Shown in pieces: positions 1-64,000 of a stretch of DNA of 64,000 nt. Source of the DNA: Xanthostigma xanthostigma. Lineage: Eukaryota > Arthropoda > Insecta > Raphidioptera > Raphidiidae. The stretch lies in NCBI GenBank assembly GCA_963575645.1, contig OY754469.1:37716753-37780752 (forward strand), read 5' to 3'. How positions within the stretch are numbered: position 1 is the first letter of the stretch; each line of letters starts with the position of its first letter. The notes beneath the pieces are model-generated. The model saw only the letters and a list, made by a program, of their open reading frames with translations. It had not been told where the DNA came from and made no database searches. The translations under genes were made by a program, and so were the position numbers.

Positions 1-279
1 TGTTGAACACATAGAGATATAAGTAACTAGAGTTCTCTAGTTCGTATGCTTGCCATGAGAGAGAGAACGCTGCAGAAAACCCAGAAAACTAGATATTTGT
101 TTACTCATATCAGCATTGTTTTGTATCATTAGTTACCATGGAGGTAAGGAACTGTTCTCTGTCTGAATTGCAGACACTTTCACGGTTCACTCGCGTACTC
201 TAGTCTAATATCTCTATGGTTGAACATGTCGGAAAAACAAGCCAACCGGTAGCTTTCATCGAAAACGCTGCCTAATCCC

Positions 280-498
280 TTTGAGATATAACAAAACAAT
301 GTATGGTGGATGGTTCCTCTTTTGTAAGTCTACAGAAAAGTCAGTGATGGCATTATGTCTATCTTTTAAGGATAGCTTACTATACCCATTTTAATGTTAA
401 GCGCTTATCGTGGATATCAGTTTTGCAAACGTAAGTCGACGAAAAAACGGTGGCAATCTACAAGTTCGAGCGAAGCCAGACCGGGCCGCTAGTTTTAA
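280..498 (+). mobile_element. Helitron-like 3' fragment
   Basis: The segment ends in GACCGGGCCGCTAGT, the kind of CTAG terminus seen on the other Helitrons here. A diverged inverted copy of the same 200 bp lies at 10830-11035, from the ACAATGTATGGTG motif through the TCGACGAAAAAACGGTGGC motif. The 5' end is not identified. The family assignment rests on the 3' end alone. Confidence 0.5.
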
Positions 499-829
499 AT
501 AAAAGCATTATTAAAGCGGGTATCCAAAAGACGTTTGTATACAAAATATGAGGTAGAAAAATTCCATAATGCAAGGTATAAAATACAAGCCGTTACCCAT
601 GGCTTCGCATGCAATTGAGATGAAGCAAGAACAATATTACAGTCTTGTATCACGGGCCTGCGTCCTACTCGACAGCGACTATACAGTAGTGGATTCCTCA
701 ACTCTCCCGTATAGCAGTGCCACTTTAAAACACAATACTTTTACACTTTCATTTTCTTTTTGGCCAGAAACCTTCAAGGACACGAACACAACCAAAGTGT
801 CGTCGTAATCGGATAAATGGTATAGGAGC
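499..829. other. Unassigned AT-rich DNA with a Helitron-like block
   Basis: Around 600-640 the sequence CGCATGCAATTGAGATGAA resembles 48260-48285 (CGCTCGCAATTGAGATGAA), which is part of a reverse-orientation Helitron-like end. The short open frames here show no protein signature. The last eight bases are the left target duplication of the next element. Confidence 0.3.
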
Positions 830-1106
830 CAAGGGCGTAGATATTTTATTTTTCTGAGGGGGGTAGGTAAAGCAAAAAAAATCAATATTTTTTTGTTTTT
901 TTTTTTAATATCACACAAGAATATTCACAAAGGAAGATGTCAAGCAAAATATTAATTTCCAAACCAATTATACAATTTTTTTTCCAAGAAGTGTTTCTAA
1001 ATTTTATTTTTTTAGCCAGGTATTTGTATTATTTTCAATTTTATTTTTTTATAATCATGATCCTGGGGGGTAATTACCCCCTTTACCCCCCTTATCTACG
1101 CCCTTG
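830..1106. mobile_element. hAT-type non-autonomous element (277 bp)
   Basis: The terminal inverted repeats are CAAGGGCGTAGATA at the left and TATCTACGCCCTTG at the right. Eight bases flank each side, ATAGGAGC (822-829) and ATAGGAAC (1107-1114), with one mismatch. That length is the hAT signature. The interior is AT-rich and has no coding sequence. A second copy lies at 18635-18920 and shares the interior motif ATATCACACAAGAAT. Confidence 0.85.
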
Positions 1107-1114
1107 ATAGGAAC

Positions 1115-2051
1115 GGATAGGTCCCGAACAGACAAACGAACAAACGGACAATTTATGTATGATATTTGTGGGAAAACATTTCTTCTTATTGGTATTATTA
1201 CGAAAATAGTCAATGCTCGATAGTTATCGAAATACAAATAATATGTAGGTACAACAAAAATAGCACGCCTGTACATTTATGACTATTGAAAGGCAATGTA
1301 TACCAATGAATCGCCTTGTCTATAGTTGCTATCTCTGCATACGGTAGTTCCCCGATGCAATGCTAATGTCGTTTAGCGGTTATATTCGTATCGGCCTTAA
1401 TACACTCATTGATTGCGTTTTAATTACTATGCTCTAATAATTCTACGTCTCTTTCTGGTTCATTCATCTGTTATCTTTGTCCAACGACTAACGGCTCTAC
1501 ATTTTAAATTAAATAAAACGCAACGTTTTAAATTATTTTGACTATTAAGAATTTTCTTTGAAATCTTCGTCACATAAAGATCTTGAACTATAAAATACTT
1601 CTAATACACAGGAAACTCTCTATAACGAAAACCTTTCCATAAGTTCCAGAAGGTTGATTTTCCATCAGAAACGATACTTTTTTCTTGTAACGAGTTCTTT
1701 AAGGTAGTTTACTCGTGAAACGGCTTTTCTTAGAAATTTAATAAAATAGAAGTATAAGGTTAAAAAAGTGCACTATATTTAATTTAAAAAAAATGAAATT
1801 TTTTCAGCGGTCGTAACACGAGGTATTAACAATCAAAATGTGCAAAATTAACAAAATTAACTACGTATAAAGAAAACGAGTACCTACATTCCAGAACATC
1901 TCGAAAACGGTTCATAGTATATTTCTTATAAACTAATGAATTGTAAATTCAAAAATTATTAAAAAAAATTGAATTTTTTTACCGATTTGTTAAAAAAATA
2001 TAGATTTTAAAATAAAAATATTTTTATTGTAGATACTTGAAATGCTAATTG
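1115..2051. other. Intergenic AT-rich DNA, nothing assigned
   Basis: Mostly A/T-rich sequence with poly-A and poly-T tracts. Around 1611 there is GGAAACTCTCTATAACGA, which resembles the pogo-like end near 6891, but no paired terminus was found. No gene, RNA or complete mobile element is visible. Confidence 0.4.
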
Positions 2052-2493
2052 TATAGTTGTGGAGTGGATTGGGAATTTCAATCCGGTGTGTCTCGAATCG
2101 GAAAATGTTTCCTACAAAAACTGTAGAGTCGAGCTGCAATGGTTTTTTTAAAAAATGACAGTCAATTTTTCAAAATATCGCGCACTAAAATGACGATATC
2201 TCGCGAACGAATTGTCTGATCAGACCCGTTCTGGAACGAGCTTACGCGGATTCTTTTTCTCTACAACTTTTGTTAGAACATTTTTTTCCCCAGATAATAA
2301 TGGCAGAGTTTTAGGGACAAAAGCGGGTTTTCAGGAACTTCAAAGCGGCATATCCCCCGCCGCCCCCTCCGACATCGGTCACAAACTATACCAAAATGTC
2401 AGGGAAGTTCGACTCTACAGTTTTTGTAGGAAACATTTTTCGATTCGAGACACACCGAATTCAAGGATTTTTTTTCCAATCCACTCCACTATA
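2052..2493. mobile_element. TIR element of about 440 bp
   Basis: Imperfect inverted repeats of about 85 bp close this element. Both arms carry GTGTGTCTCGAATCG and GTTTCCTACAAAAACTGTAG in inverted positions, and the ends are TATAG...GGAGTGGATTGG and CCAATCCACTCCACTATA. No clear target duplication was found, so the superfamily is left open. A 114-codon frame inside shows no known domain. Confidence 0.65.
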
Positions 2494-2508
2494 GGAATTA
2501 TTGTCTAT

Positions 2509-3216
2509 GCTCCCATGACAGAAAAAGTTACCCCTACGAACACCTCAAAATTATAAAGTGAAAATGGCTGAAAAACGTAAGAAACATGTTACGCCCGCCA
2601 GACTAGTAAAAATTTGTTAATTGTTATTTTTTCTGATTTTTTGAATTTAAACAATTTTAAAATTGTCAGCCAGACAAGTTGTATTAGATAGAAGAGATCT
2701 TAAACTGTATTTAAAAAAAAAATCTAGGAGGTGTTATGAAGTGTATTTTCATAAAAAAAATAATTTATAATGTTATGTACATAGTTATTGAATAATTTGA
2801 ATTTAATTTAATCTAAAATATGTTATGTAATGCTTATTAAAATTGATCTTTTGAATCATTATTAGAGTCAGTTTATGTTCAGAATTTGATAGTGAATAAA
2901 GTTGAGTTGAAGTAAAATAAAAAAACAGTTTTTTTTCTAAGAGTATATCACATATAACAAATGAAGTCTGACAAATTTATTACAAAAATTGTCAGCCAGA
3001 CAAATTTTTTCAAAAATGGTACATTATTTACTACAAATTGTATAAATTTTGGAAATAAAATCATGTTTTTTATTTAAATTCAAAAAATCAGAAAAAATAA
3101 CATTTAACAAGTTTTTACTAGTCTGGCGGGCGTAACATGTTTCTTACATGTTTTTCAGTCATTTTCACTTTATAATTTTGAGGTGTTCGTAGGGCTAACT
3201 TTTTCTGTCATGGGAG
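2509..3216. mobile_element. Foldback element (708 bp)
   Basis: Two long arms face each other: 2509-2665 begins GCTCCCATGACAGAAAAAG and 3060-3216 ends CTTTTTCTGTCATGGGAGC. Within the arms, CGCCCGCCAGACTAGTAAAAA and its complement match closely. The centre (about 2670-3060) is AT-rich and holds two copies of the motif TTGTCAGCCAGACAA. There is no coding capacity. The superfamily is not established. Confidence 0.75.
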
Positions 3217-3797
3217 CTTGGACTATTAGGAGTGTATCTGTATATTAAAGCTTAGATATCTTGTGTACAGTCTCTTACAAAAATACGTGGAAAATCTCTA
3301 ACCGCTGGTAGTTATCTATTACGCTATACTTTTGTCTACGACTGTCGGGAGTGAACTACCTTACGAGCTTTATGTATAATTATAAATATCTTAGGAATTG
3401 TTTGTTGGTCTGAATTGATTTGTATTTACAAATTAAAATTTGGCAGAACGTTCAAATTGTCCGCCGGCAAAATTAATTATTCGATAGAATGTTTTGAGAA
3501 GCGATAACATTGGAAGTAAGTAAATGATTTATTAACATTGTTGGGCATAGTCAAACATCGCAGAAGGTGCATTTATGTATACTGTATAATAACAAACCAC
3601 TTGCACTGGTCAGCAACTTGGGGAACACGTCTTTGTAAACTAATAAACCCCTACTTGTCTTATACTGTGTTTCACCGAACTATACAACAATTTATAGAAC
3701 GCCTATGGAATTCGGTAGAAACTACTAGAAACAACAACAATGGAAACAGGTAACAACATCCGACCTGCAGACAATCGCTTGGAGAGATGCCAACACA
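3217..3797. other. Unassigned intergenic DNA
   Basis: I see no gene, tRNA or complete repeat here. The only frame over 60 codons (3538-3753) has no recognisable domain. The segment lies between the 2509-3216 foldback and the LTR-like segment that follows. Confidence 0.35.
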
Positions 3798-3821
3798 TGT
3801 AAAGAAAGGGATCTCGATGCG

Positions 3822-3892
3822 TGGAGAACATTCTAGAGCATGGACCGAAAACTATATAAGGCGAGCAGAGTGAGCAAGGCAGGCAGTCAGTA
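3822..3892 (+). promoter_or_regulatory. TATA/initiator promoter with partial heat-shock-element-like motif
   Basis: GAGAACATTCTAGA (near 3824-3837) resembles a degenerate heat-shock element. TATATAA lies at 3853-3859 and an arthropod initiator TCAGT begins at 3887, about 36 bases from TATA start to the likely +1 A. The layout matches the segment at 37845-37910 and suggests an LTR promoter. Heat responsiveness is inference only. Confidence 0.5.
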
Positions 3893-3939
3893 TTCGAGCT
3901 GTTCGTGAGTTGTGTTGATACAGTGCTCTGGAATTACTT

Positions 3940-4769
3940 CAGGGCTGCCAGATGAACGGATTTTTCCGTTCCGAACGGATTTTTCGAGTAGAAATAAATT
4001 TGAACGGATAATGGAACGGATTTCATGATCTGAACGGATTTAACGGATTTTCTAACTTTTCCGAATTTTTTCCCTTTTTTACTACATATAAATTCAAACT
4101 TCACTCGATAATCGATAATTTGGGGACATTCGGGTATTTTTAGCACATTCGAGCATATCTGAGCACGTTTCTTTCACTACATTTGTCCTACTCCTCTCTC
4201 TATTTGGGTAGAAAAAGATAAGAGAGTGTATGAAACAATGTGTTCGCGAAACACACACCTATATCGATGAATATCGACTCGCTATCTTTGTCTGATGCGT
4301 TTTTTTCACACAACTGGAGTCAAGTGTTTCGAGTTACACGGATTTACGGAACACATTGAGGATTTAACTGATTGTACTGCCGCGTTTGTTACTATCGTTA
4401 CATTCTAACAGTCAATATAATATTTTTATTTCATAAAAATGTGAAAAATCTACGAAATAATCGATTCATTGGATGTGAAAAAATGAATCATTTCTATTCA
4501 ATTTAAAGTCTGTTTGTAAGTAAAAGTAAATTCAACGTCTTATACGAAATTCATTTAATAATGTTAATAATAAAGCCATAATGAAGGTGGAAACACGTCG
4601 ATGTGTCGTTTATGGTACCGCATACTTCACTTTACTCTCTATCTCTCTCACACTCATTGCATTAATGGGTGAACCGGGCGAACGGATGGAAACGGATTTT
4701 TCAGACCACTTCCCCCACCACTTTTCGCCTTACCGACGGATTTCTGATGAGAGAAATCTGGCAGCCCTG
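3940..4769. mobile_element. hAT-type element (830 bp) nested in the LTR-like segment
   Basis: The inverted ends are CAGGGCTGCCAGAT and ATCTGGCAGCCCTG. They are flanked by a perfect 8-bp duplication AATTACTT (3932-3939 and 4770-4777). Subterminal GAACGGAT(TT) motifs recur near both ends, as expected for transposase binding sites. The interior has no credible transposase, so this is non-autonomous. It inserted after the surrounding LTR-like segment. Confidence 0.92.
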
Positions 4770-5178
4770 AATTACTTACGACATAAATTAAATACTGCGA
4801 AGATAAATAACTTTAGCGAGTGGTTTTACATAAATGATTTGTAGTTAATAGACAAGTGTGCTGATAAACTTTGTGTTGTGTTCCTGTGTTGTAAAAATTT
4901 TGTGTATATAATTTAGTGACTCTATATTATCTGTTACTTAGTCTTTTATTTAGAACTATTAGTTTTGTTTCTGTTAACGTTATTATTTTTGTTAAGTACG
5001 CTTTCGTTTGTGTGTTTAACCGTTTTTTTTATACATTTATTATTGCAAATAAATAATTTTCGCCACGGACTACAGCAGTTTTGTTGCAATATGCTTTCTC
5101 TTTTCTTTCTTTTCCATTAAACCGGACTGAGCAACAGCAACGCGTGCTAGGTGGCTATATAACTTTATATTCTTACAA

Positions 5179-5613
5179 CAATATGGATAAACGTGATTTT
5201 ACCTCTAATTGTTGACAACTTTGTCCGAATTCAGTAGATGTTGGCATGTCTGATAGGTAGTTCTTAGTGTTCAGTAGGTATAGTGTTGTGTTTAGAAATG
5301 GTAGAGCTATGTAGTGCTTAGGTCATTGTTATACCTGCACACAGTGTTTGTCTGATTTATAGAGGTCTCGGTTATGTACGTAACACATTAAATTAATAAT
5401 TATTTATATCGCCCTTGTTAAGTGGTTAAGTAACTAACCGATAAATTTGTGTATAGACGCGAATTTAACTCCGTGCCCAATTGGCCCGAATGATATAACG
5501 TAATTATTCTAAATGCTGGGCATAAAAAATAATATGGGCTATGCGAATTCAAGAATAATAATAATAAATTTTTATTTCTTTTGTTTTCAATACAATATAA
5601 ATGGTGTGTGTTA
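5179..5613. other. Unassigned intergenic DNA
   Basis: No gene or complete repeat is visible. The 87-codon reverse frame at 5418-5681 runs into the hairpin that follows and has no recognised domain. Confidence 0.35.
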
Positions 5614-5704
5614 TAGTATATTGTGCAACTAGTGCGGCAAGTTGTCGATTGCCCACGAAAGCTTGAGGGGGCAATCGACAATGCCGCACGAGTTGCACAT
5701 ACTA
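5614..5704. repeat. Hairpin MITE-like palindrome (91 bp)
   Basis: The arms TAGTAT...GTGCGGCAAGTTGTCGATTGCCC and GGGGCAATCGACAATGCCGCAC...ATACTA pair with small indels around a loop of about 13 bases containing AAGCTT. This fits a very short palindromic MITE, but no target duplication is evident. Confidence 0.6.
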
Positions 5705-6308
5705 TTTTTTATTACGAATAAATTAAAATTCCCAGAACAAATGTTCAATTTTAAAATACACATTTTTTGCTGTCACATTCAGTATTGGTAACTATGGTAA
5801 CTCTGAATTTGCGTGCGGCAAACAATAATTTCAGTGCGACAAATAAAGTTTGCGCACGCAAGTGAAAATAGCCACTTTTTAGCCGTAACAGTATGCGTAA
5901 AGGTACCACTTTTCCCGCATGAGTAATAAAAAAAAAATTACGACACTAATTTCTTTTACTGATATATCAGAAATCATTAGCTTTAGCCTGATACTCTTGT
6001 AAACATAATTTTGATCAAAATTAGTACCATTTCGCATTTATGAGTTGGAATGGTAAAATCGGTCAGATGTATGCTATACTTGCACAATTAGTGTTCTGTG
6101 TCATCAGTCCCCATAATATGTATGTTCTATAGCCAAATTTTGGTTGTGCAGTTAAAAAAAAGCGAGTATGCTTTAGACCACGCGACTGAAGTGAAACTTC
6201 TTCTTGCCATATATAATATATAATAATTAAACAATAATATTCGATAATCTATCACCATATTTTGATTATCATTCTGATTTAACGACACAATATAACCTCA
6301 CTCTGATG
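5705..6308. other. Intergenic DNA with a fragment of a dispersed element
   Basis: Around 6013-6060 the sequence AATTAGTACCATTTCG...GAGTTGGAATGGTAAAAT matches one terminus of the dispersed element better preserved at 33013-33692 and 36108-36775. The remainder is AT-rich and unassigned. Confidence 0.4.
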
Positions 6309-6458
6309 AAATGTTTAAAATATAATTTTTGATTAATTAATAGGCAAAATATGTATATATATTTATTAGCATAATTTATAATACATTTAAAAGGATTTAT
6401 TAACTAACCTACATTATTTCCCGCTACAAAATGCAGCAAAATTCGATGAAATGTATTT
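6309..6458 (+). repeat. Dispersed repeat, inverted partner at 45514-45663
   Basis: About 150 bp is nearly identical to the reverse complement of 45514-45663. Shared motifs include TTTTTGATTAATTAATAGGC, GGATTTATTAACTAACC and AATTCGATGAAATG. This is an unclassified repeat. Confidence 0.7.
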
Positions 6459-7121
6459 TTGATACAAAAACAATTGTTTTCATTTTAAACGTCAAACAGT
6501 TGTCCAAAAAAAAAAGAATTTCTGTTAATGCTCCGTCTTTGTCGCACTCACAACGCAGATACTTCCAATGTACGAAACGTAACTGTCTCTCTTACTATCT
6601 TCACTAACTTATATCTCTCTCTCAACTACCGTTCGCCTCGAACGATCATGCACCGTTCGCCTCGTCCGATGACGCACTTCCGTAAACGCTTTCGTGAGGC
6701 ATTTACCAGCTTACTATCCAAGTCAAGCGTGCCTAAAGAAGTTTTACTTCAATAATAAATCTTAGATATAACAATTGATCGCCCCAGAATTTTTCAAACC
6801 TGATATATTTTTTGTTTTGTTGTTTTAGGCTTCGGAATTTTTGTAGGTACTAAAAAGGATAAATTAAAAAAATATATCTATATAGGTATATAGTGGAAAC
6901 TCTATATAGCGACACTCAAGGGACTGTACACTTTGTGGCGTTATTGAGAGTTGTCGTTAAACGGAGAGAAGAAATAATCCATTATTTTTTTACTATTTAC
7001 TAATACCTATATAAAATTTACAACTAATGAACAAACATTCATACTATCACAATTTACAACGCTTATTGCGTATAGTCACGTTTTTCGCTACTCCAGTATT
7101 TTAATTGTATTTTATATATTA
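6459..7121. other. Intergenic DNA with a pogo-like fragment
   Basis: From about 6891 the sequence TAGTGGAAACTCTATATAGC followed by GCGTTATTGAGAGTTGTCG resembles the terminus of pogo/Tigger-type MITEs. No matching opposite end was found. The rest is unassigned. The 75-codon frame at 6528-6755 has no known domain. Confidence 0.35.
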
Positions 7122-7156
7122 CTAGCGGACCCGGCGAACTTCGTACCGCCTAACAG

Positions 7157-7228
<72 letters not shown>

Positions 7229-8182
7229 CGGCCCTGTACGTGCTTCGCTACGTATAAAGTGAAATAATAAAACAATTTAATTGGAACATCTATCTATCTA
7301 TTTTATTTATTTTAAAGTATACATGGACGTATATGTGTCAGTGTGTATGTCGAGCACTCCGGCTGCGCCGTCGTGCCCGGTGCAAAAGAACGAATGGGGA
7401 AGGAAGAAAAAAAATTTAGGGGTGGACTACCGCTAACATTTAGGGGGATGAAAAATAGATGTTGGCGAAGTGACACCTGTAGACATCTGGCGGGGATAAC
7501 TAATTAAATGACGATTGATCAGTTTTCGACCGGAGAGGAAAAATGATTAAATTACTAAAATGGCTATTAAAAAATAAGGGTTGATCGTAGAAGGGTGAAA
7601 ATTGAGGATTGTATGTATTTTTGTATGTTGTACTGCGGCTCAAATCAGCCCCTTTGCGTTTTCTTGGCATTGCTCACTGTACAAAACATACATAAATAGA
7701 ATTAATGAAATTTAAAATTACATTTTTATAAGATCAACAACATTTTCGATATGAATAAAAAAAAGTATACCTACTTACAACACAAAATCCGTTGTTATTG
7801 GAAGCTCGTGTCACGTGTTGAGTACTTTTGAGGTTATAAAATCACTTGAAAATTATTTAATGATGAAAAATGTTAAAAGTATATAAATCAATGTTTTTTT
7901 AATTTTTGACAGAATTTTTTCAAATCATACATAAGGCTGTTTATATTTTAAAACCATGGATACGAATTTAAAAAAAAAATCGTGTCTTTAATAATAATTA
8001 TAATCAAAGGAAGAAAAAAAATTTAAGGGTGGACTACCCCTAACATTTAGGGGGATGAAAAATAGATGTTGACCGATTCTCATAGATACCGGATAAGCAC
8101 AAAAAATTTCATCAAAATCCGTCAAGCCGTTTCGGAGGAGTTTGGCAACGAAAACTGTGACACGAGAATTTTATATATTAGA
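7122..8182 (-). mobile_element. Non-autonomous Helitron (reverse strand)
   Basis: On the minus strand the element ends ...GGGTCCGCTAG at 7122 and begins TCTAATATATAAAATTCTCG at 8182, a start shared by many arthropod Helitrons. It has no inverted ends and no visible target duplication, as expected for rolling-circle transposition between A and T. It contains the TA tract, a GC-rich block near 7350-7400 and no Rep/helicase. A second Helitron abuts it directly. Confidence 0.75.
7158..7227. repeat. (TA)n dinucleotide tract, about 35 units
   Basis: A nearly pure alternating AT run lies just inside the Helitron 3' end. The sister Helitron has a much shorter tract at 8219-8236, so the expansion happened after the two diverged. 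Confidence 0.95.
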
Positions 8183-8923
8183 TAGCGGACCCGGCGAACT
8201 TCGTACCGCCTAACAGTATTATATATATATATATATCTATATAATTGGAACATCTATCTATCTATTTTATTTATTTTAAAATATACATGGACGTATATGT
8301 GTGTATGTCGAACACTCCGGCTGCGCCGTCGTGCCCGGTGCAAAAGAACGAATGGGGATATTTGAATCTTTGATTAACGTCTGATTAGTACTCTTCAATA
8401 AATAAATTATCGACCAATTTTTATAAGATCAACAACATTTTCGATATGAATAAAAAAAAGTATACTTACAACACAAAATCCGTTGTTATTGGAAGCTCGT
8501 GTCACGTGTTGAGTACTTTTGAGGTTATAAAATCACTTGAAAATTATTTAATGATGAAAAATGTTAAAAGTATATATAAATGTTTTTTTAATTTTTGACA
8601 GAATTTTTTCAAATCATACATAAGGCTGTTTATATTTTAAAACCATGGATACGAATTTAAAAAAAAATTCGTGTCTTTAATAATACTTTATACCATAGCA
8701 ATAAAGCTCAAATTGACTACGTTTTAGTTAGAAATCATTTGTATGGGAAAAAGAAAAGGGCTATTTTTAGGGTTTTTCCAGCAATAATTCTAATTTTTCT
8801 CGCCGTAAAAACCATCCTTGAACTTCAACGAACATTTTAAAAAAAGATTTGGCCAAATTGGTCCAGGCGTTGTTGAGTTATGCGCTTACCAACACATTTT
8901 GCGATTCATTTTTATATTATAGA
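8183..8923 (-). mobile_element. Second non-autonomous Helitron, adjoining the first
   Basis: On the minus strand it begins TCTATAATATAAAAATGAATC (8923) and ends GGGTCCGCTA at 8183. It shares the middle and 3' part with 7122-8182 (for example ATCCGTTGTTATTGGAAGC and CACGTGTTGAGTACTTTTG) but has a different 5' head. A piece of the foldback retroelement family (AATCTTTGATTAACGTCTG, 8367-8420) sits inside it. Confidence 0.75.
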
Positions 8924-9476
8924 TGAAAGACCTTCGATACTCATGATGCCGACAACAAAGCAACAAAATAACAAACAAGTACTATTTATTGCTTAATGAT
9001 GACGTATTGTTGTCGTTATTTAAATCCGTCGTGTGCTATATGGGGGCCGCTGCAACAATTCGACAGCTGCCATGTCCACTTAACGATTAATCATCAAGCA
9101 CCATTCCCAAAGTTGTCTGATGCAAAAAGCAAAACATTAAAATGCGTGGAAAATTTTCCAGTGAACATCCTGTAGGCATAGTGAATGTAAGAATCGTAAA
9201 GCAGTCTCAGAACTGACGCTTGTGGGAATGTCAGAGACTCTGGAAAATTCCCTTGCTTGTCGCGGTCAGCAGTTGACCGCAAGCGAAACACTTGTCCTAG
9301 AATTCTGTCGTGTTTAGAAGTCTTACTTATTATGTACGTGTATACTTAGAATCAAGTGTATTATTACGCCCTACGTGATAAGAAAAGTTATACGTTATGA
9401 ATTCTTGAAACAGTTCAAAATATAATAAAGGATACACATTGTCTGGTTAGTGGTTTTGGTTTAAAGATAGATCTAT
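8924..9476. other. Unassigned intergenic DNA
   Basis: The segment is less AT-rich than its surroundings around 9000-9300, but there is no recognisable gene. The 65-codon reverse frame at 9094-9291 has no known domain. Confidence 0.35.
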
Positions 9477-9611
9477 ATCTAGGTATACTAATATATAAAG
9501 CTGAAGAGTTTGTTTATTATATATTTTACATATAATACGGTATGGTTGTCCGGTGTATGTAATATACTAACGGATTACAAAATCCACATACTCTGAGAGT
9601 TGTTTTTTTAA
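9477..9611 (+). mobile_element. Helitron 5'-end fragment
   Basis: TATACTAATATATAAAGCTGAAGAG followed by TTTGTTTATTATATATTTTAC matches the 5' head of the Helitrons at 9612, 10507 and 61998. It breaks off before a 3' terminus and is followed directly by a complete copy. Confidence 0.6.
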
Positions 9612-10362
9612 TCTATACTAATATATAAAGCTGAGGAGTTTGTTTGGTTGAGCGCACTAATCTCAGGAACTACTGGTTCAAATTGAAAAAAAAATTTTTT
9701 GTTGGATAGCCCATTTATCGAGGAAGGCTATAGGCTGTATAATATCACGCTACGACCAATAAGAGCGGAGCATCAATGAAAAATGTTGCAAAATGTATCT
9801 CAAAAATAAGCTTCTATTTAGGTGAAATACCGTAACTAAATATACCAATATTAGCGTTGCACATCAGAAGCCTGGCTGGCTCAGTCGGTAGAGTACATGA
9901 CTCTTAATATAAGGGTCGTGGGTTCGAAACCCACGTTGGGCGAATAAATTTTTATTTTTTTTTTTTAATTTTCTACATTACTTTCTTACGTTTAGTTTTT
10001 TTAGATTTTATTTACGACTAATTAAAATTAAATAAATCTAATTAATAGCTCATTTGAAAACTGTTTTAACTATACGTATACCTACCTATATAAAAATAAT
10101 TATCCTACAGTGTTTTCAATTAAATATTTGTTATATTTTATTAATTCCAGTAATTATTGATTTAAAAGAAATTTATTATCTATACTTATAAAAAGTATAA
10201 TTACTGCTTTTTATCGACAACAATTTTTGAACGGTAACTCCGATCATCATGAAATTTGGACACAACATTCATCTCGGTAAACTAAGATAAATGTGCGTAC
10301 TCATGTTCCTCTCTTCCCCATTCGTTCTTTTGCACCCGGGTAAAACCGGGCGGGACCGCTAG
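9612..10362 (+). mobile_element. Helitron (Lep1-like head) carrying a tRNA-like insert
   Basis: It starts TCTATACTAATATATAAAGC and ends CCGGGCGGGACCGCTAG followed by T. The head includes the conserved CTCAGGAACTACTGGTTC and TCACGCTACGACCAATA motifs. Near the 3' end CACCCGGG/CCGGGCG can form the terminal hairpin typical of Helitrons. Between the conserved halves lie a tRNA-Lys-like sequence and about 220 bp of AT-rich sequence. Confidence 0.8.
9870..9942 (+). tRNA. tRNA-Lys(CTT)-like sequence, probably a pseudogene or SINE head
   Basis: The 73 bases match eukaryotic tRNA-Lys-CTT across the acceptor, D arm (GGCTCAGTCGGTAGAG) and T arm (GGGTTCGAAACCCACG). The acceptor halves GCCTGGC and GTTGGGC nearly pair. 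The anticodon stem is broken: CATGA against TATAA forms only about one pair around the CTCTTAA loop. A T-rich run follows. I read it as a decayed tRNA-derived insertion inside a Helitron, not an active tRNA. Confidence 0.6.
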
Positions 10363-10506
10363 TCAATTATACAGACGTTAGTTCAATTAATTTAAATAAA
10401 TAAAATCGTAACTTAGTCTGTAATAAAACAGTTTTAATGACTCCTAGAGCGAATTTTCAGTTTTCATCACAGTTTTCTGTTTATATTTTTTGGTACCTAT
10501 CTTCTA
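10363..10506. other. Short spacer between Helitrons
   Basis: AT-rich sequence with no feature that I can support. Confidence 0.3.
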
Positions 10507-10828
10507 TCTATACTAATATATAAAGCTGAAGAGTTTGTTGTTGGTTTGTTTGATTGAACGCGTTAATCTCAGGAACTACTAGTTCGAATTGATTTTTTTT
10601 CTGTTGGATAATCCATTTATCGAGGAAGGCTACAGGCTATATAATATCACGCTACGACTTACAAGAGCGGAGCATCAATGAAAAATGTAACTTAAAGTTT
10701 GTCCGTCCAACAAAAACTTTTAAACGGAAACTCCGAGCATCATGAAATTTAGACACAACATTCATCTCGATAAACTAAGATAAACATTCGTTCTGTTGCA
10801 TCCGGGTGAAACCGGGCGGGACCGCTAG
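10507..10828 (+). mobile_element. Short Helitron (322 bp)
   Basis: It begins TCTATACTAATATATAAAGC and ends CCGGGCGGGACCGCTAG. It has the same head as 9612-10362, then TGGATAATCCATTTATCGAG and a short link to the 3' hairpin region. It is a minimal non-autonomous derivative with no coding sequence. Confidence 0.85.
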
Positions 10829-10829
10829 T

Positions 10830-11035
10830 ATAATTATTATAAATTCGCTCGATTTGTAGATTGCCACCGTTTTTTCGTCGACTTTAACGTTGCAAAATCG
10901 ATATCCACGAAAAGCGCTTAACATTAAAATGGATATGGTAAGCTATCCTTAAAAGATAGACATATTATGCTATCGCGAACTTTTCTGTAGACCTATAAAA
11001 GGGGAACGATTTCACCATACATTGTTTTGGTGTCC
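10830..11035 (-). mobile_element. Helitron-like 3' fragment, inverted partner of 280-498
   Basis: The reverse complement matches 290-490 over GATAGCTTAC(T/C)ATA, AGCGCTTA and the CGACGAAAAAACGGTGGC block. The GC-rich CTAG end is missing here, because the copy abuts the Helitron ending at 10828. Confidence 0.55.
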
Positions 11036-12290
11036 CAACGAAAACTCGGCAAAATAAACGTTTTGACAAAAATCGTCGATTTTTATATCAAAGGGGACTA
11101 ATTTTTATGCAAAAATCATTCCTTCAACTCTAGCTCTGTGCGGGTAGCAACCCTCCCCAAATTTTTTTATAGGACGGAGGGTCAAATGAACCCTAATTTG
11201 GAAGGATTTTTCATTACTTACACAACCGTATTTGTTTTTTTTTTTTCAATTCGATTGATTTATTACCAAGAATTGCTTCTTGAATTTTCGAAGTTAAAAA
11301 ACTAATAAAAGCACAAAAAGGTTTTGATCAGAGTAAACAAGAGTGGAAAACGAAACACCAAATGAAAAAATCAGCTGTTTTCTTTTTGACAGATCTTCAA
11401 AACAAAAGAATAGCTGTTTTTTTTTTACTTTCAAAATATTTCCGAAACTATAAAATTTAGACGAATTTTTTTTTAAACTTTCTTGGAAAAAAAAGCCGAT
11501 AAGAAAAATATACCATTATAACAGAAAAAATTAAGTTCTAGATCATATTTCTTCTCCGCAGAAAAATATATGCTAGATAACGTTTTTAATTTGATAATGG
11601 TATACTTTTCCCAGCGGTTTATTATTCTATTTAATTTTACGAGAAAGTTTTGTAGAAAATACTTTTTCTCTAAAATTTATAAGTGTACAGTTTCGGAAAT
11701 ATCTTGTAAAAAAATCACTACTTGGGCTCACTACCCTTCTGATTTTGTAGACAACAAAAGAAGTATTACAAAAGAAGTATTACAGAAATTTTCACGCTCT
11801 CTCAAAATACCTACCCAAAAAATGTTAGATAGCTCTTGGACTGTAGATTCTGGAACATCGTATCAAATTGAGCTATAATACAGTTTAAAATTGATCCTGT
11901 ATACACCAGCAAAGTTATAGCAGAGAATATAAGAGTATCAGTTAGAGTGTATCAGGGTATCAGAGAATAAAGTGTCGGTTGTTACGGCTCACGACAGTTT
12001 TGCTTTTGGCGTGACACGATTGTCAAATGTCGAACGGCGTGACAAATGCATTCCAATCCCAGAGAGCAGTCCCACACTCTGCTGGGGCGGCATCCGTCGA
12101 AGTTATTGGCTACGCAATCAATAATAACCTATATACGCGCCGCGCAAACACACGCTACCGAAACTGTTATTTTTTTATAACAGACGTTACCGTTAAAAAT
12201 TCACAGCCTATTACTAATGTTTTTCAAGGCCACCAACAGCTAAGCTTATCTGGGTCCAGTATCAATGCATAATTTCAATTTATTTTTGAT
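11036..12290. repeat. Dispersed-element fragments forming an inverted pair, plus unassigned DNA
   Basis: At 11366-11520 there is CAAAATATTTCCGAAACTATA in forward orientation. At about 11565-11715 the same element reads in reverse (ATGGTATACTTTTCCCAGCGG...TTTCGGAAATAT). The two face each other around 11545. These belong to the family preserved at 33013-33692. Sequence at 11720-12290 is unassigned. The 102- and 81-codon frames there have no known domain. Confidence 0.5.
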
Positions 12291-12590
12291 ATGAAACATC
12301 TATTGGCGAGTTTGGCAGCAAAAAAGCCATTACGGAAACCGCTCTCTACGCCATAGCTGTCGACTTCCTTGTGTGTGCGCGCGCATAAACTGTACACTCG
12401 TTGCTTCTCTGTGTGAACTGTCACAACTCACACAGAAACGCTGCGTATACTGCGTGTACTTAACACGTTCACCGCTTGTATACTACACACTTTGTATTAG
12501 TTACAAAGTGAAATTTAATTACAGGGCGAAATTTAGTTACTAGAATTTCGCTTAAATGTATGTTTCACATCTGCCAGGCATACCACGATG
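12291..12590 (+). repeat. Dispersed repeat 'GAAACATCTA(T/G)TGGCG' copy 1
   Basis: It starts GAAACATCTATTGGCGAG and includes the block AGGGCGAAATTTAGTTACTAG. Related copies lie at 14104-14290, 20525-20720 and, in part, 43800-43925. It is slightly GC-richer than the background and has no coding capacity. The element class is unknown. Confidence 0.6.
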
Positions 12591-12700
12591 GCTCCTCATT
12601 TTTTATACTAAATCTGAGAGCTGGGGGTTTGTAATAGAGAAGTCATGAAAACAACGTTGTCGTTACACGCTCGGTTATTACTTATTCTCAAGCGGCAGTC
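12591..12700. other. Short unassigned spacer
   Basis: Nothing recognisable between the dispersed repeat and the palindrome. Confidence 0.3.
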
Positions 12701-12781
12701 TAAGGCCTAGTTTATATGAGAGGCGTTCAACGCGCGTTGGCCCAACGCGCGTTGAACGCCTCTCATATAAACTAGGCCTTA
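12701..12781. repeat. Perfect 40-bp-arm palindrome
   Basis: The arms 12701-12740 and 12742-12781 are exact reverse complements around a single C. The arms carry AAGGCCTAGTTTATATGAGA and CGTTCAACGCGCGTTGG. No mismatch is visible, so it is either very recent or maintained. It may be a minimal MITE, perhaps Harbinger-like given the TAA/TTA outer bases. Confidence 0.9.
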
Positions 12782-12839
12782 CAGTTACTAGATGTGAGTA
12801 ACATTTTGTTACATAAACGGTTTTAGTGTAAACTAAATG

Positions 12840-12925
12840 AGCAAATCTTAGATTAACGTCTGAATAGAACTCTTTAAATAAATAAAATTATCGACCAATT
12901 TTTTCAAACTGTATATTGACAAAAA
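12840..12925 (+). mobile_element. Fragment of the foldback retroelement family
   Basis: The motifs GATTAACGTCTGAATAGAAC, then AAATTATCGACCAATTTTTTC match the outer part of the elements at 16077-16311 and 23102-23381. The core with the GAAAC motif is missing. Confidence 0.65.
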
Positions 12926-13400
12926 ATTATAAAATTATAATTCAATAAATTTTATTGAATTATTAATTATTGAATTACTAAATAAGCATAACATTTTGTA
13001 ATTCAATGAAATTAATCGTGTTAACATTAATTGTTAAAAATTAGCAGTGTGTTACTGGATAGGGGAACGTTGGGTATTCCCAATTTGATGACAATAATGG
13101 TCACTATATTATCGGACTCATGTGTTTACAGATTTTACGTACGTATTTTCAAGTTTTTAGTCTCAACTTCTTACGCAAACAGTCTTCTGCTTCGCTGCTC
13201 AGCCAATGGAAATAATTATTAAACTGTCAAAAATTTAAAAACGGTTCTGATTGGTCTGTGATTGTGACGAAGTGGGGGTAAAGGAGAAGTCAAAAATACA
13301 TACATGAGTTGATTAGTTCCGACAGGTTGAAAATTCCTATTCATTAATTCTACTGCGTATGTCAAAGTTCCTAGCGAGTTTATGTCTGCGTTTCCGCCAA
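12926..13400. other. AT-rich palindromic DNA, nothing assigned
   Basis: 12950-13020 contains several overlapping AATTCAATAAATTTTATTGAATT-type inversions made of AATTCAAT units. Further on there are short frames of 61-63 codons with no domain. Confidence 0.35.
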
Positions 13401-13596
13401 ACATACGAGAACTGCTGAACAGATTTGAATGAGGTTTTTACAATTCGATAGGCCGTTTCTTGAGGAAGGTTTGAATGTGATTTTTATCATTCGATAGAAT
13501 TAATGTTGTGCCCAATAATAATTATAAATCACGGAACAAAAGCCATATTATATCTAACTATTGAAGTAGCTTGACAAAGCAGGACCGGACCCCTAG
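13401..13596 (+). mobile_element. Helitron-like fragment ending GGACCCCTAG
   Basis: ACGAGAACTGCTGAACAGATTTG then GATAGGCCGTTTCTTGAGGAAGG is a Helitron-type head, and it ends AGGACCGGACCCCTAGT. About 196 bp, non-coding. Confidence 0.55.
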
Positions 13597-15010
13597 TATT
13601 ATGCAAAACACTATTAGTTGTGTAAAAAGATACAGCATAATTTTGGCAACCGTTTTTTTTTTTTTTTTTGAACCAGTTATTTCCCGTTAACTGTTACCAA
13701 ATACCTGTTATTTCATCTCATCACACATACACAAGAAAAAGGGCCGGTTTCACAAACAGTTACAAATTGTACGACATGAAAAACCTATTTGCACCTCATT
13801 TATTAGTTTCAATGAAACGTCAGTGAAATACATTCATTCATAAATTATGAGTAATTGAAGTCAAAAGGAAATCGTCAATGTTCTCTAATGGCTCGATCGT
13901 ACTTTAATCGAATACTTTAATCGAAATTAACGTATTATGTTTAAAAATCATTGGACTGCTAGTGTTGCTGTACCGTTGCGCGCGACCTACCATTTTTTAA
14001 TGTTCTTGAACTAATTAATACAAGGTACAAAGGCACGTATGCTTTAAAAAGAATAATTCAATCCCTCTGCAGGGAAATGTAGTTTGCAACCCAATTTTTG
14101 TTATGTGAAACATCTATTGGCGCGCCTTAACAATAAAACCATGCCAAACGACATGACTTTCTCTTATGCCGTCATGTCCCCTCTACGCCACCGCTCTCGA
14201 TTACCTTGTGTATGCGCGCGTGTATACCATACACTTAGTTGCTTCTCTGTCTGAGCTGTTTTATATCCGACTATAGTATATGTAAGTTTGAACGTGCCGC
14301 CAAACTGTGTTGTGGTTCTGTCAATAAGGATCGGTGGTGGCTTGGTCTGAGAAATGTCAAATGAAAAAGAATCTTAATAATTAATAGTAGAATTAAAGTA
14401 TCGACAATTGTATTGAATCAGTTATTTTTATATAGCGCTCCCGTCAGTTTGGGTATGCCGACTGGCTGATTCTCTAATACACACATAGACGTTGATGACC
14501 TCAGTTGTTGAGCGTCTATATAATCTACAACCTATACCTCCTAAAGGAATTAATAATATTGAACCGATTATATAGAATAGTTCCCGGTCTTGTTAAGTTG
14601 AACACGCAGCCAAACTGTTAAGTTTAATGCACAATTTTGAGTGTAATATTTGTAAGTCGAAACGCCTTATTATTTTCATTACACGTGTTGAATTTCAACA
14701 ACCAGTCTCGCTATTAGTACCTTAAATGCCGATATACTAGGTGTGCTGTTTAACCACGATTACCAATAGAGTTATTGACAAAATTTCAAAAAATATTTAA
14801 AATTAAAGAATAATTACCTATATATTTTATATAGGTACCTACTTATAAAACATATTTTTTCTCTTAAATATATAGCAGTTTAGACTCATTAAAAGCTGTT
14901 TTTTATTTTGAATTTAAACTCTGCGCCAAAACGTCCATTGGTCCTGGTTGCCATTTTGTGATGTCTCTAGTAAGTAAAAAGGAAGCAAGCGGGTACAGCT
15001 GTGTGCAGCT
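13597..15010. other. Intergenic DNA with one dispersed-repeat copy
   Basis: 14104-14290 is a copy of the GTGAAACATCTATTGGCG repeat (see 12291-12590). The rest has no gene, tRNA or paired termini that I can see. The last eight bases (15003-15010) are the left duplication of the hAT element. Confidence 0.4.
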
Positions 15011-15556
15011 TAGTGATGTGCCGGATATCCTAATCCGTATCCGCGGATATCCAAGGGAGAAGAAAGATTCGTATCCGTATTCGTTAGTTTTTGGCGGATC
15101 TTTTACGGATATTTTACCTTATTAATTTTCTATTCATAGATGAAATTTTATATAATATATAGGGAATTTGGTAATAATGAAAAACTGTTAAATTCCATTC
15201 AGATTTTTTTTATTTTTTAAAATCGTATTTGGCACCTTTATATTGCAAACATTTATCGTAGTGAGTACCATACCAATAGTACATAACTCAAAGGTACTAA
15301 AAACTATCTTTATAATGACATATTGCACATCGATCTTTGGAAAGAGACAATCTGTTATGAGAGTTAACTCTTAAAGAGATCAATAACTTTTTCCCATAAC
15401 AGATAGTCTCTTTCCAAAGGTCGATGTGCAATATTTACCGCCGCGTACTCTAAGAAAGTTAAGATCCGCATCCGTATCCGCGGATCTTGAAACCAAATAT
15501 CCGTATTCAGATCCGTATCCGCGGATATACATTTTTAACGATCCGGCACATCACTA
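15011..15556. mobile_element. hAT-type element with GGATAT/CGCGGAT subterminal repeats (546 bp)
   Basis: The ends are TAGTGATGTGCCGGATAT and its complement ATCCGGCACATCACTA. The 8-bp flanks are GTGCAGCT (15003-15010) and GTGCGGCT (15557-15564), with one mismatch. Many ATCCGTATCCGCGGATAT motifs lie near both ends. An internal hairpin at about 15325-15428 (CATCGATCTTTGGAAAGAGA...) is retained in a second copy at 45690-46094. No transposase is present. Confidence 0.9.
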
Positions 15557-15564
15557 GTGCGGCT

Positions 15565-16064
15565 ATGTAACATAAAGCAATATATAACCAACGACGTGTG
15601 GCATATAACAGAATCATCGACGGGGTTTTATCGATTTATTAAATGGATCATTGTAAAACATATCAACGATGCGTAGTACCTCAGTGTAGCAATACTTCTA
15701 TAACTATGGCCTGAAATAGTCGTGCCATATAAAACCGAAATACAAAGAAAATGGTTGTAACTTAGAAGAAGAAACGATACTCCTCAAATATCAACAAATT
15801 CACCGACTTTTTGTATGACGTAAGTATTACCCTGATAGATACGTTTTAATACAAGAAAATGTGGAAATATTTTTTTTAATATTCTACGTTTTTAAAACGA
15901 ACTAAAAAGTATAAAACAATTTCTCTAAGCATCATGGATTTGAAACGAAAATCGTGGGGCGCATGCGACAATTATATAAGAAATGTGGAGATTAGCTGTC
16001 TATGAATAAGATAAAACGAACACTGCGCCCCAGTTTTTCGTTTCAAATACCAGTCATAAGGCTT
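15565..16064. other. Unassigned intergenic DNA
   Basis: About 15930-16060 shows a loose inversion (CATGGATTTGAAACGAAAATC ... TTTTTCGTTTCAAATACC). No gene is visible. Confidence 0.35.
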
Positions 16065-16076
16065 AAAGAAATTATT

Positions 16077-16311
16077 CAATAAATAAAATTATCGACCAAT
16101 TTTTCAGACAAATATATTAACAAAAAATATATAAAATTAATACATTAACGTTTCGGTCCGGATTTTAGATCAGTTCTGAAGAAGGTCCAAATCCGGGCCG
16201 AAACGTTAATGTATTAATTTTATATATTTTTTGTTGACATATTTGTCTGAAAAATTGGTCGATACTTTTATTTATTGAAGAGTTCTAATCAGACGTTAAT
16301 GAAAGATTTGA
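16077..16311. mobile_element. Foldback retroelement copy A (Penelope-like candidate)
   Basis: The two halves are inverted copies: AAATTATCGACCAATTTTTCAGAC at the left and its complement at the right. It is flanked by a perfect 12-bp duplication AAAGAAATTATT (16065-16076 and 16312-16323). Duplications of this length point to target-primed reverse transcription, not hAT or Harbinger. The plus strand has a hammerhead-like core: CTGAAGA at 16177-16183, a GGTCC/GGGCC stem, then GAAAC. The left arm lacks the CTGAAGA part. Confidence 0.75.
16177..16214 (+). ncRNA. Hammerhead-ribozyme-like core in copy A
   Basis: CTGAAGA fits the conserved CUGANGA. The segment AGGTCC-AAATCC-GGGCC can fold as helix II, GAAAC follows, and AC...GT could close a two-pair helix III ending GTA. 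I could not find complementarity for helix I next to the core, so activity is doubtful. Confidence 0.35.
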
Positions 16312-16323
16312 AAGAAATTATTT

Positions 16324-18354
16324 TATACTTTTTTTATACTTTTTAGTTTAGATATTTAATCTTTTTAATTAAATATCTTTTTAATTAGTCGGGCGCAACG
16401 GGTTTTTATTTTTGTTTTTAATAATTTATTAAGGTTTTAACTTTAATTTAAATAGTTTTTTTTAAATTTCCATCGACTAGTTTTGGAGAAATCAATGAAA
16501 ACATATTATCCATCTACTGTTTTACCATAAAGTCAATGTTAAATATGCCTACTTTTGAAGTCATTTATTTGTTTAAATAGTCGGGCAAACCCCCTAAAAT
16601 TTTCAGAATTGATTTAGACTTAGTGTAACTACATACAAAAAAATCAAGCCTTTTATTTTAAATTGCCTTGGTGCTCGTACTACCTTAACAATTGGAGATA
16701 TGCAAAATATACAATCCGCTGAAATTAAAATATGCACTGCATGCTACTATGTTCAATCAAATGCGCTAAAAATTTTTCGAAGAATTCTGATGGGTTTTCT
16801 CAAAGAGGACGATTCGTTGAACAGAGTACACCGATTTGAATTCAGTGCAGCAATGCATTCGAACGTCGTCCTCCACGTCGCAGTTTGAGCGTTGCGACGA
16901 CAACGACGTCGACGTCGACTACTCACCACCGCGTTTCAAGCCATCTCAATGCACTCCTCATCACCACAGCGCGCTCCTATTATTATTATTAGGATCTAGA
17001 GTCACAAGACGCAGAAGCTTATGTTTTTTACGTGATAACGTCTTATAAATTGATGAAACACCGACTACACGCACGAAAAAGAGTAACGTTCCGCAAGCGA
17101 GAGCGCGATATAAGCGATAGTCTCTCTCTTCGCGCGTGACGTCAGAGAGTAGTGTGCGTTCAACATTTTTTTCGGCTGTTCCAGCAAAAGCTACATCTGA
17201 CAGATGGCCAGATAAATTATACGGTTTGTTAACAAATATATAATATATATTATAGCACGGCAGTGGAAGGATTTCTGGTAACGTAGGTCCATTCCCACCT
17301 GTGAATAAATAAAAGAAAAAAGACGGACAGATTTCTCAAAACGGTGGATTGTTTGGGCTGTACCGGTGTTATTTTGGGCCCATAGTGATCAGAGAGGGTA
17401 CAGCTCCACTTCTTCCACTGTTCTGAGAAACTTGTGCAGAAATGTAACAAAGAAAAGAATATGCAGTTGGTCGATAACAATTATATTTCATAATCACTTC
17501 AAAAAACGTGTCGGTGATAAGGTACAAAGAAATCTGATTTACAAGTACATTCTTAATATTAACAATATCATTTGATCATGATTGACAATTAGGAACTGGG
17601 GGTAGAACCCTGACGAGGTGATCACTTAATTATCTAGGGAAGTACATTTAATAAGGTTGTTTAAATTAAAAAAAAAAAAATAATAAAACGTGAAAGAGGA
17701 AAAGAAAACTAGGCGTGAGCGTCATACCTTTTTCCGAAGAGTACTTACTTACACTTGAACAATACTTATTCTAGGAATACTTTACATAATTCGTGAGTGA
17801 CTACGGGTATTTAGGCGCTTCATGGTAGTACAATGAAGTCTAAATTCGGTTTGGAGAAGAAGCTTGAAGATGATTCTGTGGTTTATTCCATGAGCGTCCT
17901 TTTCATGCGACCACACCGAATCCCGGAAAACAACTTAATGTTTTTTATTTTCCGTAACTAATAAATATTGATTTTAATTATTTCAAACCTAACAACTATT
18001 GTTTGTCACTTTTTCACTTTTGAAAATCACAGATACCGCGTATTTAGAGTCAGACGACTGGATCACACGATAGACACACTTATGTTTATAAGTCCAAGCC
18101 ACGCGATCCAAATCGTACCGCGCATGCAAATACCCGCGAATTTAGTGATTTAAGATTTCCTTATTTATTTATTTTATTATAATAATTTTTATGCTAATAT
18201 TAAAAAAATGTCGCGGTGCTATGGCACCACGTGACAATATACATTCTTTTAAATGTCTTTTATAATTGCTTAAAAATATGTATTTTGCTTTGGTTGATTA
18301 AATTATTAGTCGGTAAAAATATAGTTTGACAGCTACTAAAATTTAGATTATGTA
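16324..18354. other. Intergenic DNA with a dispersed-element fragment
   Basis: 17018-17110 in reverse matches 25598-25700 (CACTTTTTCGTGCGTG, GTTTCATCAATTTATAAGACG), with an ACGTGATAACGT motif. 16830-16960 is GC-richer and rich in ACGACGTCGACG, but has no known domain. 17110-18354 is unassigned. None of the short frames resembles a known protein. Confidence 0.4.
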
Positions 18355-18435
18355 TTATTAAATATGATATTCGAGCGGAATACGTTATCACGTAAAACTA
18401 TCGTCCGTAAACCGACTTTACAGACAACCAATTTT
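18355..18435 (-). repeat. Dispersed-element end, inverted partner of 25503-25580
   Basis: The reverse complement reads TTGGTTGTCTGTAAAGTCGG and then CGTGATAACGTATTCCGCTC, matching 25503-25580 almost exactly. Confidence 0.75.
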
Positions 18436-18634
18436 TTTTTTATATTTCAATGGGAATATAGCATTTTTTTGTTAAATATCTCCATTTGTTTCACAACGAA
18501 TTCAAGATAAATAAAATACTAGGCTCAATCCATAAAACTTGCGGGAATAACATTAGAGATCTGCAGAACAAAAGAACAGTGTTTTTTCATGTATGCTGAA
18601 CTGATTTTTATATGAAGAACCAAGGATTCCATGG

Positions 18635-18920
18635 CAAGGGCGTAGATATTTTTTTCTGGGGAAGTGGGGGGTGTTAAAGCAAAAAAATCAATAAGATTTT
18701 TAAGGTTTATTAATATCACACAAGAATACTCATGAAGGAAGGTGTCAAGCAAAATATTTATTCCCAAACTACTTTTACTTACAAGTTTATTTTCAAAAAG
18801 TATTTCTGAATTTTATTTTTTAGCCAGGTATTCGTATTATTTTCAGTTTTATTTTTTTTTATTGTGATCCTGGGGAGGTTAATTACCCTCTTTACCCCTT
18901 CCCCAGTGTCTACGCCCCTG
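18635..18920. mobile_element. hAT-type element, second copy of the CAAGGGCGTAG family
   Basis: The ends are CAAGGGCGTAGATAT and TGTCTACGCCCCTG. The interior shares ATATCACACAAGAATACTCA with 830-1106. The flanks TTCCATGG and CTTCATAG are only a loose 8-bp match, so this copy is older or the duplication has decayed. Confidence 0.75.
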
Positions 18921-19085
18921 CTTCATAGCTCATTTGTTTAAGATCATTTAATTAACCACATACTGGTAAGAAACCATACTAGTGTGACGTTTGTAATAAG
19001 TGATTCAGACAATTTATTAAGCCATTTAAATTATAACAAACACACACATCCAGGTGAGAAAGCATAATTAATTTTTGAATTAATT

Positions 19086-19500
19086 TAAAAATTCCAGCCA
19101 ATTGGGCGACGGGACCATTCCAACTTCAAAAATGTTGACATTTGATTATAATAAAGAAAATAAAATTTCTGATATCGTGTGAGGTGTCGCGGGTAATGGC
19201 TAGTATTCAATATGATATTTGCTATTCGTTGCCATGGTTACCTACATAATATTGTCCACGCCATGTAAAAATTAATCAAAGCATGCCGAACTAGTTTATT
19301 TCTGACAGATCCATAAAACAAAAGAGCGGCTGATTTTTTTTAATTTTCAAAATATTTCCGAAACTATAAAGCTTAGAAAAAAAAAATTTAACGAAACTTT
19401 CATGAAAAAATAAATAGAATAATAAGCCGTTATGAAAAGTACACCATTATTATATAAAAAACACCGTTTTAGCATATATCTCAACTTCAAGTTGACAGCT
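19086..19500 (+). mobile_element. Dispersed ACCATTCCAAC element, 5' portion
   Basis: It runs from CCAGCCAATTGGGCGACGGG through GACCATTCCAACTTC and the shared block TTGACATTTGATTATAAT to the ATATTTCCGAAACTATAAAG motif and CACCGTTTTAGCATATATCTC. It corresponds to the reverse complement of the right part of 36108-36775. The family is unclassified. Confidence 0.65.
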
Positions 19501-20128
19501 TGAGGTTACCTATGTTTACAAATGCACGCAACCGTAGTGACAGTGACTAGTGACAGCTGAGTACTAATCAATTAATATTTTACTAATTACATTACTATAA
19601 TTATTTAGTTATAATTCGCATTAAATTAAATCAAATAAATTTTTATGTGAATTTCTATTAATTATCATAGCACAATTTGGGTAACTATTTGAGGGAAAAA
19701 AAGTCATTTATTTGACTTGGGATTGCGGCTCCCAAACTACCTTAAATAAAAGCTTGTAAAAAAGGTGTAAAGTCATGTAAGAACCGAAATGATATAATGG
19801 CAGAAAAAAATACCAGATCTAAGCTTAATACTTATTTTTTTTATTATTGATGTCCTGTTCGATTTTTCTGAAAGGAGGATCGTATTACTCGTACAAAGAA
19901 CTATACATTTTAATGCATATTGGAACACCCAATGTAAACTATTAGGTGCAGTTTTTAAAAAGTCGATATTATTATAAGCTCTTCGCTGCAACTTCGGTAT
20001 ATCATTCCAGCTTCGACAGCCTATTGATACTGATTTTCAATTTAATCACCTGAGATTAAATTTATATATGAATAGTTAAAGGATGTGCAAATAGCAATGA
20101 GCCGTCGGCAATATTCCCAAAGAACAGG
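19501..20128. other. Unassigned intergenic DNA
   Basis: No gene or paired terminus is visible. The reverse 72-codon frame at 19773-19991 has no recognised domain. Confidence 0.35.
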
Positions 20129-20141
20129 TCCCACATTTTTA

Positions 20142-20511
20142 ATAAATAAAATTATCGACCAATTTTTTAGACAATATCATTCGATCCGGATTTGGATCTT
20201 CTTCAGAACGGATCTAAAAATATAAAAAAATAATTAATAATTAGTTTCTATTTATTTTTAATGTAATTCGTGAAAGATTTTTTTAAATATAGAAATATTG
20301 AAAAAATAATAACAAACAATGAATTACATTAAAAATAAATAGAAACTAATCATTAATTATTTTTTTTATATTTTTAGATCCGTTCTGAAGAAGATCCAAA
20401 TCCGGATCGAAACGTTAATGTATTATTGATATTTTTTGTTAATATATTGTCTGAAAAATTGGTCGATAATTTTATTTATTGAAGAGTTCTAATCAGACGT
20501 TAATCAAAGAT
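20142..20511. mobile_element. Foldback retroelement copy B (Penelope-like candidate)
   Basis: Two inverted halves of the same family as copy A are flanked by a perfect 13-bp duplication TCCCACATTTTTA (20129-20141 and 20512-20524). The right arm carries the CTGAAGA / GATCC-GGATC / GAAAC core at 20385-20422. In the left arm the GAAAC is damaged (CGAATG). The middle holds a further inversion (TTTCTATTTATTTTTAATG and its complement). Confidence 0.8.
20385..20422 (+). ncRNA. Hammerhead-ribozyme-like core in copy B
   Basis: CTGAAGA, then a perfect GATCC/GGATC helix II with an AAATCC loop, then GAAACGTTAATGTA. It has the same layout as copies A and C. No helix I partner was found beside it. Confidence 0.38.
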
Positions 20512-20524
20512 TCCCACATTTTTA

Positions 20525-20720
20525 GATGTGAAACATCTAGTGGCGTGTTTGATTGGGAGCAAAACCGTCCAATTGGCGCGACACTTTTACGGGAGGACGT
20601 TACGTTTGTGTGCGTTGGATTTGACATTGCTTTAGCTGACGGCGACATCTAGATAACAGGGCGAAATTTAGTTACTAGTGTTTCGTTAGATGGCAGCGTA
20701 TGACGCTTGTTTTGTGTATG
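20525..20720 (+). repeat. Dispersed repeat 'GTGAAACATCTAGTGGCG' copy
   Basis: GTGAAACATCTAGTGGCG at the start and CAGGGCGAAATTTAGTTACTAG near 20660 match 12291-12590. It directly follows the foldback's right duplication. Confidence 0.6.
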
Positions 20721-21106
20721 CAGCTCTGTTAACCGTGCTTTTATAAATACAATGTGAAATAAACATTTATAATATAAATTAAATAACTATACCTATTATG
20801 GTTCGTTAAACAAATGAATTTCTGAAAGTTAGTTGGGTAAAGTATGACGTGTCATTGACGACTACTGTAAGACTCGCTGATTTTTATACGCTTTATATTA
20901 GTTTGGGTTGTAACTAAGTATGTATGTCCGTAACGGAATCTTTGAGCATAATTTTCACCAATTTCCCGAAGTCTGATTAATTTGAAACTTTGCATACGTA
21001 TCAAGGACCGATGACAATGCAATAATTTGATAACAGTTTCCCATTATCCTTATTAGGACCCCCAGGATTAATAAATTATTTTATAGATCCTCAAACTAAA
21101 AAGTGA
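20721..21106. other. Unassigned intergenic DNA
   Basis: The stretch near 20930-21040 (TCACCAATTTCCCGAAGTCTG, then AAACTTTGCATACGTATC) resembles the head of a dispersed repeat, but no copy in this window confirms it. No gene is seen. Confidence 0.3.
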
Positions 21107-21333
21107 AAAATAAAATATAGTTTAAAAAAAACTAAAAAACACGCTTTATATCGGACTAAAAAGTAAAAAATAATTGTTTTAAAATAAGCTTAAAAAGCGT
21201 GGGGCGCTTTGTTCCACATTTTCGTACATCGAGCGCCCAACGCTTTTTAAGCTTATTTTAAAACAATTATTTTTTACTTTTTAGTCCGATATAAAGCGTG
21301 TTTTTTAGTTTTTTTTAAACTATATTTTATTTT
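21107..21333. repeat. Near-perfect palindrome with 94-bp arms
   Basis: Arms 21107-21200 and 21240-21333 are near-exact inverted copies around a 39-bp loop. The arms carry ACACGCTTTATATCGGAC and TAAGCTTAAAAAGCGT. There is no coding sequence. Probably a MITE or a collapsed foldback element. Confidence 0.85.
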
Positions 21334-21454
21334 AAAGTATTTTTTGTACTTTATTCGACTTTTGCTGCTGGACTGGCATTCGAGTTTCAAGTATTCGCAC
21401 ACTCTTAGACATTTCTTTTGTCAGTCTAGTAGTCTACTGTCTAGCTTAGCCTTT

Positions 21455-22070
21455 TTTTCAACGGTTAAATATTTGCTTTTAATATTATAGCTCGAAGTAA
21501 CTGAACTTACTTTTTTAAATTTCGGAGATCGATCTTAAAATTGTAAAATTATAATTAATAACATATTATTATATTAGATATTGTATCCATCGAGATAATA
21601 ATAAATAAAAAAATCGCAGGATTGTGGACAAATATTAGATTTATTAATTGTACGACGTTTCGTCTATAGATTTAGACTTTTTCAAGTACAAATAGCACAG
21701 GTAATAGAGTCGAATAAAAATGCTAATGACTTAAGTTTTAAATCTACAAATTTTCTACAACTTTTACTTTAAACTTTTTTTTCTAAAATTAATATTTTTC
21801 AAGTTATAACGCGTAACATGTTACCTGTGCTATTTGTACTTGAAAAATTCTAAATCTATAGACGAAACGTCGTATAATTAATAAATCTAATATTTGTCCA
21901 CAATCCTGCGATTTTTTTATTTATTATTATCTCGATGGATACGATATCTAATATAATAATATGTTATTAATCATAATTTTACAATTTTAAGATCGATCTC
22001 CGAAATTTAAAAAAGTAAGTTCAGTTACTTCGAGCTATAATATTAAAAGCAAATATTTAACCGTTGAAAA
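21455..22070. mobile_element. Second foldback family with GACGAAACGTCG motif
   Basis: Arms of about 245 bp face each other from TTTTCAACGG (21455) to CCGTTGAAAA (22070). Each arm contains GATTGTGGACAAATATTAGA and the GACGAAACGTCGTA motif beside a TCTA...TAGA stem. The layout resembles the 16.1/20.1/23.1-kb family, but the CTGANGA box is replaced by CTTGAAAAA. No clear target duplication was found. Confidence 0.7.
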
Positions 22071-22490
22071 TTAATAAAATTAATGACTTCTTAAACTAAG
22101 CTTGTTACATTGAATTGTATTTGGCGTATTCTAAGCTGATTCCAGTGTTGGAGAATAAAAATATCTGTTCTGGGACTTGGTCTTATTTTGAAAAGAATTG
22201 TTTTTGGTGGGATATTATATTCACACGAGCGTTATACGTATATGATTTCATTTTAGCACAGTCGAGAAAGAAATAACGGAAATCTTTCATTATTAAAACA
22301 ACCTGAGAAAATTATAACCCCAGTGGTTTTAAAAATCACGATCGTTATAAGTTCTTGTTTTGGTTACGATCCCACGGGAAGCGCTCGTATAGCAACGACA
22401 TCTCATATCGCCAAGACGCACTGCTCTTTTCACATGCTCCATAGAACTTATATTACCGGAAAGGAACAAAATTGGCCCGTCTGACATATT
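22071..22490. other. Unassigned intergenic DNA
   Basis: No gene is recognised. The reverse 84-codon frame at 22329-22583 overlaps the Helitron fragment and is not credible. Confidence 0.3.
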
Positions 22491-22698
22491 TTGCAAATCT
22501 ATATTTATAAACTCAAAATCAAAATTTGTCCGTCCCACACAAACTTTTGAACGGTAACTCCGATCATCATGAAATTTGGACACAACATTTATCTCGGTAA
22601 ACTAATAAAATAAACGTGCGTACTCATGCTAAGCCCCCGCCCCCCACCCCTCTTAATACGCTCTTTTGCACCCGGGTGAAACCGGGACGAACCGCTAG
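22491..22698 (+). mobile_element. Helitron 3' portion
   Basis: It contains AAACTTTTGAACGGTAACTCC, ATCATGAAATTTGGACACAAC and ends CACCCGGGTGAAACCGGGACGAACCGCTAG. The head is missing or unrecognised. It is followed directly by another Helitron. Confidence 0.7.
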
Positions 22699-23187
22699 TA
22701 ATAGATATATAAAAATCAATTGCCGTGCGTTAGTCTCACAAAAACTCGAAAATGGCTCGACCGATTTGAATATATTTTTGTGTTTTGTTCGTCTCAATAC
22801 TGGGGTGGTTTAAGGAAACAAAATTAGGAAAAAGCCAACGGAACAGCCGAAAAAACGAAAAAATCAGATTTTTTTATATATGTTCCTGATAGTCTGAATA
22901 CGATTTTCGGGGGAAAAAAAACTGTAAAAGTTGCTCGGAATGTGGTTGTCGTTGCCGAGCGAGACTGTAATACGGTGAAGCCGAAGGCTATGTGTATATA
23001 GTCTCAATCACGTGCGAACCCGCGAGTAATTGGCTATTATTAATAAATATAAGACAACGCCCTGTAAATTCGGCTATTATTCTATATAATAATCTATCTT
23101 TAAATCTTTGATTAACGTCTGATTAGAACTATTCAATAGATAAATAAAATTATCGACCAATTTTCAGACAAATATATTAATAATTAA

Positions 23188-23225
23188 TACATTAACGTTT
23201 CGGTCCGGATTTGGACCTTCTTCAG
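23188..23225 (-). ncRNA. Hammerhead-like core, copy C left arm
   Basis: The minus strand reads CTGAAGAAGGTCC-AAATCC-GGACC-GAAAC then GTTAATGTA. Helix II pairs perfectly (GGTCC/GGACC). Confidence 0.38.
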
Positions 23226-23282
23226 AACTGATCTAAAAAATATTAAAATTGATTAATTAGTTTTTATATTTTTCGATCAGTT

Positions 23283-23320
23283 CTGAAGAAGACACAAATC
23301 CGGACCGAAACGTTAATGTA
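23283..23320 (+). ncRNA. Hammerhead-like core, copy C right arm
   Basis: CTGAAGAAGACACAAATCCGG then ACCGAAACGTTAATGTA. Helix II has decayed on the 5' side (GACAC instead of GGTCC), unlike the left arm. Confidence 0.33.
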
Positions 23321-23440
23321 TTAATTATTATTTTTTGTTAATATATTTGTTTGAAAAATTGGTTGATAATTTTATTTATTGAATAATCTATCTTTTATAA
23401 CCAATCTACAAATCTGGGCGCAGCCGGACGGGGCCACTAG

Positions 23441-24137
23441 TACCTATTAATGTAAAAAATCATATTGTGAAAGTTATATTAAATAAGACATTTTTTGAAA
23501 AAAGTATTTTTCGTACTCCTTTTTTAAAAAATAAGGTAACCTTGAAATAATATCTTTTATCAGTACTTTAACATCATATGTAATTAATAATCAACCTAGT
23601 ACTCAGAACCACTACAAATGTGTGACTTTGACTTGCACGGTCAATCAGTTGTGTTTTAACCTTGAACAAAAGACGCCAGATTTGAAAACTGAATATTCGC
23701 AAATCGCATTCGCATTCATGATTATCGGCGACAGATTCGCGAATGTCTCAAAAATTAGCATTCGTTACATCACTAATGATTACGTCGCTATAATGGAGAA
23801 TGATAAATTAATTTGACATTGAATGTAATAAAAATACCAAAATAAAATTTAATGTAAGTTATATAAGCGAAAAGTACCTACACGAAAATGAGGAAGAAAG
23901 CCGTTACGTAGGTCACATTTAGTGGTGATGTGATGACTTATAGTTCAGCCCACTTTCAAAAGACGGCTTAATAAAATGTACGTGCATTACAATGAACGAA
24001 CTAATTTCTTTAACAATATAGTTTTAAATATAACATAATGAAAGCGCTTCAAATGCGATGAGTAATATAAAAAAATGCGTGTGTTGCGACACTCGAAGGA
24101 TGTGTACCTAACTTCTTATGGAATACTCAATAAAATC
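23441..24137. other. Unassigned intergenic DNA
   Basis: No gene, RNA or repeat boundary was recognised. The 64-codon frame at 23622-23816 has no known domain. Confidence 0.35.
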
Positions 24138-24476
24138 TTAAAGCCGCTGCACACGAGCCTGGAAACACTGCTGGCCGGCAGGCTGGCTACGAGGTATGAA
24201 ATGACGTCACTTCGGGCTTGCCTGCCAGCTCACAAGATGGATTTTAAAATTAGAACAGGGGCTATTTTTCTCGCTTGGTCCCCTGCTTGTTCTGAGCAAG
24301 AAACAATCAGGAAACTGTATCTTGTCACGTGGGTACTTGAACAAACGCCCACAAACCAACATGGCGTCATTCTGCTCTGCAGACAAGACGTTTTGCTCTG
24401 TGTTTATTTGAACTGTCACTGTGCGCGCACCAGATCAATCTCCAAAACAAACTTGAAAAGACGTTTCGTGTGAGGC
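24138..24476. mobile_element. TIR element with GCCGCTGCACACGAG end (Harbinger-like candidate)
   Basis: TTA followed by AAGCCGCTGCACACGAGCC starts it, and TTTCGTGTGAGGCTAGCAC closes it loosely. The interior (GACAAGATACTG-type and CAAACCAACATGGCGTC blocks) matches 49021-49369 in reverse. The TTA flank suggests PIF/Harbinger, but a 3-bp match is weak evidence. The 132-codon frame over it is a shadow of the repeat. Confidence 0.55.
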
Positions 24477-24765
24477 TAGCACATAAAATCAATCAAGACC
24501 AGTGGGAGTATATACCCAAGTAATTCAAGAATTACAAGGCGCGAAATTTTACGTCATATACCCCGGTGTTTTGCTTGAAAATCGGTGTATATATTTAACG
24601 ACACTTGGAGAATAATATAGTATAACTTAATTTACTTATTCTAAGTAAAAATAACAGTTGAAAATAATGAAACACAGTAAGGAAAATATAATTTTAATAA
24701 ATTCATGGTTCTCTATGTAATATGTTATTGTGTCATGCAAAAATTAAACATAACTAACATCTTCA
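24477..24765. other. Unassigned AT-rich DNA
   Basis: Nothing that I can support. Confidence 0.3.
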
Positions 24766-25500
24766 GAACAAAAGAATAACAGATTTGTTTTCAAAATATT
24801 TCTGAAATTATGAGTTTAGAAAAAAAAATTCATAACTTTCTTGTAAAAACAGATAGAAAAATAAACCGTTATGAAAAGTACCCAATTATTATATAAAAAC
24901 AACTTTATAACATATATGTGCCGACTTTAGCTCAAAGAATTTTTTACAAAACTTTCTTTAAAATAGAATAATAAAACATTATAAAAAGTACACCATTATT
25001 ATATAAAAAACAACGATGGCATGTATCTCTTTTGCGCATGCGCCGATTTTTCCCAAAAATTATACAAAACTCTTGTAAAAATAGATCGAATAATAAACTG
25101 TTATGAGAAGTATACCATTGTTATATACAAACAACTTTATAACTTATACCTCTTCTGCGCATGCGCCGACTTTCCCTCAAAAACATTTTACAAAACTTTC
25201 TTGTAAAGTAGAATAATAAAACATTATAAAAAGTACACCATTATTATATAAAAAACAACTATGGCTTGTATCTCTTTTGCGCATGCGCCGATTTTTCCCA
25301 AAAATTATACAAAACTCTTGTAAAAATAAATCGAATAATAAACTGTTATGAAAAGTATACCGTTGTTATATACAAACAACTTTATAACTTATACCTCTTC
25401 TGCGCATGCGCCGACTTTCCCTCAAAAAACATTTTAGAAAACTTTCTTGTAAAGTAGAATAATAAAACATTATAAAAAGTACACCATTATTATATAAAAA
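24766..25500 (+). repeat. Tandemly duplicated piece of the dispersed element with GCGCATGCGC sites
   Basis: Four copies of GCGCATGCGC lie at 25034, 25157, 25279 and 25402, spaced 122-123 bp. Alternate units are more alike, giving a higher-order repeat of about 245 bp (25021-25265 and 25266-25510). Each unit has ACAAAACT(TTC)TTGTAAA and ACCATTATTATATAAAA. The palindrome fits the NRF1 binding consensus. The unit derives from the element seen at 33013-33692. Confidence 0.8.
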
Positions 25501-25502
25501 AA

Positions 25503-25700
25503 TTGGTTGTCTGTAAAGTCGGTTTACGGACGATAGTTTTACGTGATAACGTATTCCGCTCGAATATCATATTTAATAATACATTACTGCGCTCTCGCTT
25601 ACACGCACAGGGTCAGGCGGAACGTTATGGAACGTTACACTTTTTCGTGCGTGCAGCTGGTGTTTCATCAATTTATAAGACGTATCACGTCAAAAACTTA
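25503..25700 (+). repeat. Dispersed repeat 'TTGGTTGTCTGTAAAGTCGG'
   Basis: It begins TTGGTTGTCTGTAAAGTCGG, followed by ACGATAGTTTTACGTGATAACG, and ends near TTATAAGACGTATCACG. Parts recur inverted at 18355-18435 and 17018-17110. The class is unknown. It directly precedes the 120-bp array. Confidence 0.65.
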
Positions 25701-25701
25701 G

Positions 25702-27427
25702 TCACCATCTTTAGAAGTCCGCCATATTGGATTTAGAGTGACGTCACTTTATTTTTCGAGTTATTCTCAGCAAGCCCTTTCATTTGATACCCATATTGTA
25801 AGAAAGCATAGTAAAATTAGTCCGCCATCTTTAGAACTCCGCCATATTGGATTTAGAGTGACGTCACTTTATGTTTCGAGTTATTTTCAGCAAGCCCTTT
25901 CATTTGATACCCATATTGTAGGAAAGCATAATAAAATTAGTCCGCCATCTTTAGAAGTCCGCCATATTGGATTTAGAGTAATGTCACTTTATTTTTCGAG
26001 TTATTCTCAGCAAGCCCTTTCATTTGATACCCATATTGTAGGAAAGCATAATAAAATTAGTCCGCCATCTTTAGAAGTCCGCCATATTGGATTTAGAGTA
26101 ATGTCACTTTATTTTTCGAGTTACTCTCAGTAAGCCCTTTCATTTGATACCCATATTGTAGGAAAGCATAATAAAATTAGTCCGCCATCTTTAGAAGTCC
26201 GCCATATTGGATTTAGAGTAATGTCACTTTATTTTTCGAGTTATTCTCAGCAAGCCCTTTCATTTGATACCCATATTGTTAGAAAGCATAATAAAATTAG
26301 TCCGCCATCTTTAGAAGTCCGCCATATTGGATTTAGAGTAATGTCACTTTATTTTTCGAGTTATTCTCAGCAAGCCCTTTCATTTGATACCCATATTGTA
26401 GGAAAACATAATAAAATTAGTCCGCCATCTTTAGAAGTCCGCCATATTGGATGTAGAGTGACGTCACTTTATTTTTCGAGTTATTCTCAGCAAGCCCTTT
26501 CATTTGATACCCATATTGTAGGAAAGCATAATAAAATTAGTCCGCCATCTTTAGAATTCCGCCATATTGGATTTAGCGTAATATCACTTTATTTTTCGAG
26601 TTATTCTCAGCAAGCCCTTTCATTTGATACCCATATTGTAGGAAAACATAATAAAATTAGTCCGCCATCTTTAGAAGTCCGCCATATTGGATTTAGAGTG
26701 ACGTCACTTTATTTTTCGAGTTATTCTCAGCAAGCCCTTTCATTTGATACCCATATTGTAGGAAAACATAATAAAATTAGTCCGCCATCTTTAGAAGTCC
26801 GCCATATTGGATGTAGAGTGACGTCACTTTATTTTTCGAGTTATTCTCAGCAAGCCCTTTCATTTGATACCCATATTGTAGGAAAGCATAATAAAATTAG
26901 TCCGCCATCTTTAGAAGTCCGCCATATTGGATTTAGAGTGACGTCACTTTATTTTTCGAGTTATTCTCAGCAAGCCCTTTCATTTGATACCCATATTGTA
27001 GGAAAGCATAATAAAATTAGTCCGCCATCTTTAGAAGTCCGCCATATTGGATTTAGAGTGACGTCACTTTATTTTTCGAGTTATTCTCAGCAAGCCCTTT
27101 CATTTGATACCCATATTGTTGGAAAGCATAATAAAATTAGTCCGCCATCTTTAGAAGTCCGCCATATTGGATTTAGAGTAATGTCACTTTATTTTTCGAG
27201 TTATTCTCAGCAAGCCCTTTCATTTGATACCCATATTGTAGGAAAACATAATAAAATTAGTCCGCCATCTTTAGAAGTCCGCCATATTGGATGTAGAGTG
27301 ACGTCACTTTATTTTTCGAGTTATTCTCAGCAAGCCCTTTCATTTGATACCCATATTGTAGGAAAACATAATAAAATTAGTCCGCCATCTTTAGAAGTCC
27401 GCCATATTGGATTTATAGTGACGTCAC
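25702..27427 (+). repeat. 120-bp tandem repeat array, 14 full units
   Basis: Fourteen units start at 25741 and every 120 bp to 27301, with a 38-bp partial unit before and a few bases after. Each unit holds CCGCCATCTT and CCGCCATATT (YY1-like cores). At the junction most units read GTGACGTCAC, a full CRE palindrome: nine of fifteen junctions have TGACGTCA and six have the TAATGTCA or TAATATCA variant. Units differ by only a few substitutions. Because 120 is divisible by three, one frame stays open for hundreds of codons (25738-26133, 26221-27474) with a 40-residue repeat. I do not consider it a gene. Confidence 0.95.
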
Positions 27428-27660
27428 CGATTTTCCCCAAAAAATTTACAAAAACTTCTAGTAAAAATAGATAAAATAATAAGTCTTTTTAAAAACTATA
27501 TTATTATTATATAAAACAACATTATAAGAGATATATTCTTTTACGCATGCGCCGATGTTCCCCAAAAACAATAGGCCACTTCATATTTGCATATCAAACA
27601 TCCTCCCAAAATTTGGTTTCAATCCGCTCTTCCTTGATGTCGGAATGATAAGAAATGTCA
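27428..27660 (+). mobile_element. Dispersed ACCATTCCAAC-family fragment after the array
   Basis: CGATTTTCCCCAAAAAATTTAC, then ACGCATGCGCCGATG and CCTCCCAAAATTTGGTTTC match 33190-33520. The array ends exactly where this element's CGATTTTCCCC begins, so the array sits within the element. Confidence 0.7.
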
Positions 27661-28398
27661 AAAGTGACGTTTGCATCAGCTGTCAAAGTATTAAATTCTA
27701 ATAATTAGTTATTCAAATTGTTAACTTAGAAGGCGTTGCTTTTCATAAATATTTCAAATGGCATCCGTTTTTGAACAAATGCTATCTCCTTTGTTTTATT
27801 ATTGTCATAAATAAAATTATCGACCAATTTTATTTTAAGACAGAACATACGCAATAATTAAATTACCATGTTATACCGTGCAACAGAGAGAGATAACCGA
27901 AAGATGTTTGCTATCGGTTATATCAGATTGAATTTATTTCTATATAAATGTGTATAAGAAAAGTGATTGGGCGAATTCTGTTGTACGAAATTTATGTAAA
28001 ATTTTCTCCTCTTTCGTTTAAGACAGGTTTCGAACCGATCTGATTTAAATTGAGCGAGTTATAAGCGAAAAACTTCGTTTTTTCTAAATTGCTCCCCTCT
28101 GGAGCAAAAATTCAAAAATCGGGCGACGTTAGGATTTAAGTTACCCGGAGACAAATCGAACAAAAAAAAGTTTTTTAAAATCGGTTAAGTCGTTTGGGCT
28201 GTACGCTGGATACAAAAAGCGTGACTCACAGATTCACAGATTCACAGACAAAGCGAGTACATATAGGCGCTTTAGCTTACGCTATTCGCGCCTAAAAACC
28301 AGCGCTGGAAAACTAGTAGTCAAATCTAGCAAGGAATCTAGCGGCAACTCCAGCCTCGTGTGCAGAGGCCTTTACTTATAAGACTGTGTAATAAGTAG
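27661..28398. other. Intergenic DNA with small repeat fragments
   Basis: 27809-27850 carries the foldback-family motif AAATTATCGACCAATTTTA. 28200-28300 contains three CACAGATT(CA) repeats and an inversion TAGGCGC...GCGCCTA. 28310-28378 is the end of a TIR family (AATCTAGCAAGGAATCTAGCGG ... CCTCGTGTGCAGAGGCCTTT) shared with 31165-31230. Confidence 0.45.
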
Positions 28399-28406
28399 TC
28401 CACACT

Positions 28407-28555
28407 CAGTGGCGTAACAATAGGGTATCAGGGCGACCAAAATGCCACGGGCCCCTTACTGGAGAGGACGGTGAACACAGGAGGATCCTAATATTTATTA
28501 CTATAACATTTTGTAAAATTTGCCATGGGCCTCAATCGGGATAGTTACGCCTCTG
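28407..28555. mobile_element. Small hAT-type element (149 bp)
   Basis: The inverted ends are CAGTGGCGTAAC and GTTACGCCTCTG. The 8-bp flanks are TCCACACT (28399-28406) and TCTACACT (28556-28563), with one mismatch. Very short, no coding. Confidence 0.85.
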
Positions 28556-28563
28556 TCTACACT

Positions 28564-29148
28564 ACACACTATAGAAGTGAAAGAGAAATATCCACATTTT
28601 AGATGTTATAATTTAAAAAATAGTAGATGACTTGTTTTTCGTTGCCATGGTTACACCGTTAGCTCTAACGGAAAACGTTACACAGCTTGAACTAAAAACC
28701 GATTGAGAATCAGTTAGATTACTGTTTTCTATAGAATATTCAAATTTGAACAAATTTCGAAAAAAAGTGTTTCGCTGGTGAACTACCTTAAATAGAGATA
28801 TTGAATTTTCGAAAAAAAAATTAACTGTATGTTTGCTTGCCTTAAATTCAAAATATAGCTTTGCTCACATTTTTGCTGCCCGCAAAAAATCACATTCTAA
28901 ACAACACCGGTGAAAGCAAATCAACGTTGTCAAACATTGAATGATGTAATTGATTAATCATAGATTAATAGAAATGACAAATTAAAGTCAGTTTGTAACA
29001 CCACGTCTTAAAAAGCTACGCCGCCACTGGTGAACTCTGGTGGTCATGCAGAGAAACAGAGGCAAGATGGCAGCGGAGCGTATGAACTAGGAAGTAATGT
29101 TCATGTTAAAAAACTTAAATTAATAAATGTATTGAATAAAATAATAAT
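28564..29148. other. Intergenic DNA, hAT-like single end
   Basis: CTACGCCGCCACTG near 29010 has the form of a hAT-type terminus (CAGTGGCGGCGTAG reversed), but its partner was not found. No gene is seen. Confidence 0.35.
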
Positions 29149-29287
29149 CATGTTACAAACTTACGTTAATAAATATGTTGAATTAAATAATAATAATTGT
29201 TACAAACTGGTGCCCCACGCTGGGCGTCAAATTTGTAACTTTGTATTATTTAATTCAACATATTTATTAACGTTAGATTGTAACATG
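29149..29287. repeat. Palindrome centred on a tRNA-Lys primer-binding-site-like motif
   Basis: The arms CATGTTACAAACTTACGTT... and ...AACGTTAGATTGTAACATG pair over most of their length, including AATATGTTGAATTAAATAAT. At the centre the minus strand reads TGACGCCCAGCGTGGGGC (29212-29229), two mismatches from the complement of the tRNA-Lys 3' end. This fits LTR-retrotransposon ends meeting near a primer site. Confidence 0.6.
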
Positions 29288-29349
29288 AATATTATTTATT
29301 TACCCGGTGCGAAAGTCCGTTTTATTAAAGCCACAATAACTGTTAGTTC

Positions 29350-29770
29350 GATTGCATTGCGAGTTCCAGCGCTTAAAGTGTGACGATTATTCAAAGATTA
29401 AGAGCAGTCCGGGGATAAAGGTCTGGTTGGAGAAGAGAGCCGCACGCAAATCACCGGTCCCAGTTGGCCTTGGAGGAAAAGAGAAGCGGCCGTCCGCTGA
29501 AGATTTCCCACGCCGCCAGTTCCTCATCTACCCCCAAGTGTATCAACCCGGCCTACATAGTAACACTGCCTCCGGGTGGCCTCCAAACTATATATGTATA
29601 TATACGCCACGACGCCCCCTCTTTCAGTTTCAGAGGCGGCCGCTCTCAGGTGATTCGACTGAACTCGCTCGCTATTTAGCACAAGTTTCTCGCATTCAAA
29701 GTGTGCCGGGCTGCGTATTTTCGTTTGCGTACCAGTACTGCCTCCAAACAACTACAATTTTGTGATGCGA
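29350..29770 (+). mobile_element. GC-rich LTR-like promoter segment
   Basis: The segment is clearly GC-richer than its surroundings. TATATATGTATATATA (about 29589-29604) stands about 30 bp before TTTCAGTTTCAG (29623-29632), a TATA/initiator layout. The nearby primer-site-like palindrome supports an LTR origin. No terminal TG/CA pair could be fixed. The overlapping 137- and 75-97-codon frames show no known domain. Confidence 0.4.
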
Positions 29771-29794
29771 CATTAACTTACAGTAGGATCCGAC

Positions 29795-30364
29795 TAGTGA
29801 AGTGTCGCTCCTGAGCGAGTCGTTCATAATGAACGACTCCTTTCTCGGAGCGGAGCGAGTCACTCTTTTTTTTGTGAATGACTCACTCCGAGCGCCATTG
29901 CTCAGTGCTGAACTATTCTGAACTGCCGCATTCGCACATTTACAGAGCGCACACAGCACATGCCACAAAGGCACTAGTGAATTTTGCACTTACGGAGTTA
30001 TCTTTGCTGAGTCATTTAATGTTGAATGACACACTGTAACTTAGTGTAATAGTACTAATCTTACAGTGACTTAAACCATTCACATTGACGTCGTTGACAA
30101 AGATATAATATTGTAACAATAAACATTATTATTGTTAAGCTTTTGTTACACTTTATAGTTTAACCGAAATGCCAATAATATAAGATCAGCGAAACATATT
30201 AAAATGAGCTCAGAACTGAGTGTGTGTATTGTGCTGTGCAATGCTATGTCTCGTGCATGCATGATGACAGTTCACACCTCTGCAGTCTGCACTCTTATAT
30301 AGTGCGTACTGTCTAGTGTCTTTCCCTCTGAGCGACTCTTTTTAGTGATTTGGACACATCACTA
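29795..30364. mobile_element. hAT-type element with GAGCGAGTC repeats (570 bp)
   Basis: The ends are TAGTGAAGTGTC and GGACACATCACTA. The 8-bp flanks GATCCGAC (29787-29794) and GGACCGAC (30365-30372) differ at two positions. Subterminal GAGCGA(G)TC and GAATGA(C)TC motifs recur near both ends. No transposase is visible. Confidence 0.75.
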
Positions 30365-31000
30365 GGACCGACGATATTACGTCGTACTAGTCGGACGACG
30401 CCCAAAATGGCCCGAAATATCCACGGGCGAAGCCGAAAGGCGGAAATAATTACTCATTTTGGCGTGCGTTGACACGAAGTTAACGCAATGATTCATCTCA
30501 AGGTGACAAACTCAAAATACTAACTGATTTACTCGTGAATCATATAGCGTGCATTTGGGAAGGAAGTGAGTAGGGGCGGCAAGATAATGCGAAGTATTTG
30601 CCTTTGAAATTATGAATTGTTTTGAGACGCACGTCGTTCTAACCGGACGATTTTTAATAAATAACGTCGCTCAAAGCGGTTGATCGCTTTAACCGGAGTC
30701 GTACTAAACGGATATATACTTTCGCAGTATGCTTTATGAAAACTAAACTTGAGGTTCCATTTACGTCGTTCAAAGCGGTTGGCCGTTATAAACGAAGTCG
30801 TATTATCCGGACGATTTTTATTAAATTACGTCGCGCTCAAAACGGTTGATCGCTTTAACCGGAGTCGTACTAAACGGATATACATTCGCAGTATGTTTTA
30901 TGAAAATAAAACTTGAAGTTGCATTTACGACGCTAAAAGCGGTTGGCCGTTATAAACGAAGTAATACTATCCGGATTCTACTGTATTTAGTATAGAAGGC
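30365..31000. mobile_element. Internally repeated pogo-like MITE
   Basis: About 190-bp units recur: AAAGCGGTTGATCGCTTTAACCGGAGTCG at 30680 and 30845, and AAAGCGGTTGGCCGTTATAAACGAAG at 30773 and 30938. The right end GGATTCTACTGTA mirrors pogo-type ends (TACAGTAGAA). The left end is not fixed. Confidence 0.5.
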
Positions 31001-31736
31001 AGTACAACCTCTAAACAAGCACTGTTTTGTAATGCAACTTTAACTTACAAAAGCGTGTTCGGAAAAGGCAGTACAGCCTCCAAACAAACACGGGTTTGCA
31101 ATCCAACAATAACTTGCAAAAGCGTTTTGAATTAACGTCTGGCAAAATCATTGAAATACGTAGAAAACTAGTAGTCAAATCTAGCAAGGAATCTAGCGGC
31201 AAATCCAGCCTCGTGTGCAGCGGCCTTTAAACAATTACAATTATTTCCTTTATTATACTTTCCCAAATATCTTCTATCAAATTTCAACGGGATTAGTTTA
31301 ATGTACTATATTGCTAATCTCGACGCTCAACAATAGAGCCCCTTTATAAACAACAGTTTCTACAATTTGTTGTTGATGTCTTTAAAAAAAGAGATCAACT
31401 AGTCTCAAGCCTCCCGTTTTTATTTGATTCGTTTTACGAGTCGCCCATGGCTCTAATATAGGACGTTCCTATATACAAGCTTATAATCCCGACCATTTCT
31501 TGACCTGTAACCCTAAAGATCAAGATCTGGACACGTCTTATCTAATAACCTAATTCTTTATCCAACTGAAACTGAAACAGCTAAAGTTTCAGTGACATTT
31601 TTATTGCAATGCCTATTGTCTGTTATTCTTGAAAATAAAATTCTCAGAAGCGTATCAAACAATAGATGTTTAAGGTTATGAATGAATAACTAACAATGTT
31701 CTTTAAATCCAACTTATGTTGGTTGTTACATCAAAT
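31001..31736. other. Intergenic DNA with TIR-family end fragments
   Basis: 31165-31230 is CTAGTAGTCAAATCTAGCAAGG ... CCTCGTGTGCAGCGGCCTTT, shared with 28310-28378 and in reverse with 48921-48990. GGCAGTACA(A/G)CCTC occurs twice near 31000 and 31065. No gene is seen. Confidence 0.45.
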
Positions 31737-31959
31737 CAGCGCTGGGCAGCCTATGACTTCTGAAGAGCGACCAGCACTAATCTCTATTGTTCCAAGGGTC
31801 TCTATTGTTCGTTACGCCAGGTAAATTTACGACCCTAAGTGAGAAGAGTATAGTTTTCAGGTATAATAAATGTACCTCTCTTACTCACTCTTACACTCGC
31901 TTATGGGAGCTATCTGAAGGGCTCCTAGGAAATCAAAAAGCAGAGGTTGCCCAGCGCTA
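31737..31959. mobile_element. hAT-type element, CAGCGCTGGGCA family, copy 1
   Basis: The ends are CAGCGCTGGGCAGCC and GGTTGCCCAGCGCTA. The flanks CATCAAAT (31729-31736) and CATTAAAA (31960-31967) agree at six of eight. The interior CACTAATCTCTATTGTTCCA is shared in inverted orientation with copy 2. Confidence 0.7.
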
Positions 31960-32040
31960 CATTAAAATATTTAATAGGTCAGTTTTATTGATTTGTTTCG
32001 AAATATTTTCTTAAATTGGCTATTCTATTTAATCTTAAAT

Positions 32041-32223
32041 CAGCGCTGGGCAAGCTCGGCTCTTTAAGCTACTAGGAGCTCTCCAGGTAGCTCCCATAAG
32101 CGAGGTAAAAGGTGATTGAACGAGGTAAATAATTTACCTGTGGATAACGAACAATAGAAGACCCTTGGAACAATAGAGATTAGTGCTGGTTGCTCTTCAG
32201 AAGTCATAGGTTGCCCAGCGCTG
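32041..32223. mobile_element. hAT-type element, CAGCGCTGGGCA family, copy 2 (inverted)
   Basis: The ends are CAGCGCTGGGCAAGC and GGTTGCCCAGCGCTG. The flanks TCTTAAAT (32033-32040) and CTTTAAAT (32224-32231) agree at six of eight. It lies 81 bp from copy 1 in the opposite orientation and shares the TGGGAGCT(A)... block. Confidence 0.75.
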
Positions 32224-32265
32224 CTTTAAATTCACTACAATTCGAAATGAAACGGGATCGGACAA

Positions 32266-32660
32266 TCTATATACATACATAAAATTCTCGTGTCACAATT
32301 TTGGCCGCGCTAATCTCCGAAACTACTGAACCGATTTTAATGAAATTGTGTATGTGTGCAACTTACGCTATAGGATAGTTTTATTAAATATTTTGTATAA
32401 AATTATGGTGTAAAAAACTGTTTTAGTAACATGTAACGACATCTGATAGAATTTATTCAAAGCTATATTAGTGTAGAAGCAAACAAAAAAAACTGTTTTA
32501 GTACCACCTAGCGACATCTGTAGAATTCGTTCAAAGCTATCAGTTCAGAAGCAAATCTGGTAGAATTTGCTCAAAGCTATTAGTTCAGACGCCGGGCCGC
32601 AAACGAAATACATTTTGCAGAATTATATCTATTGCACCCGGGTGAACCGGGACGGACCAG
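32266..32660 (+). mobile_element. Helitron (truncated 3' end)
   Basis: It starts TCTATATACATACATAAAATTC followed by TCGTGTCACA and has GCGCTAATCTCCGAAACTAC. It ends CACCCGGGTGAACCGGGACGGACC and then loses the CGCTAG. A repeated internal block (AGCGACATCTG...TTCAAAGCTAT) appears three times, and 62707-63042 is its inverted relative. Confidence 0.75.
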
Positions 32661-33012
32661 TATAGGTACAGTATTTAATAAAATGAGTGATGTGAGTGGG
32701 CAACATATAATAATTAAAAACAGTAACGAACGAGCGAAGGGAATGCAGTCGACCGAAGGCGAACGGGACATCTAGTCGTTTATAAGATGATCTATTTGTA
32801 TTGATTCTGTATTCATATTTGCATTAAAATCCATCGTTCTGGTGAAATAAACATAAAGGAAATAACAAAACGATATATTATTATAGTTGTACGGCCATGC
32901 GGAATATTATAACTATACCGGGTGCACGGCAACCGTTTTCTGAAGCCTATTACAGGGTGACAAAAATAGCCAGTGAGTTTTAGCGGTCACACAAGTCATA
33001 AAATAATCGAGC
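32661..33012. other. Intergenic DNA with a second Helitron-like end
   Basis: 32740-32775 ends GACCGAAGGCGAACGGGACATCTAG, resembling another Helitron 3' end. The remainder is unassigned. Confidence 0.35.
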
Positions 33013-33692
33013 ACGCTGACAGATCCATAAAACAAAAGAGCGGATGATTTTTTTTTATTTTCAAAATATTTCCGAAAATATAAAGTTTAGAAAAAAATGT
33101 TTTTTACAAAACTTTCTTGAAAAAATAAATAAAATAATAAGCCGTTATGAAAAGTATACCATTATTATATAAAAAACACCGTTTTAGCATATATCTCTTC
33201 TGCGCATACGCCTATTTCCCCCAAAAACAATACTGCCCTTAAAAGGCAAAGGCATTTGTTGAAAAATGAGTTCATACTGAAGACAACGACAGCAGTAAGT
33301 GCTGCAGCAATAATTTTATTGTCTTTAAAAAATATTTCCCCCATGTTTTGGTTTCCATAATCTAAAATTCTGAACGGTCAAGACATTTTTAGTATAAATC
33401 TTGATTTACTCAAATTCATAAGTTGGTCACTTACTGCCTTTTACTTTTTTACGGCAGAATAGAGCTCTTCACATTTTCATACCAAACATCCTCCCAAAAT
33501 TTGGTTTCAATCCGCTCATCCGTTTGACCTGTATCGTGTTCACAGACTAACAGACGCACAGAGTTTTTCCAAAAATATATTTTTTGGATTCGGGCGACCT
33601 CAAAACGGAAAGATATTGTAAAATTTTTGAAAAGTGATTTTTGACCTGAATTAGTACCATTCCCCAATTGTGGGTTGGAATGGTAAAATTGA
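33013..33692 (+). mobile_element. Dispersed ACCATTCCAAC element, 3' portion
   Basis: It reads from ACAGATCCATAAAACAAAAGAG through CAAAATATTTCCGAAAATATA, TCTTCTGCGCATACGCC, CCTCCCAAAATTTGGTTTC and TTGACCTGTATCGTGTTCAC to GGTTGGAATGGTAAAAT. 36108-36775 is an inverted, longer copy. About 110 bp around 33240-33350 is not shared and may be an insertion. The reverse frames here have no known domain. Confidence 0.7.
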
Positions 33693-33958
33693 ATTGCAGT
33701 GTTTTAGTGACCAGCTTGTATATATCATATAGGTACATACGATATAATCTTTATGCAATATCTCGTTGCCATATTTTACATTAGCAGATATTTTTTGTAC
33801 GCGATTTGAATAGAGCGGAACACCAACGGTTACTGCTAACGGCGTTAACGGTGCCAATATATTCTATAGAGCGCTCTTAAAATAACGTATTGACCTATTC
33901 CGTTACAATATTATAGTTGCACCGTTAGAATTTTAGCGACATGCCCGTTTCTGTGACG
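33693..33958. other. Unassigned intergenic DNA
   Basis: Nothing recognisable before the TTAA element. Confidence 0.3.
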
Positions 33959-33962
33959 TTAA

Positions 33963-34656
33963 GGAGGTTGAGCCATTTTACGAAGATAACGAAAAAAATC
34001 TGAAATAAAGTTTTTTTAATAGATTTTTTTATGACAAAATTTTCTGTAAAAAATCCAAAATCATTAGGAGATTTATAAAGTCAAAAATTAAAAAAAACTT
34101 TTACATGTAGTCTTATGGAAAATATGTCAACCTAGCATGCAAACGGTACATTTTAATTTTTTGCAAATAACCAAATAATGTCAGCAGTTCCGAAAACTAA
34201 CTATGTAAACTGTAAAGCATTGGTGTCTTACGCATATTTTAATATTTTTTCCAATTTAATTAGGATTCAATAAAAAAAATTATTAAATCTTAGCACTTTT
34301 CGATTATGGACTTTTGATCTCTTGACAATTTTGACAATTTTAACTGAATTTTCAACTTTTTAATGATTTAATTTTAATTTTTATTACTTCTAATTTCTTT
34401 TTTTAATTATTTACTGCAAAAAATATGTAAAATACAGATATTTACATAAATTTATTTTTTCTAACCTAAGTTTGTACAAATTAAGTAAAATACTGAAATA
34501 ATTAATAATATTAAAAAAAAATATTTATTTATGCCTTTATGACAATATAATTTATTGGTATCATCGACTTATACCTTTTTGTAAAAATGTATTATGGAAA
34601 AGTTCCCATTTAGAATTCAACTTACTTTTGATTGGAACTGTAACGCATCAACCTCC
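33963..34656 (+). mobile_element. TTAA-flanked TIR element, copy 1 (piggyBac-like insertion site)
   Basis: The ends are GGAGGTTGA and TCAACCTCC, immediately flanked by TTAA on both sides (33959-33962 and 34657-34660). TTAA duplication is the piggyBac signature. The terminal sequence is not the usual CCC start, so the superfamily is tentative. The interior is AT-rich and non-coding. An inverted copy lies at 57266-57819. Confidence 0.75.
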
Positions 34657-34722
34657 TTAAAGGAGAAATGATTCAACAGCGGGGAAAGAGAAACCTTGGT
34701 AACACAAAATTAATGAGGAAAT

Positions 34723-35317
34723 ACCGAGCGGGGTGGCGTAGCGGTGAGAGCACTAGACTCGCATTCGGGAGGTACTTTTTTTAAAAATTTTTTTAATTTT
34801 TTATTTATATTTATTTAATTTAATTAAGTACAAAATATACAAATACAAATTGTTCCCAATAGCTTTATGGTTGTGTTTCCTGCCCAACTTGGCGATGCCA
34901 GTGCTAGGGCAGGACTCATATTATAGCTGTGCAGACCAGAAAAAAAATTGATTCGAATCCCGGCGGTGGCAGATGTGGCTGGGAGTTTTCCCACTGCCTC
35001 TCGCCGAGAAAAGGTAATTCCTGTACCGGCCATCCTGTTGAGGTTTTCCATGGTTTCCCTCAACAATTCCAGATAAATATCGAGATGGCTCCTTATATTC
35101 AAGGCCATGGATGATTACCTCCTATGCTCAAAATTTGCCTACCTGATCCTAATTTCCTAAAAATTCCTTCGCCCATTACTATTAATTAAGTTCAAGTTTA
35201 AAAATGTAGAAAAATAACGGGAAGTGTGATATCTATGGAAAATAGTAATGGTGCGAACGGCGTCTGTTATAACATAAAGTCTAGAAACGAACATTAAACC
35301 CATCAACATTATTATTA
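34723..35317 (+). mobile_element. tRNA-derived SINE, interrupted between box A and box B
   Basis: It is the same SINE as 52615-53059: ACCGAGCGGGGTGGCGTAGC, then GACTCGCATTCGGGAGGTAC, and after the insert ATTCGAATCCCGGCGG. The 3' body (TTGAGGTTTTCCATGGTTT, CAAAATTTGCCTACCTGATCC) and (ATT)n tail match. A 174-bp insert at 34776-34949 splits the promoter. No clear SINE target duplication was found. Confidence 0.8.
34776..34949 (-). mobile_element. 174-bp insert with an A-rich tail on the minus strand
   Basis: On the minus strand it reads AGTCCTGCCCTAGCACTGGC ... TAAAGCTATTGGGAACAATT ... TTTTGTACTTAATTAAATT and ends in a long A-rich run. This fits a 5'-truncated retroelement 3' end inserted in reverse into the SINE. 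The family is not recognised. Confidence 0.5.
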
Positions 35318-36107
35318 ATCACCGTGGAAATATCTAGTATAGAATAGGCCTGAATATTTATATGGTCCACCGCACAACACAGATGCTGTGATGATGTTTC
35401 ATTTATAATTATTTATATCCAGCTTTATATTATAGATTTGTGTCGTTGTTACTCAACTTGATTTGTAAAGTTAATAGTTATATAAGATAGTAAAAAGCAT
35501 TTTGAATTCATAGTTTTAGAAATAATTTTAATCACTACTATTCGAAACATGTACCAATAAATATTATATTTTAAATAAATCTATTTTTATTAAAACTTTA
35601 AAAGACTTTGATCTTACAGATGCTTGCGACATTTTATTCTTTGTTTTCAATACACGCTCGAAACTGATTACGGAATTAAATATTAACTTACGAGGTCGTA
35701 TAATTGAGTGCCCATATATAAAATATATGTGACTTAGATATGTCTGACCAGTCGTAAGACGGGATATATGTACTGGTATCTCGGATACTGTCCAGAGACG
35801 ACAGCATGTACATATAATAACCCCGGGAAAGCTGAACAACCCGCTGGAGACCAGTTGTAAATGCAGGGCTGCTGCTCTAGCCTCGTGTTCTACTTTCCAA
35901 TGCGTCCTGTTCAGGATCGTCACTATACTATTTTGCAGTAACACTTAAAATACATTAATTAATTAATTACTTATTAATTACATAAAAACACAGATAAATT
36001 CCAAGCAAGCAGCTTTGAGGTCATACGTAAAAACACTGACAGCTGGTCGCGACTATTAGCTAAAATGTAATAGGGTTGCTATGAAAACTACCTTTAAACA
36101 ACAGTTG
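35318..36107. other. Unassigned intergenic DNA
   Basis: I see no repeat boundary or gene. The longest frame (reverse, 35564-35944, 126 codons) has no recognised domain and low-complexity ends. Confidence 0.35.
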
Positions 36108-36775
36108 ATAGGTGATTTTACCATTCCAACCCACAAGTAAGAAATGGTACTAGTTTAGGTCAAAAATCACTTTTCAAAAATTTTACAATATCTTTCCGTT
36201 TTGAGGTCCCCCGAATCTAAAAAACATATTTTTGGAAAAACTCTGTGCGTCTGTTAGTCTGTGAACACGATACAAGTCAAACGGATGAGCGGATTGAAAC
36301 CAAATTTTGGAAGGATATTTGGTATGCAAATTTGAAGAGACCTATTGTTTTTGGGGAAAATCGACGCATGCGCAGAAGAGATATATGCTAAAACGGTATT
36401 TTTTATATAATAATGGTATACCTACTTTTCATAACGGCTTATTACTCTATTTATTTTTTCAAGAAAGTTTTTAAAAAATTTTTTTTTCTTAACTTTATAG
36501 TTTCGGAAATATTTTGAAAATAAAAAAAATCATCCGCTCTTTTGTATTATGGATGTCAGAAATAAACTAGTTAGGCATGTTATCATTAATTTTTACATGA
36601 CGTGGAACATACTATGTAGGTAACCATGGCAACGAATAGTTAATATCATATTAAATACTAGCCATTACCCGCGTCACCTCACGCGATATCAGAAATTTTA
36701 TTTTTTTTATTATAATCAAATGTCAACATTTTAGAAGTTGGAATCATCCCGTCGCCCGATTGGCTGGAATTTTTT
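36108..36775 (-). mobile_element. Dispersed ACCATTCCAAC element, longest copy (reverse)
   Basis: It begins TTTTACCATTCCAACCCAC and ends AGAAGTTGGAATCATCCCG, so the termini are inverted GTTGGAATGGT-like repeats. It contains CATGCGCAGAAGAGATATATGC, the CCGAAA-type block and CATGGCAACGAATAG. Other parts lie at 19086-19500, 27428-27660, 33013-33692 and 58483-60300. There is no coding region, so it is probably a non-autonomous DNA transposon. Confidence 0.65.
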
Positions 36776-37727
36776 CTTTATTGCCGCCCGCACGTACGGA
36801 CTTCCCGCATCAGTACCTACGTGTAATTCCACCAATGTGTAAATGTTGGAGTTTCAGCTTTAAAATGCCGAAAGTAAGTACTTTCGATCGAGGTTTGAAG
36901 AAAAAATTTAACCTTCTGCGAAAAAAAATTTGTGATGAAAATGTCACTTACATTATTGAGTAAGTTAAGTCATTAAAAATGCAACAAACAATTTTATTTT
37001 GGAGCCCCAGTATTGAGGCATGAGCATACGAAGTCGTTTGCAGCGTATCCCACTAACCCCAACTTTCGAACCATTCTCGTTTGTTTAAAAATCCTACAAA
37101 AATGTTTTGGAGTAATACAACCAAAACTACTATCTTTTCTATCCACGAATCAATTTTATATGATGGGGTTTTTAATTTGACTATTTTTACTTATTGAAAT
37201 TTTATAGCTTTGAAATTTTGTCCTATGGTGGATAACAAACTGTACCAGGGCAATAGTTTTAGTTGCTTCCCAATCTTAGAGTATAATATGGAGCAAGGGA
37301 CATGTTAGGTCTATTGCATCGCTCAAACATCCTCAATGAAACAGAGTGTAAGTTCGAGCAGTTAGAAAGAGAGAGAGAGCGAGAGAGATCAGTGGCTACT
37401 ACTGGCACACTGTTTGCATGTGTTTCGACGAACGGGGGAAGCATGTCTGCTGCCGTATTACGACGCGACGGCCATGTCAGAAAGCGCATGCAATTTGGCA
37501 TTCCCAAAACGGCCACATTGTTTCGTCAGACTTCCACAATCCATTGCATAATGGGGATAGGTCAATACTGCAACGTATTAGGTACACATCGTTACACAAA
37601 CCTACATATTTTGAAACTGTGAGTTCACACGCAGTCGGAGTAGAGAATCACACGTAAGGCATTACTATAAATACAAGATTTTACAGAACCAATAATATAT
37701 GCCGCGTAGACAACAATACTTGTATTG
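36776..37727. other. Intergenic DNA, partly GC-richer, no gene recognised
   Basis: A GAGAGAGAGAGCGAGAGAGA run lies near 37369-37388. 36785-36905 is loosely related in reverse to 53750-53840 (AGTACTTTCGATCGAGGT). The 106- and 85-codon frames over 37259-37657 have no known domain. Confidence 0.35.
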
Positions 37728-37763
37728 GTTCCGACAACAATACTTGTATTGTTGTCGGAACCA
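37727..37763. repeat. Perfect hairpin GGTTCCGACAACAATAC
   Basis: Seventeen-base arms GGTTCCGACAACAATAC and GTATTGTTGTCGGAACC flank TT. The GACAACAATAC word also recurs just outside (37709 and 37779), giving a small cluster. Confidence 0.8.
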
Positions 37764-37840
37764 CAAAGACAACAATGTGCGTATTGTTACACTCATTGTC
37801 CTCGAAACCGCATAGAAGAATGCCGAAGCTTCGAGAACGT

Positions 37841-37925
37841 CGGTGAATATTCCAGAACGCGACTGAAGAGCTTATATAAACAGCGCTAGCGTAGAAGGCA
37901 GACAGTCAGTCAGAAGTCAGTGACA
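37841..37925 (+). promoter_or_regulatory. Heat-shock-element, TATA and initiator cluster
   Basis: A perfect HSE triplet GAATATTCCAGAA (37845-37857, form GAAnnTTCnnGAA) is followed by TATATAA (37873-37879) and an arthropod initiator TCAGT beginning 37906, about 35 bases from TATA start to +1. The same order occurs at 3822-3892. An LTR promoter or a copied heat-shock promoter would both explain it. No open reading frame of note follows. Confidence 0.6.
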
Positions 37926-38195
37926 ATGAACAGTGTGCGACTTAAATAAATAACTAATAAACGATGAGAAAGATTTTAAATATTTAAGCAAGTCCGGCTA
38001 AATAGAGAAAGTCAACATTCTTGTAGTTTTGTTATTAAAATATTAGCTCTCGCAGTTAGTCGATTCTGCGCTGCATTGTGCTATATATAAGAGAAATCAA
38101 AAATTAACTGTCGTGAGCACTGTAGAGTAATGTAACTTAGCCAATTCGAAATTGGTTGTTTCGGGTTCATGTCCCGACAGTGACATTTAAATTTT
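37926..38195. other. Sequence downstream of the promoter cluster
   Basis: AT-rich with no start codon leading into a long frame. If this is an LTR, this part would be R/U5. TATATATAAG occurs again at 38082-38091. Confidence 0.3.
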
Positions 38196-38352
38196 TCTTA
38201 TATATGTCACCGGGATATTGTCAAACCCGTGATATTATAATTTCACGTAGTGAAATTATAATATCACGACTCTTTGTCAATCGTGATATTGTAATTTCAC
38301 TAGTGAAATTACCATATCACGGATTTGACAATATCCCGGTGACATATATAAG
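38196..38352. repeat. Palindrome of palindromes (TGATATT...AATTTCAC)
   Basis: The outer arms GTCACCGGGATATTGTCAAA and TTTGACAATATCCCGGTGAC enclose two inner hairpins. Each has CGTGATATT(A/G)TAATTTCAC then GTGAAATTA(T/C)(A/C)ATATCACG. The whole folds as a cloverleaf-like cruciform. No target duplication was seen. Confidence 0.85.
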
Positions 38353-39274
38353 CCTTCTAAAAATATTATGACGATAATCGTTTAATATTATGCTTTCACT
38401 AATTCAGTGAAAAAATATACTGCGACTGGAATTTAATCGTAATGATTATTATTAGCCATTGATTAAAATATAAATAAATATGGAGATAAATGGACATCTG
38501 TAAGGTATAAAATATATTCTGTAGTTTAGAGTTATTATTGTTTTAGAGTTCGTTTGTTTTTCGTTTGGAAACCGCGATATGGACTACTCTATCTGGCGGC
38601 GAAACTTACTAACTAACATGGAAGAAACAAGTACCTATATGAATCGTACTGTCAATGAATACTGTTTATCGTGATTTTTTTTTATAATAATAATAAAAAA
38701 ACGTTGATAAATTAATAAATGACTTATTATGGAACCTGCGAAGTTTTCACCTCGTGCAAACACAAATAAAAAAAAATTAGTAAAAGGTTGTAATAGTACC
38801 ACGTCATTTCAATGCAGATGATTAGTTATTTTACCAAGTAAGTATAGGTACTATACTTAGTCTTAGTATTGAAAACTGAATTTATTAATTGAATAGTTAT
38901 TATTATTAAATAACATTAAGAATTTTGATAGGAAAAAAAAAATAAAGTTGAAAATACATTTTGACAGATGACTATTTTTAGGTTGGGAATTGCAATAAAG
39001 TAATGTTTCAATAAATGTTTGTAACGTTCATCAACACTGCATTGATATAATATGTATATTTACCACTTTTATTTCGTGTGGATTACTCTTTAAATCGAAA
39101 GTTTGTAAACAGAAAGCATTAAAATTCACCTTACTTGAAGGTTCAATTGAATTTTTGCCTAATTTTATGATATGGTCGGCGTTATATATACGTTCTCCTT
39201 CAAGGAAATTTCTTTTTCGCTGATTTGTATCAACCCAATTACATATTATGCTGACACTTATCATTCCATTTAGA
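38353..39274. other. Unassigned AT-rich intergenic DNA
   Basis: No feature is supported. The reverse 90-codon frame at 39031-39303 has no known domain. Confidence 0.35.
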
Positions 39275-40157
39275 GCAGAGCATAGTGGCGCATTCGTTTG
39301 CAAAATTCGTTTGGTTCGTAATTTTTTTTTTTTTAAATGTCCAGGAGGCTCTCCTGATTATAACAGTGTAACATGACACTCAATATCTGTTGCCGTTATT
39401 GTTTAAACAACGAAAAATTGAAAATATTGCAAAATAAGTTTTTTTGCAATAAATAATTTTTTTATATATTTTTCAGACTATTTTGAATCGAAAAAGTCCT
39501 TACACTCATTATCGTATCTTCAACCGGTGAATTTTTATGAATTTTTAAAAATTTCAAATATTTTATTAATTATTATGTTTATTATTCATAATAACAATAT
39601 GCAATAATTTGTCGAAGCGTACCATCTGCCTCTCTCTTACTAATATCATACGTAGGACTGGGAGTGAGATGACAATACTACTATCCTTAAAGTGCATGCG
39701 CGTAAAGAGCATATTGTTATTATGAATAATAAACATAATAATTAATAAAATATTTGAAATCTGATTACGCCATTTTTTTTATTAAAGTTTAAATATTTAA
39801 TAAAAAAATAGAAATCACGGTATTTTTTTTTCAGGTGTACTATTATTTAATTCAAGAAAATCACGATTTACAACGATTTTTAATTTTTAAAAATTCATAA
39901 AAATTTACCGGTTGAAGATACGATAATGAGTGTAAGGAGTTTTTCGATTCAAAATAGTCTGAAAAATATATAAAAAAATTATTTATTGCAAAAAAACTTA
40001 TTTTGCAATATTTTCAATTTTTCGTTGTTTAAACAATAACGGCAACAGATATTGAGTGTCATGTTACACTGTTATAATCAGGAGAGCCTCCTGGACATTT
40101 AAAAAAAAAATTACGAACCAAACGAAATTTGCAAACGAATGCGCCACTATGCCCTGC
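39275..40157. mobile_element. Foldback element (883 bp) with GCATAGTGGCGCATTCG ends
   Basis: Arms of about 300 bp run from GCAGAGCATAGTGGCGCATT to AATGCGCCACTATGCCCTGC. They share GGAGGCTCTCCTGATTATAAC and CGGCAACAGATATTGAGTG in inverted positions. An inner inversion (TTATTATGTTTATTATTCATAATAACAATATG) continues towards the centre near 39650. A TTAG outer base match may hint at a TTA duplication. No coding capacity. Confidence 0.85.
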
Positions 40158-41100
40158 ACTAATTGCACTTAAAAAAATTCACAATTGCACTGTTTACTAT
40201 ATAGTAACCATAGTAACTATGGGAAAGATACTCCATCGTCGCCATGTTTTTAAAGCTCCACCTATTTGACGAACCCCAATTATTAGAGAAATACTTTTTA
40301 GTTTAATAAATATTTTAACCCCCAACTATGAACAGTTTTGAGAGTTTTGTTACATTATTATTATGCGAGTGGGAAATATTCACGTTCACCGAAGCAAAGC
40401 CACACGAAAAATTAATTAATATTAGAAGGCGTTAATATTGTAATCAGTAGGTATTAATATTATAATTTGAAATTTTGTCACAGCATCGCTCAAAAGCAAT
40501 AACTTGTAACCTCAATTCTGACTGTAAATTAAATGACCCATTCCTCGACGGCCAACCCCTAACCGCAGAATTCGGTTTTCCATTCAGCCGAAGCCTCCAG
40601 TTGTTCTGGCGTCGGTCGTTAAGTTCACCCTGACCGTTCCTCTCTTATTCGTTGCAACCCGCTTTTGACTGCCCACTACATAACAGAAAAATTTATGTAA
40701 CAAATGGGAATACGTCGATGCGTTGTTGTTATAAAGTACATAAACATCTTGCGCGCATGTGTACCCGTTCGTTGTTTTTTTTTTTTTGTTATTCCAGTCA
40801 CGTGATCTGGAATGCGGGTGTCGACAAAACTTATTAACCAAATTGTCGGCATGTAATTTTTTGGCCTTAGAATACTTATTTATGGAATTAGTAATTAGTA
40901 TAGTTTTAAAAATATTACATAAACTAGTGTGAACTGTGCGAATTATTCGCACTAAATAAGTATAATAATTATCACTTTATACAAAATTATTTTTTAAATA
41001 TGATTGCAGGTATTCAATACGTTTCTAATTTTGCACACTGCTTATAACGTTCTTCTTTTTGTTGTATTACAATATGAAGCTCAGATGACAGATCGAAGAA
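40158..41100. other. Unassigned intergenic DNA
   Basis: No gene is recognised. The reverse 122-codon frame at 40584-40952 is rich in K/N and has no known domain. A T(13) run at 40776 is low complexity. Confidence 0.35.
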
Positions 41101-41360
41101 ATATTTTACTAAAATTGTCATATAGAGGCGCAAGTAGCAAAAGCTTTGAGTTAAGTCGTCAGATGGCATCATGCAGCATTGCTGTGACGTTGTTCAGCGT
41201 TGCTCGCTGTTTCAAAATTAAAGCCGTCAGATGGCAGTATGCAGTATTGTGTCTGTTGTATTACAATATGAAGGTCAGATGACAGATCGAAGTGTTGACG
41301 TTGTTTCAAAATTAAAGCCGTCAGATGGCGGACGTTGTTCAGCGTTGCTGTATTTTAATT
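41101..41360 (+). repeat. Local duplication cluster with GTCAGATGGC motif
   Basis: GTCAGATGGC occurs at 41158, 41225 and 41320. ACGTTGTTCAGCGTTGCT occurs at 41187 and 41333. TTACAATATGAAG(C/G)TCAGATGACAG occurs at 41068 and 41260. It appears to be an internally duplicated repeat. Related ACAGATGGC words appear at 44090-44180. Confidence 0.6.
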
Positions 41361-41772
41361 AATTTACAAAAACAAAAGCAATAATAAATTTGTTAGTTGT
41401 CGATGTCAGTAGAGCAAGCAATTATCTGTAAAATGATATATAATTTATGTGGAGAAATTGTGTGGTTTTTTCTAAAAAGGGAGGCAAACATCTTTAACTT
41501 TAGCGTATTAATATATAATATGATGACCAATCAATCGAAGTCGTAGATTCAATATTACTAAAGTTAGGAATAGTGCCGACTTAATTTTGGACATCTGTAT
41601 AATACTGCGTGACCAGCAAAAGTACGTCTGTACAGAAGAAGAGAGGAGTCGCCTGCAACAGCTTTGAATTCTGCGAAATCATAGTCAGATAAGGTGATCT
41701 CCCACAAACCTATCACAAAACTCATCAACTACAAGTTCGGTCAGTTACTTAGACGCCGTAATGCCACTGGCA
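41361..41772. other. Unassigned intergenic DNA
   Basis: No feature is supported. Confidence 0.3.
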
Positions 41773-41780
41773 GTTCGCTT

Positions 41781-42296
41781 TAGAGATGAGATAAACGGGT
41801 CTTTTTAGTGATCTGCATCTTTGCATCTGGATCCCGTATGTGAGCCGGCTCCCTGAACCGGTTCAAAAAGAGCCGAGTTCTGAATATGTTATTCGATCAA
41901 CTGAGCCACTGAGCCAACTGAGTTAGTTGAGTCAAGTCAATCATATCACCTAATATTATGCCAGTGACTGACACACATATTATAAGGCGGGGTTTTACAG
42001 GTTGCTATGTTACAGAAAGCATATTACAATATGCATACAATACCTTAAATAGTTGTGACTTAAGTAAAACACTGCAATAACTGTACCGCCTGTGCGTAGA
42101 GTGTACCATAGCCAGACATATGATGCATGAGTCATTTGAGCTGACAGAATATCTTATTGCTTCTGTGTGTTAAGTGTTTCACTGAGTTATGCGGATCCGT
42201 TGAGCCGTCGGCTCATAAAAAAGTGAGTCGGCTCTCACGGATCTTCTGACGGAGCTGGCTCTTTGAACCGGTTCAGATCTGAGTTACCCAACCCTA
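41781..42296. mobile_element. hAT-type element with GAGCCGGCT repeats (516 bp)
   Basis: The left end TAGAGATGAGATAAAC and right end GTTACCCAACCCTA are imperfect inversions. The 8-bp duplication GTTCGCTT is perfect (41773-41780 and 42297-42304). GAGCC(GGCTC) and GAACCGGTTCA words cluster near both ends. The interior is AT-rich and non-coding. Confidence 0.9.
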
Positions 42297-42454
42297 GTTC
42301 GCTTGCAGCTGCATCAATGAATCAACACCTTACATTGACACAGCCGGATAAGAAACGCCCCGGGTTAGCGTTCAAATATGTCTTACTGGAATGTCATAAT
42401 GTGACAGGAGCGTTTAACACATAATAATCACAAATCGTTCGTTTGTTTCCAGAC

Positions 42455-42500
42455 CGCTTTGCCTAAATAAGGGACCCTATGCACGTTCAGTCAGACAGGT
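42455..42500 (+). promoter_or_regulatory. TATA-like/initiator pair
   Basis: TAAATAA (42464-42470) stands 25-29 bases before two overlapping TCAG initiators (GTTCAGTCAGACAG). This resembles the two better promoter-like clusters at 3.8 and 37.9 kb, but lacks a heat-shock element. Confidence 0.35.
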
Positions 42501-42594
42501 GTACGTAATGCCAGTGTATAATAAAGCAACATTTTTTTAGCAATTTTTAATCAACTTTAAAAAATGAGGTTATCAATTTGGCATGCATAATTTA

Positions 42595-42929
42595 ACCTCT
42601 GTAAGTCGAACTTCGAGGGAGACGTCAAAAAATTGGAGTTATAAAGTTTTCGACTTATGAAAGATTTCGTCTTAGGCGGATATTGTAAGGAAATATTCGA
42701 CTTGTATAGAGGTTAAGATTCGTTATTATCAATCAAACATTGCTATGTTCGAGATACAGAGGCTCTAATTTATTTTTTCGAGTTATGGAGGGAAAATATG
42801 TAAGTATTAACCTATAGGGGTTGAGATTTCAAGTAATGGAGGTTTTGGGGATTGAAGGGAAGGGAACAAAACATTTTTTCGAGTTTTGACTTTTGAAGGT
42901 TTTCGACTTAAAGAGGTTCTACTGTATAT
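42595..42929. mobile_element. Pogo/Tigger-like MITE
   Basis: The right end GAGGTTCTACTGTA is the classic pogo-type terminus (CAGTAGAACCTC reversed). Repeated GTCGAA and TCGAGTTATGGAGG-type words fill the interior. The left end AACCTCTGTAAGTCGAAC is recognisable but eroded, and no TA duplication can be fixed. Confidence 0.65.
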
Positions 42930-43148
42930 TATATTATTATTTTTTGTTTGTTCCGTTATTAGTTCTCGAGGGACTAACCGATTTGAAAATTTTTGTTTTC
43001 GAAATTAAAAAAAAATCAGTTTTTTCAAGGTTTTTGAAATTATATCAGTTTATAATGAATAATCAAATTTCGCGGATTTGCATAAAACGCGATGTCGAAG
43101 CAGTTTTTTCGGACGTGTTGGCTCTATACTTCAAGTGTATGGGAAAGT

Positions 43149-43167
43149 ATAGATAGATAGATAGATA
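43149..43167 (+). repeat. (GATA)n microsatellite
   Basis: About five ATAG units. Confidence 0.9.
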
Positions 43168-43324
43168 AAATGTTTTATTGTCAAATATAGTAAAATATAA
43201 TATTAATACATATAGTAGTACAGTTCTGCGTACCAATACACCGCAGCAATTTTTTGTAAACAGGTAATGAGCTTAAATCTAATTCTATAAACTTGGTTAA
43301 GGATATAGGAAAAAGTAAAAATAA

Positions 43325-43408
43325 AAAAACCCATATAAGAAAAAAACCCATACAAAAAAAAAAACATACAAGAGAAAAACCCATACAGAAAAAAACCCAT
43401 ACATTGGG
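43325..43408 (+). repeat. Minisatellite of AAAAACCCATA units
   Basis: Five to six irregular 15-18-bp units of the form ACCCATACA followed by poly-A. The reverse frames over it repeat YGFF/YMGFF residues and are not a gene. Confidence 0.85.
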
Positions 43409-43409
43409 A

Positions 43410-44427
43410 AGGTATAGGCAATTCGTGTTCCATAGGGAAATGTTCTAAGGTTTTGACCCTTGTACAATGTACATGTTGTGAAATAAACCCTAATGCAACT
43501 TGCGCGCATCGTGTTTTTGTATATTTTGAATAAAACGTGATCGCTCAAAGGTCTCATATTATTTTAGTAACGATCGGGTCTGATCGTCGGTTTAATGTGA
43601 TAATCACGTAATTCCAAAAAAACAATCAAGCTCGGTTGCAGAAAGCATTGTCAAAACTTCTGATTTGACCTTAGATTGTGACCACACGTAGTTCACCGTA
43701 AAATAATGCTATAATAATTGCTAGAAAAATAATTAATCTATTGAAACGTCTATAATAGCGCTTTTGGATGAGAGTAAAAACAACGCGGTGCGACACTGTG
43801 ACGATACGTCGTTACGTTTTTTAGTTAACTAGTGTTTCGTTAGATGACAGCGCTCAACGGTTGCTGTGTGGTATGCGTTGGATTGTAACTTGTTTTTTGT
43901 TGACTGCGACATCTCTCTGAGATTTATTAGTGATACTAGAATAGTCACTTATTTTAATTCAATCTCACGCCTCAAAATGCTGAACTATTGAAGTGAAACT
44001 TCTTTAGGCGCGACTTGAGAGCAGCTCTAATCATTTTTCGGACGGAAGTAACGTGATTGCTCAGCTTACGCTATTTAAAGGCATCGACTGACAGATGGCT
44101 GAACTAAAAGTGAAACATAGCTGCGCGGACACAAACCAACTTTGTGATCAGTTTCCGCTATCGAGTGACAGATGGCGGCATCTTGAACCATCTTGAATGA
44201 AATATGAAACATAGCTACGGACGCAAACCAATAAGGATAGCCAAAGTAATTTAATTTACGAGTGATTTGATTTATTACTGAATATTTCCCAAAAAGTGAG
44301 AGTGGTAAAAACAAATTGAAAGAAATTTTACTTTAACCACGCACCAGCCCCGGATCTGGGGAGGAAACCGGGGTACCTGCCCCAGATGGAAGTTTCAGGA
44401 GGCGCCAAAATAATAATATAATATGCA
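43410..44427. other. Intergenic DNA with a dispersed-repeat copy
   Basis: 43800-43925 shares ACTAGTGTTTCGTTAGATG(A/G)CAGCG and GTATGCGTTGGATT with the repeat at 20525-20720. 44085-44235 has a duplicated GACAGATGGC...GTGAAACATAGCT word pair. CGCACCAGCCCCGGATCTGG near 44340 looks like a transposon end with no partner found. Confidence 0.4.
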
Positions 44428-44692
44428 AATCTTTGATTAACGTCTGAATAGAACTCTTCAAATAAATAAAATTGTCGTCCAATTTTTCTCAGACCAATAT
44501 ATTGACAAAAAAAAAATAACAAATCAATATAACATAAGATGACGTTTCGATCCGGATTTGGATCTTCTTCAGAAAAATCTAAAAAATATAAAAATTATTA
44601 GTATTAGTTATTTAATATTTAATATAGAATGCACGATGATTGAAATTTTTGAAACGTCATCTTATGTTATATTGATTTGTTATTTTTTTTTT
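44428..44692. mobile_element. Foldback retroelement copy D
   Basis: The left arm has AATCTTTGATTAACGTCTG, then AAATTGTCGTCCAATTTTTC. On the minus strand at 44541-44572 it reads CTGAAGAAGATCC-AAATCC-GGATC-GAAACGTC. The right arm keeps GAAACGTCATCTTATGTTAT and is then cut short. A TATGCA word lies at both sides, too short to call a duplication. Confidence 0.65.
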
Positions 44693-45513
44693 ATGCACTC
44701 ATTTTTTGCAACAGTTTGTCAAATCTAGCTTCAGCGCATCTAGCGCTGAAATATAGGAACCCTTATTTTCAAGGCCGGATTTAGCACGGTGCCATGTGGG
44801 CCCGAGCCCATAGCAGCAAAAGTTTAGGGGCGGCAAAAAGGCAAAAAAAACTGGAAATTGCAGCGAAATAATAATATTACAGTACTATCTTTTATCTGGA
44901 ACAAAACTAACATTTCATTCCAGTTTTACAAAAGATTCGTATGTGCGTGTGATAGTCATGAATGAGCCAATGCCAAGTTATTCGTTTGACTCAAACTAAA
45001 TGTGCGCCTGTACTTATTTTCCTCACTTTGTATAATTAATGAATGGAGATTGAGCTCCTTTCTCTCTATTCTCCTAAGTAAAAACTATATGAAATTAAAA
45101 ACTATATAAATGGCTATCGCACACAAAAGAAATTGTTAAATGAATATTCAGCATGAAATTTCATTGTTCGCTTATATAATATTTATAGTTTAGTTAGGTT
45201 TCCTGTAACACCTATTTTTTAAATAAATAACTAAGGAAATGAATATAATATCCCACCGAATAAATAGCGTACTCCACTTTTTAAAAACCGTAAAATGGTC
45301 TTGATAAAAACTTTTACAATAAGACCGGGTGTATTTTTGTAGCTTGAGGTATGGTTAGTTATATAGCTGCTGAATTACATACATATACAGTCCACTGAAA
45401 ATATTATATCGTTTTTCTAGTGCTTTTAACAAAACTGACGCTTTCAATATTATATAGAACAGGGGCGCCGTCTCCGCGGGTGCTCGGGGTTCCCAGCAAT
45501 CTCAGAAAATAAA
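44693..45513. other. Intergenic DNA with a hAT-like single end
   Basis: CAAGGCCGGATTTAGCACGG at about 44770 followed by GGGCCCGAGCCCATAGCAGC has the look of a hAT terminus. No matching right end is visible. No gene. Confidence 0.35.
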
Positions 45514-45663
45514 TACATTTCATCGAATTTTGCTGCATTTTGTAACGGGAAATAATGTAGGTTAGTTAATAAATCCTTTTAAATGTATTATCAATTATGC
45601 TAATAAATATATATACATATTTTGCCTATTAATTAATCAAAAATTATATTTTAAACATTTCGT
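45514..45663 (-). repeat. Dispersed repeat, inverted partner of 6309-6458
   Basis: Near-identical in reverse to 6309-6458, including CATTTCATCGAATTTTGCTGC. Confidence 0.7.
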
Positions 45664-45689
45664 CTTTGTAGATATGTGCTTCAGAGTGA

Positions 45690-46094
45690 CGTTATATTGT
45701 GTATGGAAAGAGTCTATCTGTTATGGGAAAAAGTTATTGACCTCTTTAAGAGTTAATTCTCATAACAGATTGTCTCTTTCCAAAGATCTATGTGCAATAT
45801 CTCATTATAAAGATAGTTTTTTAGTACCTTTGAGTAATTATGTACTATTGGTATGGTACTCACTACGATAAATGTTTGCAATATAAAGGTGCCAAATACG
45901 ATTTTAAAAAATAATCTGAATGGAATTTAACAGTTTTTCATTATTACCTAATCACCTATGTATATAAAATTTCATCTATGAATTGAAAATTAATAGGTAA
46001 AAGATCCGCACAAAAACTAACGGATACGGATCTTTCTTCTCTCTCGGATATCCGCGGATATGGATACGGATACAGATATCCGGCACATCACTAC
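45690..46094 (-). mobile_element. hAT-type element, truncated copy of the 15011-15556 family
   Basis: It keeps the internal hairpin (ATCTGTTATGGGAAAAAGTT...), the AAAGATCTATGTGCAATAT word and the end GGATACAGATATCCGGCACATCACTA at 46094. The other terminus is missing at about 45690. It runs in reverse relative to 15011-15556. Confidence 0.75.
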
Positions 46095-46796
46095 TTATAA
46101 TCCACGTCTTTTTCCAAAGTAAGGTAAAAATTATTCATCTTTCACGGAGAAACAATTTTTGCAGTGAGTGTACATTATATTATAGTGAACACACACCTAC
46201 AAAAGTTGAATTACCATAAATATGGGGTATTATATCAAAAGGGGTGTTGTGATATTTTATTACCGTGACTCACCATTTACATAATATTAGGTACTTTCCT
46301 CTCGCACAAATCCATTCGTAATTTGTGTTTTCTAGTTATACGTGTTATTTATCCCGTTCATTTTCATGTACCTATTTGATAACAAGTTAATTTATATTAT
46401 ACATATCTACAAGTCTAAGACCGGTAAATAGAAATAATAATAATAATAATAAATAATAAATTTATGGCACAAAAAAATACAATGTATATATGTGACGTCT
46501 CAGTACAATTTAAAAATTACCATTTAAAAATTCATTAGTGTTGTAAAAACATTGACTTAATAGAAGCGCTTTGACTGACTGTTTATATTTTTTTAAGGGT
46601 TGCCTTTTAATATTTTCAGATAATTTATTATCAAAATTTAAAACCTAAACAGCTAAAACTTTTTTGAGTGGCGCTATATTTGTGGAATGGTAAAAGCACA
46701 AAGTCTTTATTCCTTGTATCATGTGAATGAAAGTCAGAATGTTTATGAATATTATCATCACTCCTTTGGCATATATATCAGATTGGAAAGTATATA
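46095..46796. other. Unassigned AT-rich DNA with an (AAT)n run
   Basis: An AATAATAATAATAATAAT run lies at about 46435-46455. No gene is seen. Confidence 0.4.
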
Positions 46797-47121
46797 TGTT
46801 ACGGTCTATACCCGAATTCGGTCAATGACCGAAATAAATGCGCAAAGCTAGTTTTGACCAACGAATATTGCCCAAATCCGAAATCTTACATTTAAACGTG
46901 TATTGAGTGTTATAAAATGATCAAATTTCAGTTAGACAAAACTAGTTCTGTCCATTTTTGAATGGGCAGTACTAGTTCTGCTTGTTTCATTCAATCAACG
47001 TCCGAACCCGAACGAAAGTAGGGTTATGTTCTTGTTTATGTACTACCAGTCTATTGAATTGTTCTCCTGAATGTTATAATTAATATAATAGTGGGATATT
47101 CAGTGTAATAATTAAGTAAAA

Positions 47122-47370
47122 ATGCAAGATAAATTCGAGGCTCAACTAGTTCGCCTATTGGAGACTTCTGAAACATAATTTTATGACGAAACATAATTAC
47201 CTTACTAGACTAAGTAAGCTTAAGAAAACAAAATTGAAAGCTGAATTAAAACCTATGTCTGCTAAACTATACAGAAAAATAAACCGCTTTGATATAATAA
47301 GTATCATTGATGTGGAAAAGTTAATTAAAAAACACAAAGAAGATTCCGATGCCATACTAGTACTGTCCGT
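47122..47370 (+). pseudogene. Degraded N-terminus of a Ginger/KRBA2-like integrase
   Basis: The first frame from the ATG at 47122 gives MQDKFEAQLVRLLETSET and a stop. Reading then shifts to the frame starting at 47183, which has NYLTRLSKLKK..., then RFDIISIIDVEKLIKK. This pattern (ETSET, a K-rich RL-LKK stretch, a YR..R/YD stretch, then EKLIK) is typical of the region preceding the H2C2 zinc finger and integrase core of Ginger-type transposases and their KRBA2-like relatives. One stop, one frameshift and loss of everything after about residue 80 make it dead. The assignment is from memory of the family and was not searched. Confidence 0.6.
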
Positions 47371-47447
47371 TCAGAAATGGACAGAACTAGTTTTGTTCAA
47401 TTGGAAATGCGCAAAACTAGTTTTGCTCATTTTATAACACTCAATAC

Positions 47448-47917
47448 TAGAGATGCCACGAATATTCGGCTACTATTCGGTATTCGGCCTATTCGGCTAC
47501 TTTTTTTAATATTCGGTATTCGGCCGAATACCGAATATCAAATCATGGGGAAAAACGCACATATTACTCAAAAATATGCGATTTTTTTCTTAAATAGTAT
47601 TATTTTGTAAAGCTTTTGGTTAACAAACAGTGATATATTTTACTAATAAGGACTATTAAATATTAATAACACAATTTGATGTTACAATGAACAAATAATG
47701 CTTGTCGTGACACGGTCTAGTTGCGCAAATGAAACAAATACGCTCGCGGCGCTGCTACCGCACGCTCCGTAATGGGACAAGTCGTAACCTGTCACCCACA
47801 AAATGTACACATAATTTGCCGAACATTCGGCCGCCGAATATTCGGCGCTTCGGCCGAGAACATGGCTGAATATTCGGTATTCGGTATTCGGCAAAATCAC
47901 TATTCGTGGCATCACTA
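47448..47917. mobile_element. hAT-type element with TATTCGG repeats (470 bp), nested
   Basis: The ends are TAGAGATGCCACGAATATTC and its inverted counterpart CTATTCGTGGCATCACTA. The 8-bp duplication CTCAATAC is perfect (47440-47447 and 47918-47925). More than ten ATTCGGC/TATTCGG words crowd both ends. No transposase. It lies inside the Ginger-like element's right half. Confidence 0.93.
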
Positions 47918-48004
47918 CTCAATACCCTTTTAAATGTAAGATTTCGGGTTTGGGAAATATTCGTTGATCAAAACTAGTCTTGCGCATTTATTTCGGTCAT
48001 TGAC

Positions 48005-48238
48005 AATATAAAAACACGCTCGCTGAAGGCGCACCTCTCCAGACTAGAATTCTGTACTGGATGCGAGAATGTATTAACCCGTTCGAGAAGCCAAGGTCAG
48101 TAGATTAAAGAAGATGCCTCGTTCCGTTGGATAGTAAGTGGGAGAATGACGTCATCCGGCGAAACTGTCAATTAATTGTTGTTTGTAAGCTTTAATGTGA
48201 GTATTTAGCAATTTAATAATTATTGATTAATAAGAAAC
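48005..48238. other. Unassigned intergenic DNA
   Basis: No feature is supported. Confidence 0.3.
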
Positions 48239-48420
48239 TAGCCGCTACCCGCGGTTCCGCTCGCAATTGAGATGAAACACGGCAGCGACAACAGTAGTAG
48301 AGGCTTCGACTCCACCGTATTACAAGTCTTGCCTCACGAAACTGTGCCCCGCTCAGCAACGACAACCGTATTGAGTAACTCTTTAAACAGACAGAGTTAA
48401 TTTCGCATTTATAATATTAG
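48239..48420 (-). mobile_element. Helitron-like 3' portion (reverse)
   Basis: CTAGCCGCTACCCGCGGTTCC is the reverse of a GGGTAGCGGCTAG terminus. The block TCCACCGTATTACAAGTCTTGC through CAGCAACGACAACCG is shared in reverse with 22930-22985. The 5' head is not identified. Confidence 0.5.
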
Positions 48421-48916
48421 TATGGATTTCACTTCAAAAGTCGATAAAAATTTAAAATTGATGACTATACAAACGGCTCTTGAGTTATTTTACCAAAATT
48501 ATTTACAGCCATATTTTTCTTCCGCTATATTGACTTACTTTTTATCATACCTTTCCAATTTTCATTTGATCGTTGATATAAAAATATTTTATGCATAATT
48601 TTATGCTATCTTAAAAAACTGCTTTCAAAATCCACTCCATAAGTCATAAAAAATGTAACGAAATTCTTCGTTTTTGAATAACAGAGAGAGAAATATTAAT
48701 TATTTAAGGTATAAAGGGACAGAATAAATAAAGAAGTAGATTCGTCATAGCGCAGAAAAAAGGGTAACAAATATTATTAGAAAAATAGTGAAGAAAAAAA
48801 GTACAGCAGTCGCGTAGGGAGATAATAATGGTCGCGTATTGACACTGCGTTATGCGGAACGCAGCAAACTGGTGGCCGGTTCTGGAACTATCGATGCTAA
48901 TAATCACTACATAATA
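48421..48916. other. Unassigned intergenic DNA
   Basis: No gene, RNA or paired terminus is visible. Confidence 0.3.
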
Positions 48917-49369
48917 TTAAGACCACCGCACACGAGGCTAAAAACGCTGCTAGATTCCTTGCTAGATTTGCCTACTAAATTTCTAGCGCTGGTTTTCTTG
49001 ATTGCTGTTAAGAGCTCGCTTCACACGAGACTATTTTTCAAGCTAGATTTGTGGATAGATCTAGTGCTCGCGCAGTGACAGTTCGAATATAAACAGAGAG
49101 CAAAACGTGTCTGTTGTCACAGAATGCGACACCATGTTGGTTTGTTGGTGTTTGTTCAAGTGCCCACATGACAAGATACTGCTTCCTGATTGGTTCTTGC
49201 TCATACCTAGCAGCAAATCTCGCAGGGAAAATAGCCCTTGTTCTAATTTTAAAACCTATCTTGTGAGATAGCAGGCCAGCCCGCAGTGACGTCATTTCTA
49301 GCTTCGTACCCAGCCTACCGGCTAGCAGAACTCCTAGCAGGGTTTCTAGCTTCGTGTGCAGCGGCCTTT
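48917..49369. mobile_element. TIR element with CGCACACGAGGCT ends (Harbinger-like candidate)
   Basis: The outer ends are ACCACCGCACACGAGGCT and TTCGTGTGCAGCGGCCTTT. An inner CTTCACACGAGACTATTTTTC (49020) marks the boundary of a sub-element whose reverse matches 24138-24476. This copy may therefore be two related elements side by side. CTAGCA and CTAGATTT words are repeated throughout. No transposase. Confidence 0.6.
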
Positions 49370-49560
49370 ATAAAACAAAGTCCCCCCCGCCGCGTCTGTC
49401 TAAACGCGATATAAACTCAAAAACTACCGAACGGATTTTCATACGGTTTTCACCAATAGACGGAGTAATTCAAGAGAAAGGTTTACGCGTGTATAATAAA
49501 TTTATTAATGTTTTTTGTAAATTGGTTGAAATATGATGATGATTGTTGCATTTTTTTTTA
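49370..49560 (+). mobile_element. Dispersed-element head (Helitron- or RTE-like)
   Basis: ACAAAGTCCCCCCCGCCGCG, then AAACTCAAAAACTACCGAACGG and CGGTTTTCACCAATAGACGG form a block that is common in arthropod dispersed repeats. No 3' end was found in this window. Confidence 0.45.
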
Positions 49561-51080
49561 AATTCTTTTTAGGGAATTCCTGAACATGCTTTTCGTTTTC
49601 GAGCATAGACAAGTGGGGTTGCCATATCACAATCCATTAAATTTTGCAGAAAAATCAGGAAAAGTAAATAAATAAAACATGCTGAGTTAATCACTATGTA
49701 GAGTCCCCTGCCCCCCATGTCATAAAAAATAAGCTAACCGAAGACCCCCTCTCCCCTTTTGATGCTTACGTAATACTTGAATGGCCCCTATTTGTATATA
49801 GACTCTGTAAACATCTACGATAGTTTTTTTTTGGACGATTTCTATGTTGAACATTTTTACACGATTTAACTGCTTGTCATCCCGTATAGTGATAGTAAAA
49901 TGATCCATATCACACCAGGGCGTAAAATGAAACAAAAAAAATAATGCGAAACGTTTTTTACTTCACCCCACCTCCTACTCACATCTCGATCGGCATCACG
50001 GAATTTCTGGCAATTCTATATTAAAGCAAACTTTACATGAAAACTTTTACGATATTTTCAGCAGCTCTACATATTATAGTTTTCGAAATTCAAAAACAAA
50101 TAGTATGCTTGATGGTACGGAACACACGAGACGCGAATCTAACTTGCACTTGTCTGTTTTGCTTTTGTTTTTTTTTCAATTGTTTTTATCGTTCCTTATG
50201 AAAGTACTAGACCGTGCAGAAGCGAGCGTCACATATGTTTTTACGACCGAGACATCAAAAAGAGAATTTTACGACCGAACACCACAAGTGTTGCTGTTTG
50301 CGTTGATGTATGAAATATATCCTTCGCTTTTCGGAACAATCTAATCACAATCTAAACAATAATGCCGATCAGTATCGATTGTACGACACGACTGAGAATG
50401 TGACTAGGTCGTTAACAATTGAACTATTTTTTTTTTACTTCTACCTGTACGCAGTTACGGACAATTGAAGGATGTGTGAAAATGCAGCACCGTCTTTTTT
50501 TTGCAAAACAGTTAAACCGCGTTGATGCATCCTGTCGCCCAATGAAGTTTCCCCACGGATCAAAATTTGATCGTTCTAAACAGTGCGTATCTCTTATATT
50601 ATATAAACAAATAATGTAAATATTTTTTTGTTCTTATATCCTTCCACTTAATTGCAAACTGGAATTTTAAACACTGAGCAAAAATCGTAGCAATGTGATG
50701 ACGTAAAGACGTATTTGTCTCTAGAAAGAGATGTATATAAATTATGTTCCTTCTGATTCGCACAGATCAGTGGGCGTAGCACAGCAGATTTTGTTAGCCA
50801 TAGCCAATCGCAGGCTTAATGAATGTTGCGTCACTTTTGTAGCGGCATATTTACGTGTTTAAAATTACACTGATAAATACACACTTCTGGAAAACATTTT
50901 GTTGTAGAAAATACTTCTGAAATATTCTTAAAATTTTTTAACTTTCCGTTATAAAAATCGATCAATTTGAAAAAAATCGGGAAGTTATTGTTTTCACCAC
51001 GATATTCGAAAATCGAGTTTTCGTCAGGTGTCAACGTTTTGAGGTCCTAGGAAGCTATTCTGACTATTTTGGCAATGTGT
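49561..51080. other. Unassigned intergenic DNA
   Basis: I see no RNA gene, no transposon termini and no recognised domain. Frames of 60-79 codons (49720-49935, 50105-50344, 50419-50619, 50831-51034) lack family signatures. Confidence 0.35.
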
Positions 51081-51081
51081 G

Positions 51082-51112
51082 TGTGTGTGGGGGTGTGTGT
51101 GTGTGTGTGTAT
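51082..51112 (+). repeat. (GT)n microsatellite
   Basis: An impure GT run broken by GGGG. Confidence 0.95.
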
Positions 51113-52070
51113 AAACCTCTTATTTATACTTTTGAACGGAGTGTCCAATTAAAACGCGGTTTACGGCATCTGAAGTTACTTTGCTGACCTTAGATTTCCT
51201 GAAAATTTGGAATGATTCGGCCCCATAGATTTTGAAAAATCTCAAAAATTCAAGTTTCAAAAATTTTTAGAAATTTGTTTTTTTGAAATATTTTGTAAAC
51301 TACTAAACCGATTAATTCCAAAATCTAATCAGCTGTTCTCCTCAAAAAACTGCGTCGATTGCCGCAAACCTCATCAAAATCGGTTCAGTTATTCAAGAGA
51401 ATTGTGAACAAAAAATTCGTAAAAAAGTGTTTTTCTTAAATGACTCGTAAAATTCTCATTAGATCGATTTTTTGTAATAAACTACCCTCTTAGATTAAAA
51501 AAAACTGCGTGGGTTGCCGCAAACCGCATCAAAATCGGTTTATTTGTTCACGAGATATATCGTGAACGAAAAATTCATAAGAAAGTGTTTTTTTTTTGAG
51601 CTCGAAGAGCTAAAAAATAAACTTCTTATATATATTTACTTCTTATATATATTTTTGAGCGTTTTGAATTCGAAAATAGCGGGAAGTTTCAGGTGCAGGA
51701 TCAAACTTCTTTTCAATACTTTTTTAATTTACTTTACATTACAGATTAAATTCACCTAAAAAAAATACGGCTGAATTGTTTTCCCTCGTGCGCAATGTTG
51801 CTCCATCCCTATTACATATGGCGTAAGGAGTGCGTCCGTCGGATCGAATTCCCGAGTCTGGATTCAGTGAATTTTATACGCCGGTCCGTTTACGACCTTT
51901 AGATTAGATAATGCGGCATACTCGCCGTCGTGGGACGTTTTATTGATTTCGCGCTACACAATTATTGAATAAATTGTATGTGAGCCCCAAGAAAACACCA
52001 ACCCACTGCAAGAATAACGCATTACGGCCAGAGTGGCAACCATTTCATATAATTGGGCATTTCGTAAAAT
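51113..52070 (+). repeat. Diverged tandem duplication of about 155 bp, then unassigned DNA
   Basis: AAAACTGCGTCGATTGCCGC followed by AAACCTCATCAAAATCGG at 51346 is repeated as AAAACTGCGTGGGTTGCCGC at 51501. Each copy is followed by a (T/G)GTGAACNAAAAATTC motif. The open frames across it arise from the repeat. 51700-52070 is unassigned. Confidence 0.6.
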
Positions 52071-52084
52071 GTATAGAGTCTAGA

Positions 52085-52290
52085 CATTTTACGAAACTTT
52101 CTCATTTATTCATGTTTTTAAAAACGAAAAAATACTAATTATTTTTCCCCGTTAATATATTTTTATAATGGGTAAAAAATCGGACAATACCCAATTGTCT
52201 AGACTCTAGAGTCTAGACAATTATTAAAATATATTAACGGGGAAAAATAATTTGTATTTTTTCGTTTTTAAAAATATGAATAAATGAGAG
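52085..52290. repeat. Inverted-repeat element around a TAGA-rich palindrome
   Basis: The arms share CATTTATTCATGTTTTTAAA and ATTATTTTTCCCCGTTAAT (left) and their complements (right, 52230-52290). A 30-bp perfect palindrome AATTGTCTAGACTCT/AGAGTCTAGACAATT lies at 52193-52222. A related GTCTAGACATTTTACG word occurs at 52078. Confidence 0.75.
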
Positions 52291-52599
52291 TTAGTTAAAA
52301 ATTGGCCACCTATCAAACAAGGCGTTGTCTGCAGTCTACGTAGAAGCCACAAGAAGGTTATGTATAGTATAGCCAAACCATTCAGTTTTAGTCTGCAAGA
52401 GACTCCAGAAAAAATAAGATGTCTCCAGACTCCAGCTTATGAAAAATAATATCCAGATTTTCAATTCTTATAATAAAAAAAAATATTCATTCTAAATTAT
52501 ATATAATTAAAAAAGGAATAAATTAATTGATTAATTAATCTGATTATTTTGTCTTATTTTTGTAAATACTATAATACCTTTTTTTGTAGTAATTATACA
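52291..52599. other. Unassigned AT-rich intergenic DNA
   Basis: No feature is supported. Confidence 0.3.
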
Positions 52600-52614
52600 T
52601 ATTTGAATAAATAT

Positions 52615-53059
52615 ACCGAGCGGGGTGGCGTAGCGGTAAGAGCACTAGACTCGCATTCGGGAGGTACCGGGTTCGAATCCCGGCGGGGTCAGATGTGACC
52701 AGGACTTTTTCTTACTGCCTCTCGTCGAGAAACGGTATAATTCCAGTACCGGCCATCTTGTTGAGGTTTTCCATGGTTTTCCTCAATAATTATTCCAGAT
52801 AAATATCAAGATGGTTCCTTACTCAAGGCCATGGCCGATTACCTGTCAAACTCCTATGCTCAAAATTTGCCTACCTTATCCTAATTTCCTAAAAATTCCT
52901 TCATTCGCCCATTGCTATTAATTAAGTTGAAGATTAAAAATTGTAGAAAATGACGGGAAGTGTGATATAGATGGAAAATAGTAATGGTGCGAATGGCGTC
53001 TGGTATGTCATAAAGTCGAGAAACGGACGTTAAAAGCATTATTATTATTATATTATTAT
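52615..53059 (+). mobile_element. Intact tRNA-derived SINE (445 bp)
   Basis: The head has box A (TAGCGGTAAGAG, 52631-52642) and box B (GGTTCGAATCC, 52670-52680) with an anticodon-loop-like CTCGCAT, closest to tRNA-Ala(CGC). The body carries TTGAGGTTTTCCATGG and CAAAATTTGCCTACC, and the tail is (ATT)n. A perfect 15-bp duplication TATTTGAATAAATAT flanks it (52600-52614 and 53060-53074). It would depend on a LINE for mobility, and none is seen here. Confidence 0.9.
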
Positions 53060-53074
53060 TATTTGAATAAATAT

Positions 53075-53710
53075 TCCAGATTTTTTGGAACAATCTCCAG
53101 ACTCTCTCTTTTGAGTTATAAACATATATATACATGCAAAGAATGAGGGGGCTAGCGCAAAAAAATATTATTTTCTCTTAGAGATTTCCGACTTCTTTTT
53201 GAAATTGGTTTGTTTCTTTTTTGGTTCTTGTTCTTGTTGAAGGGAAAGGGCATTATATCGCATTTTTTGTGAAAAGACGAAGTGGACTACATAAATGTGA
53301 AGTTTGAATTATATCTGACGTTTTCAATTTAGAGATACAATAATATATTGTGGCATTTTCCAGCACAGATATTATGCACGTGCCAAGAAGTAGGTACGTC
53401 AAGTAAAGACGCCGTAAGTGTGTGGTAGTATAAGCTAAGTTACCGTGAAAACCTTACACCTGAAATGTTTGTTGGGATAGGACAAACATTTGAACGATAC
53501 ATGCACAGAGTTCTATTATAGTTAACTAGTGCTCGGTTGCAGAACGCATTATCAGAAAATTTACAATAGACTGTGGTCGGTGACCATACATACTTATGTA
53601 AATTCTCTATAAGAAAAACAGTATAGGATAATTTTAAATCGAACCTGAATTACTGATTGATTGCAATGATATTTTTTTAACTACTTTATTTGACAATTTC
53701 TTCTTCGAAA
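53075..53710. other. Unassigned intergenic DNA
   Basis: 53530-53590 (CTCGGTTGCAGAACGCATT...) is loosely similar to 43630-43690 (CTCGGTTGCAGAAAGCATT...). It is probably another dispersed repeat with undefined borders. Confidence 0.35.
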
Positions 53711-53850
53711 CAACGTTTTCTTCATACCTCGGTCGAAAGTATGTACTTCCGGCATCAATTTTAAGGCAGAAAGTCTAGCATTGGTGAGATTACACGCACT
53801 GATGCCGGAAGTACGTAATTTCGATCGGCTATAAAGAAAAATACTTAGTT
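53711..53850. repeat. Inverted repeat with ACTTCCGGCATCA arms
   Basis: TTTCTTCATACCTCGGTCGAAAG...ACTTCCGGCATCA faces TGATGCCGGAAGTACG...TTTCGATCGG...AAGAAAA. A third arm-like copy (TACTTTCGACCTAGGTATGAAG) follows at 53993, and a relative lies at 36870-36900. Confidence 0.65.
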
Positions 53851-54536
53851 ATCATGTACACCGCTTTACGAGACTGCCGCCAGCCAATAATACGAAACAC
53901 TGTCATTCGTGTTTTTACGTATAACCTCAATGTTGTTTGCTTGAAATTTATCTGTTTTTATGTAACTTATTAGTTAATGTGATTAATAAGAGTACTTTCG
54001 ACCTAGGTATGAAGAAAATAGTATGCACCACACGGGTAGAAGGTTTGAGAGCCTCGAACTGCAAGAATCTCAAACATTCTGCTCTTGTGGTGTAATATCA
54101 GGCTCAGTCCCGCTTTTCGGCTTTTTGCTATCTATTGTCACGTAAACGTAATTTTAATTCAAATAAAAAGATAAATATTTGATAACTTCTGATTATATAC
54201 GTTTTTTTATTATGTCCCGCTTTCGACGAAAGAATCCCGCTGTTTTCACTCAAAGAGCTTCAAAATTCCGACTTGGCAAAAAAAAACTGGCAACGCTGAA
54301 TTTGTATCAATATCTAACTTGAAAAACTGTTTTTTCCTCAGATAAATAAATGAAATTAATCAAATTCTAAATACAATGGGTCATTTTACTACCGCCATAC
54401 AGGCATAAAAAGCAGGAGCTATTTTATTAGAGTGTGCAAAAAATATTGTTTTACGCACTGGGCCACCATATTGCGTACGTATGTACGTAGTAAACATTTT
54501 AATACAACTCGTCGGTAGTAGAGCAAGGTGTGGATA
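53851..54536. other. Unassigned intergenic DNA
   Basis: No gene is recognised. Confidence 0.3.
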
Positions 54537-54544
54537 CTAGAGAA

Positions 54545-54948
54545 CAGAGATGGGACATTTCGAAAGAAAATTGTCGAACTATTCGATTAATTATCTCGAG
54601 AAATTATTTAAAATCATTCGAATGATTTTTATACCTACGAGGTAACACTTATAATACAGTCTCCAGTAATAAATGATTATATTATAACTTGACAGCCAGT
54701 AGGGGGATGACAACATATATTTTAACAAACCTGAAATTATTTATATAGTAATAATATAAGCCTATATTTATGATGGCAAACATTTCCCTCGATTGTAACA
54801 TACCGGCAGACACAATAAAAGGTCGGCTGTATGAGATATTATTATGCATTATAGTCATTTAAGTGGCGCTGCTTGTAACTGAAAGTGGCGTTTGGTAAGC
54901 TTAAATTTATGTTTTCGCTTTGAAAATCATCGATTATTCCCAACTCTA
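54545..54948. mobile_element. hAT-type element (404 bp)
   Basis: The ends are CAGAGATGGGACATTTCGA and TCGATTATTCCCAACTCTA, imperfectly inverted. The 8-bp flanks CTAGAGAA (54537-54544) and CTAGCGAG (54949-54956) agree at six positions. ATTCGA(A/T) words recur near the left end. Non-coding. Confidence 0.65.
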
Positions 54949-54956
54949 CTAGCGAG

Positions 54957-55503
54957 AACATGAATTATTGAAGTAGCAGAGATCTCCATACACACATAAC
55001 TCCGGACTTTCCGCTCTATATGACGTGTCTTTAGGGAATCTGGTCGCATTACTACACCGGCTAACCGCACAGCAGTTTCTGCTTTCCACGTTATGTTTGT
55101 TATATATATTCACCTTCCACTCTACCTGTTTGCCTACTACCTAGGACTATACCTACTATCGCCTTAGAGCCACACTGCGTTCAACGGATCATAAACAAAC
55201 GCCAGGATCTTCAGTTGTCATCGTCCTAGTAGGGATTTCCCCGCTACGTTACACCTATTATACAGTGTGTACGTTCAACAGACCAAAAGGTATCCCTTGC
55301 TCAACGATATATATCTAACCTCAAAGCAGTATCTGCAATTCAGTTTAATCAGCCTCTTTCCTAAGAGCAGTGCCTCCGATTAGCCACGAGGGGCAGCACT
55401 TATGGGGTAGAGACAAACATCATTCATTTCTCATTTAAAAACGAGTTTTTCAATAAAAAAATATTGTTTGTAGCCCCATTTGTCAGATAAAATCTGTCCA
55501 AGG
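54957..55503. other. Unassigned intergenic DNA
   Basis: The sequence is slightly GC-richer, but nothing is recognised. Confidence 0.3.
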
Positions 55504-55511
55504 CACGCTAC

Positions 55512-56486
55512 TAGAGTTGGGGAATAAATCACGATGAAAAAATCACTGTGATCAGGCGTCTAAAATGATCACTGTGATCTGACAAGAGGTAACTACGTTC
55601 CAAAGTAACGTATATTGTTTCATGTCACCGCAATCACGACGGTCTCTCCAACCGAGTAGCCGACGTAACGTACGACCAAGTGCTTGCTCGGTCAGGCGGC
55701 AGTCGGCGTGATCAGTCGTCTAAAATGATCACTGTTATCTGACAAGAGGGAACTACGATCCAAAGTAACGTATGTTGTTAGGCTGTGTGCACGAAGCCTA
55801 CTAGCGCCGTTAGTGAGTAATAGAGAATTATTGAACTCACTTTTTATGGAAATCGTGACATGTTTCTATGGTGACAAGTCAAAAACTTTAGTTGGCCATG
55901 ATGTGTAAAAAAATGTAATAAGGAAAACTGATGTTAATTTTATATAGGTATCATAAAGTTTAGATTGTAAACCATTATCTAACTAGCATAACATAAAAGG
56001 TATGTGAGAATTGTTTATTTATCAATAATGACGTACAATATATAAATAATTAGATTATTTGCACTAATTATGACGCCAATTGTCTTTATTTTATTTAATT
56101 CGCCATCAGCGCAACAGCCCGGAACACACCAAGCATTTCCAGATCGTTTAGTTTTGCCCATGTTTTCTTTTTAATTCAAAAACTTCATAAAATTATAACA
56201 ATTTTCACTTTTAATAAAAATTGCTCACTGACATACGGAAAATTAGAGGTTGTAGTTTCCCCTAGTGCTCACCACAATCGAAAAATTTCTAACTCCGCCT
56301 CCTTGCACATATCCCATAATTGTCACCGCAGTCACGACGCTCGTTCCAACAGAGTAGTCAACGTAACGTCCGATCGAGTGTTTGCTCCATCGGGATCGAC
56401 GTCACGATGATTTGTCACTGTGATTTGTGTGTAACTGGAATAACAGTCACTGTGATCACATATAGTAACGACTTTTCCCATGTCTA
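55512..56486. mobile_element. hAT-type element with GATCACTGTGAT repeats and an insertion (975 bp)
   Basis: The ends are TAGAGTTGGGGAATAAATC and GACTTTTCCCATGTCTA. The 8-bp flanks CACGCTAC (55504-55511) and CGCGCTAT (56487-56494) agree at six positions. ATCACTGTGATC words are subterminal. The block GTCTAAAATGATCACTGTGATCTGACAAGAGG is duplicated at 55558 and 55718. About 55780-56310 looks inserted, because CACCGCAATCACGACG (55625) resumes as CACCGCAGTCACGACG (56322). Confidence 0.7.
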
Positions 56487-56494
56487 CGCGCTAT

Positions 56495-57260
56495 ACGAGG
56501 AGACAGTTGATCCGATTTGTGCCCCTTATTATTTTTGGTGATCTTAAAAAAGAACTTATTAAATCGAACAGCCTGTATACAAAACACAGTACGAATGACT
56601 CCATTGTGATGCTCTAAAATGTTAATAAACTGGCGTGTATATTTTAGAAACGCGGCGTGGAAAAATAATCAAATGTGTATGTTTATTTGAATTTTATTAT
56701 ACGATTTGGAGTTTCCCTCCAAGTTGAGTGCTCTGCCAAAATAAGATGGAGTCGAATGGTATGATTATTTATTTATTAGTGAATTTGCCATAAGGCACTT
56801 ACACTATTGGCTTCGGTCGGATGGCGCGACCTAGGGCTCGGAGGAAATTTCTCGACGTTTCATAGTCTTCTGCACATTTTGGCACCATGTGCAGTAGGTA
56901 AAACGTGTTCTAAAATCTCCACTAACAGCTTCGTTTTACCTACTGCGCATGCGGGTGACGGTTTCGGAACCGTTCGCTGGCTGCATGGAAGGAACTTTAT
57001 ATGTGTGACTACGATTTCTCTCAACAGACTTAATCGATTTAAACAAAATTTGATCCACATTTTGGAATCCATAATAGCAAGAAGCCTATTTAAAATGGGC
57101 CCGATCGGGTATAATACAATCGATCCGACAGGACCGGACTTACAAATTTTATGAAAACACAAAATTACTGATATGGATTTACCTACTTACTGAAAGGTAT
57201 ATATCATTTAGTAAAGGTGTTAAATTGATAAAATTATTGAAATTAAGAAAAAAATATTGT
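56495..57260. other. Unassigned intergenic DNA
   Basis: 56870-56960 contains an inverted pair (ACATTTTGGCACCATGTGCAGTAGGTAAAACG and CGTTTTACCTACTGCGCATG). The 115- and 100-codon frames over it have no known domain. Confidence 0.35.
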
Positions 57261-57265
57261 TTTAA

Positions 57266-57819
57266 GGAGGTTTATGCGTTACAGTCCCAATCAAAAGTAA
57301 GTCGAATTCTAAATGGGAACTTTTCCATAATAAATTTTTATAAAAGGGTATAAGTCGATGATACCAATAAATTATTGTCATAAAGGCATAAATAAATATT
57401 TTTTTTAAATATTATTAATTATTTCAGTATTTTACTTAATGGACTAACTTTTAAATTTTTTGTACAAAATTAGGTTAGAAAAATAAATTTATGTAAATAT
57501 CTGTATTTTGCATATTTTTTGCAGTAAATAATTAAAAAAAGAAATTAGAAGTAATAAAAATTAAAATTAAATCATTAAAAAGTTGAAAATTTAGTTAAAA
57601 CTGTCAAGAATAAAAGTTCATAATCGAAAAGTGCTAAGGTTTAATAATTTTTTTTATTGATTAAAAGTCTCCCAATTAAATTGGAAAAAAATATTAAAAT
57701 ATGCGTAAGACATCGATGCTTTACATAATAGTTTTCGAAAAATTTTGTCATAAAAAAATCTATTAAAAAAATTTTATTTCAGATTTTTTTCATTATCTTC
57801 GTAAAACGGCTCAACCTCC
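57266..57819 (-). mobile_element. TTAA-flanked TIR element, copy 2 (inverted)
   Basis: The ends are GGAGGTTTATGCG and GCTCAACCTCC, with TTAA at 57262-57265 and 57820-57823. It matches the reverse complement of 33963-34656 throughout (GGAACTTTTCCATAATA, TATGCGTAAGACAT), about 140 bp shorter through internal loss. Confidence 0.78.
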
Positions 57820-57823
57820 TTAA

Positions 57824-58482
57824 GGGGTGCATTAAAGGGTAAAATTTTTAATTTTGTTCAAAAACAAAGTTAAATTTATATAATGGAGTCACACTGCCAT
57901 AATAGCAAATACAATATATATTGTCGGCAGGGTTTCGCACTGCGACCCGAGTTTTTATGATTATGTTTGATGCTCCAAGGAGAATTATAGACCTAAAAAT
58001 AACTGTGCCTAAAAACAAGACGCGTATTATTTATTGACATGGAAAAATAGATTGAGAAACATGTCAGTCAACGATATACTTTTTTTTAATGAAAATTTGA
58101 GAACAACGCAAATTGAGTATCAAAACAGAGGAACAAGAAATTGATTGGATGGTTAGAGAAAGTGCGTAATGTGCTTAGGTATGTAAGCAGATTAGCATTA
58201 TATGACACAACTTCTGGAAAAGAATGAGAGTGATGACCCATGACCTACGCAGCGCTACATTCCACGCCATTATCGAATGCGCTGCCACAATTCTGTGCTT
58301 TCAATGCATCAGTAATCATCAAATAAAAATAAATATTTGAAAATCATAAACAAAGACGCGTATCTTGAAAAGTAGAAAATAAATTTGTATCTCTTTTATA
58401 AAGTCACTGTAACTCCAATTCGTTTAAATCATCGAATGGCCCACACTTTTAAACGTGTTAAATCTGTTAAATAAGAAGAGTC
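57824..58482. other. Unassigned intergenic DNA
   Basis: No gene is recognised. Confidence 0.3.
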
Positions 58483-60300
58483 CTATATTGTTTTTGTAGA
58501 AAATCGGTGCATGCGCTGAAGAGATATTTGCTATAACGGTGTTTTTTATATGATAACGGTATACTTTTTTTAACGGCTTATTATTTTATTTATACAGGTC
58601 AAACGGATGAGTGGATTGAAACCAAATTTTGGGAGGATGTTTCGTATGCAAATATGAAGAGCCCTATTTTTTTGAGGGAAAATCTGCGCATACGGAGAAG
58701 AGATATATGCTAAAACGATGTTTTTTTTTATATAATATTGGTATACTTTTCATAACGGCTTATTATTCTATTAATTTTTTCACGAAAGTTTCGTTAAATT
58801 TTTTTTCTTAACTTTATAGTTTCTAGTTAAAGCAATGGTGCGTATTTCAATCGGTGGAAAGCAACCGGATGACTCTTGGTATTTGAGTTCCTGAAGCAAT
58901 TTGGAAACTTTTTTGTTCAGTACCTCATAACCCCAAAATGGAAGGAATCGGAGAAAAGGGGGGGGGGGTCAAAACATAAAAAAAAATTGTTTAGAAACCA
59001 AATGGAAAGGCGGTAGCATTAAAGTACATGTACTCACTATTGTTTAAAAAAATTGTCATCCGAAACGTGCGGACGGTTTGCGCGAACCGATTTTTTGAAA
59101 ATCGGAAAAAAAAAATTGTGTCGCAACCAGTTGCGATTTTGAGGAAAATTCTTGTTTTTGTTCAGAGATGCTGTAAAAAAATTGTCATCCGTTTCTGCTG
59201 GACGGATTTTGAGGAATTAAAGGTTTGAGTGGCTAAAATTCTCGATTTTTCACTAGCTTTTTTCAAACATCATAAAAAAATTGCTAAAATTGTTAAAAAC
59301 GGATGACGTTTCTTATACATGTTCTCAGAGGGTCCAACTATAATATGTATCAATGTCATCCGTTTTTATAACATTTAACCTCATTTTTCAACCCCTAAAG
59401 GGGTTGTGTACGTTATCTGTATGCCATCAGAAACGAGTCTAACCTCAATATTCTGATTAATATCGCACAAAAGTAAGGGGTTGAAAAATGGGGTTAAATG
59501 TTATAAAAACGGATGACATTGATACATATTATAGTTGGACCCTCTGAGAACATGTATAAGAAACGTCATCCGTTTTTAACAATTTTAGCAATTTTTTTAT
59601 GATGTTTGAAAAAAGCTAGTGAAAAATCGAGAATTTTAGCCACTCAAACCTTTAATTCCTCAAAATCCGTCCAGCAGAAACGGATGACAATTTTTTTACA
59701 GCATCTCTGAACAAAAACAAGAATTTTCCTCAAAATCGCAACTGGTTGCGACACAATTTTTTTCTTCCGATTTTCAAAAAATCGGTTCGCGCAAATTTTT
59801 TTAAACAATAGTGAGTACATGTACTTTAATGCTACCGCCTTTCCATTTGGTTTCTAAACAATTTTTTTTTATGTTTTGACCCCCCCCCCCCCCCTTTTCT
59901 CCGATTCCTTCCATTTTGGGGTTATGAGGTACTGAACAAAAAAGTTTCCAAATTGCTTCAGGAACTCAAATACCAAGAGTCATCCGGTTGCTTTCCACCG
60001 ATTGAAATACGCACCATTGCCTTAACTATTCGGTAATATTTTGAAAATAAAAAAAAATTCAGTAGTTCTTTTGTTTTGTAGATCTGTAAGAAATAAACTA
60101 GTTAAACACGCTTTGATTAATTTTTACATGACGTGGAATGTATTATGTATAGGTAACCATGTCTAACGAATAGCAAATATCATATTGAATACTAGCCTTT
60201 ACTCGCGTCATCTCACGCAATATCAGAAATTTTCATTTCTTTATTATATACCATATCAAATGTCAATATTTTAGAAGTTGGAATGGTTCCGTCGCCTGAT
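58483..60300 (-). mobile_element. Dispersed ACCATTCCAAC element, split by a foldback
   Basis: The left part (58483-58820) reads ATCGGTGCATGCGCTGAAGAG and repeats the AGATATATGCTAAAACG block at 58698, so this half is itself duplicated. The right part (60032-60300) resumes at GGTAATATTTTGAAAATAA and ends AAGTTGGAATGGTTCCG. The host element normally reads TAGTTTCGGAAATATT, and this is broken at TTTC/GG by the insertion. Confidence 0.65.
58824..60028. mobile_element. Large foldback element (1,205 bp)
   Basis: It is nearly palindromic along its whole length. Arms of almost 600 bp run from TAGTTAAAGCAATGGTGCG at 58824 to its complement ending 60028, centred near 59426. The flanks are TTC at 58821-58823 and 60029-60031, a 3-bp duplication. 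The arms carry GATGACATTGATACATATTA, AAACGGATGAC words and a G12/C14 run. The reverse half is nearly intact, so the element is young or gene-converted. No transposase. Confidence 0.9.
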
Positions 60301-60717
60301 TGGCTGGAATTTTTTGACTTGGTGTTTTGCTGCCCAGCAAGAGTCGGTGAGTAAATTCTGACTGGAAAAAATACAAAAACGTACCGCATACATGCTGTAC
60401 GGATGCAGGCCGGAATTCCAATTGGAAATCAATGTGAATAGACGCATAAGTATTCTTATCACGGCCACAGAACTGGTTTGATAAAGCTGCCAAAACACAT
60501 AACATATCCACTGATTTTCTTTTATCGCTTTCTCTAACATCATTGGCGTACATTGGGCAACTGTTTGGTTTTTGATGCCGTGACTTGCCTTTTTCATGTA
60601 TCCCATGTCTCGCCTTTCGTTCAATAAACTAGAGAAATGCAAAACGGCTATTTGCTTTTTATACATATTATATCGTAAGTCATATTGGATTTTCTTTATT
60701 GATATCGTGGTGAACAA
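60263..60717 (-). pseudogene. Unassigned coding-like remnant (two overlapping frames)
   Basis: On the minus strand a 148-codon frame (MFTTISIKK..., 60271-60717) overlaps a 96-codon frame beginning MYANDVRESDKRKS (60263-60553). A mid-region such as DMLCVLAALSNQFCG and HIDFQLEFRPASV looks protein-like, and the two frames appear to be pieces joined by a frameshift. I do not recognise the family. Its 3' end runs into the ACCATTCCAAC element terminus, so it may be captured sequence. Confidence 0.3.
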
Positions 60718-60803
60718 TTTATTTTTTTCTTAGATCTACATATACTAAAGTCGCCAATCACAATGGGAATTATAAATTCGAACCAATGACAGCGTTGTCC
60801 TCC
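60718..60803. other. Short unassigned spacer
   Basis: No feature is seen. Confidence 0.3.
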
Positions 60804-61878
60804 CACTTGCGGTCGGAACAATTTTCGTCCCACTTGCGGTCAATCAATATGAAAAAATGCAAATAATGTCAGGGTGAAGTCAAAATAACTTTATAAATCT
60901 GCAATTCCAAATTTCCTACAGAAAGAATAAGTCATTTAGGGGTCAGGCCACCGCTTGGTGCTAAAAAAACTAGGTATGTATATAAAGAAACTTTTTTTTG
61001 CGCAGCCGTTAAGTATATAGAGTTATCCTTATTTTAGACGTATATATAGTAGTTTTATGAACAATTTGCGATTTTGACAATTAAAAAACAATTAAAATGG
61101 TGGAGATATGAGCCGAAAAGTAGGACCCTCTTTTGAAAATCTTTGCTGATGGTGTACTTACATAATTTCTCTGTTAGGCATTATCAGAAACATAAATTAT
61201 TTTTTCCTTATTTAAAAGAACAATAGCTGCAATAGTCACGTAGGATAATAATTTTCAAATTTTTGTTGTCGAAATGACAGCTGTTTGAAAGAAAACTTGC
61301 ATTCGCATCGAAATTTTGAGTTTGAAAAATTTTTTTGAACATGGTATCCAATCAAAAAAATCCTACATCACATTTTAGATAATATTATAAAAAATAAGTG
61401 TTATAAATTTTAACCAAATCGGTTGAGTAGATGTTGAGATATGAACTGATTGATTGATCTATGACAAATATGAACTAGTTATTGCTATAACTTCAGCACT
61501 ATAGTAGTAGCTTGAATTTACCCTTAAAAAATCGATTTTTTGAAAATCTCAAGATGGCGTAACCCCTAAAGTCATCTAAACTATTCCAAATGCAATCTAA
61601 AATCCAAAATAATATAGCACAACTACTTTTAATTCTTTGTCTTCATTTTTTATTTAATTCAACTTTGTTGATACGATGGTGTTTTTGTTGCACAGTGAAA
61701 AGCGAAGGGGGAATGGGGGAGTTCCTTAACAAACGATTACGGGGTGCTGTATTTTAAATAAACCAATTAAAAATTATCAAATTTTCTTTGACCGCAAATG
61801 GGGTTAGTCTTAACATTATTTTATTTTAATAACATCGATTGACCGCAAGTGGAACGATGATTATTCCGACCGCAAGTG
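60804..61878. mobile_element. TIR element with doubled CACTTGCGGTC ends (about 1,075 bp)
   Basis: The left end has CACTTGCGGTCGGAACAATT...CCCACTTGCGGTCAATC and the right end has GATTGACCGCAAGTGG...TCCGACCGCAAGTG, about 50 bp inverted with the 11-mer present twice on each side. A further GACCGCAAATGG lies at 61791. The interior is AT-rich without a transposase. Superfamily and duplication are not fixed. Confidence 0.75.
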
Positions 61879-61997
61879 ACACTATTTCTTGGTAGCAAGT
61901 GTCAAAAAGCAGTTATGCAATAACTGCTACTGGGCTGCGCTCCAAAATTGCACTGCGCGAAATATGACAGTTTCGAATATATACCACTGTTAGGACA

Positions 61998-62315
61998 TCT
62001 ATATACTAATATATTATAAAGCTGAAGAGTTTGTTTGTTTATTTGGTTGAACGCGTATCTCAGGAACTACTGGTTCCAATTGAAAATTTTTTTTTGTTGG
62101 ATAGTCCATTTATAGAGGAAGGCTATACGCTATATAATCACGCTACGACCAACAGGAGCGGAGCATCAATGAAAAATGTTGCAAAATGTAACTCAAAATT
62201 TGTCTCTCCGACAAAAACTTTTGAAATTTGAAAAAAACTCATGAAATTTGGACACAACATTCATCTCCCCCCATTCGTTATTTTGCATCCGGGTGAAACC
62301 GGGCGGGCCCGCTAG
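61998..62315 (+). mobile_element. Short Helitron (318 bp)
   Basis: It starts TCTATATACTAATATATTATA and ends CCGGGTGAAACCGGGCGGGCCCGCTAG. The head and tail motifs match 10507-10828 closely (ATCTCAGGAACTACTGG, AATCACGCTACGACCAAC). No coding sequence. Confidence 0.85.
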
Positions 62316-62706
62316 TATTATATAAAGATGGAAATATAAAAATGTGATTACTACACAAACAGCATAATATTTGTATTATAAAAATAGTTGTGTCACACAA
62401 AAAAGCCACAAATGACATCAATATTTGCTGAAAGTATTTTATTATGCGATTGATCAATGAATGAACGCGTGAGCCAATTTCGCAACTTCGCGAGACGAAA
62501 GTAAATCTGTTCAGTCTTCAAAAAATTCGACGAAGAAAATAATAAGTTTATGTATCAAGATCGTAATGCAATATTTTATGTGCGAGTAGTGACATTATGG
62601 AAAAATGAGCGCTGTTTATTATCAATTTCCCGAAAATTATAGCTGTTGGAAACATCGCATTAGTAGATTATATTCTAGTTGCCAAATGATATATTTATAA
62701 ATAATA
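62316..62706. other. Unassigned intergenic DNA
   Basis: No feature is supported. Confidence 0.3.
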
Positions 62707-63042
62707 CTAGCGGTTTGTCCCAGTTTCACCTGGGTGCAACAGATATAATTCTGCAAAAAGTATTTCGATGGCGTCCCGGCGTGTAAACTAATAGCTTTGA
62801 ACAAATTCTACCAGATTTGCTTCTGAACTAATAGCTTTGAGCGAATTCTAACAGATGTCACTACTTGGTACTAAAACAGTTTTTTTTTGTTTACTTCTGA
62901 ACTAATAGCTTTGAGTAAATTCTATCAGATGTCGTTACATGTTACTAAAATAGGTTTTTTTAGAAAATACCGTAATTTTATACAAAATATTTAATAAAAG
63001 TTATCCTATAGCGTAAGTTGCACCACTGAACCGATTTTCACA
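62707..63042 (-). mobile_element. Helitron (reverse), relative of 32266-32660
   Basis: CTAGCGGTTTGTCCCAGTTTC is the reversed 3' terminus, and CACCTGGGTGCAACAGATATA reads on into it. The TAATAGCTTTGA(A/G)C(A/G)AATTCTA block occurs three times, as in 32440-32590. The 5' head is cut off before the TC start. Confidence 0.7.
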
Positions 63043-64000
63043 TTTCACATTTTTTATGTTTAATAATTATTGACTGCAGATATCATTCAGGTCTATCGCT
63101 ACACTAAATATTTTACGGCAATGGGAGCGCCACTTATTGAATGTAACAGCAACACACTCAAACCAGACTGAGCCACTGCAACGCGCTCTTAATATAAATG
63201 AGATAATAAACTTTATAACTGTGTCAAATTTTAGCTTAATAATATCTTAGTTTAGCTTGGAGAAATTCGATTGAGATAGACATACGGATTGAAAAACGAG
63301 TGATCCTATAAGAATTTTATAAAAATTATGGAACGAATTAAAATTAAAATTCGTGATGGCACAATTCAATTTAATAAAAACAATTGTAAATAGATTGAGT
63401 CGGATCCGTTTAAAGAATGCGACCTGTGCTTTTAAATTTTTGCTAGCTTGACAACCCTATTCAGAAATAACCGCACTGCAATACTGAGAAGTTGCAGAAG
63501 GTGGTTTCATCTAAAGCAAAGTGAAACATTCAGACAAGTGTCCGACGTGTAGAACGCTCGGTCTACGCATGATAAGTAGACAGCGGCAGAGCAGCCATCC
63601 TCGGACATTTTCTTTCCGACTGGAAAAGTGCGTATTCTTAACGGTTGAATTAACCGAAGGTCATTGACGCGAACCACAGACCCATCGTCAGAGGCGCGTG
63701 TCACGCTCGGCCACCATCTTTTTCACACTAATCATTTCCACGCCATGTAACATGATGACACCGTAACTTTGACTCTACGAGACCGGAAACGTTGGGATCA
63801 CTTCTTATATATTATGTTTTGTTGTCGGACCACCGTTTTGGTTGACCCCCAGTCTGATATTATCGCATGGGGGGGCCACCCCTTGCATTAGATCTGTTCT
63901 CTCCCAAAAAAGTGTCTTATTAGCTAAAATTGTAACATTACTGGTCAAACGTTTGCTTACAAACAAATTTTAACAAACTTTAATTGCCTACTGACAGCGT
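63043..64000. other. Unassigned intergenic DNA to the window end
   Basis: It is moderately GC-richer around 63520-63720. The reverse 65-codon frame there has no known domain. Nothing else is visible. Confidence 0.35.

What the first reader, a model, noticed from the sequence alone, without database searches (positions are those of the whole stretch)
16077..23381. Foldback retroelement family with hammerhead-like cores and 12-14-bp target duplications
Seen: three copies (16077-16311, 20142-20511, 23102-23381) are self-inverted and each is bounded by a perfect but different duplication (12, 13 and 14 bp). Each carries CTGAAGA, a GGTCC/GGACC-type stem, then GAAAC and a short loop ending GTA. Known: the hammerhead core is CUGANGA-helix II-GAAA, and Penelope-like retroelements are reported to carry short hammerheads. 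Inference: these are non-autonomous Penelope-like relatives that insert as inverted repeats. Weak point: no helix I complementarity is visible beside the core.
Basis: partly seen in the sequence, partly recalled or inferred. Interest (0 to 1): 0.72.

Follow-up and report, generated by a model that had tools for sequence, protein, structure and literature searches.

The report
Inverted-repeat offshoots of Penelope-like retrotransposons
Three short self-mirrored DNA insertions, and many sisters in the same animal genome, are protein-less offshoots of a Penelope-like jumping element also found in that genome; the way their ends are built gives a clue to how such elements insert, but the kind of element is already known.

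Summary
In detail: copies A (16077-16310), B (20142-20511) and C (23102-23381) are foldbacks between perfect duplications of 12, 13 and 14 bp. The window's own 623-Mb genome holds an apparently full-length Penelope-like element (PLE) with the same ends (L112, 813-codon open frame) and a 4.85-kb PLE palindrome (L111). Small foldbacks are the PLE's terminal pLTR twice, head to head.

Duplications of 11-15 nt flank 46 of 61 distinct foldbacks (0.4% of mismatched controls). Most 3' ends fall at two places about 29 nt apart, tailed and untailed. Of 42 arms found without using the tail, 23 are tailed and 19 not, yet 9 of 9 head-to-head pairs have one of each, with 13-15-nt duplications. Published PLE work explains the two ends as two internal RT start sites.

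The hammerhead resemblance is the minimal PLE type without helix III; read so, helix I is 4 bp in B, 3 in A and C, about absent in sister subfamily D. Rfam finds no hammerhead. Cleavage is untested and no clear footprint was found.

New member of a known kind.

The parts
16065..16076 (.). target-site duplication of copy A, left (12 bp)
   Evidence: exact match
16077..16310 (+). copy A: head-to-head foldback; untailed inverted pLTR piece at left, tailed sense arm at right
16176..16204 (+). hammerhead-like core CTGAAGA - stem II - GAAAC of copy A; predicted cleavage after GTT at 16205-16207 (inference)
16277..16310 (+). tail of copy A (sequence beyond TTTATTTATT)
16311..16322 (.). target-site duplication of copy A, right
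20129..20141 (.). target-site duplication of copy B, left (13 bp)
20142..20511 (+). copy B: foldback; left arm inverted and untailed, lacking part of the core region (no complete GAAAC)
20385..20413 (+). hammerhead-like core of copy B; helix I candidate CGTT / AATG (4 pairs, one G.U)
20481..20511 (+). tail of copy B
20512..20524 (.). target-site duplication of copy B, right
23088..23101 (.). target-site duplication of copy C, left (14 bp)
23102..23381 (-). copy C: foldback in reverse orientation; tailed arm at left, untailed arm at right
23197..23225 (-). hammerhead-like core of copy C, tailed arm
23283..23311 (+). hammerhead-like core of copy C, untailed arm (stem II partly broken)
23382..23395 (.). 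target-site duplication of copy C, right
44422..44697 (-). copy D (sister subfamily, GTC after GAAAC); inverted arm stops early; only a weak 6-nt flanking match TATGCA, included in these coordinates
44544..44572 (-). hammerhead-like core of copy D; stem II 5 bp, no convincing stem I
12832..12988 (-). copy E: 3' end of a subfamily-D-like copy, no core, with 12-nt duplication (one mismatch) included in these coordinates
8366..8422 (-). fragment F: tail and end of the pLTR only
27806..27832 (-). fragment G: short untailed end

Best explanation
The foldbacks are non-autonomous insertions made by an endonuclease-bearing Penelope-like element (PLE). The PLE protein cuts both strands of an AT-rich target about 13 bp apart. 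Each freed 3' end primes reverse transcription inside PLE RNA, one from a 'tail' start site and the other from a start site about 29 nt upstream of it. Both cDNAs grow towards the RNA's 5' end, stop after variable lengths, and are joined to each other. The result is a head-to-head inverted repeat with one tailed and one untailed outer end between 11-15-nt duplications. If both cDNAs stop early, only the terminal pLTR is copied: copies A-C. Shown: anatomy, the two preferred ends, duplications, and a PLE partner with coding capacity. Inferred: two separate priming events, the order of steps, and mobilisation of the small copies in trans. The hammerhead-like core is of the minimal PLE kind; whether it cleaves is unknown.
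For: Partner: L112 has an inverted untailed pLTR piece, a direct pLTR, an 813-codon open frame (stop to stop; start codon not determined) whose first codons lie in the tail, a pLTR with tail, and a 13-bp duplication read by eye. Its protein aligns to that of a second PLE of this genome, L097 (33%, E 2e-66), which passes the Pfam cut-offs for RVT_1 and GIY-YIG; by phmmer its nearest solved chains are reverse transcriptases, weakly (E 0.003 and up). L028 holds GIY-YIG coding DNA between foldback arms; its peptide has 150 scored matches, all at E below 1e-31. L111 is a 4,850-bp palindrome, 99.9% identical, with a 728-codon PLE open frame in each arm. Ends: 54 of 61 inverted arms end untailed opposite a tailed partner, 1 tailed, 6 elsewhere (these loci were picked by tailed queries). 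Of 42 arms found by a query without the tail, 23 are tailed and 19 not, and 9 of 9 head-to-head pairs have one of each, with 13-15-nt duplications in 9 of 9 (longest in 72 mismatched pairs: 8). Published: PLE tail = stretch between two internal RT start sites, and both target strands cleaved and extended (PMC11167929); tail optional at one of the inverted pLTRs (PMC3846280, passages).
Against: [quoted passage not shown] 11 of 59 short foldbacks, and L111, are nearly spacerless palindromes, which two independent cDNA ends would not readily give; snap-back copying fits these better. Arms of one B-type copy are not clearly more alike than arms of different copies (own partner strictly best in 2 of 26; D-type 4 of 16), so a shared template is not shown. 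L118 carries tails on both outer ends, and one of 61 (L004) counts as tailed, though there the tailed arm may belong to an older neighbouring copy. The L112 protein gave no Pfam match at E 0.001 and only two weak unrelated ones at E 0.07 and 0.31. The 42 arms are those most like L112 (40 of 1939 candidates scored), so other copies may differ. No transposition was observed.
Confidence: 0.7

Rival explanations
1. Snap-back copying: a single cDNA started at the tail site folds back on itself by a short hairpin at its end and is copied into a head-to-head inverted repeat.
For: L111's centre reads as a 5-nt stem with a 4-nt loop (AAATT-CATT-AATTT), and outside the centre the arms differ at one site. 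11 of 59 short foldbacks are nearly spacerless palindromes against 0.7% of 295 off-axis controls; copies with indels near the axis would be missed, so 11 is a lower bound. Self-priming is discussed for PLEs in PMC3846280 (passages).
Against: It predicts that the copied arm also carries the tail and then inverted target DNA, but 9 of 9 large pairs and 54 of 61 short ones have an untailed arm opposite the tailed one. 48 of 59 short foldbacks did not show the palindromic axis.
Confidence: 0.2
2. Two independent insertions of opposite orientation next to each other, or later inversion by recombination.
For: Both orientations occur at many places in the genome; one tail-to-tail pair was seen (C5:5749837-5750567).
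Against: A single 13-15-nt duplication encloses each of the 9 large pairs examined, and one of 11-15 nt encloses 46 of 61 short foldbacks.
Confidence: 0.03
3. A DNA-transposon MITE or foldback element with transposase-made duplications.
For: Terminal inverted arms and target duplications look MITE-like; six other inverted-repeat pairs of the window that I looked at show neither PLE ends nor a duplication above 8 nt.
Against: The outer ends do not match each other (one tailed, one not), duplications vary from 11 to 15 nt, and the coding source found is a PLE. The genome was not searched for transposases with these ends.
Confidence: 0.02
4. The hammerhead-like core cleaves PLE RNA in vivo and sets the 5' end of insertions.
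For: Conserved core with stem II kept through an A-U to G-C change in 3 of 64 distinct cores; other GIY-YIG loci of this genome carry the motif with different stems, for instance L081 4 bp and L088 7 bp in stem I; in L112 the 5' direct pLTR begins at AATG, the base run right after GAAACGTT, within about 3 nt of ambiguity; 8 of 22 D inverted arms stop within 15 nt of the predicted cut (two of these are doubtful alignments).
Against: None of these arms stops exactly at the cut, and RT stopping beside stem II would look the same. In B 2 of 31 arms stop within 15 nt, one doubtful. Other 5' ends lie at pLTR positions 76, 85, 88 (a duplicated locus), 93, 98, 108, 125 and 150 with the cut after 94, and three loci run further upstream. 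Part of the first D sample was biased because its query held the window copy's own junction. Stem I is about absent in D. PMC11167929 found ribozyme mutants without effect on insertion in vitro and no reads at its cut.
Confidence: 0.3

Closest known systems
Endonuclease-bearing Penelope elements of Adineta vaga (PMC3846280; passages seen)
   Same: pLTRs in direct and inverted orientation, head-to-head junctions, tail of about 31 bp optionally at the 3' end of one inverted pLTR, short target duplications (8, 9 and 10 bp in the passages seen), first codons inside pLTR/tail
   Different: duplications here 11-15 nt; ORF-less foldbacks are common here (their ratio to full-length copies was not counted); the paper's text holds no mention of hammerheads
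Poseidon PAc of Anolis carolinensis (PMC11167929; parts 1-2 of 4 and passages read)
   Same: tail = stretch between two internal RT start sites; both target strands cut and extended; AT-rich targets; hammerhead motif near the start of the ORF
   Different: no strand difference in start site seen in vitro; here each of 9 natural head-to-head pairs joins one tailed with one untailed arm
Minimal PLE hammerhead motifs (Cervera and de la Pena 2014; Lunse et al. 2017; neither held; seen only through reviews PMC6155905 and PMC7761336, passages)
   Same: hammerhead core in pLTRs, no helix III
   Different: by my reading one extra nucleotide stands between CTGANGA and stem II, here and in the other GIY-YIG loci (whether the published motifs share it was not checked); stem I 4 bp or less in this family
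Metazoan retrozymes (PMC7761336, passages)
   Same: small non-autonomous retroelements with type I hammerhead motifs, PLEs suggested as helpers
   Different: here the element is a PLE pLTR in inverted duplicate; no circular RNA or tandem hammerhead array was looked for

Membership tests
Penelope-like elements (endonuclease-bearing) | ORF with PLE-type RT and C-terminal GIY-YIG endonuclease in the autonomous partner | tested here: met
   L112 open frame of 813 codons, 33% identical (E 2e-66) to the L097 frame, which passes Pfam RVT_1 and GIY-YIG cut-offs; motifs YVDD and YIGQTKR read by eye. The L112 frame alone gave no relevant Pfam match. No tree was built, so PLE-type RT rests on the RT plus GIY-YIG order and the element's anatomy.
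Penelope-like elements (endonuclease-bearing) | pseudo-LTRs, direct and/or inverted, with optional 30-40-bp tail | tested here: met
   L112; two end classes about 29 nt apart
Penelope-like elements (endonuclease-bearing) | target-site duplications of variable length | tested here: met
   11-15 nt
Penelope-like elements (endonuclease-bearing) | tandem or partial tandem copies | tested here: met
   L113, L114 and L121 keep further pLTR sequence upstream in the 5' pLTR; L115 has, read by eye, the end of an ORF and 3' UTR upstream of it; L117 has pLTR - ORF start - pLTR
Hammerhead ribozyme, minimal PLE type | core CUGANGA ... GAAA | tested here: met
   132 occurrences (two window copies counted twice), 64 distinct, in the sequences examined
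Hammerhead ribozyme, minimal PLE type | stem II with covariation | tested here: met
   five pairs formed in 91-98% of 64 distinct cores; A-U to G-C in 3. Rows are related, so these are few events. Stem II of 4-6 bp in six other GIY-YIG loci, two of them (L088, L090) alike in sequence
Hammerhead ribozyme, minimal PLE type | stem I beside the core | tested here: inconclusive
   4 bp in B (shuffle P 0.0125), 3 bp in A, C and L113 (P about 0.16), 1 bp in D (P 0.30)
Hammerhead ribozyme, minimal PLE type | match to an Rfam hammerhead model | tested here: not met
   none; the same models also miss the motifs of the other loci, so this says little about the minimal type
Hammerhead ribozyme, minimal PLE type | site-specific self-cleavage | not testable with these tools
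   needs an in vitro assay

The most novel reading that the evidence does not exclude
PLE insertion in vivo is built as an asymmetric pair: of the two cut target strands one always primes reverse transcription at the tail site and the other at the upstream site, so each head-to-head foldback is a single event recording both start sites. The ORF-less pLTR foldbacks of this genome are then a large natural record of aborted PLE insertions.
Probability: 0.45. Interest if true: 0.55.

Novelty: new member of a known kind. Interest (0 to 1): 0.4.

Why it matters
How Penelope-like elements join both ends of their DNA to the target is still open (PMC11167929 leaves the later steps to be validated). A genome with many young, duplication-flanked foldbacks of one PLE family makes the question countable: where each strand's cDNA starts, how far apart the cuts are, and how the two cDNAs are joined. 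The mixed-ends rule (9 of 9 large pairs) is a direct prediction for strand-resolved in vitro assays. It also shows that MITE-like foldbacks in annotation can be retroelement products.

Tried and rejected
Hammerhead by Rfam covariance models: no hammerhead at the gathering cut-off in the window, at E up to 10 in 15900-23600 and 20360-20440, or at E up to 5 in 16 loci. Sub-threshold hits to microRNA families there I read as an effect of long inverted repeats.

Cleavage footprint: I first saw inverted arms of subfamily D stopping near the predicted cut, then noticed that the query held the window copy's own junction, which selects such copies. The fairer query shows 22 inverted arms by my count from its table (direct neighbours and second pieces left out); 8 stop within 15 nt of the cut, none exactly on it, and two of the 8 are doubtful alignments. 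B shows 2 of 31, one doubtful. I treat the footprint as unproven. One search is unreliable (lax gap costs, wrong cut coordinate for D) and no count from it is used.

Shared private variants between the arms of one copy: not shown. The first palindrome test aligned through the spacer and was replaced; 2 of 61 copies (L009, L066) were dropped there because their outer end was not reached. The L078 motif was not tied to a PLE and has no stem II; it is not counted among the other loci.

A coding reading of subfamily D's end (30 aa) found only short open frames (longest 111 among the 150 scored), so it did not lead to the partner; the GIY-YIG peptide from L028 did. Scan of viral contigs for the core: 0 matches. 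Literature: 6 searches; I met no report of ORF-less PLE foldbacks of this kind in their listings or in the passages read, but most subscription papers are not held, so no claim of first report is made.
Full report
WHAT IS THERE. The three foldbacks exist as described, with exact duplications of 12, 13 and 14 bp. Further copies or fragments lie at 44422-44697, 12832-12988, 8366-8422 and 27806-27832. Five full cores CTGAAGA...GAAAC are in the window, four of them in copies A-C.

THE GENOME. The window is part of an assembly of 623 Mb in 28 contigs, unnamed; that it is an insect is only my guess. The 144-nt tailed arm of copy B gave 1368 first-look candidates, of which 40 were scored; 16 of these show 100% identity over at least 143 nt, the window copy included. 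Copy D gave 1917 candidates, 40 scored. So the family is large and part of it is probably young. Candidate numbers are not counts of copies.

ANATOMY. I examined 80 loci and the window copies. 63 entries have an inverted arm, 61 after removing two that are the same copies as L001 and L009. An exact flanking duplication of 11-15 nt occurs in 47 of 63 (46 of 61 distinct; mode 13), against 0.4% of 1241 mismatched flank pairs. In 45 duplications, taken without repeats, the A+T fraction is 0.82, against 0.66 in the window. The sense arm was chosen to carry the 3' tail. The other arm ends 20-36 nt short of the tail's end in 54 of 61, carries the tail in 1, and ends elsewhere in 6. The tailed one, L004, is complex and may involve an older neighbour.

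PARTNER. One long foldback, L028, holds a GIY-YIG coding stretch between its arms. Its peptide finds 2002 candidates, 150 scored, with open frames up to 813 codons. L112 (C8:33811900-33815700) is apparently full-length: inverted untailed pLTR piece, direct pLTR, open frame of 813 codons that begins within the tail (stop to stop; start codon not determined), pLTR, tail, and a 13-bp duplication on both sides, read by eye. Its protein is 33% identical (E 2e-66) to that of another PLE in the genome, L097, which passes Pfam's cut-offs for RVT_1 and GIY-YIG. L112 itself gets no relevant Pfam match; its nearest solved chains are reverse transcriptases at E 0.003-0.07. L111 (C9:15659600-15664900) is a 4,850-bp palindrome with four mismatching positions, that is one site in the arms and one at the centre, a 728-codon open frame in each arm, one tailed and one untailed end, and a 13-bp duplication read by eye.

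THE MIXED-ENDS RULE. To avoid choosing by the tail I searched with 355 nt that stop before it (1939 candidates, 40 scored, 42 matches), then fetched the ends of all 42. 23 are tailed and 19 not. One of the 19 ends a few nt short of the usual place. Nine head-to-head pairs are among them, and all nine have one tailed and one untailed arm; one tail-to-tail pair has two untailed ends. All nine head-to-head pairs share a 13-15-nt flanking duplication; the longest match in 72 mismatched pairs is 8. Each is therefore best read as one insertion. At least one exception exists: L118 has tails on both outer ends, while L119 is again mixed.

MECHANISM. For a PLE of Anolis, purified protein cleaves and extends both target strands and starts reverse transcription at two internal sites, the stretch between them being the tail (PMC11167929; parts 1-2 of 4 and passages). 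Two strands and two start sites, one each, give the structure seen here if the two cDNAs are joined (inference). That paper reports no apparent start-site difference between strands, whereas the natural pairs here are mixed. A minority are nearly spacerless palindromes: 11 of 59 short foldbacks, against 0.7% of 295 off-axis controls (a lower bound, as indels near the axis hide the pattern). For these, and for L111, snap-back copying is a fair rival. The arms of one copy are hardly more alike than arms of different copies (B: 0.975 against 0.970, 26 copies; D: 0.972 against 0.961, 16 copies), so the data do not say whether one RNA or two served as template.

HAMMERHEAD. Reviews describe PLE hammerheads as minimal forms without helix III (PMC6155905, PMC7761336, passages). 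Read so, the predicted cut follows GAAACGTT. Stem II is 5 bp and its pairs hold in 91-98% of 64 distinct cores, with one pair changing A-U to G-C in 3. Stem I is 4 bp in B, 3 in A and C, and 1 in D. Other loci of this genome found by their GIY-YIG domain, which I take to be PLEs though only L097 was tested for an RT, have the motif with different stems: L081 stem II 5 and stem I 4; L087 4 and 3; L088 4 and 7; L090 4 and 5; L091 5 and 3 (cut site chosen by me); L098 6 and 2. Rfam hammerhead models match none of the sequences tried. L112's 5' pLTR begins at the predicted cut, within about 3 nt, but the other 5' ends scatter around it, and 8 of 22 D arms heap within 15 nt without hitting it. Activity remains open.

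KNOWN OR NEW. Inverted pLTRs, the tail at one of them and small duplications were described for rotifer Penelopes (PMC3846280, passages), and inverted pLTRs with short 3' extensions are in a curation guide (PMC8969392, passages). PLEs are also a major class in the monarch butterfly (PMC8848866, abstract and passages). This is a new family member with many ORF-less foldback derivatives. The pairing of tailed with untailed arms is the part I would follow up.

Noticed in passing
window 59077-59795, 21455-22070, 39325-40110, 21098-21342: Other foldbacks with 95-99% complementary arms of 111-320 nt; no PLE ends and no flanking duplication above 8 nt found.
   Followed up: partly
window 25585-27564: Array with a 120-bp unit that keeps one reading frame open for 446 codons (26134-27474).
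   Followed up: no
window 10319-10368, 10785-10834, 22655-22704, 62272-62321: Repeated ends with a GC-rich hairpin and CTAGT, resembling Helitron 3' ends (from memory, not tested).
   Followed up: no
L111 (C9:15659600-15664900): A 4.85-kb near-perfect palindrome in the assembly, with hairpin-like centre AAATT-CATT-AATTT.
   Followed up: partly
L118 (C10:22979550-22980150): A small element whose two outer ends both carry the tail, an exception to the mixed-ends rule.
   Followed up: no
L130, L140, L143, L147, L151, L152, L159, L163, L166: In these 9 of 23 tailed ends the tail runs on to GATTTGAAT before the target sequence, suggesting overlap with the target or a spread of start positions.
   Followed up: no
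L097-L099 (C4:23141539-23149617): A second PLE family, in tandem and inverted copies, with its own hammerhead-like motif ending GAAAT.
   Followed up: partly
C22:284691-285016 and 573667-573992: Matching PLE stretches twice on a small contig of 662 kb, which looks like a segmental duplication or assembly copy.
   Followed up: no
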